In this document: positions 1-64,000 of the stretch, one piece after another
Layout of the letters: every line of letters begins with the position of its first letter
Position numbering within the stretch: position 1 is the stretch's first letter
Assembly (NCBI GenBank): GCA_033816765.1
Contig: CM066287.1
Coordinates: forward strand, 2,108,001 to 2,172,000
Length of the DNA stretch: 64,000 bases
From: Nothopassalora personata
Taxonomy: Eukaryota; Ascomycota; Dothideomycetes; Mycosphaerellales; Mycosphaerellaceae
Direction of reading: 5' to 3'
The notes under the pieces: generated by a model
Seen by the model: the letters and a program-made list of their open reading frames with translations, nothing else
The model's database searches: none
What the model was told of the DNA's origin: nothing
Position numbers and translations under genes: made by a program

Positions 1-3000
1 GCGTTTCCAGAATGCGCTGACCCACTGGGACCCGCGATCGCTGTAAACGACGTCGAAAAGTCCCTGGTCCTTGATAATGTAACGCAGGCAGACATCTGCC
101 GCTGTTTCGGCGGTCAAGTCCTTAACTGCGATGTAGTGTTTGCGTTTGGTGAGTCGCTCCGTGACTGTCAGGATGTTGGTGAAGGTGACGCCCTCGGCTG
201 ATGTGCTAGCTGGCAGCTCAACCACATAGTCCATCGTGACTTCGCGGTATGCTCCTTGTGGTACTGGCAGCTGCCGCAAACCTCCTGAATATGCTCGAGT
301 GAAAGCGCGTATGCGGGTGCAGACGTGACATGCATCTGTGTACCTGCGAACATCCTTGAACATCCCCGGCCACCAGTACTCGCGGGCGATCAGTTCATAC
401 GTCTTCTCGCGGCCTGGATGACCGGTGAGGAGAGTGTTGTGGTGCTGGCGCATGACTTCGCCTCGCAAGTCCTCAGAATCCGGTACATACACCTTGTCGC
501 GCACGAAGATCGTGTCATGTTCGATGCGGCAATCGGTGATAGATACGCGTGCGTCCTTCAGCTTGGGCAGATCCTTCTTGATTGCTTCGCGAATGTCACA
601 AGCGAGCTCGTCTTTGGCGTACGCAAGCTGGATCTGTTCCTCAATGGAAGGATCGCCTGGAGTGGCGCCGTCTAGGACTTCCAGTGCAGCTATGGCGAGC
701 TCGTACTGACGCTTGGCTGTTGCTGCTGGATCGGGTACCTCGAGACAAGCGACCTGCGGCAGTGTCGCACGCACCTCGTCGCTGAGATTGTCCTCCTTGA
801 GCAGAACTTGGCGGCGGTTGCGCAGATCATCGGACTTGTCCTGGTCCTGGGATCGTCGTGTAAGGCAGTCGGCCTTCACGTTGTCTTTGCCAGGTCTGTA
901 CGTGATCTTGAAGTTGAAAGCAGACAGGAACTCCGCCCACCGGGCTTGACGTCTGTTAAGCTGCTTGGTAGTCATAAAGTACTCCAAGCCGCGGTGGTCG
1001 GATAGCACCTTGATTGGTGTAGCTGGATCGCAAGACATAAGCTCGGGCCGCCATTCCTCGAATGCGTGCACGATTGCCATAAGTTCCTTGTCGTAGATCT
1101 CGTAATTGCATTCCGCTGGAATCATCTTTGTAGAGTAGAAAGCAACTGGTTTGAGTGCCCAGCCGTCGTCTGGATCTGGCTGGGACAGGACTCCAGCTGT
1201 AACCGTGTCAGAGGCGTCGCATTCGACAGTGCTTGGGAGGTCCGGATCGAAATGCTTAAGTACTGGTGCCTTGGTAAAAGCCAGCTTCAGAGCATCGAAA
1301 GCCTCCTGGCACTCTGCAGTCCAGCGCCAGACCGGACGGTGCTTTGGGTCCTTGCTGTTGGCGCCACGGGTCAAGCATGTAAGGGCGAATGCTATAGTAG
1401 CGAATTCGGCGATGAATCTGCGATAGAAGTTGCACAACCCTAGGAATGCTAGGACGTCAGTAACATTGCTTGGAGTCGCCCACTCTTGGATCGCTTGAAC
1501 TTTCTTGGGATCCATCTTCAGCCCGGTCGCCGTGATGATGATCCCTAAGAACTTGACTTCGGTCTGGAAGAAACGGCACTTCAGTATGTCGCAGGGCAGG
1601 CGGGCTTCGATAAGCTTGTCAAGGACCTTGTTGACGTGCTCGACGTGGAGCTTGCGAAGCGCGTCGAAACCTCCCTGCTCCGGCGGCTCTGTGTACACGA
1701 TAGTGTCGTCCAAATACGCCGTGCAGAAATCATCGAGATAGTCGTGCAGTGCGGAATTGATGTAGGCTTGGAAAGCCGCTGGTGCGTTACATAGCCCAAA
1801 AGGCACGACCAAGTACTCGTATGTTCCATAGCGCGTAGTGAAAGCAGTCTTCCATTCGTCACCGGCTTTGATACGGAGCTGGTTGAATGCCGCAATGATA
1901 TCGAGGATAGTGAACATCTTGGCCTTGGACAGGCGCGCTAGAGTTTCACGTATCTGAGGTATGGGATACCTGTTCTTGATGGTGATCTCGTTGATGGCTC
2001 GGTAGTCCACGCACACCCGGAGTCCACCACCAGGCTTCTTAACAATGAGAAGCGGTGATGCGACCCGTGATGTCGATGGACGAACGTAGCCGATGGACGC
2101 GAGATCCGTGATGTGCTTTTTGGTCACAATCAGCTCATCTCGTCCTGCCGGCCGGGGCTTAACGAAAGGCAGCTTAGCACCAGGGATGAAATCGATCGCA
2201 AGGTCCCCCTCCCTGTGTGGCGGAAGTGACTTCGCAAGCTCGGGGTTGAATGCCTGGACGCGCTGGTGGAAATCAGGTGGCAAGAGCTGCTTAGCGTCGA
2301 CCTCCTCTTTGCCCTTCATGTAGCGCTCCAGGTCATCTGGGTTCATGGCGCAGATGTGCAATCCGACGTCGTCGAGCACTGCTGCTGTGTCAGACGTGTC
2401 ATCGTAGTCCCAGACGAGGTATGCTTCTTGGCCCTCGTCCACTGCAGACTGCGCTTCTCCCACAGTTATGATGTTGATGTCTGGAAGGTCTTCGAGAGGG
2501 CCTTCCACCACCGGCTCAGAGGCGAAACGCGGTGTGCCAGGTTTGGGATCGGACTTGGTCTCGCAGCGAGCGGAGATCCCGCTGTCGAAGGTAAGCGTGC
2601 GCGTGACGAAGTCGATGTGTGGAAGGTTGGACTCAAACCATGGCATGCCGAGGATGAGGTCGTATTGCCCGAGATCAGCGACCCAGGCATTGAAGCTGTC
2701 GTGCTGGCCGTTGAAGTCGATGTCTGGAATGCTGGCAATCTGTGTGATCAGTCCCGCAGTGCTGCCCTTCGAGCCAGTATATGGCAGCGCTTCTGGCAGG
2801 CGCTTGCGCTGTAGATTTAGTTTCGCAAACCTCTCATGGACAAAGAGAGAGGTACAACCTGTGTCGAGCATACAGCGTACGAGCTGCCCTCCGACCATGC
2901 CGCAAAGCACGACATGCTTCGATATGGGTGGGAGGCTCATGTGCGGTGAAACCGAGAGAGAACAAACCGTTGGCAGGTCAGCAGTTAGGGCGATAGGTTG

Positions 3001-3201
3001 CCGTCGTCCGCCCAGCTGCACTGTTGAAGCGGCAGCTGGACGAGCCGACGGTACAAACACTGATGCTGTTGCCTGCAGGCGAGGATAGGCGAGATGCTCG
3101 TAGAGGTTGGAATCTACGGGAGGGTCCTTACCGGACGTTGCACGTTGGGGAATGTCAGCCCTCTGAGTGTTGTGCGTACGCTCAGAGGTTAGACTTTTTC
3201 C
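1..3201 (-). CDS. Pol polyprotein of Ty3/gypsy element (partial)
   Basis: Open minus-strand frame of at least 1067 codons, without its own clear ATG, running off the left edge. Visible in order: aspartic protease with LDTGCTS near 2860; reverse transcriptase with KKPGGGLRVCVDYRAINEIT near 1980-2040 and the catalytic YLDD near 1705-1716; RNase H with DASDTVTAGVLSQPD near 1200; then SDHRGLEYFMTTKQLNRRQA near 930-1010; integrase zinc finger (HH..CC) near 300-430; the first two integrase Asp residues in TMDYVVELP and YSDRGSQW. The third acidic residue and the integrase C-terminus lie outside the window. The frame is -1 relative to gag and overlaps its end by about 12 nt, so Pol is probably made as a Gag-Pol fusion by -1 frameshifting. 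No internal stop was found in the whole frame. Confidence 0.93.
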
Positions 3202-5234
3202 TCAACACCAGGCACGTCGAGAGTGCTGTTGTTCGGACGACGCGAGGCCTTCTTGTATGGTGCATACGGGCATGTTGGAAGGGTCTTGCGGCATCCCTCC
3301 TTCTTGCAAGCAAAGCACTTAGTGCGGTCGTCGAACTCCTTCTGGGTAATGGGCCGGAAAGATGAGAGACCGCCATCCTTGGCCTTGTCCCAATCATAGC
3401 CGTTCTTGAGTGCATCATTGGCTTTCTGGAGAGGTGACTTGTCGTTGCCGTCGCCACCAGTTCCGCCATGGCGACGACCTCCGCCGCTACTGCCGCCTGC
3501 CTTATCGTGAAGGAAGTCAGCCTCGATCATGTGGAGCTTGTCCTTCATAGCCATGATATCCTTGAAACGCTCGCCACGGATGCAGTCGCGGTAAGCCTTG
3601 CTGAGCTTTGCCCGCATCTGCTCGGGCAAATCATCTGGGTCATCCTTGTCGTGTGAGATGTATGGCAGATATGACACGAACTTGGCCCAGAACTTGCTGA
3701 AAACCTCGCCGTCACCCTGCTTGAGGTACTGATACTCTGCACGCTTCGTGGTGCGCGTATGCTTATCGCCGCAGGCCTCGTCGAGCACCTCGAAGACGTG
3801 ATCCGCCGTAGCCAGTGTGGACTCGATAGGTTCGAGGACACTGTAGGCGAATCCAGTGGTGCAGTTGATGACAGTAGCTTTCAAGTCTTCGTCGCTGAAG
3901 CCCTTGCAACCCATACGTAGGTAGTACTTCATCTTCTGCTTCCACTCGAGGTAAGGCTTCTGTTCCTTGCCTGCCTCGCCGGAGAATGCATCCGGCGCCT
4001 TGATGCCGCTGGCGCGTGCTTCGGAGCCTGAACAGGTCGGCCGAGCATCATCATCGTCGTCGATGAGTTCTTGAGCATGTGAGCTGCGCTTCCGACCGAG
4101 TATAGCGCTGATACCGGAACCTGCTGGGGAGACGCCTCGTGGCCGCGGCTTCGGCATTGGTGTACCACCAGCTGATCCGGCCGCCTTGCGCAGCGGGACC
4201 TTCGTGGTGTGGGTGGTGTACCGACGTCTGAGATTGGCTTCCGACTCGACGTCGGAATCGTCGCCGTCGGTATCCTGGAGGTACTTGCCTAGTCGTGCAA
4301 GTGTTGCACCCTCCTTCTCACTGTCGTCAGCTTCTGTTTCCTTTGCCTCCATGGCCTTGAGACGCTGCTCTAGGTCTTGCTTGTCCTGTCGAAGGGCCGC
4401 CAGCTCAGTCTTGTACGCGGCGAACTTGTCGATGGCTTCTTCTATCATCTTTGTTGAAGTCTTTTCCTTCTTTTCCAAGCGCGTGATCACCTTCTCTTGC
4501 TGGGTGATAGTCTTGTCCTGTTGGGCGATAGTATCTTCGTGCTGCTCGATGAGCGCATCGTGTTCCTCAACGGCCTCCTCGCTTCTGGCGATAATCAGGT
4601 TGACGTTGTCGAGTACGTCTAGGAAGCGTTTGGCACCGGCATCCGGGTGTTCCTCATTGCCCTGGTTGACGACCAGCTTGAGGTCCTTCGCGTTGCCGAA
4701 CTTGAAGTTGTTGACCTTGTACCGGGCCTGTAGCAGTCTGTGACCTTCGGCATTCTTGTAGGTGGTAATGTCGCGTGGCACTGCCCAGCCGAGGTCGCAG
4801 TGCTCTGTCTGTCTAGCCACGGTTCCCTCGTCCTTGTTGTACGTGAGGCGGTCCGTGGAGTTCCTCTGCGCATACTCTTCGCGCTGCTCCTCTGTCAGAG
4901 GGTACTTCTTCGCTGGCTTCGGAGCCGGTGCTGCCGATGCTGATTCTGACTGTCGGCCAATCGTCTCTTGCGTGTCGGCGACGACAGTTCCCTTCTGCTT
5001 GAGCGGGCGCCCTGGCGTCGGCTCGTCGAGATTGAAGTTGCCTGTTACTTTCGGTGTAACTGCGTCGTCAGCACTGTCGAGTTGGCGCCGAAGTCGCGTG
5101 GTGGGTGGCATAGAGGATCGCTCTCGTGGTGATCGGTCTCTTGGTAAGTCGGGTCGCTCCTCGTCCTCGCCTCGAGACTGTCGTCGGCCTCGCTGCGGAG
5201 GAGGAGGGTTTGGAACTGCTTGTTCGCCTTCCAT
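3189..5234 (-). CDS. Gag polyprotein of Ty3/gypsy element
   Basis: A 681-residue ORF. The N-terminal third is charged and low complexity. A coiled-coil-like stretch (about residues 210-300) is rich in Glu, Gln and Lys. The capsid-like region around residues 430-570 contains FSGEAGKEQKPYLEWKQKMK, a usual start for retrotransposon Gag domains. The C-terminus has a zinc-knuckle-like CFACKKEGCRKTLPTC; the histidine of the usual C-x2-C-x4-H-x4-C knuckle is replaced by cysteine and the last spacing is longer. The start ATG at 5234 follows the primer-binding site by about 20 nt. It ends at the TAA at 3189, next to an A5 run where ribosomes could slip into pol. Confidence 0.9.
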   Translation of the reverse strand: MEGEQAVPNPPPPQRGRRQSRGEDEERPDLPRDRSPRERSSMPPTTRLRRQLDSADDAVTPKVTGNFNLDEPTPGRPLKQKGTVVADTQETIGRQSESASAAPAPKPAKKYPLTEEQREEYAQRNSTDRLTYNKDEGTVARQTEHCDLGWAVPRDITTYKNAEGHRLLQARYKVNNFKFGNAKDLKLVVNQGNEEHPDAGAKRFLDVLDNVNLIIARSEEAVEEHDALIEQHEDTIAQQDKTITQQEKVITRLEKKEKTSTKMIEEAIDKFAAYKTELAALRQDKQDLEQRLKAMEAKETEADDSEKEGATLARLGKYLQDTDGDDSDVESEANLRRRYTTHTTKVPLRKAAGSAGGTPMPKPRPRGVSPAGSGISAILGRKRSSHAQELIDDDDDARPTCSGSEARASGIKAPDAFSGEAGKEQKPYLEWKQKMKYYLRMGCKGFSDEDLKATVINCTTGFAYSVLEPIESTLATADHVFEVLDEACGDKHTRTTKRAEYQYLKQGDGEVFSKFWAKFVSYLPYISHDKDDPDDLPEQMRAKLSKAYRDCIRGERFKDIMAMKDKLHMIEADFLHDKAGGSSGGGRRHGGTGGDGNDKSPLQKANDALKNGYDWDKAKDGGLSSFRPITQKEFDDRTKCFACKKEGCRKTLPTCPYAPYKKASRRPNNSTLDVPGVEEKV
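3190..3201 (-). other. Gag-Pol overlap and putative -1 frameshift site
   Basis: On the coding strand the gag end reads GAG GAA AAA GTC TAA. The pol frame opens just before, at a TGA at 3202-3204, and reads GGA AAA AGT CTA ACC through the same bases. The A5 run (3195-3199) lets the Lys codon AAA re-pair after a -1 slip, giving the junction EEK-SLTSERT. The heptamer does not fit the X-XXY-YYZ rule perfectly, so the exact slip mechanism is inferred. Confidence 0.5.
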
Positions 5235-5254
5235 GATGGTGGGATGTTGACAAT

Positions 5255-5262
5255 CGCTACCA
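5255..5262 (-). other. Primer-binding site, initiator tRNA-Met 3' end
   Basis: Between the 5' LTR and the gag ATG the coding strand reads TGGTAGCG, complementary to the 3' end (CGCUACCA) of fungal initiator tRNA-Met. The match is eight bases; the next bases (ATTG) diverge from the yeast tRNA. Confidence 0.5.
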
Positions 5263-5270
5263 CTCGGGTC

Positions 5271-5557
5271 TGGTGCTAGAGCGCGTTGCTCGAGCTGACA
5301 ATGCGCTGTTAGTTTGAGCGCGCTGTACGGATCCTTGCGGACGCGTGCAGCTTATGAGCGGTAGATTGTAATGACACGGGCGATATGAGATCCGGAGAGT
5401 GTAGGAGTCAAGTCGTGAATAATACAATCTACGAAGAGTCTAAGAACGAGAGAGAAGAGAGAAGCAAGGTCGATCTCGTGCCAAGCCGCGCTAACCCGAT
5501 CCGGAAGGTCCGCGGTTAAGCCGGCGAAAGGTCCAAGGTCAAGGCCACCCCGTGACA
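5271..5557 (-). repeat. 5' LTR of the Ty3/gypsy element (inner boundary approximate)
   Basis: On the coding strand the LTR starts TGTCACGGGGTGGCC at 5557, a typical fungal gypsy LTR start, exactly where ordinary base composition gives way to AT-only DNA. The inner end cannot be fixed without the second LTR: CACCA at 5271 leaves an 8-nt spacer to the primer-binding site, while ACA at 5307 is an alternative. Length is therefore about 250-287 bp. Confidence 0.55.
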
Positions 5558-5831
5558 ATAGGCTAGAATACTACTACTATATATACTCTATAGTAGTATA
5601 TAGTATACTATCTAGTTAGTATATAATATAATAAAGTTAATAGTAACTTTAGTATTCTAGTATACTTCTATCTAGATTATTAGTATCTAGACTATATATT
5701 TAAGATATTATTATATTTCTATTATATACTACTATAAATTTAAGGTTATAGCTCTATTTATACTTATAGATTAGAGCCTAGATACCTATAGTACTATATT
5801 ACTATATATAAGCTATATATAGGCTTATATA
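5558..5831. repeat. AT-rich, RIP-like block (left part)
   Basis: Almost pure A/T with many TA, TAT and TAG words and only scattered G or C. It has no coding potential. Such composition is the expected product of repeat-induced point mutation in ascomycetes. The gypsy LTR abuts it on the left and a solo LTR interrupts it on the right. Confidence 0.7.
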
Positions 5832-6266
5832 TGTTATTGTCTCGTTCCAGGGCTAATCTCAAAAGAGAGATAAGTCAAGTCACGTGGCGGTATTATTCTT
5901 TGGAGAGGCTGAAGCAAGCTGAGCGAAGATAGATGATAGGAATAAGAGTTGTATTCCAATCAGTGAGATAGTAACATGAGTTGAACGCATCAGAACCATA
6001 AGGGTTTCTAGCGTTCCTAAATACAAAGGAGGTTCGTATGCCATCCGGTGTTAGATGTCCGTCTGTCCACTCGACCGGTCGTCTGGTCGTGTGGTCGTGT
6101 ACGTCCATACGCTACTTCTGCGGTCGTGTTCGACCATGCACTAAGCGCGCGGTCGTGCACGTGACCCGGACGTGGGGTCCCTTTCTCATCCTAGCGATTG
6201 GTTCGTGTCTTCTCATTCTTCCTCCCCATGCCACGTCCTGCACCGTCCTTCATCCGAACCGTAACA
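5832..6266. repeat. Solo LTR, 435 bp, with 5-bp target duplication
   Basis: The segment begins TGTTATTG and ends CGTAACA, giving short inverted termini TGTTA/TAACA with the canonical TG...CA ends. It is flanked on both sides by ATATA (5827-5831 and 6267-6271), a 5-bp target-site duplication. Base composition is ordinary, with repeated GGTCGTGT-like words around 6070-6160, in sharp contrast to the AT-only DNA on either side. No internal region or partner LTR is present, so it is a solo LTR left by LTR-LTR recombination. Superfamily cannot be told from the sequence. Confidence 0.75.
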
Positions 6267-6605
6267 ATATAGTACCTATTTTAGTTAGTATTAACTATAT
6301 GTTTAAGTTAGAATTAGCTATTACTATTACCTATAGTTAAATAAGTACTATAAACTACTTATACTAGTCGTTCTTACTAGAATATACTAAAAATAGCTAA
6401 TAGCAATACTAATAGTATTACTATTTGACTATAGTAATACTATAGTATTACTATTTTATTACTATTACTATTACTATAGCCGAATAGTAATTACTATTAC
6501 TACGACTTTTCGAAAAGTATAACTATTACTATTTACTATTACTATTGATTTTTGTAGTAATAGTAATTGCTATTGTATGACTATTTGACTATTACTATGA
6601 CTATT
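6267..6605. repeat. AT-rich, RIP-like block (right part) with ACT/TAC triplets
   Basis: Continues the AT-only sequence interrupted by the solo LTR. From about 6400 it becomes imperfect TACTAT/ATTACT triplet repeats in both orientations. No gene is visible. 6606-6793 returns to normal composition and is the 3' flank of the transporter gene. Confidence 0.65.
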
Positions 6606-6793
6606 CTCATCACTGATGGGTGCTGTAGGATATTGTGGTTATGATGGCTAATATTCACCCAATCAGATATCAATTGAAATTGATCTAGCTGCACACGCGC
6701 CCCCACCGCCCGCCGTCCTGGCTCAGGCCACCTCCAAAATCAGCACTGTACGTCGGGAAAGCGTACGACCTTCCCAGGACAAATCACACACGC

Positions 6794-8788
6794 TTAGTGT
6801 GTCATGATCTGCTTGATGGTGCTCTGGTGCATCTTCGCCAGCCACGATTTGGCATAGAACGTGCGTATCCTCTTGCCCCAGATCATAAAGACCACGACGA
6901 ACAGGTTGTTGACCAGGAGCACAGCGCTGAAAGCGCCGGCAATGACCACGCCGTATCTACATTGCGGAGTCAGTCGCGTCTTCCACGAAAAGCAGTGGGC
7001 AGATAAGAACGATGCCGTACCCAGATTCCTGTACCCAGTCTAGGAGGTATATCCCGAACGCGAAGCTGATGAGCTGCTTGCCAACGCACATGGCGATCAG
7101 CGTCTCGGACATGTTGGCGCTGTAGGAGTCGATGGAGTAAGCCAGGACGAAGGTGAAGTAGGCGACTTTGAAAAGCAGCATTAGCATGGGTCGGTCATTC
7201 GACCATCATCTTCGACCACGAGAATGAATATCACCACTTACAACTTGCCCAATCCACCATAACCACTCCGGCAAAGTACCCGATCCAGTGCAAATTTCTC
7301 TCCCCCGTCGTGCCATACACGACAAGTCCCGCCGGCGCAATCAACATGGGAACCAGCATGACACCTACTCGAAGGTCAGCTCTCCAGCTCTGAACCTCTC
7401 GGACTCTCTCCAAGGACACTTACCCAACCTCATCTCCGCCTCCCTAATGCCCCCATTCCTCTTCGTCAACCTCGCCGCAAGCCAATCACTCGTAAACGTG
7501 AACGGCAAAGCCAGCGCATACCCAATGATATTTCCCAGCGCGATCAGTCCGGAATTCTCCTGGCTCCAATTGTAGGGTGGCGCAACAATCTTGACCGGGA
7601 AAGTATAGTTGAACACAAGCGCGCCGAGACCTATATAGATGCCATAAGTCGTCACAACCCAGACCACCGAAGGCACGAGGAAATACGTGAACGACCTCGC
7701 AGCCGTGAGGAAGAACTCCTCGTCATGGTCTATGCTGTTCCACGGTTTGAGGGAGGCGATGAAAGTCCTGCGCGGTGGGGGGGCCGCTTGGACGGAGATA
7801 CTTTCAATGTGATCCTTCTCCAGCTTGGGTTTGTCGAGAGAGGCGGTAGTGGTGGTGGTGGAGGTGGTGGTGGTGGCGGGCGGTAATGGGCCACTGCCGG
7901 GAGGGGCTCGTTTGTAGGCCGTCTCTTCGACGAAGAGGAAGGCTAAGATGAGAAGGAGGCTTGCAAAGGCGATCTCGACGTAGAAGAACAGGTGCCAGCT
8001 GTGGCCGCCAGAGAGCATGTAGCCGGGATAGAGGGGTCCTGTGCTGCCCCAGCAGAGGCAGATGGTGTAGATGCCGAGTTTGGTGCCGCGTTCGTGGACT
8101 GGATTGGTCAGTATGCGGTATGATGGTGCGGAGTGTGCTGACTTACGGAAGAAGATGTCGTTGACCAGCTGTACAGGTAATGCTTCACATACTCCGCTGG
8201 CGAGAGTGTGGATCACTCGAGCAGCCATCAAGCCCCCATATGAGTTCGCTTGACTCGCGCCAATGAGTCCAGCCAAGTAAACGGCCAGGCTGCCGAGCAT
8301 GACAGGGCGTCTGCCGAATTTGAGGTACATAGGTACCGTAATGAGAGTGCCGACTCCATAGCAGATATTGGGATACGAGATCAAGCCGGATGCCTTGGTA
8401 GTTGAGATGCCGAACTGCTCGGCGAAGACGCTGATGTAGACTGATGGACCTAAGAGAGCTGTATTGGAGAGGAAGGAGTAAAGCGAGCATATGATCAGAA
8501 TGGCCATCTTCTTCCATCTCTCCCATTGAAGCCTTGATGATCAGTCAGTCCCGAAAGCCGCGTAGTAGTATGGACAGGACGTCAGGACTTACGGGTCGTT
8601 TGGATCTTCAGCTGGCACGGGGAAGAGTGCCTGGCCGTAGGCAGTATCATCTCCTTCCTTGCCTCGTAGATCGACGGTGCCGGGCACATCGCCTTCTTTT
8701 GCATGGCTTCAATGCCATTAGCTGTGGTGTACTGCATTGTAATTGACAGCCCTTACCTGTACACCAAGTGAACCTCGTTTGACGCCAT
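6794..8788 (-). CDS. MFS transporter, DHA1/HOL1-like
   Basis: Major facilitator superfamily membrane transporter, probably a proton-coupled exporter or permease; the substrate is unknown. Proposed exons: 8757-8788, 8593-8706, 8147-8532, 7424-8098, 7242-7364, 7021-7165, 6794-6956. All introns are short GT...AG, and the frame closes to 545 residues. The N-terminus has PGTVDL and NDPLQWERWKK, a usual lead-in to TM1 in fungal DHA1 proteins. Next come about 12 hydrophobic segments, a GRRPVML loop after TM2, and FFLHERGTKLG across the third splice junction, which supports that in-frame 48-nt intron. A long Thr-rich cytoplasmic loop (poly-T near 7835-7885) splits the two halves. The last exon is hydrophobic and ends in a basic tail. 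Start ATG at 8788 gives MASNEVHLVYS; a further upstream exon cannot be excluded. Confidence 0.85.
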
Positions 8789-9281
8789 AATGATCAGGAT
8801 ACTGCAAGTGAAGTGAGACTTGACAGGACGTGCGAAGGATGAAGTGGGAATTTTCAAGCCTACCTTCCAGCCATTCGGCTTGTAAAACCCTCAGATCAGC
8901 CGTTCTTTTCGACAAGGCGCGGCAACAACGGCCACACGGTAGTGATCATCGAAGCGTGTCAGTCTGCGGGGATATGTACTGCAAGCAAGAACGGCAACGG
9001 TGGGCCAGCCATAATGAGCGTGTTCGGTGGACTTCACAGCAGGGCATAGCATGAAGAATCCGTGAAACCACGAGCTATAAGCGTGGTGATAGGCAGGCTC
9101 TGACCCCATGGGGAGCAAAAGCTTCATCAAGGGTTATGTGGTTGCAGGTATAGGGTTAAGCGATATCTGCAGATCTCCCCAACGCTCGGCAGTTGTCCTT
9201 CGTGTTGAAGCCGGGGTGTGCTTCAAGCGACACAGGCAGCTTCTCCCCTTGAGTCGCCTGGCCATCTCAACAAAGCTTTCC
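8789..9281. other. Intergenic, no gene seen
   Basis: Space between the divergent start of the transporter and the 3' end of the nucleoside hydrolase. Short open frames here have no recognisable protein character. It presumably holds the transporter promoter. Confidence 0.5.
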
Positions 9282-10406
9282 TCATGGCACTGTCAATTTC
9301 TTCGTTGCCGTCTCGGCTCGTGCGAGACACTCTTCAAGCATCCTCCATAGCGTGTCCACGGCCACAGACCTTGGGATCCTTATACCAGGCTGACCTTGTG
9401 GTAACAATTCCGCCACAGTCCTCCCGCACTGACTTTGGCCATCGCGAGCAGAGTCAGTCGTGTCGTGTGCGCCTTGAGTAACCACATGTACTGAGTACCG
9501 TTCTCCTCCGTTGTCGCCGAACAGTCCTGGTGCGAATATGGCCGCAACAGCCAGAGGATCATGAGTTGGTGGGCCGGTAACAAGTCCAAAGACATCTGCA
9601 TATGTTTTCGCGAAGAAGGTGAGGATTTCGGAGAATAGTCTCCGAACGACCGGGACGTGATTTAAGGCTTCTTTGGTGATTCCTGCTGGCTCAAATCCGG
9701 AGTTGAAACCATACAGCATACCTCTCTGGATCTCCGGTGTGGCGAGAAACTGGTGTGACAAGTCGAGGGGTACGATGGTAGTTTTCGTTGCGAGCACCTC
9801 GTTGTTGAAAATGGCGTTGGCAGACTCCGGATCCAACCAGATATTGAACTCTGCCCAAGGTGTCCAGTTGCCAAACCTTTCACCTTCACCGTCGACCTCT
9901 CCCATTGGAGCATCTGTAAATCCGCCACCGATGGCGCCTCCCATGATACTCACACCTGCGACGTGCTCGGCCAAGTCAGGATGCACAGCAAAGAGGAGCG
10001 CCGAGTTGGTCAAAGCTCCCACAGCCACAAGCCATGCGGTCCTAGGCGGTGTCGAGATCAATGCTCGATACATCGCCTCAACGGCCACCATATCACTCCT
10101 GACAGGCACTGTAGGTGATGGCAGGCAGCTTGTGCCATCGAGCCCGGTTTCGCCGTGGATGTCCGCCGCGGCGTGCACCCGTCGGCAGAATGGCTTGTTT
10201 GCTCCAGCATATACCGGTACATCTTCCCGGTTGATGGCTTTGAGGATAGCTCTGGTGTTGTAGGTGGTATGATTCAGCGGTGCGTTGCCGTAGGTTGTGG
10301 AAATGCCCAGCAGCAAAAGCCGAGGATGGTGAGCTGCGAGGAGTATGGCGAAAGCATCGTCATGTCCAGTATCGCAGTCGAGCCATAACGAAATAGTCGC
10401 TGTCAT
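9282..10406 (-). CDS. URH1: Inosine-uridine preferring nucleoside hydrolase
   Basis: Hydrolyses the N-glycosidic bond of ribonucleosides (uridine, inosine and related) to base plus ribose in the salvage pathway; probably cytosolic. The Ca2+-binding signature LDCDTGHDDAFAI lies at residues 8-20, followed by TTYGNAPLNHTTYNT and VYAGANKPF, the usual family blocks. The core has VSIMGGAIG and EFNIWLDPESAN; the C-terminal active-site segment is THDPLAVAA. The length is 374 residues from the ATG at 10406. The open frame continues 26 codons upstream to 10484, but those residues have no family counterpart, and the chosen start places the metal motif where it sits in yeast Urh1. No intron is needed. 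Confidence 0.9.
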   Translation of the reverse strand: MTATISLWLDCDTGHDDAFAILLAAHHPRLLLLGISTTYGNAPLNHTTYNTRAILKAINREDVPVYAGANKPFCRRVHAAADIHGETGLDGTSCLPSPTVPVRSDMVAVEAMYRALISTPPRTAWLVAVGALTNSALLFAVHPDLAEHVAGVSIMGGAIGGGFTDAPMGEVDGEGERFGNWTPWAEFNIWLDPESANAIFNNEVLATKTTIVPLDLSHQFLATPEIQRGMLYGFNSGFEPAGITKEALNHVPVVRRLFSEILTFFAKTYADVFGLVTGPPTHDPLAVAAIFAPGLFGDNGGERYSVHVVTQGAHDTTDSARDGQSQCGRTVAELLPQGQPGIRIPRSVAVDTLWRMLEECLARAETATKKLTVP

Positions 10407-10574
10407 GATGTGATGTAGGTGTTTGTCTGTAAACCGTGAGTGGCAAGTTACAAAGTTTTGATGAGAGATGTGGGCTTCGGGCAAGTGCGCCGAGCGTGCT
10501 GTCTATTTAGCAAGCCGTCGTGCCAGCAAATGAGCTTTGTTAGAGTACGATAAGGGGTATCTCGTTCAAGCAAA

Positions 10575-12294
10575 TCAAAGTAGCACATAGAGAGCACAAA
10601 GCTACGACATGTTAGTCACGCGCGAAATGCTGAGAACATCTTTCACTCACCAGACTTAATCCCAGAATCATACTGATCCAGAAGAGGACATTGTTCAGAA
10701 GTTCTCGTCGTTTGATGAAAGGCAATTGCTGTATCGCGACGATGGGAATTTGCAACATCATCATAACGAAGCCGTAGCCTCTGAATTTCCTCGTGATGCA
10801 GCCCATGATCAATTCATGCGCAATTGCCGATATCAGGAACGTCAATCCAGTAGCAGCAGGCCTGGACATCACGCCACGGCTTGCGCTGTACACATGTCGC
10901 CGGAAGAAGTGATGGACCGGAATGTTCCATTCGCGCGAGAACTCCATCCAGTCCGTGCTGTTCCACCAGTCGTCGTAGAACTGCCGATCGGCGAAGCGCG
11001 TGATCTCAGCAAAGGCGCCAAGGACGTATTCGAAGATGACCATGAAAACCAAGAGGAAGGTGATCATGAACGGGAACAAGAGCCGGCTGACAGCCTCGGC
11101 GAACATGAGTGCGCCATCAATCCCGGTCCTTGACCGCTGTAACCGGAGCCGTGACTCGTCCAGGATTGGGATGATGAACTCCTCACTCACGACGGTCATG
11201 AGGAAGATGCAGCCAAACACCGCCAGCGTCTTGTAGAAAAGCTCCACATATGATCGCTGTGCCATTCGTGGGTACTCCAATTCATAGCACAGTGTGGGAC
11301 AGAGGACATAGTCGGCGAAGTTGGCGACTGTCAAGTTCTGAGGGTATGTGACATTGCCCATTGGGGATGTAATCTCCTTTGCGAGATCTTCACGGAGCTG
11401 TAAGACTGACGATAGTCCCGGCTCTTGCTTGTCCTCGTCCTCTCCAGGAGTGGCCTCTGACAAGCGAAACGAAGCTGAAGGGTAATGCACTGCCGCGTCC
11501 AAAGGCGTGGCCGGACCGATGGGCATGTCGAGCTGCTTCAAGCGCCAGAGTGTGTCCGACAAGTGGCCGTTGTAGAAGGCGTATGAGTGCATCTTCATGA
11601 ACAGCACAAGGGTGTGCAAAGTGAAGTAGACCTGGGCTGTCCAAGTCCAGTCACGGAGGAAAGGCCAGCCTACCCAGAACCATAGCCAGGCTGCTTGGTA
11701 TAGAGACTGGACGACAATGCCTCCTCTTTTCCACCGCAGTACGCCGTTGCTCTTCAGAAAAAAGAGGTGCAGCGGCAGGCTTACGGCAGTGCTGCTACAC
11801 ATCAGCACGTCGCTGAGGCCTAGCTCTACCAGGTCCTTCGTGAACAGAGGCCATTGCCTGAAGTTCAGCAGGGCGCCCGTTTCTCTGAGGTTGCGCAGCA
11901 TCTGTGTGATAACCATGATCGCAAGGCCGATCCAGAAGAGGACGAAGAAGCCGCGGAAATTGGCATAGCTGGACTGCGGATCGAAGTAGGAGACGCGCTC
12001 TTGATAGTCCACCGTCGGAAATATACGCCTTCTCGTCGCTCGTCTATTCGCTCGTCTCGCGGCAGAGGTCGCCTTGACTGAAGGAAGGGCATCGTCGGGC
12101 GGAGCTGGCGTGTTGCGCTCGCTGATGATGCCGGAGGCCGCTGCTGCTCGCTGGGCGTTGGCACTGAGTTCGTCGTTGAAGGCACGAGCTATCTGCGGAT
12201 TGAGCTTGCGTGCCCGCGTGGGAGACGGGTGGTGGATGTCCTTGCTGTAGCCATGTCCGTTGGCCCCGTTCGTCTGGGGACTGCTGTCGGACAT
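10575..12294 (-). CDS. ARE2: Sterol O-acyltransferase (ACAT/ARE type, MBOAT family)
   Basis: Esterifies sterols (ergosterol and precursors) with fatty acyl-CoA in the ER for lipid droplets. Exon 1 spans 10651-12294 and a 27-nt terminal exon spans 10575-10601. The 49-nt intron has a GTGAGT donor, TGACTAAC branch point and TAG acceptor. Splicing replaces a short readthrough tail with LLCALYVLL, which resembles the hydrophobic C-terminus of ARE proteins. The product is 556 residues: a polar N-terminal cytosolic region of about 100 residues, then multiple TM helices. The family signature FYDDWWN is followed by WNIPVHHFFRRHVY and the catalytic His in AIAHELIMG. ATG 12294 (MSDSSPQ) is preferred; an in-frame ATG lies 12 codons upstream. 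The ARE1/ARE2 paralogue cannot be decided. Confidence 0.9.
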
Positions 12295-13678
12295 GGTGCG
12301 AGTCGATGCTGTGCCACAGTACAGCTGCACAGGTACCGCAGGCCGTGGCGCGACGGGACAATGTGGTGGTGGCTTCTAAGTGAATGTGTACGGACGGACC
12401 TTGCCGTCGTTGGAGAGCAATCACTCAAAACATGGTGCTGTGGCAGATACCTACGCTTTCAAGAGTCCCTAATCGTCACTTGGACGAGCAGCAACAGTTC
12501 TTCGACCAGAACGACCAGCCAGCCAGGATATCTGGTCAGAAGAGCAAGCTGTCTTGGGACCATGACATCAATTTCCGATATGCCGCGGAGGTCGGGACGT
12601 GAGGCATCAAGGCATCAACTGTTTGCCCTCCATCCCAATCTTCACATGAACATGTCTTCGCTATCGCTCTGTAGACTATCGTGGGCCTTGTAGTCAGCAG
12701 CATTGACATCAGCTATGACTACAGTGGTACACAAGTCCCTACAGCGGGCATAATTGACACAACGAGCTCCAGCTTGGGTCGACCTCAGCTGTCATCTTCT
12801 AGCAGTAGCGACTGTATGCCGAGTGGCCATCACTCCATCCTGACTGATCATACCATCTGCTGTAACCATGTCAAGTCATCAACACGTGATGCCACGAGAA
12901 GAAGCATGCGAACCCGCAGAAGGATCGTGCTATAAACAGCACATGGCGCGGCTCAATTTTTTACGCCTCCACCAACGATACCAAGCTTGCATACACTTCA
13001 CCAAGGCATCGAACATGGCCAGTCTACAGATTCCCGTTCTGCACATCATCTTGATATGGACGATCCAAGCGAGAACAACGAAGTATGGTCTTTACTGCCA
13101 CGCCTACCATCATCCTCGGGCTCGGAGCCACAACTGCTCAGCTCTGTGAGGAATCGAGCTGTCTCAAACGGGCTTGCTTACGCCCAGAAAAGATATGCTC
13201 TCTACTCACTACAGCTCCGCCCACCTGAAATGCCACAGATGTATACGAGAATCGGTACGACCGTCTTAGCTCATGCTTTGCAAATTTAGCATTTTCGATC
13301 ACGCACGTCACTTCTGATCGGAATTATTCTACCAGTAGGGGACCTCACGCTGCTCTGCATACATTGGACTTAGCAGCCGCAAGCCACTGCGATGTCTCTC
13401 GTGTCACTTCCTACGGAATGGCATGGAAATAGTGACAGACGGCTGAGGAAGATCCTCTTGCCTTTGCGTCCTCGCCGCATCGCAGCGACGAGGGGATGGC
13501 ATCATGCTCTGGCAACGCTACGCTACAGACGCTACGCTACAGACTATGATGGAGGTATATAGGTCGGCTTCCTTGCTCTCTAGGTTCCCTTCATCATCAA
13601 TCCAGCTCAGACAACAAGCAGTTCTGTACAGTATCACCTCCAACCAGAATCCTTCCGTACTCCAAAACATCTTCCACA
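12295..13678. other. Intergenic, promoter region; no gene seen
   Basis: A divergent intergenic region between the acyltransferase and the repeat-peptide gene. Several open frames of 70-150 codons occur but lack protein character. A TATATA box at 13556-13561 sits about 120 bp upstream of the repeat-peptide ATG, preceded by a tandem duplication of GCTACGCTACAGAC at about 13516-13543. Confidence 0.45.
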
Positions 13679-14515
13679 ATGCAACTCTCATTCACCCTCC
13701 TTGCCCTAGCGGCAGCCGCAACAAGCGTCTTCGCTCTGCCTACTGCAGGCACTGCAGCAGCAGACGACGGTTCCTGGAGTCCTGGAAAGTATGAAGTAAG
13801 TCGTCGAATCCACGAGATCAAGAGGTGTCAATATTGTTGAGGGCGCTTCACAACATCGAACTCGGATTCTCAGATATCCTAGAGGCGTTCCATCCTAGAT
13901 CTTCGGAGACACTGCTGCATAACTCTCAATCAGAACTAACGATCTTGTAGGGTCCCGGAACTCCTTACGATGACGGCAGTTGGTCAGCCGAAAAGTACCC
14001 AACAAAGCGCGCTGATGACGGCCTTTGGTACGAGGGAAAGTATGAGGTATGTACTGCAAACCCCATGGCAATCGCTCAGTCAGTACGATATTTTGGGGAC
14101 ACTCTTGCACTGAGGCGTCCACCCTCTACTCTTGGATGAAGCTCGCAATCTCAAGTCCCAATCCGCTGCCATGATTTGCTGCCCCAGCATCACAACATTT
14201 AGCCTTTGACCGTGGCTAATGCTTCTGCTTCCATAGGGTCCCGGAACTCCTTACGATAATGGCAAGTGGTCACCGGAGAAGTACCCAAGCAAGCGCGCTG
14301 ATGACGGATCATGGTATCCAGGTGAGTTGTCCGCGGCATACCTACCGCATTGTGGGGTTGCTGGGTTGCTTGATCTCTTCTTTCTTCTGAACGTACACTA
14401 ATCCAATGTAGGAAAATATGAAGGCGAGGGAACAGACTACGATAATGGGCAGTGGGAGGAAGGAAAGTACGAGGGAGGCGAGACTGGCTACGATGATGGC
14501 CAGTACCACGAGTAA
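13679..14515 (+). CDS. Secreted Kex2-type repeat peptide precursor
   Basis: Four exons: 13679-13795, 13951-14046, 14237-14321 and 14412-14515, giving 133 residues. The first 19 or so form a clear signal peptide (MQLSFTLLALAAAATSVFA). The rest consists of about three imperfect 32-residue repeats. Each starts ADDGxWYxGKYE, continues GPGTPYDxGxWSxEKYP and ends in a Kex2 site (PTKR, PSKR); the last repeat diverges and ends DDGQYHE without KR. Exons 2 and 3 begin with the same codons (GPGTPYD) after phase-0 introns, so one repeat module equals one exon, a sign of exon duplication. Processing at KR in the secretory pathway would release Tyr/Trp/Gly/Asp-rich peptides of about 30-40 residues. Family not recognised; this architecture is shared by fungal Kex2-processed repeat proteins, including some RiPP precursors, but no modifying enzyme gene is visible nearby. 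Confidence 0.8.
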
Positions 14516-14712
14516 ACGATAAAGTCGACCGAGCTGGCGTTACCGGCGGGCAGGCGTGGATCAAGGCATAGAACTAGGGGTAAAAGGACGGTCTATACTG
14601 CTCAGAGATCATGGGCAACCAGCACCACAGATATGTAATGCTACTATAGAAATCAAGAATTGAAACCCTGATTAAGCTGTCAGCCCGCAAGATATCCCAG
14701 ACCGCAGCACCC

Positions 14713-15132
14713 TTAACCCACCCTAACTGCAACCATCACACTGCCACCAATCTTCTTCACCACCGGCGGCTTGCCTTTCTTCCAACGATAAACACCATCA
14801 TACACCACATGCCCGCACCGCCCATCATCCCGAGAAGCTTTGATACACTTCCCAAAACTGCCGGCGTTGTAGATCGAGTCTCTATAGTACGGTGCCGTAG
14901 TATCAGACGCACACAGAATTCTCAGCCTCGTGGTACCCACCAAGGCCTGGACTGTCCCATCAGCGTTAGTTACGACAGAGTGGCCGCGAGGTCGAAACGG
15001 TAGCTGTTGCGGCGGGTTTGGTCGTCGACTCCGCCATAGCAGGCTTTGCGGTATCGAGCGTCCACCTCCCAAACCACTGCACCGCCTCCTTACTCCGTTC
15101 CCACTCTTTCCGGTCTCTGCCTGCTCGATCAT
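14713..15132 (-). CDS. Hypothetical protein, uncertain model
   Basis: Open frame whose C-terminal 85 codons look protein-like: VVTNADGTVQALVGTTRLR, then ILCASDTTAPYYRDSIYNAG, three cysteines, and a basic end with KKGKPPVVKKIGGSVMVAVR. The upstream part is better in another frame (CYGGVDDQTRRNSYRFDLA just before 15000), so either an intron or a frameshift is missing from this model. No family recognised. Confidence 0.3.
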   Translation of the reverse strand: MIEQAETGKSGNGVRRRCSGLGGGRSIPQSLLWRSRRPNPPQQLPFRPRGHSVVTNADGTVQALVGTTRLRILCASDTTAPYYRDSIYNAGSFGKCIKASRDDGRCGHVVYDGVYRWKKGKPPVVKKIGGSVMVAVRVG

Positions 15133-15497
15133 GCCTTCCCTGGGCAGTCGGCCTCTAGCTTATCTTATGAGGTAGCGTCTGTCCGACGATGATATGAGGC
15201 TCCCCCATCACTTGCCGAAGCGCCATCCTTGCCGAAGCGCCATCCTTGCACGAAATATCCTTGCCGCACAATCCCGAGGGCCGTGCGATCTGCCGTAACC
15301 ATGCGTGTCGACATCGACCAGAGTTCCCTCGGGGGGGGGGGGGGGGGGGGGGTGGACGAAACCAACTACATAGTAGATGTAAGAGGTAGGAGCATCTGGC
15401 ACTTTTGTGTTGAGTGCTGGGTACAGTCTGTCCTCTCCTTCACAACATTCCATCGTCGTCACAAGCGTTGTCTCACATCGACACACAGCAAGGAGAC
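15133..15497. repeat. Promoter region with a 22-bp poly-G run and a 17-bp tandem duplication
   Basis: Upstream of the acyl-CoA synthetase. A 17-bp unit (CTTGCCGAAGCGCCATC) occurs twice in tandem at about 15214-15247. A homopolymer of 22 G lies at 15331-15352. No gene is supported here. Confidence 0.6.
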
Positions 15498-17543
15498 ATG
15501 GCCTTGGGTAAGCTCTAGTGGAGATTCTAGTCTTACGAGGACGCGAATGAGGTGCAGGGAGGTTGACCGTCAACAGCCACCACAGCTGCCATAGCAGGCG
15601 CGAGCGTTGCTGCAGCTTACGTAGACGCGAAGTACCATCTCTCCAAGGACATTGCTGCGATCCAAGAACAGAAACGAATCGCAAAACAATCCCAGCAGCT
15701 AGGTACGTACGTCAGCATCAGGCCATCTCAACAATGCCGCCGCAAGTACAAGCATGCTGACGGTGTCGCGTGCACAGCAAAGGAGAAGAAACTCTCGCTG
15801 TGGTACCGCTTCGAAGAGCAAGCACAGCAACGACCAGAGCAGCCATGCATCTGGTATCGACAACGACCCACCGATCCCGTCACGCGCTACACCTGGACAC
15901 AAGCCTACGACCATGTCAACCGATTCGCCCGCTTCCTCCTCGAGAATGGCGTGCGACCCGGCGAGCTCATGGCGACGTACATGCAGAACTGCCCGGAGTT
16001 CGTGTTCACATTGCTGGGTAGCTTGGCCATTGGGACTGCACCAGCTATGGTCAACTCCAACCTGACCGGCGAGGCGCTCATGCACTCGTTGAAGATATCG
16101 GGAGCCCAGGTGATTCTGGTCGACGATGACGAGGCCAGTCAGGAACGGATGCAAGCCGTCAAGAGCAAGGTGGAGGGGTTGGGTATGCGCATCATCGTGC
16201 TCGATACGGAGACCAAAGACAGGATACAAACCTTGTCAGCGGAACGACTTGGAGATGAGTATCGCCGAGGGGTAACATTCGAGTTCCCCATCTTTCTGTT
16301 CTACACCAGCGGCACAACAGGATACCCCAAGGCTTGCCCGTTCCACACTGGTCGCGCCCTGGGGCTGGGTGAGCCTCGACTGAGGTCAACAAGTCTGAAG
16401 CCCGGCGATGTCTGGTATGACTGCATGCCCTTGTACCACGGCACGGGATGCACCATCGCAATAGGCTGCATGATCACAGGAGTGACGCTCGCCATCGGCC
16501 GCAAGTTCAGCGTGCGCAACTTTTGGCGAGACATCCACGACTCCAATGCCAACGCCTTCGTCTACGTGGGAGAGACAGCACGATACCTTCTCGCCGCACC
16601 TCCTTCACCCCTAGACACCGGCCACAAAGTACGAGCCATGTATGGCAACGGCCTCCGCCCCGACATCTGGCAAAAGTTCCAGGACCGCTTCGCCATTCCA
16701 GTCGTCAACGAATTCTTCAACTCTACCGAAGGCGTCCTTAGCCTCCTCAACGTCTGCCGCGGCCCCTTCCACACCGCCCATGTTGGCCACCACGGAGCTA
16801 TCATGCGCCGCCGCCTCCACAACATCCTCGTCCCCGTCCGCATCGACTTCGAAAAGGGCGACACAATCTACCGCGACCCTACTACCGGCTTCGCAAAACG
16901 CAACTCCTACGAAGAAGGCGGCGAAATCCTCGTCGCATGTCAGACCGAAAAGGACTTCGTCGGCTACTGGAACAACCCCGAAGCCACACAGAAACGTTTC
17001 GAACGCGACGTCTTCAAAAAAGGCGACCTGTTCTACCGTACAGGCGACGCCCTCCGCCGCGACAAGGACGGACGCTGGTACTTCCTCGATCGTCTCGGCG
17101 ATACATTCCGCTGGAAAGCCGAAAACGTCAGCACAGCCGAAGTCGCCGAAGTCCTAGGCCGCTTTCCAGGAATCATCGAGGCCAACGTCTACGGTATTGA
17201 ACTCCCCAACCACGACGGACGGGCAGGATGTGCCGCACTCTATATCCGCCCCGAGGAGCGGGAGAACTTCGACTATGAGGGATTGGTGAGGCATGCAAGG
17301 AAGGGATTGCCTAGGTATGCTGTGCCGGTGTTTTTGAGGATCATCAGGAGTCCGACGCCGATGCATAATAACAAGCAGAATAAGGTGCCGCTGAGGAGGG
17401 AGGGGGTTGATCTGAACAAGATTCGAGGTGGGGAGGCGGGAAGGGAGGACGTGGTGTTGTGGTTGAGGCCTGGGAAGGAGGGGTACGAGGTGTTTACTGA
17501 GAGGGATTGGGAGGGGATTGTGGGTGGTCAGGTGCGGTTGTGA
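15498..17543 (+). CDS. FAT1: Very-long-chain acyl-CoA synthetase / fatty acid transporter (FAT1-like)
   Basis: Activates fatty acids to acyl-CoA and is coupled to uptake; FATP-family proteins are membrane-associated (plasma membrane, ER, lipid droplet or peroxisome). Exons 15498-15507, 15577-15702 and 15778-17543 give 633 residues, the usual FATP length. The very short first exon (MAL plus one base) is supported because splicing yields a hydrophobic N-terminus followed by KEKKLSLWYRFEEQAQQRPE, the family start. The AMP-binding motif FYTSGTTGYPKA lies near residue 220. Later motifs are YGNGLRPDIWQKF, the adenylation loop YRTGDALRRDKDGRWYFLDR, and GDTFRWKAENVST typical of FATPs. The C-terminal tripeptide VRL is at most a weak peroxisomal signal. 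Which of several fungal FATP paralogues it is cannot be decided. Confidence 0.9.
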
Positions 17544-18629
17544 AGGGCAAAGCATTAGTATTCGCCATCGACGGTTCTCCTCTGGCGAACGACGCAAGTC
17601 GGTTTGACATGCGACGCTACCGACTTTGTGAATTTATTGCCTCAACAGCTCTTTACGCTGGATGCTGGGAAAGCAGGTTATTGATCACCAACGGAAGAAA
17701 GCTGGCGAGTCTGCAATGGAGTTGGCGTAGTAGATTGACCGTGTGCCGCAAAAGAACGGCAGCGCCACGAGCATGATCCCTGCGAAGAGAAAAGCTCCGC
17801 GATCAACAAGTCGCTCCTAGTACACAAGTCTTTTCGCAAGATCGACTCTCTACTGCAATAATATCACAACTTGGATAATAGATGAGCTAGCTCTACTGTC
17901 GCCATCGTAGTAGCGGGCAAGTCTGATGAATGCGGAGGGGAACGAAGGTACGTTACGTTACGTTACCTCCGTTGACTTGGGCAACCTTTTCATCCTTCTA
18001 CATAGATGCTTGTACAATGTCGTGAGTGAGTGGTGGGTGATAGTTGGCGAGGTCTTGTTTTCTCTGATGATGATGATGATGATGATGATGGCATTGCGTC
18101 CTTGTCTGCCTTGTGAGCTTTTGGAGTGTCGCGTGGTAGATGTGAGTGAGAGTGGAACGTGATGATAGGCGAGGGAGAGATGCAGGTGTCGTTACGACAG
18201 TGACTGGCGCCGCTACGTGGATCTATCTATCTGCGTTCGTGAATGGAGGAGCGCCTTGTTTGCTGGCTGGATAGATGAAGTGAACAGATAGATGAAGTGA
18301 ACAGATAGATGAAGTGAACAGATAGATGAAGTGAACAGATAGATGAAATGAACAGATAGATGAAGGGAACAGATGGATGGATGGATGGATGGATTGGTGG
18401 ATGTCAACGGTTCATTATGGTAGAGGTTTTTCCGTTCAAAACGCCGATTCTATGGTATCTCGCTCCGTTATCCTGAGACCAGTAGCTGTGCTATACGGCA
18501 CTGTACTGCTTGTGTCCACGCATCGCGTCGTGATATACAAGGTCCTCCTCCTGTACGCCTCATGCGAGTCCCAGAAACTCCAGGCTATGCAAAGCCAAGC
18601 AATGAAGAATGCAGGCCAGATGTTGTTTT
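17544..18629. other. Intergenic with simple repeats, no gene seen
   Basis: Lies between two convergent genes. Holds (TTACG)n near 17950, a GAT-triplet run at about 18067-18091, the 17-bp minisatellite listed separately, and GGAT tetramers near 18372-18396. No coding sequence is supported. Confidence 0.6.
18271..18372. repeat. 17-bp minisatellite, six units
   Basis: Six head-to-tail copies of ATAGATGAAGTGAACAG. The first four are identical and the last two differ at one or two positions. They are followed directly by (ATGG)n. The apparent long minus-strand frame over it only reflects a period that is not a multiple of three. Confidence 0.9.
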
Positions 18630-20064
18630 TCAAGTGCAGCCGTTGTAGCCCTGTTGTTGCCACATCTTCACGCTCTTGACCTTCATCTCGCCGTTCTTCT
18701 CCCACGTGGGATACCACTGGCTGCGCGCGTTCCAGAAGTCGCGCTTGGCGGTGTCGGAGGCGTCGACCCAAGGCTTGCTGGCCCTTCCATCCTGGAACCA
18801 GCCATTGGTACCACCGACAGCGACGTTGAGAATGAGGTAGAAGTTCTGGTCGAATGGGGTGCTGTCGTGACCAGTCTGTGACCAAGGGTCGACGAGACGG
18901 GTGCCGTTGCTGCTCGAAAGGGGGAACTTGCCCTTCTGCCAGAACGGCTTGTCGAAGTTGGTGTAGAGTACTTGGAGCAGGCGGGTGTCGATGTATGTGA
19001 AGATGTACTTCTCAGTCCATTCCATGCCGTAAACGTGGAAGTCAGCGGAGTAGGTGGTGTGCAGAGCTTTGCGCTTGACGTTGTTGCGCCACCAGGCATT
19101 ATTGTCAGGGTCGGGTCCCCAGTGGAGTGCAGAAGAAACGACATCGTTGCCGCCCATCGGGTATGTGTAGTTGTTTCCGCGGGATTCCATCATGTCAATC
19201 TCACCAGACGCCGGCCATGGACCATATGTCTGGTTGACTGGGAGAAGCCAGATTGCCGGCCACAGCCAGTCACCTTCAGGAATCTGCGCCACGACCTCGA
19301 CACGGCCGTACTGAATCCTCGCGCCGGCCTTTGTGCTCAAACGAGCTGACTTGACAGGATTGACGACGGTACCGTTGGTGGTGTTGGTCACGGCGATGCA
19401 GTTGTACCAAACATCGGAAGAGCAAGTGCCGTCCATGGTGAGGTTGATAACATTGTTCGACTCGACGAGCTTCTCATCCTGGAGTGTTGGCTTGATGTGG
19501 AGCATACCGTCTTTGATGAATGCATTCTCCTCGGTGGTAGTGGTCTGCTCGAATTGTCCGTTTCTGTAAGGAAATTGTTAGCGATTGGTTTTCAGTCGCT
19601 TCTTCCGAATGGATGATCACTTACCCGAATCCACCAACCTCAGCCTCCTTCGTCCATATCTTAGGGTCAAGGCCGTTCGAGAAGTCTGTGTCCAGCACTG
19701 GGCAGTAGGTGTGATTGTTGGCAACTTTCTGTAGGCCTTCGTAGATGAGGAAACCGGCCAGGCCAATACCGAGGATCATGCCGATGATTGGCAAGATCCA
19801 CACCCACTTCTCCCTTGGGTCCTTCTTCTCGAGCCATGGCTTCTCAATCTCTCCCTTGTTGATGCGTCGAGAGTGGAAGTATCTTGGAGGAGGTGCTTGA
19901 TGGACTCCGGTCGATGAGCCCATCGCAGATGCTGGCATCGAGCCATATGGAGACTGGAACGGGTTTGATGGCACAGGCGCCATCTCTTCACTTGGATCGC
20001 TGTCGGGTGTGCCAGACCTTGTGTGCGTGGCCGTTGTGGTGGCCGCGCCATGACGGAAGCTCAT
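18630..20064 (-). CDS. Membrane-anchored GH16 endo-beta-glucanase
   Basis: Glycoside hydrolase family 16 enzyme acting on beta-1,3(/1,4)-glucans, probably in the fungal wall or periplasm. Exons 19625-20064 and 18630-19563 (61-nt intron, GTAAGT donor) give 457 residues. There is no cleavable signal. Instead a Pro/Ser-rich cytosolic N-terminus of about 90 residues precedes one TM helix (WVWILPIIGMILGIGLAGFL), so it is a type II membrane protein. The catalytic motif GEIDMMESRG (nucleophile and acid/base Glu separated by IDMM) lies near residues 266-275. WPAIWLLP before it and YGMEWTEKYI and FYLILNVAVGG after it are family blocks. Several NxT/S sites are present. The end at MWQQQGYNGCT matches the close of the fold. 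Confidence 0.9.
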
Positions 20065-22298
20065 CTTGTATCGACGGCTGCCCTAGCAGCGATGGAGATG
20101 ATGAAGCTGGAAACAACTTCTGCTCAATGTTACCGTCGACACAACACGTTGCACCCGGATTGACGATGACCAGAGCAACGCAAGCAAATAGAAGGGTGGG
20201 CCAGGAAGAACACCATTTACTCTTACGACAGGCCAGAGCTCCTATTAGAGGTACCAACCACTGCCACAAGGTTAGCACCGCTCTGGTAGATCGTCAACGC
20301 TCCAGTCTCGTGGATATCTGACTTCGGCTCGAGCGCCGCCATTAGACAGAGCGTGCCAAGACAAGGGCCAGCTGCATATCAACAATAGTGCTTCGAAGCA
20401 TGTGCACTTTTGAGACCCAGATCGTGTCGTTGAGACGGTGGCTGATGATGCAAGGACACAAATCCTGCAGCACCCAGAGGTCATGTCTAGTTAGGGTAGG
20501 TGGGACTTGATCGTTTCCAGATAGAGACGCACTAGAAGGATACCCTACGCCCCCCTGTCTTGCCTGGAAGTCTGAGGCGAGTTGATGCCATCTCGACCTC
20601 GCATCGTCGCTGGAGATGCTCTCACGTATTCCCTCAGCCTCAGCCTCAGCCTCAGCCCTTCGCTACACAAGAGCGTGATCTGATGAGCCAAGACATGTTC
20701 CATGCGAGACGCCACCGGCAGGCGAATCGTCATGGAACTGCTGTCACGGCGGCTTCGTACTCAGCCGCCCGTCGACTGAAAAGAGACTTTCCTTCAACAA
20801 AGTCTCTCTGGAGCCACTAAGCCAACAAGTGGTGACGCTTGCCGTGTCAATACGGTGCACCTACTTGCACCGAGCGCAATAGCACCACGCAACGTCTGTT
20901 GTTGCCGCGGCGAAGATCGCCAAGACACGGCCTGTCTCAGGATAACGAACGTTCACGGGCCGCTCCATTATGGCGACATTGGCCGATTACACCTTACCGT
21001 ATTGGTGAGTGCTGCAAATATCACCTCCAGGTAATCCTTATTAGATAGACGGCATGTTGGATATCACATATATCCAAGAACAGCCACATGGTGATGATCC
21101 CTGCGAAACGATAGACGGCTCACTAGGACATCTAGGCCACCGCAGCAACCCGGCTTTTGGGTTCGGTCGAGCTGCCGGCTCCCGAGCTAATTCTGCGGCG
21201 GACCGAGACACGGCATGGTCTTGGAACCACCGAAGACTGCTGGGACATGGCCAATGACACGAGACAGCCGAGCTCGATACCACCCGGAGAGCCATGGATA
21301 TTGTCCCATGGCTCAGCTACGTTCCACACCAAATCAGAATGGCGGACCCTAGGAAGATGGATAACCCTCGACTCATGGTGAGACTGGAACCAGCTCACGT
21401 CTCCGTTCTGGCCCGCGTGCTGACAGTTGCATTCTCGCTATCTCGGATCATCGCCTCAAACATGTTGCAATCTATTAGGCTCGTGGCTGATCTTGACATC
21501 TAATCTCAAGACATTTGCTTCCACCTGCAGGATGATGTGTACCTCGACCCGCCCAAGATGCTCGAGACATTACCAGCAGCTTTAGGCGACCAGTGGCGAC
21601 CACGTTACGGTAGTTTTGTGCAGCCACAGCAGCTTTTCGTAAGCCCTTCCGCTCGTGGGAGCAGAGTCGGGATTCACTGTTCGGTAACCCTAGATGTCTG
21701 TGGCATGGTAGTGACGTGGACACAGCAGCTCGTCGCACGAGGCCCCCGTTGGTGAGGATCTCACTACCAAAAATATGGACGATATGATAAGATTTCGTGG
21801 GCCTATGCAGATTACAACCAGCTTACTCCGAAGCTTCCTCAAAACCTGTCGTGTGTGAGACACGCCGTGGGTGAAGTACCTTCGAGAGTCGGCGGATCAA
21901 CACGCTCGAGAGAGCAATGCCGTGTTCCATTTCTGGATTTGTTGGCGCACAGGTCAATTTCAGGTCACGTGTGACGAAGACGCTTTGACAGAAACGCTGC
22001 AGCATCAATCATAGATGGCCTTGTGGTCAATACTTCACGCGAATCTCGATGTTGACTGTGAATTTGATGTCCTTCGACGAGCGTCTTGTACTACCAGGAT
22101 AGACGAGTAACGAGTACTGGAGAGTTTAGTCTTTGATCGCGGAAGTGATGCACATGGCCTTCAGCTGTGACAGCAAACAGCAAGCTTAACGATCTATCCA
22201 CACCAGGAGTCCGCTTGGTCAGTCCTCTGCACGCAATCTCCAATCTCGAGTAGCTAGCTAAACACACTTCCGCACTCTCTCCATCCTCTATATAGAAC
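20065..22298. other. Long gene-poor stretch
   Basis: About 2.2 kb of ordinary base composition with only short, unconvincing open frames. A CAG-CCT-rich run (CCTCAGCCTCAGCCTCAGCC) lies at about 20634-20654. I see no gene, repeat boundary or RNA here. It may hold the upstream region of the GH16 gene and old, unrecognisable remnants. Confidence 0.4.
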
Positions 22299-22301
22299 AG
22301 C

Positions 22302-22648
22302 GTCGACGCGCTGATTCACGCCACCGCAAAGCAGGAGTGGCAGAAGGTCGAGCAGGCGAAGGCGAAAAGGTTGCTGGACGAGAAGGCTAACGCGGAGGTC
22401 AAGACTATGGCTAAGGCACCGGAGGTGAGGATCTTGCCACGGTATCTACAGAAGATTACAAGCTAACATCAGTCACGCTAAGCAGAGTGCAGAGGAAGTG
22501 GGCCATGCGGATCACGAGGAATTTCGAGATAATTGGCAAGGACGACCTTGTGGGCGCTCCAGACAACGTCAACGTGCCAGGAAACCAGACCGGAGGCGCA
22601 AAGAAATTATTGGCAGGCAAGGTCTGGGGTGGAATTACTGCAAAGTAA
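22302..22648 (+). pseudogene. Unassigned gene fragment or small gene lacking a clear 5' exon
   Basis: Two protein-like blocks can be joined by an intron at 22425-22492 (GTGAGG donor, TGCAG acceptor). The first is VDALIHATAKQEWQKVEQAK followed by a helical, Lys/Glu/Ala-rich stretch ending TMAKAPE. The second ends KDDLVGAPDNVNVPGNQ, TGGAKKLLAGKVWGGITAK and a stop. An intron-like acceptor (TATATAGAACAG) lies just before the first block, but no upstream exon with an ATG was found. Family not recognised. It is either a small gene with a missed first exon or a 5'-truncated remnant. Confidence 0.3.
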
Positions 22649-23220
22649 CGAGATTTCTGGATCCTGGGCACGATGGCATGGAGCACAGGAGACGTCTACA
22701 GAAAAGCCAAGCTATGGTGAGAATACATCATCGAACTCACGAAATATGACTCTTTCAAGAACAACTTCATACTTCGCGATCTATTGCGTATGCATCTCAT
22801 TGTCTGCTGTCGTCGGAGATGACCTGAGCTTCGAGCAAGTGTTTCCAGCGTAACTCCATAAAGGCATTGTGTTTATCAAGCCAAGTTGCCCTCATTCGCA
22901 AAGACTGCTTGAGCAAACTTTGCACAACACAGCATCGTAACATCAATCTCATTGTTTCGCCTTCTTGAGGCGGTGGTAGAGGTCGTCCCGATCTTTGCAA
23001 GCATCATGGATACCTCGTACACTTTTTGCATTCATGTATATTGGGATTATGGAATCGAGCGTTGTGCGTGAACGCAAAGTCCTGTCACATGCCGAATTTT
23101 GGCCGGCATCAATTTTAGCGCGCACCTAGCACGGTGCGTTTCAAAAAGTCGACATTTCGCACAGCCATTGACATTTAACACTTCCGCTCATACCACGAGC
23201 CGCAGGTTTGATCTGTCTAC
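22649..23220. other. Intergenic, no gene seen
   Basis: Upstream of the first gene of the tandem family. Nothing recognisable; presumably promoter. Confidence 0.4.
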
Positions 23221-23886
23221 ATGGAGCGCGGTGACAACTCCATCAAGAAGCGCGAGACTCCCGCTTGGATGCACGAAACGCCGTGCGGCGACAAGAGCCA
23301 TGCACATCAGAATGCTGCCTTCGAAGCAGCCGCTCGCTCCATGTGTCGCCTGCCTAAGGTGATGATAGCCCACAAAGTTGATGGCGTTTGCAAATACACC
23401 ATAGAGCATCACCACTCTGTTCGCCCCAAGTTGGTGCTTGCAGCCAACATCACTGCCAAGCGCTGCGTACAGGAGCAAAAGCAGCGCAATTTGGAGGCTA
23501 AGCAGGAGGAGACTCGCAGTGCTGAGACAGCTGCCGGAGAGCAGAAGGTAAGCATCTCTAATGCATCGCCATTGTGTGCAGTTACTAACTCTCGCCAGGT
23601 CGTTCCACATGCAGAGAAGGGGCCACTCGAGAACTCTGGGAACGATGTAAAGCGCGAGGAGTTGGACATTCAGGAGATCATAAGCGAGGATGGGGACGAG
23701 TGGAAGATTGTCGACCTCAACGAGCAGGATCGAGTGGTCAGGAAAGAGACCACAGAGCAGGGCGCGCCTCTCAGGGCGGACATGGACGACTGGGAGCTCG
23801 TGGAGGAGCGCGACGTCGCCATGAACGAGAACTACATCTTCAGACAGGTGCAGTCAGCTCAGGGGAAGCAGTGCATTTTGCAGTAA
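23221..23886 (+). CDS. Tandem small-protein family, member 1 (unknown function)
   Basis: Two exons, 23221-23547 and 23599-23886, with a 51-nt intron (GTAAGC donor, TTACTAACT branch point), giving 204 residues. No signal peptide or TM helix, so probably intracellular. The N-terminal part shares spaced residues with the two downstream genes: C-G-D-K-S-H, then 14 residues, then C-R-L-P-K, and V-D-G-x-x-K-Y-x-I-E-H. A charged, helical middle (KRCVQEQKQRNLEAKQEE) follows. The acidic C-terminal half has two tryptophan motifs in acidic context, DEWKIVD and DDWELVE, and ends QGKQCILQ. Family not recognised. The motifs fit the loose [WFY]xx[LIV] Atg8-interaction pattern, which is suggestive only. Confidence 0.7.
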   Translation: MERGDNSIKKRETPAWMHETPCGDKSHAHQNAAFEAAARSMCRLPKVMIAHKVDGVCKYTIEHHHSVRPKLVLAANITAKRCVQEQKQRNLEAKQEETRSAETAAGEQKVSISNASPLCAVTNSRQVVPHAEKGPLENSGNDVKREELDIQEIISEDGDEWKIVDLNEQDRVVRKETTEQGAPLRADMDDWELVEERDVAMNENYIFRQVQSAQGKQCILQ

Positions 23887-24594
23887 TCTGCTCGATCCTC
23901 TGGATTTGGGCACTCAGAACTCTTTGAGGCACAGAAACTCGAAGCTGGCGTCCACGTCCTCGAAGAAGGCAGTAGCTACTACCCTCTACGAGCCGTGAAG
24001 CGCTATCGGACTATATCGAAGTGAAACATAATAGCAATCATCTCTGTGCTGCCTCTATGTATCTATCCACAAGCAGTGGGAATGTGCGCCTCGAGCGCAA
24101 GTAGACCGTAAACGTCCACTCTTCACGCATATTCCCTTGCTAACGACTCAAGATTGTCGTTCGTGCGGCTTCCTTCATGAAACTGGAGCAGAGACGCAAT
24201 TGAGATAGAGCTCTTCAGAGCAGCCACGATGATTTTGCGGGCGCTATTGGGGCAAACAAACAAAGCGTCAGCAATCCATGCCCTACCATAGAAGTATCTC
24301 ACACTTTGTGCGCTGCTCCTGATTCCCTTCCATCTCTATCATCTATATACACCAATCGCGTAAAAACGTCGTGAGTGTTGAACCGTGTGCTTTCGGCCAT
24401 GCGGCTGGGGCGAAGCGCGATTCCGATACGTCGGTGAATGCAAATCGGGGCACATGCCGCTCTAGCCTGTGGGCTTAAAACTCGACCTTTCTTACAATTC
24501 TTCTCTCAAGCAAAGCCTGTACTCAGCACGCACGAGAGTCACACTCTTATCTCTCGTCTTCACCCGACTCCATCAAACATCGTCAGCAAACACG
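23887..24594. other. Intergenic between family members 1 and 2
   Basis: No gene seen. A TATATA box at 24344-24349 lies about 245 bp upstream of the member 2 ATG. Confidence 0.45.
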
Positions 24595-25403
24595 ATGTCG
24601 AAGGCTTACGTCCTCCCTGGCTTCCCTCCCGACCCGCCGTGGATCAACAACGAGCTGTGCCAGGACCCGAGCCACGATGACCTGCTGGAGGAGGTGCAGC
24701 TTTCCGTTCGCCGCGGCTGCTGCTTGCCGCAGAAGCGCATTACGCGCTACGTCGACGGTGCCTTCAAGTACAGACTCGAGCATCGCCAGGGCGTTCCACA
24801 GCATAAGGTGGACGAGGTAGACAACGTCGGTCTGCGCTTTGGGGAGTTGCGCAAGGAGGACGAAGCCAGCAGCAGGCCGCCAGGAAGAAGGCCAAGTTCG
24901 TGAAGCAGAAGGAAGAGGCGTTCGCTGAGAAGAAGGGTCCGAAGGAGGATTTCAACCACAAGGAGTTTAACACCAACGAGGACTTCACTGGAGAATTGAT
25001 CGGCAACAAGCAGCTTCCCAAGAGGACTCGTACCACTCACGAGGACCTTGCTACAGGGAAGGATGTCGAGGAAAATACCGCTACTGGCGGGAATTGGGGC
25101 GAAGAGACGATCATGAAGGATGAGACGACTTCCAAGGACTTCGCCGACACTGACAGAACCACCTGTGCGCCCCAAACCCAACATCGCTTTCCACAAGCTA
25201 ACAGGTCCCAGGCCACTGACGAGACCGAGACCGTGCGCAAGGACGATGGCGAAGAGAATAGAGTCAACGATACCTTGATAACTGAGAACGACGTTGTCCT
25301 CGACAGCGACTTCGAAATTGTCGAAAGTGGAGGACCAGCCGAGGAGATGCGCCGGAACGCTGGTCTCGTCACCAAGGCTCTGCGCACTCTTCGCTGCGTC
25401 TAA
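24595..25403 (+). CDS. Tandem small-protein family, member 2 (intron or frameshift)
   Basis: Starts MSKAYVLPGFPPDPPW and shares the family N-terminus: C-Q-D-P-S-H, 14 residues, C-C-L-P-Q, then V-D-G-x-x-K-Y-x-L-E-H. The frame must change near 24810-24880 to enter the long downstream frame that ends at 25403. A 53-nt intron at 24817-24869 would do this. It has a poor donor (GTAGAC) and no clear branch point, but the joined product (HKVDE-QQAARKKAKF) aligns in length with the helical middle of member 1. A single-base indel is the alternative. The acidic C-terminus has DSDFEIVES, the counterpart of the W-x-x-V motifs of the other members. With the intron the product is about 251 residues. Confidence 0.55.
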
Positions 25404-26153
25404 GGCTCGGAAGAAACCACGACCATAACATGGCTCAAGACGGAAAGCTGTGAAGCTCTGACTTGAGAACCCTGTGGCAGCCACAAATAGCTGCTCGCGC
25501 AGCCAATAGACTAGTTCCATGGACCGAGATGATACGATGCATGCTTCTCACCAACTCTGATTGAGCTTCCGAGCCATCACTGGTCCTCAATGTTTTGCTG
25601 AGGTCGTGTGCAATAGCGCAACCAAGTGAGTGACCAGCTGTTTGCGGAGGTACGTGCCTGCCGATCAAGATATGGCAAACAACGCATCGAAATCGTTCGT
25701 CTTCGTCTCGGTGTTCATAGCAATGCTCGCGTGATGTCCTCTTCCAGAGGATTCGGCCACTGTCCAACGCATACTAACCTCTGCAGCGTAGCCGCGTCGT
25801 CCACGGTATAGCCGGAACATCATGAGCGCCATGTATACGTCGAGTCGCTCGGTTGCGAGACGCGCTCCCCATATTCACTTCCTCGAACCCTTCTTCTCTG
25901 TTGTGGACCCACCGAGTGAACCGCTAGCACACGGTCATCCATCTCCTCGTATTCACGTGCTCATTTCCAACGCTTATTGCCTCCAATCACATACTCACAT
26001 ACGCCCTCGATTTCCCACCTCATAAATACTTCCGACACACACACCTCACTCTCAAACAAAACCACCGCGAATCTCCCTCACACCTTCACTACCACCACCA
26101 CGACACATACATACACCTCCAACCACCACAGCACCACCGCACGAACCGCAAAA
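25404..26153. other. Intergenic between family members 2 and 3
   Basis: No gene recognised. The 3' part, just upstream of the next ATG, is a C/A-rich leader with CACCAC and ACACAC runs, typical of a fungal 5' UTR. Confidence 0.45.
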
Positions 26154-26631
26154 ATGTCCGCCCCAAACATCAACATCAACGCCGTCCCCTGCGCCGACCC
26201 CTCGCACTCCGCCGTATCCTCCAACACCGAACTCGAAATGCACATTCGAGCAAACTGCGAGGTCCCCAAGACGGGCAAGCAAGTCCAGGAAGGCCGCTAC
26301 TGGACCCTCGTGACCTGCCACCAAACCAACGCCATCGCGCCAGCCGCCCTCCAGGCCTTCCACCAGTCGGCCGCGGATGCCTGGAAGAAGGGTCTGTACC
26401 CGAAGTCTGCGGGCTCGAAGGGAAATTTCGGAGTCATGTACATTAAGGTGAGTTTTGAGAATCTCGAGTGTTCTTTTTCAGAGGATGAGGAGTAAGGCTA
26501 ATGAAATGAAACAGGACAGCACCGACGAGGATGAGGATTGGGAATTCGTGGAGAAGAAGCACGCGGATGAGGAGGACGTGAAGTCGGCTAGTGGCAAGCA
26601 TGTCCACTGTCTGCAGAGCGGATTGCAGTAA
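26154..26631 (+). CDS. Tandem small-protein family, member 3 (unknown function)
   Basis: Exons 26154-26447 and 26515-26631 give 136 residues; the 67-nt intron has a GTGAGT donor and GGCTAATG branch point. ATG 26154 (MSAPNININ) is chosen over an in-frame ATG 59 codons upstream, because the intervening sequence is a C/A-rich untranslated leader. The shared N-terminal pattern is C-A-D-P-S-H, 16 residues, C-E-V-P-K, then V-x-x-G-R-Y-W. This copy lacks the long helical middle and goes from a globular-looking core (AFHQSAADAWKKGLYP) to an acidic tail, DEDEDWEFVEK, ending LQSGLQ. It is the shortest and best-formed member. Family not recognised. Confidence 0.75.
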
Positions 26632-27179
26632 AATTGCGACAGGCTACTCCTACCCACCGCACGAGGTCGAGATGAACCAACGACACGCCATCGAGACAAG
26701 CGCGACACATGAGATTAAATCAGCGAATGCTCCTTGAGTAATGGAAGGATGGAACGTACATGAGAGCTGCAGCGCGGCAAGGCACGGCACACGGTTGAGC
26801 CTAGCATGCCTGGTTCCGCAGAAGGATAGCTATGCACTACAACGCACAAAAGGTTGGTCATCCATGCTTGCTGTCTTCCGATCTTGTTGCTTTCCAAAGT
26901 GGTCTGCTTGTGATCGTCGTGGTTGCCCCGAGAGGGAAGCCGAAGTGTGAGCCCGAGAAGGATGCGCAGGATTGTAAGAGCTGGGGATAAACCTTGGCGG
27001 GATGCCTGCGATGATGTCCTTGATGATGCCTCTAACGATGCCTCTGCTGAATATTGTGAAGCATTTGTGATAATCTTGTTGCACGACCGGGCCTTCGAAT
27101 TACCATTCCCAGCATAGGAATTCCACCATACGAAACGTTCATTTTAAAGAGCAGTCTGAAAGTAACGAGACTCCACATC
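26632..27179. other. Intergenic, no gene seen
   Basis: Space after the tandem family. Contains ATGATG/GATGCC-rich sequence near 27000-27050 but no coding region I can support. Confidence 0.4.
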
Positions 27180-28176
27180 CAGAACCTACCAAGACTGGCC
27201 GCCTGCCATTCTCATACAAAAGCTCTGGACCTACTTCATCATTGAGTGGCGAGACAGCGTACTTTGTCCGGGAAGATCTTGCAGCGCAAAGTCACCACTG
27301 CTGGTCACCCATGGCGGCCCAGGCATGGTCCCCGACTACATGCTGCCCTTCGCATTGATCGCTGAGGACTCTGGCACTCCGGTCGTCATGTACGACCAGA
27401 TTGGCTGTCGTCAGTGATCACGGTTCAAGGACCAAGCCGGGAACGAGAGCCTTTGGACTGTGGAGCTCTTCATGAAAGAGCTCGTAGCTGTGATCAAGCA
27501 CCTCCAGGCAGATCAGTTTGACTTATTGGGCCACTCTTTGGGCGGCTTTTCTCTCTGGGAACTTCGCCGCTCGGAAGCAGCCTTGAGGCCTGCGCAAACT
27601 GATCATCTGCAACTCGCCTCCAAGCCCAAAGCTCATGGACCCGATCTCTGCCAGAATGCGAAAGGGGATGCTGAAGGAGGTTCAGGATGTCATGGACCAA
27701 TGTGAGGCCGCGGACAGCTTCTAATGTCCGGCAGGACAAGCCGCAATGCAGTATGCGTACACGCTGCATGGCTGTCGGGTCACGCCTTGGCCGAAAGAAT
27801 TGATGGCCTGTTCGTTAGGCTTGGCGGGGGACAAGACCGTGTACGAAACAATGGCTGGGAGCTCGGCCTTTACCATGTGAGTGTGTCCGAACTCGTGCTT
27901 GAGTGTGACTGGCAGGTCTGCAGGAAAGGCTCGATCACTAGAGTGCCTGACCTGGAGACCCTGATCTGTGAGATCACAAAAAGGACATGTCCCAGAGGGT
28001 TGCTGGTTGTGTGTGACTGCCGAGTTCGATCTAGCCTCGAGGGAGATCCATGAGTGATGGCACACGGAGCCGCAATACAAGGTGCAGCATGTACACCTCA
28101 AGATCTCCAGTCACTTCGTCATGCTCGAGGAGACTGAGGAGCTGATGAAGGCTATTGGCGCCTTCTTAGGATCGTA
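27180..28176 (+). pseudogene. Decayed proline-iminopeptidase-like alpha/beta hydrolase
   Basis: Recognisable blocks of an S33-type alpha/beta hydrolase lie in order but in several frames. These are the oxyanion motif THGGPGMVPDYM and VVMYDQIGCRQ near 27300-27415, the nucleophile elbow LLGHSLGG near 27525-27545, KLIICNSPPSPKLMDPISAR near 27600, PWPKELMACSLGLAGDKTVY near 27790, and the C-terminal His region SSHFVMLEETEELMKAIGAF ending at the TAG at 28174. A stop follows GCRQ (TGA at about 27416), where functional relatives read on, and frames change after the GHSLGG motif. Some breaks could be introns, but the in-frame stop within a conserved block argues for a pseudogene. The usual role would be release of N-terminal proline from peptides. 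Confidence 0.65.
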
Positions 28177-28991
28177 GTCTGTGGAAGGGTTGTTGCTACC
28201 CTTTGCATCGGCAGCCGAAGTGGGCACCAGCTCGGCAGCCTGTTGTGATTTGTGCACAATGTAACCATTGTCACGTTGATCGGCACCTTGCATGACGACC
28301 GCAACAAGTTCTTGTTGTGATTTGGTACACAGTCCTCGTGTTGACGGACGACTGCGTGTTGCAGATGTCAAAACGAGGGCGCTGCACCTGACCGTCCCTG
28401 GCGTCGTACTTATGCACCCCGAAGTGGCTTGTCCGACCAAACCATGTAGAGCGGATCGTTTCGTACAACCACGTGTCGACCTCCTGCGTGATCGTGCTAC
28501 TGGACTATGCCAGAGAAGAACAATCCACGACGGCACGTAAGTCGAAGTGCTGTTGCTGCGACGACGCCGTTCACACAGGTCACTTGCCGACTGTTGTCAG
28601 TAGGGCACTTGATATAGAGAACTGCGTGTCATGCGCAGATGATTATCTTTCGATACCTATCCAAGGCAATCGCGACATTTACCAATCATTATTGTTCATT
28701 GATGCAACAGTGTACAGTCCGCTGGCTTCAGAGACACCAGGTCGAAGCAAACAATACTTGCAAAACATCAGCCAGAGCCTGAAGCAAGATCTCTGGGTGT
28801 ACTGAGGTCAGAAGTGTAGAGACCTGCTCAGTGAGTGGTCCCCGATGCAACCATCGTCATCTCTGGACTGACCAGAAAGCCAACATAAGACCAGACTCAA
28901 TCGCAAGTCGGATCTCGATTTACCCAAGCTCTTCCCAATTACCTCATCACCACGCATCCATCACGAGCAGCCACCAACATACCCACCCACC
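28177..28991. other. Intergenic, no gene recognised
   Basis: A minus-strand frame (about 28111-28536) and a shorter one beside it contain some protein-like text (STWFGRTSHFGVHKYDAR), but no start, family or consistent frame could be established. The last 60 bp form the leader of the next gene. Confidence 0.35.
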
Positions 28992-29333
28992 ATGCACCCC
29001 ACGTTAGCAGTACTGTCTTTGTTAGCTACGGTCCTGGCAGCTCCCGCAGCGCTGCCCAGCCACAAGAAAGAGCATATTGAAGTGAATATCCCGTCACTTC
29101 CTTTTGTCCTCGAAGCAGGCATCCAAGTACGCCAGGTGGAAGACCAGTGTCAGCCGGACCTCTGTATACCTCTCTGGCAGGCATGTGTGATTGACTGTGA
29201 CTCATTGACTGGGCCTGAATGGTACGTTGAGTCCACTTTCTGATGGATGGTCGGATGCTAACGAGACTGCAGCTTCAGCGCTCAAAGCGCTCCAAGTTGT
29301 GAGGGTTGTGAAATCAGCATAGCCGGGTGTTGA
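28992..29333 (+). CDS. Small secreted cysteine-rich protein (effector-like)
   Basis: Exons 28992-29221 and 29273-29333 (51-nt intron, GTACGT donor, GCTAACG branch point) give 96 residues. A signal peptide (MHPTLAVLSLLATVLA) is followed by a short propeptide-like stretch and a mature C-terminal region with eight cysteines: C-x4-C-x6-C-x3-C, then one completed across the splice junction (PE-C), then PS-C-EG-C and the final C just before the stop. The even cysteine number and small size fit a disulfide-bonded secreted protein; such proteins in plant-associated fungi are often effectors, but nothing here proves that role. Family not recognised. Without splicing the frame ends a few codons after the donor and loses four cysteines. 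Confidence 0.75.
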
Positions 29334-29738
29334 TCTCGAGGCGAGAAGTGGCAGAAGAGCGAGTAAGAGTGGGCATGAGTTGGGAGTGGTGGAGCGAGTG
29401 AGACCATGTAGTATGATGAATGACAATATGATGATGTGCGCGGCGATGTGTTCTGGTGACTGTCATGGAGGCGTGGAAGGAAGTCCTGCGCACGCCGTCA
29501 TTAAGTTTAGGGCAGCCGCATCAAATATTGACGACTGCTCGCTGGACGATAGTGGATTTGGATTCGCGTGCCTGCCCCGAAACTCTTACAGCCGATTCGC
29601 TAGTGCGCGCACCGTCGTGCTTGGCGGCCACGACGAACTTTTTGGGTCGAGGAAGAACAATCTCTTGCTCTGAACAGGCAACGCTGCACTTCAACTCTCC
29701 CGCCGTCCACGTCAAAGTCCAGGACAAATCCGCCCAGC
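29334..29738. other. Intergenic, promoter of the ribosomal protein gene
   Basis: No gene seen. The sequence runs directly into a CT/AC-rich leader before the eS7 ATG. Confidence 0.45.
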
Positions 29739-30585
29739 ATGTCTCAGCAAGCACTCAACAAGATTGCGCCCAACTCGCCATCGCGAGCCAAGCCAAATGA
29801 GATCGAGACCAACATTGCGACGGCTCTGTACGAGCTCGAGACCAACATTCCAGACATGAAGGCCGCCCTCAGGCCACTGCAGTTCGTGTCTGCCCGCGAG
29901 GTAAGCTGATGGTTGTAGCCGAATGGAAGTAGCAAGCGTCGAGAAAGCTGTGGCACAATCGGCACCGCCATTGGATGCACAAGAGATGGAACGTGAGAAC
30001 ATATGGTCAATATACCTCGATACACACGAAACGAAGAGGCGGTGGGCACTGGGCAGCTTTGCGCTGACACCAGGATTCTTACAGATCGAGGTCGGCCACG
30101 GTCGCAAGGCCATTGTCATCTTCGTCCCAGTTCCGCTCCTTCAGGGCTGGCACCGTTCCCAGCAGCGGTGAGTACATACATCACCTCATCCAACACTTGC
30201 AGCTCCTAACATCATCCTCAGCTTGACCCGTGAGCTCGAGAAGAAGTTCTCCGACCGCCACGTGCTCATCGTCGCCTCCCGCCGCATCCTGCCACGCCCA
30301 AAGCGCAGCAACCGCAGCCGCACCTCGCAGACCCAGAAGCGTCCACGCAGCCGAACTCTCACCGCTGTCCACGACGCCATCCTCGCAGATCTCGTCTACC
30401 CAGTCGAGATTGTCGGCAAGCGTCTGCGCACCAAGGAGGACGGCGCCAAGATCCTCAAGGTCGTCCTCGACGAGAAGGAGCGTGGTGGTGTCGACTACCG
30501 CCTCGACACCTACTCGGAGGTCTACAAGCGCCTGACTGGCAAGGGTGTCAACTTTGAGTTCCCACAGACCGCTCATGAGATCTAG
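29739..30585 (+). CDS. RPS7: 40S ribosomal protein eS7
   Basis: Component of the small ribosomal subunit. Exons 29739-29900, 30085-30167 and 30222-30585 give 202 residues, the normal length. It starts [15 protein letters not shown]. Family blocks include [74 protein letters not shown] and [19 protein letters not shown], ending [10 protein letters not shown]. The 184-nt first intron is longer than others in the window, as is common in fungal ribosomal protein genes. Start and both splice junctions are fixed by conservation. Confidence 0.97.
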
Positions 30586-32993
30586 ACGCTCCATCAGAGT
30601 AACCCTTTCGAGCACTCGAGCACGGCGGTAGCCGGCGGCAGACACACACCACACTTTTTCGAGCGAGTCGAACGATTGCTCAACAAGCGATGGACGACTG
30701 GACTTGTGTCATGGCGGTAATGCGGCGCATCGGAAAAGGGGGACAACAGGTAGTCATGTTGAGCTTCGCAAAAAGCAGCTCAGAAATTGGTTGATTGACG
30801 ACACCATATCCAGCTTCAGTTCAATGGCAGCTTTTTCTTGAAGCGCTTCGTGAATTGTTCTCGTCATCCTATTTCCGGTGTCGTTAGCACCATGAGTCCC
30901 TGTTGAAGATGCCCGGGACCGCAGTGCATTGCCGATGTCGATTCAAGTCTGTCTCGGTGTCACTCTGGTCTGAGACAGTTGGAGGTCTTGCATCTTTTCT
31001 ACGCAAGGCCTTAAAGCCGCCGGGCGCCAAGAGCACGGAGATGTGTTCTTCGTTGCGCAGCTCAGATTGCTAACGACACTCCATTAGAAATCATGAGCCT
31101 AAAGAGAAAGATCGAAGAGGTCCTCTCGACCCGCAGTGGCACGTACAAACATCGGTGCTGTCAGCCATCGAAGCGGCACAAGGGAAATGACGGCGCAGGT
31201 CCTACATCCGCTGGCAGCCTTTCGAGATCCAAACAGTCGCAATGCCGGACGCACTGTTGCGGAAGTGTACGAGCTCGTAGAAGCCATACTGCTCCAGCTG
31301 CCAGTTTAGGGTATTGCAATCTGGATGGGCGAGTGAAAAATTCTTCTCACAGGTCGCCGAAGACACGATTCTGGTCTACCGCCACGTATTTGGACCTCTA
31401 CCACCAGGCCACGACCTGTTCTGGAAGATCAACGATGACGACAGCTCTCCAGAAAGCATCGAGGTTCTTCGGGGTCCAGTGCGACTCCGAATGGCACTGC
31501 GACCTGAATCGATTCGATATGCCGTCTCCGTGACATTCATCGAAGTTCTGCTCCGTCCAGGAGGATTCAGGAATGTGAGCACGGCGGATGAAGCACGGCC
31601 CTTCTTTGGCCAGAGCGTTTCGCGATTTCAGATTTACGGATAATGGAGATTTCGCTTGGCTGGTTCTGCGATTCCTGATGCTGGTGTGCAACTACTACAT
31701 CTCTAGGGTAGACGTCGCCGCTGTGCCAACTGGATCCGGGCTTCTCGATGAGTCGTCCTTCATGAATCCTCCGGCAAGCGAAGTATAACTGCGTATCAGG
31801 GACCTAGAAGGCCTGAGTCATATTATGCGATCAGAGTCTAGTTTTGACATCTTGTACGGCTCGATGCCTTTCGTCCTTGGCCGAACTTGCTGATGCTCTG
31901 AGTTGGGGTTTGGCCTGGTAATGCTCGCCATTGAGAATCGGCCACAATGACCACGAATGGTGGCTCGACCGTTCTTCATGTTCTCGATTTTTGTAATAGC
32001 AGACTCATCGTGATCGGAGCTGGAGATGACGATGAAACTTTGATGCTTCGTTGCTCGAGACTCAATTACTCCAGGCTTTGCAACTACTTGCTCGAAAGCC
32101 TTTTCCGGCCTGTTTCGACTATTGTCGTGCAGTGGTTCTTCTTTATCGGTGGCGTCGGTTCCAGCGCTGGGAAGATTGGCCTCCCCCGCTCAGATCTCCC
32201 GGATTATCCAGCCACTGGGAGCGGCTATTGTTGCATCAGATTCATCTGGACTCGATAGTCCGCTGGAGGTAGTCCGTATTCCTGATAGTCACATGTACGT
32301 TTTGACGAAGCGACTTGTTGTTATGCGAATGGGACACATGAGATCCGGCAAACGAGATCGCGACCACATAGCGCGCATCACATGCCGACTGTCTCCTCCG
32401 TTCCAAGTTGCAAACCCCAGGCGACAACAGGGGTGGCGGCAACGATATGCCAGGATCATTTCTGTCTCCTGAACCTCACGAGATCAACACCGCTTGGACA
32501 ATATCAATGGGCACAGAAGTGGTCAACGCGCGCCAGAAGCTTTATCTACTATGGATGCTGCCATACTATGTCTTCAAACTGCTCCGCCATATACCAGTGC
32601 ACAGGTCTTCAGTCGAGACGGTGCTCCAGGTCGACATAACCCGGCATCCTAGCCTCTTCTGATAACGCAGCGACCACGAAGTCTGGGAGACACAAGTCAG
32701 AACATCAACCTCTCCAGAAACAGTATCCTCCTGACATATCTTCCTCGCTCCTAGCTCCTCTTACATCGACCGAACTCTCTGAAGAGAGCTCAGGTCTTTC
32801 CAACCGTACGACCTCTTCCAGCACCTTCCCGAATCAAACGGCTCCAGCAACGACGCCATATCAGCCCCAGTGCTTCAGACTGATCTCCCCTCCAGGAGAT
32901 CAAAGTCAACACACGCTTGACCGAACTCTACCTTGGGTAGAGCTCAAAGTCTTCGCATGAAATGATCCAATCTCTGGGTGACAAAATCTTCAA
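30586..32993. other. Gene-poor stretch with possible F-box-like remnant
   Basis: No intact gene is supported. At 31230-31290 a frame reads VAEVYELVEAILLQLPV followed by a stop, reminiscent of the start of F-box-like domains in dothideomycete proteins. The downstream frame 31314-31643 (VAEDTILVYRHVFGPLPPG, FFGQSVSRFQIYG) is protein-like but disconnected. Together they may be a decayed F-box-type gene at about 31090-31790. The rest (31800-32990) shows only short open frames. Low certainty throughout. Confidence 0.3.
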
Positions 32994-35339
32994 TTAAAGG
33001 CGACGCCTGAGGAAGTTGTTGTCGAATCCCTCGGGTGGGCTGCACTGGGGTCTGGTCGACTTTTTGTTGTTGTCGTGGGTAATGCAGCGCGGCATGTCCC
33101 AGCAGAGAACACCGTCATCGTGCCTCCAGCAAGGTGTCATCTCTCCGTCCTTGTCGTACCACTCTTTTCTCCTCCATTGAGATGGCTTGCCTCGTCTCTT
33201 CTTACCGCCGGATGCTGGGCTTTGCTGTTGGTCGTTTTGGCGAGAGCTGTTGTGATGTATCGGGCCACGAGCGACTTTAAAACGGCGACTCGAGTCCGGG
33301 GTGCTCGGCGATGCCCAGTGTGAGGCATCAGGACCAGCTGTCGATGTCGAGGCTCCATGCTGAATTGGTTGAGGAGCTCTGTTCTGTTGCGGCTCTGGCT
33401 TCGCTGCTTGACGCCTCGCTGTATTGTTGATGCCACCTGCGATGGGTGTGGGGATCCTCGTGCCGTTCGGTACGGACCAAGGCTGAGGGGGTTGCGCGTT
33501 TGGTCGTGGTGTGAAAGATGGTGCAACTGGCGACAAGTCCGCACTTCTGGACGGTGATAGAGTAGGTATACCATTGCGGCAAGCTGGGAGGGCAGGCTGC
33601 GGCACAGTTGGTGTCGGTGCTGGTGTGGGCTCAATGGTGGTCGTGGTGCTCAGTGGCTTCGACTGGGTCTCGCTGCCGGTGTCCAGAGAACAAGTTTGAC
33701 GAGGCGCATTAGCCGGGGCGGCGGCGATGTCTGCTGATGTGCCATTGGTGTTCGTTGGTACATTAAGTACTGCGTCAACCTTAACCTCAGCCGCTGAAGT
33801 CAGGTTCGCATCTTCGACTGGTCGGACCTTCGTTGGGGATTCAGCGGTCAGTGCGGCTTGTCTTGCACCACCACCAACGCCGTAAAAATCATCTTCGTAT
33901 CCATCGGCGTCCTCATCGCTAGCCTCGGACCTGCTGTCATCTGAGTCGCCCTCGCCAGAATCACCAGAGCGGCTGCCAGACATGTCAGCGCCATCTCGAT
34001 CGCGTTGATCAGTTTGATCATCGGGCGTCTCGTCGTCGTCTTCACTCTCGCTTTCCTCCTCTTCATTCTCCTCCTTGTCGTTTTCGCCGTCCTCGCTCTC
34101 CTCGTTCTCACTCTGCTCCTCTTCTGAGCTTTCATCTTCACTCTGCTCCTTCTCGCTATCGTCAACGTCATCCCCCTCCTGTGGCTCCTGGATTTGGTGC
34201 TCTGACTTGCCCGACCTGCCGAAGAAACGTAATGCGGCGGAGTTGAACTTAGACTCCTCTTCAGCCGTCCGTTGCTTGGTGTCGCGGAAGCCCACGTAAT
34301 CATTCTTCTTGATGTATTCGTCCCCTTCCATCACCGAAGCCTCAATGTCCTCGAAGTCGGCCTCGGGCTCGATTGTATCTTCATTCAGGCCCTCGTCCAG
34401 GTCTTCACGCGGCGCCTCCTCGTCCGCCTCCTCGGCCTCGGCTAGTGTCGCATCGAGGCCCTCGGGCTCGTCCTGTGGTCGAAAAGTAGCTGACTTGTCA
34501 GTCGATCGCAGATCGATATCGTCCACTTCATCGACACACGGATGGATGTAGTCTGACGGGGTGTTTGATGGCTTTGGACTGGTTTCTTCGTCAACCACGT
34601 CGATGTTCACAGTAGCCGAGAGATTGGTCTGCTTTTCTTCGCGCGGCGCGGGTAGCTGCTCGTCGTTGGCGGGTATGTCTTTCTGGGCGACCTCTCTGAT
34701 ACTCGAACCAGCTTCTTCGCTGGGTGCTGAGATCTCCGCCATAGCGAGGAGATCATCAGTCCATGATGGGTGCATGCTTCCATTCTTTTTTTCCAGTCGG
34801 ATGATGTAGTCGAGAACCAGCTCGTATTTTTGCCCGGTCTCGTCGACTCGACTCTCCATATTCTGGACTCGATCCTCTGCCTGCTGTGCCCTACGCTCAG
34901 CAGCTGCCCACATCAAGAGGCTGAAGAGCAATGCCGCGATGAAGCTCACGGCAACAGTAATTGCAGCGAAGGTGGGTACGCCTTGATCAAGGATGATGAT
35001 GTCGAAGCGCACGCCTCCCTTGCCGTGACTCGTGCCGTTGCCTGTTGGGAGGCCGTGGTCTTGCGCCAGTATTGGTAGCGCGGTTGAGGTTGTCGAATGT
35101 GGCGCGGCGCTCAAGAATGTAAAGTTGGCGCTCTCTGGTACAGCGCTTGCCAGTGGCTCCTGTGGTATCAGGGAGTGCGACTCGTGGGTAGAGAGGTCGA
35201 GTTTTCTGCTGTCGAGGTATGCTTTCCATGCCTCATCGAGGTCTTGTGAGTGCTTGTGTGCGGCGTAAATGAGAGCGCCCAGGCCAACAGCACAGCCCAA
35301 GCCCACCAAGACGTAGGTGGCCGGGCTGTTGTCCGCCAT
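32994..35339 (-). CDS. Large acidic two-TM protein of unknown function
   Basis: Intronless, 781 residues from ATG 35339 (MADNSPATY). The frame continues upstream to 35570, but that extension is unlike coding sequence and the chosen ATG sits directly before TM1. TM1 is ATYVLVGLGCAVGLGALIYA at the N-terminus. TM2, about residues 120-145 (FAAITVAVSFIAALLFSLLM), is followed at once by a predicted coiled coil (AERRAQQAEDRVQNMESRVD). The centre is a very acidic Glu/Asp/Ser tract (about 400-520) with SEDESSEEEQSENEESEDGE and similar runs. Then comes a Pro/Thr-rich region and a basic C-terminus with a compact Cys/Trp cluster (WYDKDGEMTPCWRHDDGVLC). Likely in an internal membrane with a disordered cytosolic tail. 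Family not recognised. Confidence 0.7.
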   Translation of the reverse strand: MADNSPATYVLVGLGCAVGLGALIYAAHKHSQDLDEAWKAYLDSRKLDLSTHESHSLIPQEPLASAVPESANFTFLSAAPHSTTSTALPILAQDHGLPTGNGTSHGKGGVRFDIIILDQGVPTFAAITVAVSFIAALLFSLLMWAAAERRAQQAEDRVQNMESRVDETGQKYELVLDYIIRLEKKNGSMHPSWTDDLLAMAEISAPSEEAGSSIREVAQKDIPANDEQLPAPREEKQTNLSATVNIDVVDEETSPKPSNTPSDYIHPCVDEVDDIDLRSTDKSATFRPQDEPEGLDATLAEAEEADEEAPREDLDEGLNEDTIEPEADFEDIEASVMEGDEYIKKNDYVGFRDTKQRTAEEESKFNSAALRFFGRSGKSEHQIQEPQEGDDVDDSEKEQSEDESSEEEQSENEESEDGENDKEENEEEESESEDDDETPDDQTDQRDRDGADMSGSRSGDSGEGDSDDSRSEASDEDADGYEDDFYGVGGGARQAALTAESPTKVRPVEDANLTSAAEVKVDAVLNVPTNTNGTSADIAAAPANAPRQTCSLDTGSETQSKPLSTTTTIEPTPAPTPTVPQPALPACRNGIPTLSPSRSADLSPVAPSFTPRPNAQPPQPWSVPNGTRIPTPIAGGINNTARRQAAKPEPQQNRAPQPIQHGASTSTAGPDASHWASPSTPDSSRRFKVARGPIHHNSSRQNDQQQSPASGGKKRRGKPSQWRRKEWYDKDGEMTPCWRHDDGVLCWDMPRCITHDNNKKSTRPQCSPPEGFDNNFLRRRL

Positions 35340-35771
35340 GATCGCGGGTGTGCCGCGCGACACGGCAAGGTAGGAAGCCAAGCAGTCGAGGGGGTTGCTG
35401 AAAATGTTTGACAGTGTTGATGATGTTGGAGGTGGCTCTCTTATTGTTGTTGGTGAGAATAGAAGTTGAAGTCGGGACAAACGGAAAAGCGTTGTGTATG
35501 TGGGGCGCGCTAGCAGAAATCTGAAACCTTCCGACACTCGCACATGTGAATCTGGGACTCCATTCACCATCTCCTATTCATACGCTTCTTCGATGACAAT
35601 TAAGTTGCGCTATGTGAATCGATTCACTCCTGTGACCTGGCATTTAGCGGAGCGGAACTCGAGGCTGGTGAATAGAAAGATAATACCTTGTAAGAGTGTG
35701 CTTCGTGATGGCATTTGCGTCTATGTCTATGGTGTGCAATCGCGTGGGTCAGGCCTTAAGTAAGTCTAGTA
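35340..35771. other. Intergenic, no gene seen
   Basis: Promoter and leader of the acidic TM protein, and the 3' flank of the FAD oxidase. Confidence 0.45.
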
Positions 35772-37758
35772 TCAAGCTGTCCAATGGTTCTCGACCTTCT
35801 CGGCTCTGCACAGCTGCACCTTGTTCTGCCCGACGCCATTCTCGATAGCAAACTCACCCTTCGTCTCCCAAAGCTCGCTTCCAACGCACTGCTTACACCA
35901 GAAGACTCCGCTTGGGTCCCACGCTTGCTTGATGTGAAGCAGACGTTTATAATTCTTCCCAAACTTCGTTCTCTGCCAGTTGGGCTCTGTCGGATCCGAC
36001 TCGCTCATATACGCACCAGAGTTCGGCTCCAGATCACGAAGAGCCTGAACCCTGACATCCCTCAAGTCGGTAGTTTCTGCCGTTTTCTGGGTCTTGTTGA
36101 GCAATTGCCAGGTTCTTGGCAAGATCACATGCGTGTATGCTTTTCTCCAAGCTGGCAGGACGGAGTTGCTACCACCAGGGATCCTGCCGATGGGACGTTC
36201 TGTGTGCGGTGCTGGACCGACAAGGTGGCCCAGCATCGCCCAGGCGGCTGGCGTACTTGTCCTTAGTGCGCTCTTGAGCTGCTCCTGGTCTCCCAGGAGA
36301 GACTCGTTACCCAAAAGTCTGCTCCCAAGACGAGCGTACAAGCCAGCCGCTTCGGCTCCGTGATTGCTCCAAAATGTCATGAAATCTCCAACTTCCCCGA
36401 TATCCGAGCCAGGATAGACTCGATCGGACCAGTTTGCATTACGCATGTAATTTTCCACAGGGTCGACAATCTTCCTCGCTGCCGCAGCAGTCAAGTTGGG
36501 TGCAATGAACTGACCAGTGATCTTCCCTGCCATCGAAGCGTTCTTCTCGTTCATAACCATCGGCGTGACAAAGTAGTATCCATAGACCCCTGACTCTGAC
36601 AGATATGGTAGCTGGGTATGAAAGTATGTTGCTAGATTCCAGAAAGTGTCGCTGTCGCAGGTAGTGTTGTAGGAGAAAATCATGTTCGAGGCAGTGTTCG
36701 GTGGATATGCCTTCATGGTGACCGAGATTAGCACAGCGAAAGTGCCAGCTCCACCCTGTTCATACGTCAGCTGTTATGTCAGCAGTGTGATACGGCTGCA
36801 CAATTACTCCTCGCATTGCCCAGAAAAGATCGGGGTCAGTCTCAGCATTGATGGTTCTGAGACATCCATCTGCAGTGACGACTTCCATCTCGAGCACCTG
36901 ATCAACCCCAAGGCCGTATCTCGCGGTTAGGGGTCCATGACCACCGCCTGAAGTCCAACCACCGATACCGACGTTGGCATCGGCGCCGCCAATTACTGTG
37001 ACATTGTTCTTTGCCGCGAACTTGTAAACATTACCCAGCTGTTCGCCGGCAGAGATCTTGATCGCAGCGGAACCACCATACTTCAAAGCTCGAGCGTCGC
37101 CGTGCAAAACTTCGAGACCTCGCAGGTTATGCGTCCAGATGGACAGAGATTCGCCTCCTGAGGATCTGGTCGACGCTGTCAGCTATATAATTTCCACAGA
37201 CCAAGTGAGGGCTATACTTACCTGCCAGGAAAATCATGTCCTGTGCCTTTAACTAAAACCAAAGGGTTACGGGTCAGTAGATGTCCCAGACAAGGAGGAA
37301 GGCGCCTAGAACTCTTCGATATACTTACTGGTCAGGCGAACACCACTCTCACTAGCAAAGTTTACACCTTCTTGAACATCTTGTGCAGTTCGAGCAACGA
37401 CAACGTACTCCGGATAGCCTATCGTGGAGCACGATGAAATGCTAGTTGGCGGGCAGGTCTCGTCATTATAGTCAACCCCTACCGGACTCATTGCCTGGAA
37501 GCTCGTGTTGCTCCATTGTGCGTAGACCAACGAGCAACTCTGATTGTTGAATTGAGGCCAGTCGACGTGGCAAACTGCACCAGGAGGCGTTGGTGCAAGG
37601 AGATTGCCGTTGATCGAGCTGTTCAGTGATTTCCAAGCATCGGCAGCGGGCCATGCTGAGTCTCCAGGCCGGGGTTTGCAATACGATACAAGACTTGTCG
37701 CTGATGCCAGAGCTGTCAATGTGCAGAGAGGCAGAAATCTGATCATGTTAGGTGCCAT
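35772..37758 (-). CDS. Secreted FAD-linked oxidase (berberine-bridge-enzyme-like)
   Basis: Flavin-dependent oxidoreductase of the PCMH/BBE type; substrate unknown (relatives oxidise sugars or secondary metabolites). Four exons, 37329-37758, 37222-37252 (31 nt), 36808-37165 and 35772-36755, close in frame to 600 residues. A signal peptide precedes the mature part (MIRFLPLCTLTALASA). The FAD domain has GYPEYVVVARTAQDVQEGV, then KGTGHDFPGRSSGG, whose His is the expected 8-alpha-histidyl FAD attachment site and which spans the two small splice junctions. GGWTSGGGHGPLTARYGLG and TDPDLFWAMRG-GGAGTFAV follow. The BBE domain ends in NWQRTKFGKNYKRLLHIKQ and WDPSGVFWC. Many N-glycosylation sites fit secretion. 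Start could be 37758 (MAPN) or 37746 (MIRF). No neighbouring biosynthetic genes are seen. Confidence 0.88.
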
Positions 37759-38569
37759 GGAAGGTTGGATAGGTTCCAACTTCAAGGTCATGCATGGTTG
37801 CAGAACGTTAATCTATATCGTCGAGGAACGTGATGCTCTGAGTGGCTCCTGTAAGAGTCCCACTGTGCCATGGACCTGGCATGCAACGCCGTCGTCATGA
37901 CGTTGAGTCTCGAGAGATATTAGCTGAACTGCCTCGAAGGAAGAACCTGAATAGTATGTGGAAGAATCCCTCCGATCCGCTTTGTGGGCCGTGAAGCACA
38001 GTAGGTCTAGCCTATTCAGGAAGTATACCTGGCTTCAGGTCTTTGAGAGCCCCGAGGCTTAGTCGCAGTCGACATGTCCGATGCTTGGGGGAGGTTCCGC
38101 TGAGCGATGCCTATGCAGTTTGGCTGGATGCCGGAGGCGGACATTACGGTCTGGGCATTATTCGACTCCAGTAGATAGCTTTACCCGTTTCTGTCCTGCA
38201 TAGTACAGCCAACAACACAACCTCGATTGGGACGGGCCGCTGCCCTACAGAGTAGAGCCCCAAAATGCAGAAGGTGGGTCTCCTCGACTCGGACGGCGGG
38301 TCACCTTCAGCCTCTCAATGTCCGTAGCGAAGGCCCACACACAGCCAAGCCAGACTCACGGTGGCTACCGTTGATGACGAAAACCTGCCCGAATTGAGGT
38401 TGTGAGAAGGTGGTTGTGGTATGCAGGACAAGCACGGCTAAGGCTGTCTGGTGGTCGCCGTAGGCCTCTCCACGTCCTCATATATGACTTTGAGCTGCCT
38501 TCCAACAAGCCCCCCTGCGTACTTACTCGGACTATCAGTATCCGAGAGGTGGGATCTCAGCTACAAGGT
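37759..38569. other. Intergenic, no gene seen
   Basis: Promoter region of the FAD oxidase, continuing to the copia insertion point. No coding region or repeat is supported. Confidence 0.45.
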
Positions 38570-38574
38570 GAATA

Positions 38575-38712
38575 AGATAATGTGAGTAGATTGATGTATT
38601 GAGAAGGATCTACGAGAATGCGAAGAACAGCTAGCTATAAGAAAGTGCAAGAAAGCGCGCTAGTGGCTTGGCATCCAAAGAACTGCTGGGACACAGCCAG
38701 CCAGCATCAAGT
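38575..38712 (-). repeat. 3' LTR of the copia element
   Basis: Identical over 138 bp to the 5' LTR at 42467-42604. On the coding strand it starts ACTTGATGCTGG and ends CTCACATTATCT. The element's ORF ends inside it (stop at 38660). A purine-rich GGCATGGGGGTG directly precedes it and could be the polypurine tract. Confidence 0.88.
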
Positions 38713-41700
38713 CACCCCCATGCCGAGGCTCTAGGTGCTTGAAACAGGTGTATAGCATACGCAGAGTGGATGGCTTCACCACTGCTGCATACGTGTCGTC
38801 GTAGTCACCTTCACGTTGTGTGTCACCACGGACTACCCAGCGTGCCTTGAAGCGGCTGATCTTGCCATTGGCATCAAGCTTGATAGCATAGACCCATCTG
38901 CCACGCAGCACACGTGTGCCAGTTGGCAGTGTTGTCTTGTCCTTGTACAGCCATGTCTCGTATTGCTCGAGACTGGCGAATTCAGCTTCTTCGGCTGCAC
39001 GCCACTCGGCGTGTTGTGGTGTTGCCATTGCGGCCTTGTGGCTCTTCGGTATGAGCACCGTTGCTGGATCTGGCCAGTCGGTTGCTGCCATGAAAGCAGT
39101 CACAGTCGCATGTGGCATCTCAGCAAGTTGCTTGCGGGTCGTCTTGCTGAGTGAGTGACACAGGGCCCTACGCTGCTTGCGGTTGGCTTCATATTGATAG
39201 CCGTTCAATGGGTCTCGAACTTCCGCAGGAGGGCGACGATTGCGCTGTGGCCGACCTGATGGCGTAGGTGGCACAGGTTGCCGAGCTGGCTGTGCCGGAG
39301 GTGTCGTGAAGTCGTCTTCATCGTCATCCTCAACAGAAGGTCTCGGAGGTGTTGTTGGTTGCACTTCCGGAAAGTCGTCAGGCGTCTCATCTTGATAGGA
39401 GTCCACTACTTCCTGTGAAAGGTCCTCATCCGACTGCTCGAGTGGTGAGTCCGCTGGACGGTCGATGACGGTGATGTTCTTCGGTGCTGTAACACCCCCA
39501 GAATCACCACCCCCAGGAGTCACACCGCGCTCAGCACCTGCTCGCCGTAGTCCTGTCTTGCGGTTGCGCTCCACTGGAAAGATGTCTTCTCGAGTGATGA
39601 GCTCGTCGTCTTGATCTTGCTCAGTCTCAGAGTCACCGTCTTGGGCTGCCATAGGGTCGTTGCCCTCGATGAATTGAACGTCCTTGGTTCTGAACACTCT
39701 ATGCGCCTTAGCAACATAGGCACGGTAGATGGTGCGGCTTTCGTATCCAACAAGCTTGCCCTGCAACGAGCGGGCGTCAAACTTCTCACCGCGACCGACG
39801 TTATGGTCGTACACGAAGGCGCGGCAGCCGTATGCTTTGAGGTGTGACAGGGAAGGCTTCACTGGTTGAGTGCCCTGCCAAGCGTTGATAACTTCTAGTG
39901 GTGACAGGCCCTTGATTGCTGCACTTGGTGTCAAGTTAAGAAGATAGACCGAAGCTTTCACTGCTTCTGGCCATAGGCTAGGTGGAAGGCCAGCGTCGAT
40001 GAGCAGCTTACGTGCCATGACACAAACGATGTGGTTGCTGACTTCCGCACCACCATTCTGCTCTGAAGAATGAGGTGCTGTGACTTGAAGAGCGAAGCCC
40101 TCATCGCGTGAGAGCTGCGTGAGTGAGTGTCCTCCATATTCGCCACCCCCATCTATGCGGAAGATCACAATTGCTGTGCCATATTGTGTCTTCACATGAC
40201 GGTGGACCACTCGAATATGCTGCGCAGCACCGTCCTTCTGTGCGGAAGCGAATACTGTGCGTTGTAGGCTGGCCAGGCAGGTGAATAGCGTGAAGTAACG
40301 CTCCTTGCCAATGCCAAGGTTGCGGACCGTGACAACATCCACAGCAACAATATAGTATGGTGTTGTTGGCCGCACCATCGGAATGCGGTTGTAGACCTTG
40401 TGACCCATCCCCTTACGACAGGGGATGCACTCGCGTGGGTGCTTGCTGAGGTCGCTATCACTGTTGCCAACAATGGTGATGCGCTTGTCGTTGTGAAGCT
40501 GCAGCAACTTGCGGCTGTGGATGTGTCCAAGTCGGCGGTGCCACAGGTCTCCTGTAGCAGCTGTCGATGGCTCGACCTTGGACGAAGTGAGGGCTGTCGC
40601 TGAGTCCTTCATCTTCAAGAATGGCAGTCCATTGTGGGTGTAGCAGTGTGCCACCGTACGCGCAGCAGTCCCCTTTGTGAATAGGATCTTCTCGTCGTTG
40701 CGATAATAGACACCCTTGCGGCGAAGAGCCTCTGTCGAAATCAGATTGGCTGCAAGGCCTGGTACGTACAACACCTGTGAGAAGCCAGTGATGCCGCATC
40801 CATACAGATCCAGTTGGACGATGCCACAAGCTGTAGCAGTGATGGTGCCACTGCCTGTCTTGATAAGAACAGTGCAGGGCCGGTAGTCCATCATATTGCT
40901 CAGCTTGTTTGTCATGTGAGAAGTGCAGCCAGAGTCCACAACCCAGTCGGTGTTGCTCTTCGCTGCAAGCAGCGCTGAGGTGTCTTGAATGATGTCGTCC
41001 TGGCCCACAGTCATATACATGCTGTGAGAGCCGTTGAATGGAGTCATCAAGTCCTCGAAGTTGGTAGCGCCGTGAGCCGCAAACTGTGCGGTCTCAGTGT
41101 GCTGTGCGTCAGTGGTGTTGTTGACTTGCTGACGCTGTTGTTGATTGCCCTGCTGCTTCTTCTTCCAGGTAGCAGGTGCAAGCTCAGGGTGTAGGTTCCA
41201 GCAACCAGCTGGTTGGTGAGTGGTCATGCCACAACCACTGCAGGGGTCGTATTGAGGCTTCTGCTGTTGGTTGTTGTTGCCACCACCATTCTGATTACCA
41301 CCACGAGCGCCGTTGCCGTTGCCGCGGCCTCCACGACCTCCTCGTCCGCCGCGTCCGTTACCACGTGGTGCGCCGCCGCCGCGAGGGGTGTTGCCGTTGC
41401 CCTGTGGGTTGGCAGGGTTGGCGTTGTTTTGTTGCTTCACTGCGAGATTGGCTGACTCGGACTGTTGCGCAGTCGCCTCATCAAGCAGATCACTGATCAC
41501 CTTGTCGAGTGTGATAGTGGTACTGTCCTCGATCTTTCCAGTAAGCTGCCTCATCTGTTCACGCTTTGAGGACGCGAATGTTGGGAAGTATGGTGAGATC
41601 TGATACAGGAAGCGGAAGAGAGCTTGAGCCTTTGATATGGCTAACTCGGTGTTCTTGAGGTTGGCCAGCTTCGACTGATATTGCTGGCAGAACTTGTCAA

Positions 41701-42253
41701 GGTTGGAGCCACCATATGTGTGTGACTCGAAGTCCAGGTACAACGAGTACTCTTCGGACTTGCCAGTTTGACCGTATGTGGACTTCAGATGGTCCCATAG
41801 GTCTTCCGGTTGTTGGTAGGCTTTGCAGTTGTCTGCAATAGACTGACTGCAGTTAGCAATAATGAGGGCGCGGGCTTGATACTTCTTTGCCTCCCATGCC
41901 TCGATACGCTCTTCGAGTTCATAGTCTTCCTCATTCTTGCGCTTCGTGGGCTTCGGCTTGAGGGCAGTCTTGTCGACAAACCCCCATAGCAGGTCACCTC
42001 GCAGGACTGACTGTAACATATCAGCCCATCTCGAGTAGTCGTCCTTGCCTTGAAGTTTGGAGACACCAGGGGTGCCGTTGTTGTTACGGCCGACCATGTT
42101 GCTAAAGCCGCGAGTTGATACAGCAGGCTTCTTGGTCTTTCGGGTAGCAGCCGACTCGGTCTGCTGTTGTTGCTGGCTCGGAGTGGCGACAGACTGCTGC
42201 GCCAGCGGTATTTCGAGTCCAGTGAGGTCAGTGTTGTTACCGTCAGTATCCAT
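38660..42253 (-). CDS. Copia Gag-protease-integrase polyprotein with truncated RT
   Basis: A 1197-residue ORF from ATG 42253. Gag domain (about 60-270) includes DDYSRWADMLQSVLRGDLLW and is followed by an Asn/Gly/Arg-rich stretch and a canonical zinc knuckle CSGCGMTTHQPAGC (C-x2-C-x4-H-x4-C). The protease active site is WVVDSGCTSHM. Integrase has HRRLGH and CIPC zinc ligands and the catalytic residues in AVDVVTV, FRIDGGGEYGG and HSSEQNGGAEVSNHI. An acidic linker leads into the RT start (TRVLRGRWVYAIKLDANGK, FKARWVVRGDTQREGDYDD, TYAAVVKPSTLRMLYTCFKH). After this only about 25 residues remain before the stop, so the YVDD catalytic site, thumb and RNase H are absent. A deletion junction near 38715-38745 is likely. 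No stops or shifts occur upstream. Confidence 0.92.
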   Translation of the reverse strand: MDTDGNNTDLTGLEIPLAQQSVATPSQQQQQTESAATRKTKKPAVSTRGFSNMVGRNNNGTPGVSKLQGKDDYSRWADMLQSVLRGDLLWGFVDKTALKPKPTKRKNEEDYELEERIEAWEAKKYQARALIIANCSQSIADNCKAYQQPEDLWDHLKSTYGQTGKSEEYSLYLDFESHTYGGSNLDKFCQQYQSKLANLKNTELAISKAQALFRFLYQISPYFPTFASSKREQMRQLTGKIEDSTTITLDKVISDLLDEATAQQSESANLAVKQQNNANPANPQGNGNTPRGGGAPRGNGRGGRGGRGGRGNGNGARGGNQNGGGNNNQQQKPQYDPCSGCGMTTHQPAGCWNLHPELAPATWKKKQQGNQQQRQQVNNTTDAQHTETAQFAAHGATNFEDLMTPFNGSHSMYMTVGQDDIIQDTSALLAAKSNTDWVVDSGCTSHMTNKLSNMMDYRPCTVLIKTGSGTITATACGIVQLDLYGCGITGFSQVLYVPGLAANLISTEALRRKGVYYRNDEKILFTKGTAARTVAHCYTHNGLPFLKMKDSATALTSSKVEPSTAATGDLWHRRLGHIHSRKLLQLHNDKRITIVGNSDSDLSKHPRECIPCRKGMGHKVYNRIPMVRPTTPYYIVAVDVVTVRNLGIGKERYFTLFTCLASLQRTVFASAQKDGAAQHIRVVHRHVKTQYGTAIVIFRIDGGGEYGGHSLTQLSRDEGFALQVTAPHSSEQNGGAEVSNHIVCVMARKLLIDAGLPPSLWPEAVKASVYLLNLTPSAAIKGLSPLEVINAWQGTQPVKPSLSHLKAYGCRAFVYDHNVGRGEKFDARSLQGKLVGYESRTIYRAYVAKAHRVFRTKDVQFIEGNDPMAAQDGDSETEQDQDDELITREDIFPVERNRKTGLRRAGAERGVTPGGGDSGGVTAPKNITVIDRPADSPLEQSDEDLSQEVVDSYQDETPDDFPEVQPTTPPRPSVEDDDEDDFTTPPAQPARQPVPPTPSGRPQRNRRPPAEVRDPLNGYQYEANRKQRRALCHSLSKTTRKQLAEMPHATVTAFMAATDWPDPATVLIPKSHKAAMATPQHAEWRAAEEAEFASLEQYETWLYKDKTTLPTGTRVLRGRWVYAIKLDANGKISRFKARWVVRGDTQREGDYDDTYAAVVKPSTLRMLYTCFKHLEPRHGGDLMLAGCVPAVLWMPSH

Positions 42254-42456
42254 ACACTGCAGAGCACCAACTAGGTGTCACTGCGATACTTGCCGCGTTG
42301 CCCACTGGGTCGCGACTTTGTCGTTTGCTATTTGCTGCAGTCGCGTTTTGTCGCAATCACCAACCAGGCGCTGTCGACATACACGCGATCAGCAGGATCA
42401 CATACACACTATCAAGTGTCTTTCGGAGGTATGCGCGCAGTTGATAAGCGCGAGGG

Positions 42457-42466
42457 CGTCATAACC
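42457..42466 (-). other. Primer-binding site matching initiator tRNA-Met anticodon loop
   Basis: Immediately inside the 5' LTR the coding strand reads GGTTATGACG. GGTTATGA is complementary to the anticodon-loop sequence UCAUAACC of initiator tRNA-Met. Drosophila copia and yeast Ty5 prime from this internal site (half-tRNA priming) rather than the tRNA 3' end. Confidence 0.6.
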
Positions 42467-42604
42467 AGATAATGTGAGTAGATTGATGTATTGAGAAGGA
42501 TCTACGAGAATGCGAAGAACAGCTAGCTATAAGAAAGTGCAAGAAAGCGCGCTAGTGGCTTGGCATCCAAAGAACTGCTGGGACACAGCCAGCCAGCATC
42601 AAGT
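42467..42604 (-). repeat. 5' LTR of the copia element
   Basis: Identical 138-bp copy of the 3' LTR, followed on its outer side by the target duplication GAATA (42605-42609). A leader of 213 bp separates it from the polyprotein ATG. Confidence 0.88.
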
Positions 42605-42609
42605 GAATA

Positions 42610-42939
42610 TCGTCGGGCTTTGAGTCGATATTGGACCACTTTTCAAGCCCCTTGCCGGATGTCCACTCGTAAATCCTTCTCTGTTACAGCGAGCGCGAGT
42701 CACACAGCGGCTACGTCCGTACGCCAATTGGATCAGCAGCCTCGGGCATCAGATGTGATGCCCGACACATGAGCCGTCCGCGGTTTCGATCAGCTTCTGA
42801 GGCAGCTAAAGGTCACTGTAGTCAACCGAAAAGCCGAAGGGTGTGGTGACGTGCTGACGGTGGCCGATCGTCGGAGCTGCATACTACTGTACAGCAACAA
42901 TAATTCAATGCCGACTCGATACACTCGTTACTTTCTGCA
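42610..42939. other. Intergenic, promoter of the aminotransferase
   Basis: No gene seen. The copia element inserted only about 330 bp upstream of the aminotransferase ATG, so its 5' LTR now lies in or next to that promoter, pointing away from the gene. Confidence 0.5.
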
Positions 42940-44369
42940 ATGAAGGCATTGAGGCTGATAGGACAACGTGCATACCAAAATACATCCATTGGTAACCTGA
43001 CCACCTCACAACGCATCAGATCCTTCACAGCTACCGCCATGGTCAAAGGCGACCCATTCAAACCTGCGCGGCGCGTGGCAGGACAGCGACAGGATGTATG
43101 GAGCATTGTCAATGAGGCAGCTCAAGCATCTTCAGTACAGCCAATGGTCAACATGGGCCAAGGCTTCTTCGGCTACAATCCTCCCCAATTCGTGCTAGAC
43201 GCTGCAAAAGAGGCATTGGACAAAGTGGAATGCAACCAATACTCTCCAACCAAGGTACCTATACCTCACTTAGGCCTTGAAGATTGGCACAAGGCTCACT
43301 TCGATGACAGGGACGACCGCGGTTGAAGAAGGCGATCGCAGAGGCCTACTCACCATTCTTTGGCCGAAATCTGAACCCCGACACCGAAGTGACCATCACC
43401 ACTGGCGCAAATGAGGGCATGCTATCAGCCTTCATGGGCTTCCTCGAGCAAGGCGATGAGGTTATCGTCTTCGAGCCGTATTTCGACCAGTATATCTCCA
43501 ACATTGAAATGCCAGGCGGCAAGGTCGTCTACGTCCCAATGCATCCGCCCAAGGACGGCAACAAGAAGACCACCAGCGCGAGCGAATGGACATTGGACAT
43601 AAAAGAGTTTGAAGCAGCGATCACAGATAAGACACGGATGGTCGTTCTCAACAGTCCACACAATCCCATCGGCAAGGTGTTCAGTAAGGAAGAGTTGAAG
43701 GCCATTGGAGACATCTGCGTGAAGCACAATATCCTAATCCTCTCAGATGAGGTCTACGACCGATTATACTACGTGCCCTTCACGCGCATGGCCACGCTCT
43801 CTCCAGAGATTGCAAAGCTTACCATCACTGTCGGCTCAGCTGGCAAGAACTTCTACGCAACCGGCTGGCGGGTAGGCTACCTCATCGGACCAGAGCATCT
43901 CATCAAGTACGTCTCCGCCGCACATACCCGGATATGCTTCAGCAGCGTCAGTCCGCTGCAAGAAGCAACGGCAGTCGCATTCGAGCAGGCCGACGCACAC
44001 AACTTCTGGGAGCAGAGCAAGACGGAGATGAAAGCGAAGATAGACAGGTTCAACAAGATCTGGGACGAGCTAGGCCTTCCCTACTCAGATCCTGAAGGTG
44101 GGTACTTCGTTCTTGTCAACCTCGCCAAGGTGAAGCTACCGGAAGACTATGACTTCCCACCTCATGTTGCGAGTCGGCCGCGCGACTTCAAGCTCTCGTG
44201 GTTCTTGATCAAGGAGCTTGGTGTGGCCGCTATTCCTCCCACGGAATTCTTCACAGATGCCAATGCACATATCGCGGAGGACTGGCTAAGATTTGCCGTC
44301 TGTAAGAATGATGATGTGCTTGAGCAGGCGAAGGAGCGACTTCGTGGGCTGAAGAAGTATATGCAGTAA
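42940..44369 (+). CDS. BNA3: Kynurenine/aromatic aminotransferase, class I PLP enzyme
   Basis: PLP-dependent transaminase converting kynurenine to kynurenate, or acting on related aromatic/glutamine substrates. Exons 42940-43254 and 43311-44369 (56-nt intron) give 457 residues. The first 35 residues are basic and Ser/Thr-rich (MKALRLIGQRAYQN), a likely mitochondrial presequence; a second Met (MVKGDPFKP) could make a cytosolic form. Fold motifs: MVNMGQGFFGYNPP, CNQYSPTK-GRPRLKKAIAE across the junction, TTGANEGMLSAFMGF, EPYFDQY, NSPHNPIGKVF, LSDEVYDRLYY. The PLP Lys is in GSAGKNFYATGWRVGY, about residue 284. C-terminal Arg is in WLRFAVCKND. It resembles yeast Bna3 and animal KYAT; exact substrate is not settled. 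Confidence 0.9.
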
Positions 44370-44518
44370 ACATATGCATCGTACTGGATGTGGGGATCAT
44401 GGACCGCCACCTGGTTGTAGATGGATACAAAGCCAGTCTGTACAGGCCGGATCCTGCGAAGCTGCGCAAGCCTTCCACATGTACAACGCCACGAAATACA
44501 CACACACCGGGATTATGG

Positions 44519-45133
44519 TCATCTCCTCCTCTCCCACAGTTCTGCCACCGCCTCTAATATCCCATGAGACCGCCTCCTCTCACTCTCTTCCAATGCACTC
44601 CTCACCTCACCAAGTCCACCCTCAGGCTGACCCGCCTGCTTCTTCTTCTGCAGCTCCTCAATCGTCCTCTTCTCCCCCTCGGAAAACTGCTGCTTCTCCG
44701 CCACCCTCCCACTCATAAGCCTCCTCCGGATCGCCCTCAACTCCTGCTCCTCCTGATCCCTAACCTCCAACTCCCTCAACCACGCCTCATGCTTCTCCTT
44801 CTTTTTCTTCTCCTCCACCAGCCCGTCATGCTCCCTCCTCTTGCTCCGATCACCCTCCCAATACGCCGAGCCGCCAAGCATCGCCAATATCGTAAAACCC
44901 TGAGCATAGATACGTCGCCGGAACATGCGGTTTGTGCGGTATTTGTCGCCGGATTTTATGCTTCGTGTTGCTTCGTAGAGGGCCCAGCATGTTAGGGCGC
45001 AGCCGAGGGGGATCAAGGGTTCTTCTTTGAGGCGGCGTTGGAGTTTTCCCCAGCGGGACTCTTCGTAGAAGGCAGTGTCTTCGTCGAAGGAGCTGGGGGG
45101 TGGAGCGGTGTTGATGTTGCCGGGGACGGACAT
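44519..45133 (-). CDS. RCF1: Respiratory supercomplex factor 1 (HIG1 domain)
   Basis: Inner mitochondrial membrane protein that associates with cytochrome c oxidase and stabilises respiratory supercomplexes. It has 204 residues in one exon. The N-terminus has EDTAFYEESRWGKLQRRLKE, then the HIG1 domain: PLIPLGCALTCWALYEATRS (first helix), the charged loop GDKYRTNRMFRRRIYAQGFT with the conserved R-x-R-x3-Q spacing, and the second helix ILAMLGGSAYW. The C-terminal half is a long Glu/Lys/Arg coiled coil, as in fungal Rcf1. It converges with the aminotransferase, their stops only about 150 bp apart, and shares a divergent promoter with the threonine deaminase. Confidence 0.92.
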   Translation of the reverse strand: MSVPGNINTAPPPSSFDEDTAFYEESRWGKLQRRLKEEPLIPLGCALTCWALYEATRSIKSGDKYRTNRMFRRRIYAQGFTILAMLGGSAYWEGDRSKRREHDGLVEEKKKKEKHEAWLRELEVRDQEEQELRAIRRRLMSGRVAEKQQFSEGEKRTIEELQKKKQAGQPEGGLGEVRSALEESERRRSHGILEAVAELWERRR

Positions 45134-45510
45134 GGTTGGGGTGGTCGCGTGCTCGGCTCGATGGATGTGTAGGTAGTTGGTATGGACTCTGGTCCGATGG
45201 GATGCTTTGGTGTTTCCTGACTATGTCCTGATCTGTTGGCCCTCGGGCATGTGTAGCAAGATTGTAACACTGTCTTCCGAGGGTGTGGTTGAGTACTGAG
45301 TCGGCGGCGTATGGTAACGGTGACGGTGGAGGCCTTGGAGCTGCAGAAGTCAATGATGTCGTTCTGATCCAATATAAACGAATGCACAACTTATGCAGGG
45401 TCTGTGCACGCTAATGAACGCTCCGAGATATTGCCATTGACGGTGATATTGACCTTCATAATTCAATATCTTATCGTGTTCTAGTCGGCCATCATCATCA
45501 TCAAGGCATC
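45134..45510. promoter_or_regulatory. Divergent promoter, RCF1 / threonine deaminase
   Basis: A 377-bp region between two divergent starts. It contains ACTGAGTCGG near 45296, one base off the Gcn4/CPC1 core TGAGTCA; relevant because amino-acid biosynthesis genes are under such control, but a near match only. Confidence 0.35.
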
Positions 45511-47357
45511 ATGACTGAACAGGACAGCGAGATGTTCAATTGCACCGTCACACCCGAGACCAACGGCGGCACACCACACACTCCGGCAACACCTAAGCCG
45601 AAACACACGGCACTGGCGTTGACCGAGTATTCCGCCAACCCATCACCTCCACCAAAGACGCCGAGTGAGAGGCCCAGCTATACAGGCGTTCCCGAGCATC
45701 TCCTACTGCCGAATGGCCATCCTGATGTAAGATATGTGTTACTCCATAATGATCTCAAGCAAGCTTGGTCCCTTCGGCATATACATAATCAGTCTCATGT
45801 CCTTTCAGCCATCCGAACATCTCACTGACCGCATCACAGTATATCCGTTTGATCACCACAGCAAAAGTATACGATGTTGTCGAGCAGACCCAACTCTCCC
45901 ACGCCGTCAATCTCAGCAACCGACTGGAGACTACAGTCATGCTGAAGCGTGAGGATCTGCTTCCAGTCTTCTCCTTCAAGCTCCGAGGTGCTTATAACAA
46001 GATGGCTCATCTCAGCCAAGATGAACGCTGGAAGGGTGTCATTGCATGCTCTGCCGGCAATCATGCTCAAGGCGTTGCATTCTCAGCACGAAAGCTGAAG
46101 ATTCCCGCCACCATTATCATGCCTTTGGGCACCCCGGCAATCAAGCACCAAAACGTGTCCCGACTAGGTGGTAACGTTGTCCTCCATGGAGCTGACTTCG
46201 ACGAGGCAAAGGCCGAATGCAACCGAAGAGCAGTAGCTAATGGCTTGACGATCATCCCTCCATTCGACGAGCCATATGTCATTGCCGGTCAGGGAACTAT
46301 TGGTGCGGAGATCCTTCGTCAAGCAGATCTGGACAAACTGGAAGCCATCTTCTGCTGTGTTGGTGGCGGAGGCCTCATTGCGGGAACAGGTGTTTACATC
46401 AAGCGCTTTGCGCCACACGTCAAGATTATCGGCGTTGAGACATACGATGCGAACGCTCTAGTGCAGTCGCTCAAGCTTGGCAAGCGCGTCACGCTGCCCG
46501 AGGTGGGACTTTTCGCTGACGGCGCTGCTGTCAAGACTGTTGGCGAGGAAACCTTCCGCATCTGCATGGATGTCGTCGATGAGGTCATTCAAGTTGACAC
46601 CGACGATATCTGCGCCGCCATCAAGGACGTTTTCGAAGACACACGATCTATCCTGGAGCCAGCCGGAGCACTATCTTTGGCAGGCCTCAAGAAGTATGTC
46701 GCAGCCAGCCCTTCGCAGGACACCCGACGTCAGCTCGTAGCAGTCGCCAGTGGAGCCAACATGAACTTCGATCGTCTCCGCTTCGTCGCTGAGCGTGCAG
46801 CTATTGGTGAGAAGAAAGAAGCACTACTCTCAGTCACCATTCCAGAACGTCCCGGCGCATTTGCCACGCTGGTTGAGACTGTGAGCCCAATGGTAGTGAC
46901 TGAGTTCTGCTATCGATATGCTAGCGAGTTCGCTGCCAATGTTCTCATTGGTATCCAATGCTCCGCCACAACTAGGACCCGCGACGTTCTAGATCTGATC
47001 CGACGTCTCGAGAAGGAGGGCATGACCGCCCGAGACATTAGCGCAGACGAATTAGCCAAGGGCCACATCCGCTATCTCGTCGGTGGACGAAGCAATGCCG
47101 AGCACGAGAGACTCTTTGCCTTCGAGTTCCCAGAAAGAGGCGGCGCGCTCTACAAGTTCCTGACGACCCTACAGCCTGGCTACAATATCAGCCTCTTCCA
47201 CTACAGGAACTACGGCGGTGATATTGGCAAGGTCCTTGCTGGTATTCAGTGCCCACCAGGTGAAGAGTCAGGCCTCGAACAGTTCCTGCGCGAGTTGGGC
47301 TATGGCTACACCGAGGAGACGAACAATGAGACGTACAAAATGTTCATGCGGCCTTGA
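45511..47357 (+). CDS. ILV1: Threonine dehydratase (threonine deaminase)
   Basis: PLP enzyme converting threonine to 2-oxobutanoate and ammonia, the first committed step to isoleucine; normally mitochondrial and feedback-inhibited by isoleucine. Exons 45511-45726 and 45840-47357 (113-nt intron) give 577 residues. The catalytic domain has [20 protein letters not shown] with the PLP Lys near residue 119, [14 protein letters not shown], the Gly-rich phosphate loop [11 protein letters not shown], and [10 protein letters not shown]. The C-terminal third contains two ACT-like regulatory modules: [20 protein letters not shown] and [20 protein letters not shown]. The N-terminal 70 residues are Pro/Thr-rich and not a strong mitochondrial presequence. 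The first splice junction is fixed by the need to reach [14 protein letters not shown], the family start. Confidence 0.95.
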
Positions 47358-47993
47358 GCCTGCGATCGTGTGGCCTGTGCGCACACAATGCTGTGCTTGA
47401 AGAAGCCATCTCTTTAGTTTGCTCCGCTCCGGCGCACGCTACACTCCAAGGTCCATAGTCCGATCTCGGTCGATCTGCGGTACTGTATCGGGAAGCAGTA
47501 TCCGCAAAACAAGACTGGCTGTATACATCGGAAGCCTACGCCAGCTATAGCTGATGCTGGACTTGCCATACATCGCTAGCCATATCTGGTCGAGCAATGC
47601 AAACGTTCCGCTCCAAGGGCCACGCAAATTTTTTGGTAAGACTTCACGATTTTGAGATCGAGAAGACCTCCATACTTTGGTCACTTGTCCAACATGGAGA
47701 CATACCTAGCATATGAGGCAGATGCTGGAGCTGGAATATATGTCTCTCGGTTGCGCAAGGCTCAAATGCCGCGTTGGTGAGCATATTTGACTGCACATGC
47801 TCGTGCTGTATCACATGGTCTGTAGCACATGCGCACGAAATCGGCGTAGAACTTTGATACGCTGTTTTGGTCGGACTGAAGACACGCTTCAACACTACCT
47901 CCCTTCTCGAGACACCAAGCTACATCCATTCCACGAGCATAGGCCAGACAAGACCAGCGAAAATACCACAGCCGTCGTGCTCGGCTCCCCAAG
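47358..47993. other. Intergenic, no gene seen
   Basis: No recognisable gene; 3' flank of the deaminase and promoter of the next gene. Confidence 0.45.
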
Positions 47994-49221
47994 ATGCCTT
48001 CAGTCACACTAGACCCTCCCAGAAGACGGCGTGCTCTGGTGACCATAGTGTACGTTGTTGTGTTCTCTCTGTGGGCACTATCAGCAGCTCGCAAGCACAA
48101 TGAGGCTGTGCAGCGATCTGATTTTGCTCGTGCAGAACATGCACTCCCGCTGGTGGAGGACACTAAATCCCCTGCCGAGAGCAACGCACTCAGCTTCCCA
48201 GACCCAGAGCTGAAGGCGCTACTGGCACAAAGAAGTCCCCAAAGCGACGCAGATTTGGATTCAGATGACAATAACAGCGATGGTAACCGGGACGAAGATC
48301 AAGGCAGCAATGACGGCGCGGATCCAAACGAGACCTGGTCCAAGCAAGTCGCTCGTGGTTGTCAGCTCGTGGAAATGATGGAAACCCCTGACGAGGAGCT
48401 TGAAGCAGACCAAAAGACGCCGTGGCACGATTATAATCAGCTAGCGCACTATGGCTGGGAGTACTCGGACCAAGACCCGACAGGTGATCTTGGAGCGCAC
48501 CCGAACGCGGACGAACAGAAAGACTCCATCAACTCAGCACTGGACGCCCTAGGGATCCCACGCATACCCTCCCAACCCAACGATGCTTCGGGTGGCTGGC
48601 AGAAAGTGGCATGGATACACAGTCGTTCGGTCACGGTCAATGGCCGCTCCTACCCAGTAAGTGCTTGCCGACCAAATCTACCAACCGCGACACTAACATT
48701 CCTCCCAGGCCACGCAAGCATACATCATCAATTACTACAATCCCGGCTTCGGCATAATAATCGCAGCCAACACAAAGAGCCCGGCGAAAATGAGTCCCCA
48801 TGTTCCACGAGACCAGCTCGTTCCTCTTGGTCAGTGGTCCGACATCACAGCCTTGACCTGGCAGGACATGTGTCAACTTCACTCGCAGAATCCCAACACT
48901 CTTAGGTACATTATGCGAATCAACGTCGCCGGCGATGTGGCCGGAGATATTCTACCAGACGTCATCGGTCACGGCCTAGATGAGCTGGGATCCTACGACC
49001 ACGCGGTCACAGTGCCGGGTATGCCAGATTCTGACGAGGCTCGTGCTGCTATTGGATTCCCCAACGGCAGAGGCGTGGGATACTTGCTCGTTCAGCACAA
49101 GGACATTTTCGGCGACACCAGGACGATTCGGGACATTAAGGTCTGGAACTCGAATAATGGGGTAAACGAGAAGATGGCGTTCTTCAATGAGGTGCCGAAT
49201 ATGCTCTATACCTTCTCTTGA
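47994..49221 (+). CDS. Single-pass membrane protein of unknown function
   Basis: Exons 47994-48656 and 48709-49221 (52-nt intron, GTAAGT donor, CACTAACAT branch point) give 391 residues. A basic N-terminus (DPPRRRRA) precedes one TM helix (LVTIVYVVVFSLWALSAA), so a type II signal anchor with a lumenal or extracellular body is likely. Next is an acidic, Asp/Asn-rich linker (DSDDNNSDGNRDEDQGSND). The C-terminal domain looks folded, with YIINYYNPGFGIIIAANTKS, IGFPNGRGVGYLLVQHKDIF and KVWNSNNGVNEKMAFFNEVP. The terminal block is well ordered, suggesting a conserved but unnamed domain. Family not recognised. Start is the first ATG, and the TM directly follows it. Confidence 0.7.
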
Positions 49222-49409
49222 CAAGAGCTCTGAGGCAACTGAGCGTCTGCGTGCAGCGTACCACCCTGGGAGAGCTTGCTCGGCAAATCACGATTGCCAG
49301 TCTCTACCAGAAACCAGCGTGCTTCTAAAGCCTGCTGCAAAAGCGTGCCTGAAAATTTGAGAGCTCTACGGCGTGCATGATTTGAATACCACTCTCCACG
49401 ACCACACTC

Positions 49410-51354
49410 TCAACGATGCTTCCCATGCCTTACCCGATGACTCTGCATCATATCCCTCACCAGCACATTCCGACCATTCTCACACTCATCCCTCCCACTC
49501 CGCTCACTCAGTAAATTCTGCTGCACGAAATGTTCAGCGTGCGGCACAGGTACAGTACTAGTCGAAGAAGTCGGCGCGCGCGACGCGGTCGTCACAGGAG
49601 GTAGAACACAGGTCTCCTCCTGCTTCGCTCCGTGACCAGTGCTATTCGTTCGATTTGCATGAGCGAAGGGATACGCCGTCGCTGCGTGCGTATTGTTCTC
49701 CGAGATCCTCTCATCTGCAGGAATGAGCCAGGTCGTCACTGTCGAGTTCGGCACGACGCCTTCCCAGACGTGCCCGCTGCTTGTGAAAGAGAGGCGAACG
49801 TTTTCTGCGCGGTTCATGTTATTGACGAAGACGACGGCCCAGGACTTATCCGGGTTCTGGACGGCGATGGCGTTGAATTGGTTGGGGGAGAGATTATCGC
49901 CTTCGTTTCCCTTGGTGACTTGGTAGGCCCTGCCGCCGCGGCGAATGAAGCGGCTGAATTGGCCGACCATGTAATAGTCATTGGTCTTCAAGTACGCGGT
50001 GGACGAGTTGACGATGATGGCACCTTGGCAGCCTGCGCATCCTCCCCACGGCGCGTGAGGGCCGAAGTCTGGGTCCGTAGCCATCACCCACATTGTAGCG
50101 CCGGAGCCGCCGTTTTGAACAGAGGGCATGAAGGCGTTGGCGACGTTCCAGTTCAGACCGAGAGTGGTGGGGAGGTACGTCGAGCACTCTGTCATGAACT
50201 GTGGCGTCTCGGGGTATGCTTGACGGAAGTCTGACATGACGGTGTAGTTTGCGAGGTAAGCGTAGCAATGCCATGCTGCGGCTTGGACCAGTCCGGGAGC
50301 GCGTTGGATTACCTGGGATGGGTAGACTGCTTGGTCTGTGTTGTGGTCGTAGGCCATCAGCGCGACGTTTCTCTCAGCCAGAGCAGCTCCAAGACCTCGA
50401 TTGAGAATCGCTGCGGCGTCCGATGCGTCGAGGAACATACAAGGGTATCCACCTTGGTAGTTGAGCGGCTCGTTCATCAGCGACAGTCCGTTGACGGCAA
50501 CTCCATATTTTGCATACTCGTCGATGTACTTGGTGAAGTAATCGATGATCTGCGGAATGTACTGCACGTCGAAGGAGTTGTTCAAGATGTTGTATGAAGT
50601 GCTAGTGCTGAGTCTCGGGGCGACAAAGAGTCCGTTATGCTTCATCCACCCAGGAAATGACCATGGCGCGCCAATCAGCAGGACATCAGACTTATGGCTA
50701 CCCATCTTCGCGAGGAGCTTCACCATTGCCTCTCCATCTACAGTGAGTCCAAAGTTGGCCAGGTCAAGATCGGGCTGGCCCTCATTGAAACTTGGACCGT
50801 TATCGTCGAACGAGTATTGGGTCCCGCTCATGTCGGAAGAGCCAATGGTATGGCGCATCATGCCCATGTTGTTGCCATGAGGGTGTGGCCCGAACAACTC
50901 TTCCATCACCGTATCCAGTACGTCCGGCTCAAGGCGATTGAAGTTATGCACTGTGGAATCTGTCCACGAGAAGCCAAAGCCGACCATCTCCTGTCTGGCG
51001 CCATGGAGCGAGTCAACTTCGACCTCTCGAGGTTTGGGGCACGTGGCCGTGGCATTGAAACCATCAGTCGATAGCGTTGGCGGTTTGTCCTTGGTGAGTT
51101 GTCGAGTCGTGTTCGCTCGCAGTGGTATGAGCGCGTCGGTTCTACCTCCTGCGGTCAGTCTCGGATCGATAGGTCTATATCGACTACGACGTTGTCACTG
51201 ACACGTAGGATTGCGCCTCTAGAACTGGCTTGTCCACGTCGCCGTATCCGCCCCTTGACCCAGTACCACCAACATCACCTAACTTCTTGACGGACTGCGC
51301 TATCGTCGATGCTGTAAAGAGCGATATGGACAGGAAAAGCACAACAACCATCAT
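49410..51354 (-). CDS. GH30 endo-beta-1,6-glucanase-like secreted enzyme
   Basis: Glycoside hydrolase family 30, most likely acting on beta-1,6-glucan of fungal walls. Exons 51203-51354 and 49410-51141 give 627 residues. The first exon encodes a signal peptide (MMVVVLFLSISLFTASTIAQ); the 61-nt intron (GTCAGT donor, GGTAG acceptor) joins in frame. Catalytic barrel: MVGFGFSWTDSTVHNFNRL, RHTIGSSDMSGTQYSFDD, APWSFPGWMKHNG; the acid/base Glu is in LSLMNEPLNYQGG and the nucleophile Glu in QFMTECSTYLP. The C-terminal beta domain includes SRFIRRGGRAYQV and WAVVFVNNMNRAENVRLSFT. An unusual basic tail of about 90 residues follows; it could be an extension or a missed 3' splice. The donor and acceptor of intron 1 are less certain than the rest. 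Confidence 0.87.
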
Positions 51355-51419
51355 GTCGGCTGTCCTTCAGCCAAGGTACTGCGATAGCGAACGGATATTT
51401 TCCATGGAGCGCGTTGCAA

Positions 51420-51461
<42 letters not shown>

Positions 51462-52222
51462 TGGTTGCGATGCCACGCACATTTTTACCTCAGCAGGCTG
51501 AAACTCGCTGCTGGAAGCCTGGAATCGATAACATACAGTGCGAGAGCGGGCACTAGGGATTATGCCGGAGATAGTATAAAAGAAGGATATACGATATACA
51601 AATAATAGGTAATACGCGTATAAACTATATTTATACTTATATTTGAATCTATAATGACTACGTACGTATTGTTATGTCGCTATAGCGATTTAGACTCGCG
51701 TTGTCGAGGCTGCTGGAAATAAGTTACACCAAAACGTGCCCTCATTCGATCTTAGACGCTTCGTAAGAAGCGACTGAGCTTGCTGAGGTAAGCACATTTT
51801 TGGCTTTGTTCTGAGACGTCGGGTGCACAGCGTTCCAAGGAGCTCATCTCTTGACCTGTTAATTGTAGTCTTGGCGTTAAGATCATCATGGGTTCTCCAA
51901 GCTTATACCACGTTCGTAACTGGGGTCGGGGGTTGTGGCTAAGGGTCACTGTTACGCAATGCGACGGCGAGCGTAAGGATATCCTGTATGCAGGCATGCG
52001 CAAGTAAGAGACCATCCTTGGCTGATTAAACTGGTGTTCGGCTAGCAGCTAAGCTCAGGTCCGATTTTCACTACCTACGCTCTAGTACGCTCTCCTTCAT
52101 ATCCTTCGTCAGATCTCGAAGGATCGCTATGTCGTCATCAAGGTCTCTTTGCGCCGGATCTAGCCAGGCATGCGTTTTCGGAAGGTGTGGTCTCCAGTTC
52201 TAGTTTTCATGCGACTAATAAT
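51355..52222. other. Intergenic with CA microsatellite and AT-rich patch
   Basis: A (CA)n run of about 17 units lies at 51424-51458, about 70 bp upstream of the GH30 ATG. An AT-rich patch (51560-51710) resembles mild RIP-type sequence but is short. Nothing else is recognisable up to the SUP35 stop. Confidence 0.6.
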
Positions 52223-54388
52223 CTAAGCCGCTGGGGTTGTGTCTGTAATCAGCTTCGTGATCTTGCCAATGGCGATGGTCTGACCCTGATCTCTCAGAGT
52301 AAATCTGCCAAGTTGCGGATAGTCCTCGAAGCGCTCCACACAAACACTGCCAGCACCTCCAATGACCTCCAGGCGGGCGATGATGTTCATGCCTTGCTTG
52401 GCAAAGCCTGGAGGCTTCTTCGATTTGCGGTTCGTCTTGGGCTCCAACTTGTGTAGGAGAGCACCAAAAGTGACCTCCTCAGTGGCTGAGTGAACATGCA
52501 GCACACAATTGAAACCAGCAGATAGAATGGACTTGAGTTCCAGCAACCGGATTTGAGCTTCAAACGCGCTGACGTTGTGAACGGGTCGCTTCGGTGAACA
52601 CAGCACGAAACCCGGTAGGATGTCTTCTTCCTCAGCACCCTTGATCCGCATTCGTATTTGTTCACCGCAGGTCGCATGTGGAATTTCATCTTCAGTCTCT
52701 CCATAGAGCGCGCTGATCTGAATCTCGGCTTTGCTAGGCATGAGCAGGTACTTGTTCTCCTTCTTGATGTAGCCAGCTTCGATCTTGCCCTCAATCATGG
52801 TACCCATATCTTTGTACTTGGCGGCTACAGGCATCATAAATGGCGCGTTGAGTTTGCGTTCCAGCGTCTTCATGCTATCGAGGTACTCCAGAAGACCAGG
52901 CGCGTCGTTCCAAGGTGCAATCTCTTTCGGTACTCGGGTCTTGATGCCGACTGTGGTCTGCGCAGAGATGGGGAGGAAAGCAAGGTCAGTTTTGGGGTTG
53001 TAACCAAGGCCCTTCAAAAATGCCGTCAACTTGGTGATGCATTCATCAAATCGCTCCTTTGACCACATGACGGTGGGGTCGTCCATTTTGTTCACTGCAA
53101 CGATGAGCTTGTTGATGCCCTGTGTCTTGGCCAAAACAGCGTGCTCTCGAGTTTGACCACCCTTCTCGAATCCGGTTTCGTATTCTCCCTTTCGTGCTGA
53201 GATGACGAGAACACCGACATCGGCCTGTGAAGCACCAGACACCATGTTTGGAACATATGTCTTGTGCCCAGGAGCGTCCAGAATCGAGTATCTTCGTGTT
53301 TCGGTTTCGAAAAAGCCTCTGCCCACCTCGACCGTCTTGCCCTTTGCTCGTTCTTCCTTGTTCAAATCCAGCGCCCATGATAGGTACCATGACTCTCGAC
53401 CCATTTCCTTCGCATCCCTCTTGTACTTGTCCATCGTCCGCTCGTCGACCATGCCAGTTGCAAACAGAATGCTGCCGCCCAGCGTGCTCTTTCCAGCGTC
53501 AACGTGACCCAAGAAAATGACGTTCACGTGCTCCTTGCCATACATGTCCTTGAGTGCCTCATCGTCCACTTCTGCTGCTTGCTCTTGAGCGACCAGGTCG
53601 GCTCTTCGTGCTTCTGCTCGCTGCTCGGCGCGAGAGGGCGAGGATCGTCCAGAGCCAGAAAGATCAGGAGTGGTTCTGCCGCTGACTGCTGCGGTAGGCT
53701 CGCCGGTTTTCTCAATCGCTTGAGCAGCAGCGACCTTGGTACCTGCAGCTGGCTCATCCTTGCTGACGGCTTCCTTGGCTGGCTTTTCCGCTGCTGCAGG
53801 AGCCGCAGCAGGTGTGCCAAGTGAAAGGACCTTAGTACCGGCAGTCTTCTCCACCTTGGGTGCTGCAGCTCCTGTGTCGCTGGCACTCAGGGACAGAGTC
53901 TTGACTGGTGCCGTGCCGTTGGCTGCCGCTGGCTTTGCTGCCTGAGCGCCCGACTGCTGTGTTGGAACATCCTCTCCGCGCTTTGCGATCGTGGGTGTTT
54001 GTTGCTGCTGCCGTGCGCCCGGAGGTACATATGTTTGCTGCTGCTGCTGTTGAGGCTGCTGGTATTGCTGGTATTGCTGACCGTATCCTTGCTGCTGGCC
54101 TTGGCCATATTGAGGGTAGCCGCCTTGCTGGCCGTAGCCATATTGCTGTTGCTGGTAGCCACCGTAGCCCTGCTGGCCGTATTGCTGGTAGCCATTGTAT
54201 TGTTGCTGGCCGTAGCCGTACTGCTGGTAGTGCTGTCCCGGCTGGAACGACTGCGCGCCGGGCGTGAAGCTGTTCGCACCTGGCGTAAAGGTGGTCGGCT
54301 GCTGCTGGAAGTTTAGGCGCTGCTGTGTCTGGTTGGCGAGATCCTCGTCGGCGGCATCTTCCCACGAGTCGGGCTGCTGTCCAGCCAT
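52223..54388 (-). CDS. SUP35: Translation termination factor eRF3 with prion-like N-terminus
   Basis: GTPase that works with eRF1 in stop-codon release. One exon, 721 residues. Residues about 50-128 are a Gln/Tyr/Gly-rich domain with imperfect QQYGYGQQ and GGYPQYGQGQQQ repeats, the composition of the Sup35 prion domain. A charged Ala/Lys/Pro middle region runs to about 285. The GTPase domain has G1 GHVDAGKST at 294, a GxxxER-type switch replaced by KGKTVEVGRGFFET as in eRF3, G3 DAPGH, G4 NKMD and G5-like residues, followed by two beta barrels (MMPVAAKYKDMGTMIEGKIE, LPGFVLCSPKRPVHNVSAFE). It ends LGRFTLRDQGQTIAIGKITK. The switch sequence KTVEVGR separates it from eEF1A. Divergently transcribed from the Yrb30-like gene. 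Confidence 0.96.
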   Translation of the reverse strand: MAGQQPDSWEDAADEDLANQTQQRLNFQQQPTTFTPGANSFTPGAQSFQPGQHYQQYGYGQQQYNGYQQYGQQGYGGYQQQQYGYGQQGGYPQYGQGQQQGYGQQYQQYQQPQQQQQQTYVPPGARQQQQTPTIAKRGEDVPTQQSGAQAAKPAAANGTAPVKTLSLSASDTGAAAPKVEKTAGTKVLSLGTPAAAPAAAEKPAKEAVSKDEPAAGTKVAAAQAIEKTGEPTAAVSGRTTPDLSGSGRSSPSRAEQRAEARRADLVAQEQAAEVDDEALKDMYGKEHVNVIFLGHVDAGKSTLGGSILFATGMVDERTMDKYKRDAKEMGRESWYLSWALDLNKEERAKGKTVEVGRGFFETETRRYSILDAPGHKTYVPNMVSGASQADVGVLVISARKGEYETGFEKGGQTREHAVLAKTQGINKLIVAVNKMDDPTVMWSKERFDECITKLTAFLKGLGYNPKTDLAFLPISAQTTVGIKTRVPKEIAPWNDAPGLLEYLDSMKTLERKLNAPFMMPVAAKYKDMGTMIEGKIEAGYIKKENKYLLMPSKAEIQISALYGETEDEIPHATCGEQIRMRIKGAEEEDILPGFVLCSPKRPVHNVSAFEAQIRLLELKSILSAGFNCVLHVHSATEEVTFGALLHKLEPKTNRKSKKPPGFAKQGMNIIARLEVIGGAGSVCVERFEDYPQLGRFTLRDQGQTIAIGKITKLITDTTPAA

Positions 54389-54813
54389 AGTGTCGAGTCA
54401 ATTGGTGTGGTGGTAGAGGGAGGTGAATATGGGTGTGGAAGACGCGGAAGGAAGATCAACCAGCACAAGGTCTTCCCAATTACTCGACTTTTGCACTTGG
54501 GCAGGAGGATGATGATTTGGCGGGGTATGAACCTGCACGTGCTTCCGCGAAGGAGCCGATTACACACACGTTGCTGTCTCAACTTGGCGTGTTTCTCATG
54601 TACGAGACTCACTGCACAAGAGATTGATTGATTCACTGACCCAGGCAGCTTAATAAATACTTCGCGTCGCCGCCTGTGACCCCCCCAAAGATGCATCCTG
54701 CCCAGGTTCATCTCACCAGCCACTTTTGAGCATTCCTTCTGCTGCCTGAGTGGTCAATGTTTGACTCACGGCAGCCCAGTACATCGTGACAGGTCGTCAA
54801 CGCATCAGACAAC
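54389..54813. promoter_or_regulatory. Divergent promoter, SUP35 / YRB30-like
   Basis: A 425-bp region between two divergent ATGs. It contains a perfect TGACTCA (54762-54768), the Gcn4/CPC1/AP-1 core, about 50 bp upstream of the Yrb30-like ATG. Function is not implied by the match alone. Confidence 0.4.
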
Positions 54814-56964
54814 ATGGATCTCCTTCTGCAACGCGTGACGCAACAGGCTATGCAATATGCCATCAGGTCGGGCATCTCGATCACGACGGGCTATGCCATC
54901 AAAGAGTGCACGCGCCTGTACAAGCAGGCGCCCAAGAGCAGAGACGGCGAAGAGCTGATGCGCCTTCAACAGCGCCTCGAGAGCAAGATCCGCGTCATCT
55001 CGCCATCTATTGACATGATCGAGCTCATCGCCGCCCGCGGGAACACGTCACTCGAGTCTGCCGTCTCTCTCACCAAAGACATCCGCTACGAGATGCAAAA
55101 GCTTGGCAAACGACTGCAAGACGCTGCCAACGCCGAAGAACTTCTGCGCCACGGAAGCAAGAAAGCTAAGTCACGCCAAGACACCGACCAAGAGCTGAAA
55201 GGCTGCATTGACCACATCAAGCTCTTGTTGGCTCGCATTGAGGATGCTGTCCCTCTGATCAACCTTGCAATCACCACGTCAGGCGTGAATCTGTCGACCA
55301 AGCTCTCGGGCACCATCAGTCCCAGTCGTTTGTTGCAGGCCTCGACCTTTCTGACATCGGCAGACTCTCAGTACTCCGCAAACGCCTCGACGCGTCAACA
55401 GGTGGGTTCGACATATGTGCTGACGCTGTACATGCTGTTTGCTGGTCACGCTTCGCGTCCTGTGGACGAGCATGGTGTCCGAGAGACGACCTGGAAGGAG
55501 GTGATGCACAAGGCTCGGGTCAAGTTATGGCGTGTTCCATTGGAGCAGCTCTACGCTTTGCCCGGCGAACACACCCAAGCGGATGGCTACGATACTGCTA
55601 ACACTATTCCTGGCGACACCAAGACCTCCGAGTTTGCATACCAACTTTCCATCATTGAGGATCTGGATGACGGCAGGTTCCACAACCCAGAAGATGGAGG
55701 CCATTCCCCTGTGCCCGTCGACGATGTAGCAGAAGCTGGCATCCGCGATGTGATACCAATACACGAGATCTCGAAGATCTTCTATGCCGACACTGGAAAG
55801 ATCCTCAACATTGGTGGCGATGGCGACACGTATAGTCCAGTTCTCTTGCTGAAGCGGGACGTTCATGCCGAGCCGCCGCGTCGTATGCTTCAACGATCCC
55901 ATTCGCGCGTCAACGTTCACGACGACGCTGCCGACGAGACCGGTTCAAACGACGACCAGGACGATCAAACCGAGATCGATGCCCAGTTTGAGCGCGAGTC
56001 CGCACCACCAACGCCTCTACGAGACAGCGCCAGCGCACACAAAGAGGCTCATGCTTGGCGTCTGCCCGCCGATCTCGATCCGGAGTGGATGGCGTTAGAG
56101 GTATACACAGAAGATCCAGAGAGTGAGAGCGACATCGACACTCCCCCTGAGCGTGAGCGTCCGCATCTGAATCGAGCTGAGTCTTTGGAACCCGGGTTGA
56201 CTGAAACGTTGTCCAAATTGAACATGCGCTCAAGCGGCTCCGCGTCTGACGACCACCTCGCACCCAACAAGTCGCAATTGCTGCAGCTTTCACCTGGCAG
56301 ACGAGCAGGTCCGGCTATTAAGAGTAGCCTTTCTTTGCTCGAGATGCTCATGAAGCTAGCTGCTCTTCAGCAATTCAGGCAGGAATCTCATCTGGCCATT
56401 GAAGATGAACTGCTAAACTTCTTCCTCGAGGACAGCGCGACTGCGGGCGCTGGCGCGGACAAGCAGTACCGCCAGCAACTTCGACAGACAGCTGCGAGGA
56501 GGGTCGGCTTCGATCCGTACGATGAGTCCCCTGTCAAGAGACGTGGCGAGGATTACATTCGGAATGCTGGCGAAGGAGCATCTCCCAGAGGCTCTCCTGG
56601 GTTGCGTTCAATGTACGACGATAGTCTCGACGGACATCCAATGCCACAGCTGGACTTCACGGCTAGACCTTCTATTGAGCGGCCAGGATCTCGGTTACCC
56701 TCTTCACCTCCTCAGCGGGCTCCATACCTCCAGACACCCTCTAGAACATCGACACCTGATATCAGTGAAGGCCACAAGAATGCGGTTCGAGCCAAGTATG
56801 CTGCCGGCACACCTTCACCACCGTCTTCGCCTCCAGCACGCCCATCGACCAACACGGCAACCGCGACGACCAATGGTACGAAGACACGAACGGCAGCGTT
56901 GCGAGCCAAGACTGATGCACGACTCGGAAGTCCATTGCACGTCGTTACTGACGGGGAGGAATGA
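54814..56964 (+). CDS. YRB30: Yrb30-like RanGTP-binding protein
   Basis: Fungal RanGTP-binding protein family, thought to modulate nuclear-transport GTPase cycling. It has 716 residues in one exon. The N-terminus MDLLLQRVTQQAMQYAIRSG and ITTGYAIKECTRLYKQ match the family's characteristic opening. A conserved helical domain continues to about residue 260: SKIRVISPSIDMIELIAARG, LTKDIRYEMQKLGKRL, LINLAITTSGVNLSTKL, YVLTLYMLFAG. The middle and C-terminal parts are Asp/Glu- and Ser/Pro-rich with islands of order (LSLLEMLMKLAALQQFRQES, LAIEDELLNFFLED) that are retained in family members. Recognition rests on the N-terminal domain; the disordered C-terminus is not diagnostic. Confidence 0.82.
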   Translation: MDLLLQRVTQQAMQYAIRSGISITTGYAIKECTRLYKQAPKSRDGEELMRLQQRLESKIRVISPSIDMIELIAARGNTSLESAVSLTKDIRYEMQKLGKRLQDAANAEELLRHGSKKAKSRQDTDQELKGCIDHIKLLLARIEDAVPLINLAITTSGVNLSTKLSGTISPSRLLQASTFLTSADSQYSANASTRQQVGSTYVLTLYMLFAGHASRPVDEHGVRETTWKEVMHKARVKLWRVPLEQLYALPGEHTQADGYDTANTIPGDTKTSEFAYQLSIIEDLDDGRFHNPEDGGHSPVPVDDVAEAGIRDVIPIHEISKIFYADTGKILNIGGDGDTYSPVLLLKRDVHAEPPRRMLQRSHSRVNVHDDAADETGSNDDQDDQTEIDAQFERESAPPTPLRDSASAHKEAHAWRLPADLDPEWMALEVYTEDPESESDIDTPPERERPHLNRAESLEPGLTETLSKLNMRSSGSASDDHLAPNKSQLLQLSPGRRAGPAIKSSLSLLEMLMKLAALQQFRQESHLAIEDELLNFFLEDSATAGAGADKQYRQQLRQTAARRVGFDPYDESPVKRRGEDYIRNAGEGASPRGSPGLRSMYDDSLDGHPMPQLDFTARPSIERPGSRLPSSPPQRAPYLQTPSRTSTPDISEGHKNAVRAKYAAGTPSPPSSPPARPSTNTATATTNGTKTRTAALRAKTDARLGSPLHVVTDGEE

Positions 56965-57675
56965 TATGATTTAGCATTGCAGGCATGAGTGTTACAGCAT
57001 AGTCTAGCGAGCGCATAGCGAGGCGTTGTTTGCGGTAGCGCAAGATACCCAATGGCATACATATATATTGTTCGCATATTTCACACTGATAGTAGAGAGT
57101 CGCGACAGTTACTCACTGAATCTCATCGTCGTTGTCTGTCGTCAGCAGATATGTCGGTTGCCATGTGCAAGTCGGCCGGCACGTCCCGCTCGCTCCAAAC
57201 AGCGAGCAGAACGTCACATCGTGGCCGCCGTACTCCTGTCAGCCGCGATAGAATGACGACGCGATCCACTCTCGCGCATACTTATCGAATCTTGACCCGT
57301 CATTAGGCCTACTCGTAGCACATGTTGCAGCCATGATCCCTCTTCGGCGAGAGGACGCCTCGTTTACTAGCAACACGACCGATCTTGTCTAGCCAGCCGC
57401 ACACATGCTCGTTATTCACGGCAGGTAGGAAAGACTCACAAGTAGCAGTCACACCCACAAAGCACACATGTCCTTTCCTTTGTTCTCCCCTATCTTGTCG
57501 CACAGACATCAGCTCCTCACCACCACCACCAACACCACCACCACCACCACCACTACCCAAGCTAGCTCCCACCACCACCAAACCCACAGCGAAGAAAACG
57601 ATCTACTCACCTAAGAGCATTCTTCCCTACATCTGCCACCCCTTCCCCTACCTCTCCCACACCAGACCCAGAACC
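56965..57675. other. Intergenic, no gene seen
   Basis: 3' flank of the Yrb30-like gene and the promoter and leader of the next gene. The leader from about 57500 is strongly C/A-rich with a CACCAC run at about 57519-57552. An in-frame opening extends upstream of the chosen ATG through this run but is unlike protein. Confidence 0.5.
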
Positions 57676-58539
57676 ATGCCACCAACAATCCACTGCATCC
57701 GCCACGCCCAAGGCTTCCACAACCTCTCCGCCGCCAACCACAACCTACACGACCCGCTCCTCACCGACCTAGGACACGAACAGTGCAAGACTCTGTCCCA
57801 CGACTTCCCCTACTCGTCCAACATCGACCTCATCGTCGCCTCCCCGATCAAACGCACCCTCTACACAGCCCTCGAATCGTTCGAAGAGATCATCAGGAAG
57901 AAAGGCTTGAGAGTCGTAGCATTACCGGAAGTGCAAGAGACGAGCGACCTCGCCTGCGACACCGGCAGCGATCGAGCCGAGCTGGAGAAGGAATTCGACG
58001 GAAGTCCCGTAGACTTGGACCTCGTGCACGAAGGCTGGAACAGTAAACGTGGCCGCTGGGCTCCTACCGCTACCGCAATCCAGAACCGAGCACGAGAGGC
58101 AAGAGTCTGGCTCACGAAGCGGCCGGAGAAAGATATTGTGGTCATTACGCACGGTAAGTCGCAATCCCCATCCCCATCCCCATCCTCATCCCCTCTCCCA
58201 TGTACCCTCGCCCTCACTAACTCGTACTCCCTCGCAGGCGGCTTCCTGCACTACTTCACCGAAGACTGGTCCGACAATTCCCGCTTCGTCGGCACCGGCT
58301 GGAACAACACCGAGTACAGATCCTACACCTTCTCCCCTCACCAGCCGGAAGAAGCGCACCTGATCGAAACGCCCGAGTCGAGGTCGCGCCGGAAGCAGGC
58401 GGAGGAGACGAACAAGGACTTGAGCAAGGAGGAAGATGTGAATTCGAAGAGGACGGTGTCGAGGGACCCTGAACATGAGCGTGAACGTGGTCAGCTACAG
58501 CAGCAGGCGCAGCCGCAGCAGATACAGGCGAGAGTGTAG
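57676..58539 (+). CDS. Phosphoglycerate-mutase-like (histidine phosphatase) protein
   Basis: Histidine phosphatase superfamily, branch 1; relatives act on small phosphorylated substrates, substrate here unknown. Exons 57676-58153 and 58238-58539 give 259 residues; the 84-nt intron carries CCCCAT repeats. The catalytic motif IRHAQGFHN lies at residues 8-16, with Ala-Gln replacing the usual Gly-Glu after RH, as is common in fungal members. SPIKRTLYTALESF follows, and the second catalytic His is in VVITHG-GFLHYF, which spans the splice junction and confirms it. Glu from LPEVQETSDLACDTGS is the probable acid. The C-terminal 60 residues are charged, Gln-rich and probably disordered. ATG 57676 (MPPTIHCIRHAQ) puts the motif at the usual place. 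Confidence 0.9.
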   Translation: MPPTIHCIRHAQGFHNLSAANHNLHDPLLTDLGHEQCKTLSHDFPYSSNIDLIVASPIKRTLYTALESFEEIIRKKGLRVVALPEVQETSDLACDTGSDRAELEKEFDGSPVDLDLVHEGWNSKRGRWAPTATAIQNRAREARVWLTKRPEKDIVVITHGKSQSPSPSPSSSPLPCTLALTNSYSLAGGFLHYFTEDWSDNSRFVGTGWNNTEYRSYTFSPHQPEEAHLIETPESRSRRKQAEETNKDLSKEEDVNSKRTVSRDPEHERERGQLQQQAQPQQIQARV

Positions 58540-59068
58540 GTGGATGGAGTGGTGCTGTCGGGGGGAGAACTGGGTGCAGGGAGGCGATAGTGGGGTTGGG
58601 CGATGGGCACGAGACGACGATACGCCATAGACCGACAAGACGATAGAAATGCGAAAATGATAGACTCTCACCATGCAAATCGACTTCTCATTTGAGATTG
58701 ACATGTCTTCGGCTCCTGCTATGCACACACACTACTACAGCTTTCAATTGAGCTTTATTCTCCTCCTCCTCCTCCTCCTCCTCCTCTGTAGAGACCGAAT
58801 CATCATGATGCATACTACTCCCATCTAAACTCTTCATCCATCCATCCAGTTTTTATATGCCACATTTGATCTCACGGGGTATCTTCAATCACGAGTGGAA
58901 AGGACCGACCTCTTCAAAACTTTCCCCTCCGCTCCCGCCTCATCTCTCCTCAGTCCCTGAAAGGACGTGTACGCTCTATGCCACGCTCCACCGAATGGCC
59001 GCCATGCATGCAAACAATCTATCAATAATCACTCAGAACCCTCCATCCTCCCACCGTCTCCACTTTCT
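58540..59068. repeat. Convergent intergenic region with TCC-triplet repeat
   Basis: Space between two convergent genes. A (TCC)n run of about nine units lies at about 58761-58787, and CATC tetramers at about 58836-58848. No gene seen. Confidence 0.6.
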
Positions 59069-62000
59069 CTACGCAGCAACCGCGACACTCTGCGGCACAG
59101 GCGGCACCGCCTTCGTCTCCGGCACAACATCCTCATCATCCACCATGACAGTCCAAGGATGCTCCAGCACAGCCTGAATCCCGATCCTTCTCTCCACATC
59201 GCGATCCAGCATTTTGCGAATGAGATCTAGGTTTTCCTCGCTCATGACGTAGGGCACTCGTAGATCATGGTCCATGATTTCGTCGATGGAGTAGAAGGGG
59301 TTTTCTTTGTAGACGATGGTGTAGAGGAGGATGCCGAGGGCCCAGACGTCTTGTTCTTTGCCGCGGTAGGGGAGTCCGCGGAGGACTTCAGGGGCGGCGT
59401 AGTCTGTGAGAATGGTCAGTGAGAACATTTAGAAATGTCGAAAAAAGATGGGACTGACCTATCGTTCCGACAAAGACATCAAAGGGACCAGATTTGATGT
59501 ACGCCGCACTACCGAAATCGACGAGCTTGACGCGTCCCTCGCCGTCGAGAACGACATTTTCATCCTTGATATCGCGGTGCACGACCTTGGCAGTGATGTG
59601 CAGATGATGCAAAGCTTCAGCAACTTGCTTGAAAATCTTCCTGCACTCTCGCTCATCCATGGTGACTCGGAGCTCGATATAGTCGAACAGATCCATGCCA
59701 GGAAGACCATGTGGTTTCATCTCAATATAGTAGTTGACGTCGTCCTCGAAGAAGTCAGCCATCTCGACAATATTCGGGTGCTGTAGACCGTCCCTCCTAA
59801 GGTAGTCCAAGACGTGAATCTCCAACGGCACAGTCCCGAGGCGTCGATCGCGATGCCAGGTGTCAACCAAGATGCGACGCTTCGTGACGTACTTGATGAC
59901 CATCTTCGTGGCAGCGGCCTTTTTGTATCTCGCAAGCTTCACCTGCCCGTAGGCACCCTGACCCATTTCTTCAAGGATGGTGAAGTCGTCTATACGCTTC
60001 TTGTTGATGACTTTGACGCCTGCCTCAATCATATCTGGCGCCGGATGCTCAAACAACTCACCCTCTCCTGGCGTACCTGCCATTTGCGCATTTGACTTGG
60101 CCTTGTTGAGTCGTTGATCAAGCAGATCGATGCGAGAGGCTTCTTCGTCATTTGTGGTTTCTGACTCACCAGCCACCACAGGACTTGGCACATCACTGCT
60201 ATCAGCTGACAGTGCCGGTTTGGTCTGCGGCGGCGTACTGGGTCTGCTGAGGTGAGGAGTGACAGGTCCAATGCCGTGGTTGACCGCATGCATCTGCCGG
60301 CTGTATGTGATCCAGAGTGCGTAGACAACCTCGCCGCCGTTGGAAGGGAGCGGCCAGTCCTCGTCGATGATCGTTTCGTTATAGATCGGGTCTCTGTCAG
60401 ATCGCACAACACGCATTTGTACATCGATCATGATCTCCGCTCCATCTCGGTGCTTTGCAGGTAGTCCACTGGGTCGCAGAAAGACGGCCGCGGCATCAGC
60501 GGAGCCTTCCCGCAATGCTAGCAGAGCACGAGCTCGGCGAAAACTGTGCTCAGGAATCACGATCCCATCTACCAATGCGATCCTATCTTCGTCCGTCATG
60601 ACCCGCAACACTTTGTCGAATCCTGGGATAAGTTCCGTGATCGGCAGTCCAGCAGGTCTGTCGTGGCCGAACAGAGCTCCAGCGAAGGCGTTGTTAGAGC
60701 TACTCACTCTCATCGTTGAAGGATTGACGACCAGGATACCTGCCACGTGCGGAAAGCTGGAGATTCTGAAGATGTTTGAGTCGTTGACCTGCTCGACCGT
60801 GATCGGAATGCTGATCGAATTACTCGTCCGTGCTGTAAAACGTTTGAGCTTTCGTATCGCGTCGTAGTCGATAGCTCCAGTGTTCGTGCCGGCTAACTTC
60901 GGCCAGGCGGGAATCAGTCTTTGCACGTCCATGCCATTGCGGACGCGGTCGATGCCAAAGATGGTTTCGATGTCGCCACTGCCTCGTTCCAGTAGACCAA
61001 TCTCATCCACGGTAAGCATAGCGACGTCCTCGGCGATTTCCTCGAGCACCCAGATCAGGTTGCTGCCCTTCTCCTTGACCCAGAGTGAAGCACTGCCGGA
61101 AGCGCCGTTCATTTTTCGAATGGGCACAACATCGCCGCATAGCAGCACGCCTCGACTCTTGTGGCCAGGATGATTCGAGCTCTTCGGCTTTTCGGGCGTC
61201 CTGGTGCCATCTTCGGTCTTGCTACGCCGACTTTGATAAGTCTGCCTAGCCGGCGGCTTGGAAAGTAACTTGGCTGTCACGCCGTTGCCCATGCTCGCGA
61301 GAGTACTCGAGGTAGGCTTACCAGGCGGAGGCGGAGGCTGCAACCTCGACTGCCTCGGTGCACTTCCACTCTCTGGATTCTTCAACTTTTCTTCTAGCCA
61401 GCTTCTCCGATACTGCTGGATGACTTCCATGATGCCTAGCTTTCGTACCTCAGCACGAGTCACTCCAAACACTAAACATGCGAGGTCGTTGGCAGCAGTT
61501 ATAGTCCAAGGGGCTTGGGCTTCGGTGGTGAAGATGGCTTGTGCTTGTTGATTCCGGTGTCCATGCGGTGCTCTCTCACGTTCAGCGACGGTCGTGTTCA
61601 AACGTGCAGGCTGTTGTGGGGCCATCGGGGAAGCAGTTGGCTGGTCGGCACGATACGGCTGAGCAAGAGCTTCGGTCAGCTTGTGCTGCAGAGAGTAGCC
61701 AGCCACGTCGGTGTAGGTTCTTTTCAATAAAGATCGGTGAGGACGTTGCGTGGGCAGTCCGGGCATGGAGTTGCGATCGTTCCTCTCCAGGGTCACAGAC
61801 TGCGCGAGATCCAGCTTTTCAGGCTCTGAAGAGGAATCATTCTCTATCACCGTCTCTGGAATCTGCATTGAACAATGCGAGTTCACTGGTGATAGCTTTT
61901 CGCTTCGAAGATCTCTGTCCAATCCACGTTCACTGCTTGACAACTTTGTAACGTCGCTACTGGCACCTGCACTGGGACGGCTCATATCAGTGGGGCTTGC

Positions 62001-62981
62001 ACTTTCCTGACCGGGTGGAAGAAAGCTCTGCTCAAAGACATTCTCGTTGGCCATGTGCGCAGGACCGGTAAGCGGGCCGAAATCGCGGTCCAAGCCCAAG
62101 CCAGCTGCATTTAAACTTTGAGGACTCATGACATTTGCCTTCTGTAGTAGCTCCATCATGCTGAGAACTTCTTCGTCGCCGGCCAGCCTCGCCTGTGCAC
62201 TTGCTATTCGCGGCGACGAGGCCGCAAAGTTCAAGCGGTCTTTCATAAACTCAATGCTTCGCTTCAATACATTTTGACGATTGTGGAGAGAGTCGCTGCT
62301 CTGGTGAGCGAAGGAGAATGAGTGCAGCGACTCGGAGGGAAAGCGAATCAAGTCCTCGCTGAATGGTATGGTAGGAGAAGCTAACGTATGAGCGAAGGAT
62401 GACTTTTGCGATACGGGACTCGAAGGTGCTGGTGAGATGGTTTGTAGGTTCGGCGAGGATGGGTTTCGACTTAGCGATGGCTGTGGATTCTGCCGGATTC
62501 GTCTGAGGCCGGTGTCGCGTTCTGCAGTGAGGATGGGTGACCTGTGAGTCGAATGTGTCAGTGACTCGATCGATGTCTCACGTGCCCTCTTTCACATGCT
62601 CAGCCAGTCCACACTGCCGCGTGCTGCCATGCTGTGACTTCAGCCTTCACTCGTGTGCCAGATCCAAATAACCATACTATCGTATTCCATGTTCTTGACG
62701 CACCTTGTCAGATTGTCATAGTCGCTCCCCGTGTCGACAGTCAGTCTTCCACTCCCCGGGTCTCCGTCGGCCCTCAGACTCGCAGTGCTCGAGTTCAGAC
62801 TGGTCAGATTGCTCGCCGATCGGTTCTTCGGTATGTGCAGCGCCGTCGGAAGCTGCTGGCGGGGATCGGCGTTGCTCGAGGCAGGTGGCGGGTGCTCGAC
62901 GACGTGAGGCTGCTGTTGCTGCTGTTGCTGCTGCTGCTGCTGCTGCCGGTGGAGAGCGTTGGGGGTGTCTGAAGCAAGCAT
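59069..62981 (-). CDS. PSK1: PAS-domain serine/threonine protein kinase
   Basis: PAS kinase, a nutrient-sensing kinase that in yeast (Psk1/Psk2) regulates sugar storage and translation. Exons 62704-62981, 59459-62541 and 59069-59403 give 1231 residues. Exon 1 encodes a polyglutamine run (12 Q) soon after the start. The second junction (VGTI-DYAAPEVLRG) lies inside the kinase activation segment, which proves it. The PAS region is about residues 430-700 (TITAANDLACLVFGVTRAEV, then a second PAS-like block with ILVVNPSTMRVSSSNNAFAG). Kinase: GQGAYGQVKLARY, VIKYVTK, VVHRDIKDENV, KLVDFGSAAY, PYRGKEQDVWALGILLYTIV, DRDVERRIGIQAVLEHPW. The intron between exons 1 and 2 is 162 nt, longer than most, and the start is the first ATG before the polyQ; an upstream exon is possible. 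Confidence 0.92.
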
Positions 62982-64000
62982 TGGCTCGTCAGCGAAGGGT
63001 TCGTCTCAAGGCAGAAGTCTAAACACTGGCATCACGACTCAGGATCGAGATTGCCTGGGCGAGGCGTGCGGACGTGCTGGTTGTTTGGTCGGGGAGGCGC
63101 GTAGGGCGGTAGGCGTACCATCGTGGACGGCGGACGGCGAAGTCATCGCCTCGCCAGTGGGGTGGCCGTCCTCTCAGCGTTGCCGGCGGCGAGGGGTGGA
63201 AGAGGCAAAGCAACGCGGTTTCTGCCTGGTGCACGGGAGCTGTTAGGCACTTTCACGTGCTTAATAAGGGTCGAAGGTGATACAGTACTGTACCAGCGCT
63301 GCAAGGATATGCCCGGACGCTGCAGTGCGGCGGGGAGCAAGAATAGACTGGTTCGGTGACGCCGCGGACGTCGGATAGCGACAGGTGCACGTCCTCCTCA
63401 CGGCTGCATCTGCATCTGCTGTGCCTCGAGGCTTCAAGCGTGCTTCCAGATCTATAGTCGTGTATTCGTCTGCCTCGCAACCCGGATATAGTTATACAAG
63501 TCTGTAGACCGAAGATGATGTGCAGCCCAGCCCAGCCCAGCCTAGCCCAGTGCTCCGCCCGGCTCTCTTTTGTTGCTGATCCCGCACCCACTAGCTGAAC
63601 TCTGCTTAATGTGTCCGGCGACAGGGAAATCACGGTGCTCGAAGGCAGACTGGACAACAAGTGATAATAAGCAGCCGCAAGTACCACCAGTAGTCGGATG
63701 TGCAGGTCACTCGCTCCACCCGCAAAGTCACGTCAGGCGCTTCCACAGCTCCACCAGAACAACGCCTCCCATCTAGCAGGGACCTGCAGGCATCGTCCAG
63801 ATCGAGACCCACTTGAATGAAGCACATGCATTATTATTCACAATCGTCCGACAGACGCCTTGAGACACTTCGCGCCGTCTGTACGCTTCACGCACGCGAC
63901 AACGACGACGGCAGTGATGGATGGCACGTGAACACGTTGTCTTGGATGAATCGATTGAGACAACGACTAGATCCCTTCGACCACGTCCCTCGACCCATCC
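62982..64000. other. Right-end stretch, promoter of the PAS kinase; no gene recognised
   Basis: About 1 kb with short open frames only. A 5-bp tandem run (CAGCC)n lies at about 63523-63550. Probably contains the kinase promoter and leader. Confidence 0.45.

Follow-up and report, generated by a model that had tools for sequence, protein, structure and literature searches.

Gene model and encoded protein

The window, i.e. the whole stretch of 64,000 nucleotides of the Nothopassalora personata genome analysed here, contains a small gene at positions 13679-14515 of the forward strand, where a sequence-only reading had placed a precursor of Kex2-separated repeats. These limits proved correct, and the gene is real, with four exons joined across consensus splice sites (Table 1) to give a spliced frame of 402 nt that encodes 133 amino acids and a stop codon. 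The donor of intron 3 is GTGAGT, with a branch-like site CTAAT and acceptor TAG, and the branch-like sites of introns 1, 2 and 3 begin 15, 21 and 14 nt, respectively, before the intron end. The Fulvia fulva homologue P0002 (74% identity over 86% of the query, the highest identity among the matches that cover most of the protein) stays in step with the spliced frame across both KR sites, and this lends support to all three introns.

The precursor runs from MQLSFTLLALAAAATSVFA through LPT into seven sub-units. Its N-terminal 20 residues are hydrophobic (GRAVY 1.75) and similar N-termini occur in relatives, as judged by hydropathy and not by a predictor, whilst the LPT at the putative signal-peptide cleavage place recurs in several of them. 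The uncut mature chain has a computed mass of about 12.5 kDa.

Elsewhere in the window three reverse-strand frames could be recognised by eye, i.e. one of 1205 aa resembling a Copia-type retrotransposon polyprotein, one resembling a retrotransposon Gag, and one resembling the translation release factor eRF3/Sup35, with an N-terminus rich in Q, G and Y. Between the precursor and AMP-binding genes lies a further reverse-strand frame of 139 aa, with a few cysteines and no Pfam match, which could represent either noise or one exon of a gene for a small secreted protein.

Table 1. Positions of features in the window (numbering from its first nucleotide)
Feature	Position	Strand	Remarks
Retrotransposon Gag-like frame	3189-5351	-	by eye
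MBOAT acyltransferase	10612-12375	-	other side of the precursor gene
TATA-like box, TATATAG	13556-13562	+	candidate from sequence; 117-123 nt 5' of start codon
Exon 1	13679-13795	+	signal-peptide-like start and most of sub-unit 1 (ADDGSWSPGKYE)
Predicted signal peptide, residues 1-19	13679-13735	+	...VFA/LPT; from hydropathy, exact cleavage site putative
Intron 1	13796-13950	+	155 nt, phase 0, GTAAGT...CTAAC...TAG
Exon 2	13951-14046	+	96 nt, phase 0-0, one complete repeat (GPGTPYDDGSWSAEKYPTKRADDGLWYEGKYE)
Putative Kex2 site 1, KR, residues 58-59	14005-14010	+	register as in Fulvia P0002
Predicted released peptide 2, residues 60-89	14011-14290	+	30 aa, monoisotopic mass 3405.51; coding sequence interrupted by intron 2
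Intron 2	14047-14236	+	190 nt, phase 0, GTATGT...CTAAT...TAG
Exon 3	14237-14321	+	second repeat copy
Putative Kex2 site 2, KR, residues 90-91	14291-14296	+	register as in Fulvia P0002
Predicted released peptide 3, residues 92-133	14297-14512	+	42 aa, monoisotopic mass 4752.85; coding sequence interrupted by intron 3
Intron 3	14322-14411	+	90 nt, phase 1, 11 nt upstream of intron 1/2 position
Exon 4	14412-14515	+	last part of sub-unit 5, then 6 and 7 (no KR) and the stop codon
Small frame, 139 aa	14713-15132	-	
Run of 22 G	15331-15352		intergenic
AMP-binding enzyme (PF00501)	15567-17543	+	adjoins the precursor gene
Ribosomal protein S7e	30172-30582		
Copia-type polyprotein-like frame	38660-42277	-	by eye
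eRF3/Sup35-like frame	52223-54397	-	by eye

Repeat structure and predicted fragments

The product had been described as about three near-identical repeats separated by KR sites. The repeats are real: displacement of the mature sequence against itself by 32 residues gives 46 identities, compared with a maximum of 24 in 2000 shuffles (shifts 5-59), and the next peak, of 28 identities at a shift of 17, likewise exceeds every shuffle. The 32-residue period corresponds to a double unit, ADDGxWxxGKYEGPGTP followed by YD(D/N)GxWSxEKYP(T/S)KR, built from sub-units of the type DDGxWxxGKYEGxGT that are present in seven copies, with KR after the second and the fourth. Both inter-repeat KR sites are confirmed, and the description is refined to two KR sites only and three fragments, so that a single fragment has Kex2 sites on both sides. 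Each fragment holds two or more sub-units of 15-17 residues, and three sub-units, of which the last (seventh) is short, follow the second KR with no KR between them. The predicted fragments (37-38, 30 and 42 residues) are acidic, with pI 4.05-4.30 and GRAVY -1.0 to -2.0, and the mature part contains no cysteine.

A family conserved among distant ascomycetes

That the predicted products match no known peptide, as the sequence-only reading had it, holds in so far as the family is unnamed and this protein has no Pfam or NCBIfam match, but it is no orphan. An initial protein search returned 15 proteins at E <= 1, and a profile of 12 sequences returned 41 at this threshold, of which 38 matched at E <= 1e-3, ten of these being profile members. 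The named sources are Fulvia, Verticillium (two species), Fusarium (17 rows), Apiospora, Sarocladium and Pyronema (two species), genera that we take to span Dothideomycetes, Sordariomycetes and Pezizomycetes. The architectures vary: Verticillium P0016 has three KR sites separating four repeats, P0033 has five tandem sub-units with no dibasic site between them, and P0041 (E 4.4e-5) has one module, then KR, then a cysteine-rich stretch.

Searches of Pfam (E <= 1) and NCBIfam (E <= 0.1), MORN included, assigned the window protein to no family, and the repeats of P0002, P0005, P0016, P0033, P0040 and P0041 gave no Pfam family above cut-off; a resemblance to MORN seen by eye was rejected, there being no Pfam support for it. 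In the organism's own genome (54.5 Mb, 40 contigs) the best candidates scored included no paralogue, i.e. no match at E <= 10 outside the gene. Solved structures yielded a single match (E 0.46), and AlphaFold predicts disorder for the Fulvia homologue, with a mean pLDDT of 45.6. Of two pattern scans of a prokaryote genome collection, one gave 35 matches, among them no confirmed relative, and the other, with a degenerate DDG[ST]WxxGKYEG-type pattern, had no exact hit; viral contigs gave 31 pattern matches and no relative. P0014 and P0015 (E 0.36 and 0.71), bacterial-looking environmental proteins that carry DDGSWHKGKYEGRGTGRDDGSWYEGKYD beside a C2H2-finger-like motif below the Pfam cut-off and that are absent from the matches in the prokaryote collection, were considered as bacterial relatives and treated as unproven or convergent, as were the short DDGKWYPGKY-type matches P0045, P0046 and P0049-P0053 (E 5.3e-4 to 0.44). 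Full-text searches with motif strings, judged on titles and the starts of abstracts, with supplements and figures outside the search, gave no match on a fungal peptide; six locus tags were not mentioned in the literature searched, and a search on Kex2 with Mycosphaerellaceae found a different protein only. On the sequence comparisons, the family is uncharacterised yet not an orphan, and is conserved across distant ascomycetes.

Dibasic sites at sub-unit junctions

Absence of the KR sites from homologues would speak against Kex2 processing. This possibility was tested on the junctions between sub-units in 43 proteins, i.e. the window protein, P0001-P0012, P0016-P0043, P0047 and P0048 (P0013-P0015, P0044-P0046 and P0049-P0053 were excluded, and hits in P0047/P0048 that fell outside the module, five in all, were removed by hand). 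A dibasic site was taken as KR, RR, KK or RK, and junctions were classed, by definitions made after the sequences had been seen, as direct (3-6 residues after YEG) or long (more). Loss of the sites was mostly not seen: a dibasic site ends no more than two residues from the sub-unit start at 37 of the 50 long junctions, with 13 lacking one so close, and at none of the 87 direct junctions. These counts are not independent, because the proteins are related, and the corresponding Fisher value of 9e-23 hence does not represent a probability for independent samples. Chain-initial sub-units, tallied apart, have a dibasic site in 9 of 33 cases.

Eleven of the 13 exceptions are of the Pyronema type (P0018, P0020 and P0039, which are named so, and P0005 and P0017, which are alike), and the others are ARET in P0003 and ERS in P0022; at several of the Pyronema-type exceptions KR or RR is found some residues further upstream. 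Ahead of a later repeat, P0005 has the spacer KREAEAEA and P0018 has KREAEVEA, both of Ste13 type, i.e. with XA or XP following the Kex2 cut, as described in the excerpted text of PMC6339444. A kexin-like gene is present on contig C5, recognised by a P-domain match together with a subtilase-like part, membrane span and tail read by eye. Taken together, the junction counts and the Ste13-type spacers favour Kex2 processing, and cleavage at the KR sites, as predicted from sequence, is well supported by conservation. The reading of the gene as a Kex2 repeat precursor is supported because the KR register is kept in relatives and a kexin-like gene is present, although several sub-units without a dibasic site (in the C-terminal fragment and in P0033) indicate that release is not universal.

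Introns and the origin of the array

The evidence on the proposal that the array grew by duplication of intron-exon units is mixed. Exons 2 and 3 do open with an identical 21 nt directly after a phase-0 intron, and introns 1 and 2 both fall in phase 0 at the codon boundary GKYE/GPGTPY, so that intron position agrees in two of the three repeats; the third repeat is off-pattern, its intron being of phase 1 and displaced upstream (Table 1). Exon 2 is identical at 77 of 96 nt to exon 3 extended by the first 11 nt of exon 4. The comparison of exons 2 and 3 gives dS 0.75 (20 synonymous sites) and dN 0.14, values that carry no significance figure and on which the peptide looks constrained, with synonymous sites having drifted far.

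Introns 1 and 2 themselves have no significant similarity, their best match of 11/12 nt being reached by 9% of 300 shuffles and equalling the 95% point of 500. In a power test, true copies were recognised in 118-193 of 200 cases at d = 0.5, 48-116 at d = 0.7 and 24-30 at d = 1.0, with ranges that depend on indels; since power at dS 0.75 is weak, the dissimilarity of the introns does not decide against their co-duplication. Introner-like elements were considered and rejected, as none of the three introns has a genomic match other than itself at E <= 10 (very common words skipped).

Copying of whole intron-exon units, which is compatible with any function of the product, accordingly draws on the shared codon boundary and phase of introns 1 and 2 and on the symmetry of exon 2, which comprises one repeat. 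Set against it are the lack of significant shared intron sequence (a weak test at such divergence), the start of the detected repeat at the acceptor TAG, the different location of the intron in the third repeat, and P0003 (from an 11.3-kb contig), in which three repeats lie in one uninterrupted frame, a case known at the protein level only that hints that arrays without introns exist. Relatives of Fulvia are reported to have gained introns in parallel within a 15-bp window (PMC4457414), which also weighs against co-duplication. On balance we regard it as a credible origin of the array whose chances fall somewhat short of even. Whichever way the array arose, exon 2 is symmetric and equals one repeat, so that its skipping would be expected to alter the number of peptides whilst leaving the frame intact.

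The module on secreted enzymes

With the repeats of Verticillium P0016 as query, the double module was found in P0047 (E 3.1e-9), a secreted glycerophosphodiester phosphodiesterase (GDPD) from Cercospora kikuchii, and in an unnamed protein similar to it (P0048, E 3.7e-6), in both directly after KR and between signal peptide and catalytic domain. In addition, three sub-units stand at the C-terminal end of the lysophospholipase fragment P0040 (E 2.3e-5). The closest GDPD of the organism's own genome (C2:4109541-4110515), 81% identical to the Cercospora kikuchii protein, has an aromatic-rich N-terminus and no module; at this locus (L025, G000:C2:4108500-4111000) the Trp/Gly/Asp-rich N-terminal sequence SGYGGWQHWGKQWSDWWKSHSDD is found where the Cercospora protein has its GKYEG module.

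Recurrence on different secreted proteins argues for a property that is useful in cis, e.g. surface binding, and suggests, by sequence, a reusable surface or binding module. Its presence on GDPD and lysophospholipase favours a cis-acting binding role over that of a receptor ligand.

Proposed mechanism and alternatives

We consider it likely that the gene encodes a Kex2-processed secreted repeat precursor that releases three linear acidic peptides, most likely acting outside the cell at a surface; the precursor reading is supported by the intact spliced frame, the repeats, the conserved KR register and a dN (0.14) below dS (0.75). In the mechanism that we propose, the signal peptide would send the chain to the endoplasmic reticulum, a kexin would cut after each KR in the late Golgi, and a Kex1-type carboxypeptidase would trim the K and R, whereupon the cell would secrete three acidic peptides, linear and 37-38, 30 and 42 residues long, with two or more sub-unit copies apiece. 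The released peptides would probably be unfolded and unmodified, and would most likely bind or coat a surface, either the fungus's own wall or the host apoplast. This last is the least certain step, argued from composition and module reuse; the repeats would then serve to present several copies of an aromatic module that binds weakly.

The leading alternative is that the peptides serve as signals, the product then being a secreted signalling peptide or pheromone-like hormone. The Ste13-type spacers of P0005 and P0018, which together with the Kex2 sites recall ascomycete alpha-pheromone precursors, and the retention of DDGxWxxGKYEG across distant ascomycetes would both fit. However, the mature part is free of cysteine, the predicted peptides of 30-42 residues are longer than the 9-24 given for alpha pheromones in the excerpt of PMC6339444, KR in the window protein is followed by AD and not by a Ste13-type XA or XP dipeptide, and the occurrence of the module on enzymes also argues against a signalling ligand. 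Whilst it deserves consideration, we judge this use unlikely.

Alternatively, the chain might remain largely uncut and serve in the wall or apoplast as a small repeat protein, with KR sites that are incidental or only occasionally cut. Such a protein would be consistent with the five tandem sub-units of P0033, which have no intervening dibasic site, with the module as an uncut tail in P0040, and with the last fragment of the window protein, in which almost three sub-units are uncut. The distribution of dibasic sites (37/50 long versus 0/87 direct junctions) and the Ste13-type spacers in two relatives are evidence against it, making an uncut chain distinctly unlikely.

The earlier suggestion of a RiPP is not supported, as there is no UstYa match nearby. 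A six-frame search for UstYa (PF11807), from which weak members may escape, detected 15 across the genome; contig C1 has a single one, at 6.54 Mb, which is 4.4 Mb from the precursor gene at 2.12 Mb. Seven nearby frames (window 7365-20082) comprise an MFS transporter, a nucleoside hydrolase, the MBOAT acyltransferase, the AMP-binding enzyme, a GH16 enzyme and two without match, and include no RiPP tailoring family. Although signal-peptide-like start, repeats and Kex2 sites are shared with ustiloxin-type dikaritin precursors, and the predicted cores include Tyr and Trp, the distance of the sole C1 UstYa match, the absence of tailoring families and cores of 30-42 residues, compared with which dikaritin cores are much shorter, make a dikaritin RiPP with peptides cross-linked by UstYa-type enzymes highly improbable. 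We note that a UstYa-type gene in the dikaritin setting is on average 3.09 genes away, and that DUF3328 genes are near 22% of the genes for Kex2-processed repeat proteins (KEPs) (both from PMC7329392); the absence of UstYa therefore counts against cyclisation only, not against a KEP.

Comparison with known systems

According to PMC9769878, little is known of what fungal repeat peptides released by Kex2 do. With the KEPs, as excerpted from PMC6339444 and PMC7329392, the precursor shares a signal-peptide-type N-terminus, near-identical repeats and KR between repeats, and its fragment sizes fall inside the 3-352 aa given in PMC6339444. It differs in having KR only at every second sub-unit and in a module that is found also on enzymes. 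The filter given in PMC6339444 calls for at least four fragments after cuts at KR/RR or KK, compared with two KR sites and three fragments here; P0016, whose repeats are separated by three KR sites, would clear this filter as far as the number of fragments goes. PMC7329392 requires three or more repeats of 8-100 aa in tandem between Kex2 sites; the present protein has three fragments, of which one is KR-flanked on both sides. Since three fragments fall below the KEP filter, we class the protein as KEP-like in kind but of low copy number, and not as a certified member. None of the motifs spelled out in the excerpted text of PMC6339444 (DADAATXYV, YVW, SPPHKT, QKLKVD, EDYXI and XSDW) is alike, with motif 1 of its Fig. 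8 not spelled out there, so that an earlier listing is possible.

Comparison by length and hydropathy only with the Ustilago maydis repellent Rep1 (PMC4617103) shows that the Kex2-released peptides of that protein, at 35-53 aa, are of similar length to those of 30-42 residues predicted here, but are described as amphipathic and fibril-forming, whereas the present peptides are strongly hydrophilic. The secreted GDPD proteins P0047 and P0048 have one double module each, after KR; P0047 is a catalytic enzyme, unlike the precursor.

Implications

A broader and more speculative proposal, which we put forward as an idea with the balance of probability against it, is that DDGxWxxGKYEGxGTxYDDGxW constitutes a mobile extracellular module of Pezizomycotina, unfolded and as yet undescribed, deployed both as Kex2-freed peptides and as a graft that would tether enzymes in cis to the same surface that the peptides coat. 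If this were true, the grafted module would tether phospholipid-degrading enzymes (GDPD and lysophospholipase) to a peptide-coated surface. The binding partner of the module can be sought with the enzyme and with the free peptide alike, which provides a concrete handle on a family that is conserved in distant ascomycetes, including genera with plant pathogens.
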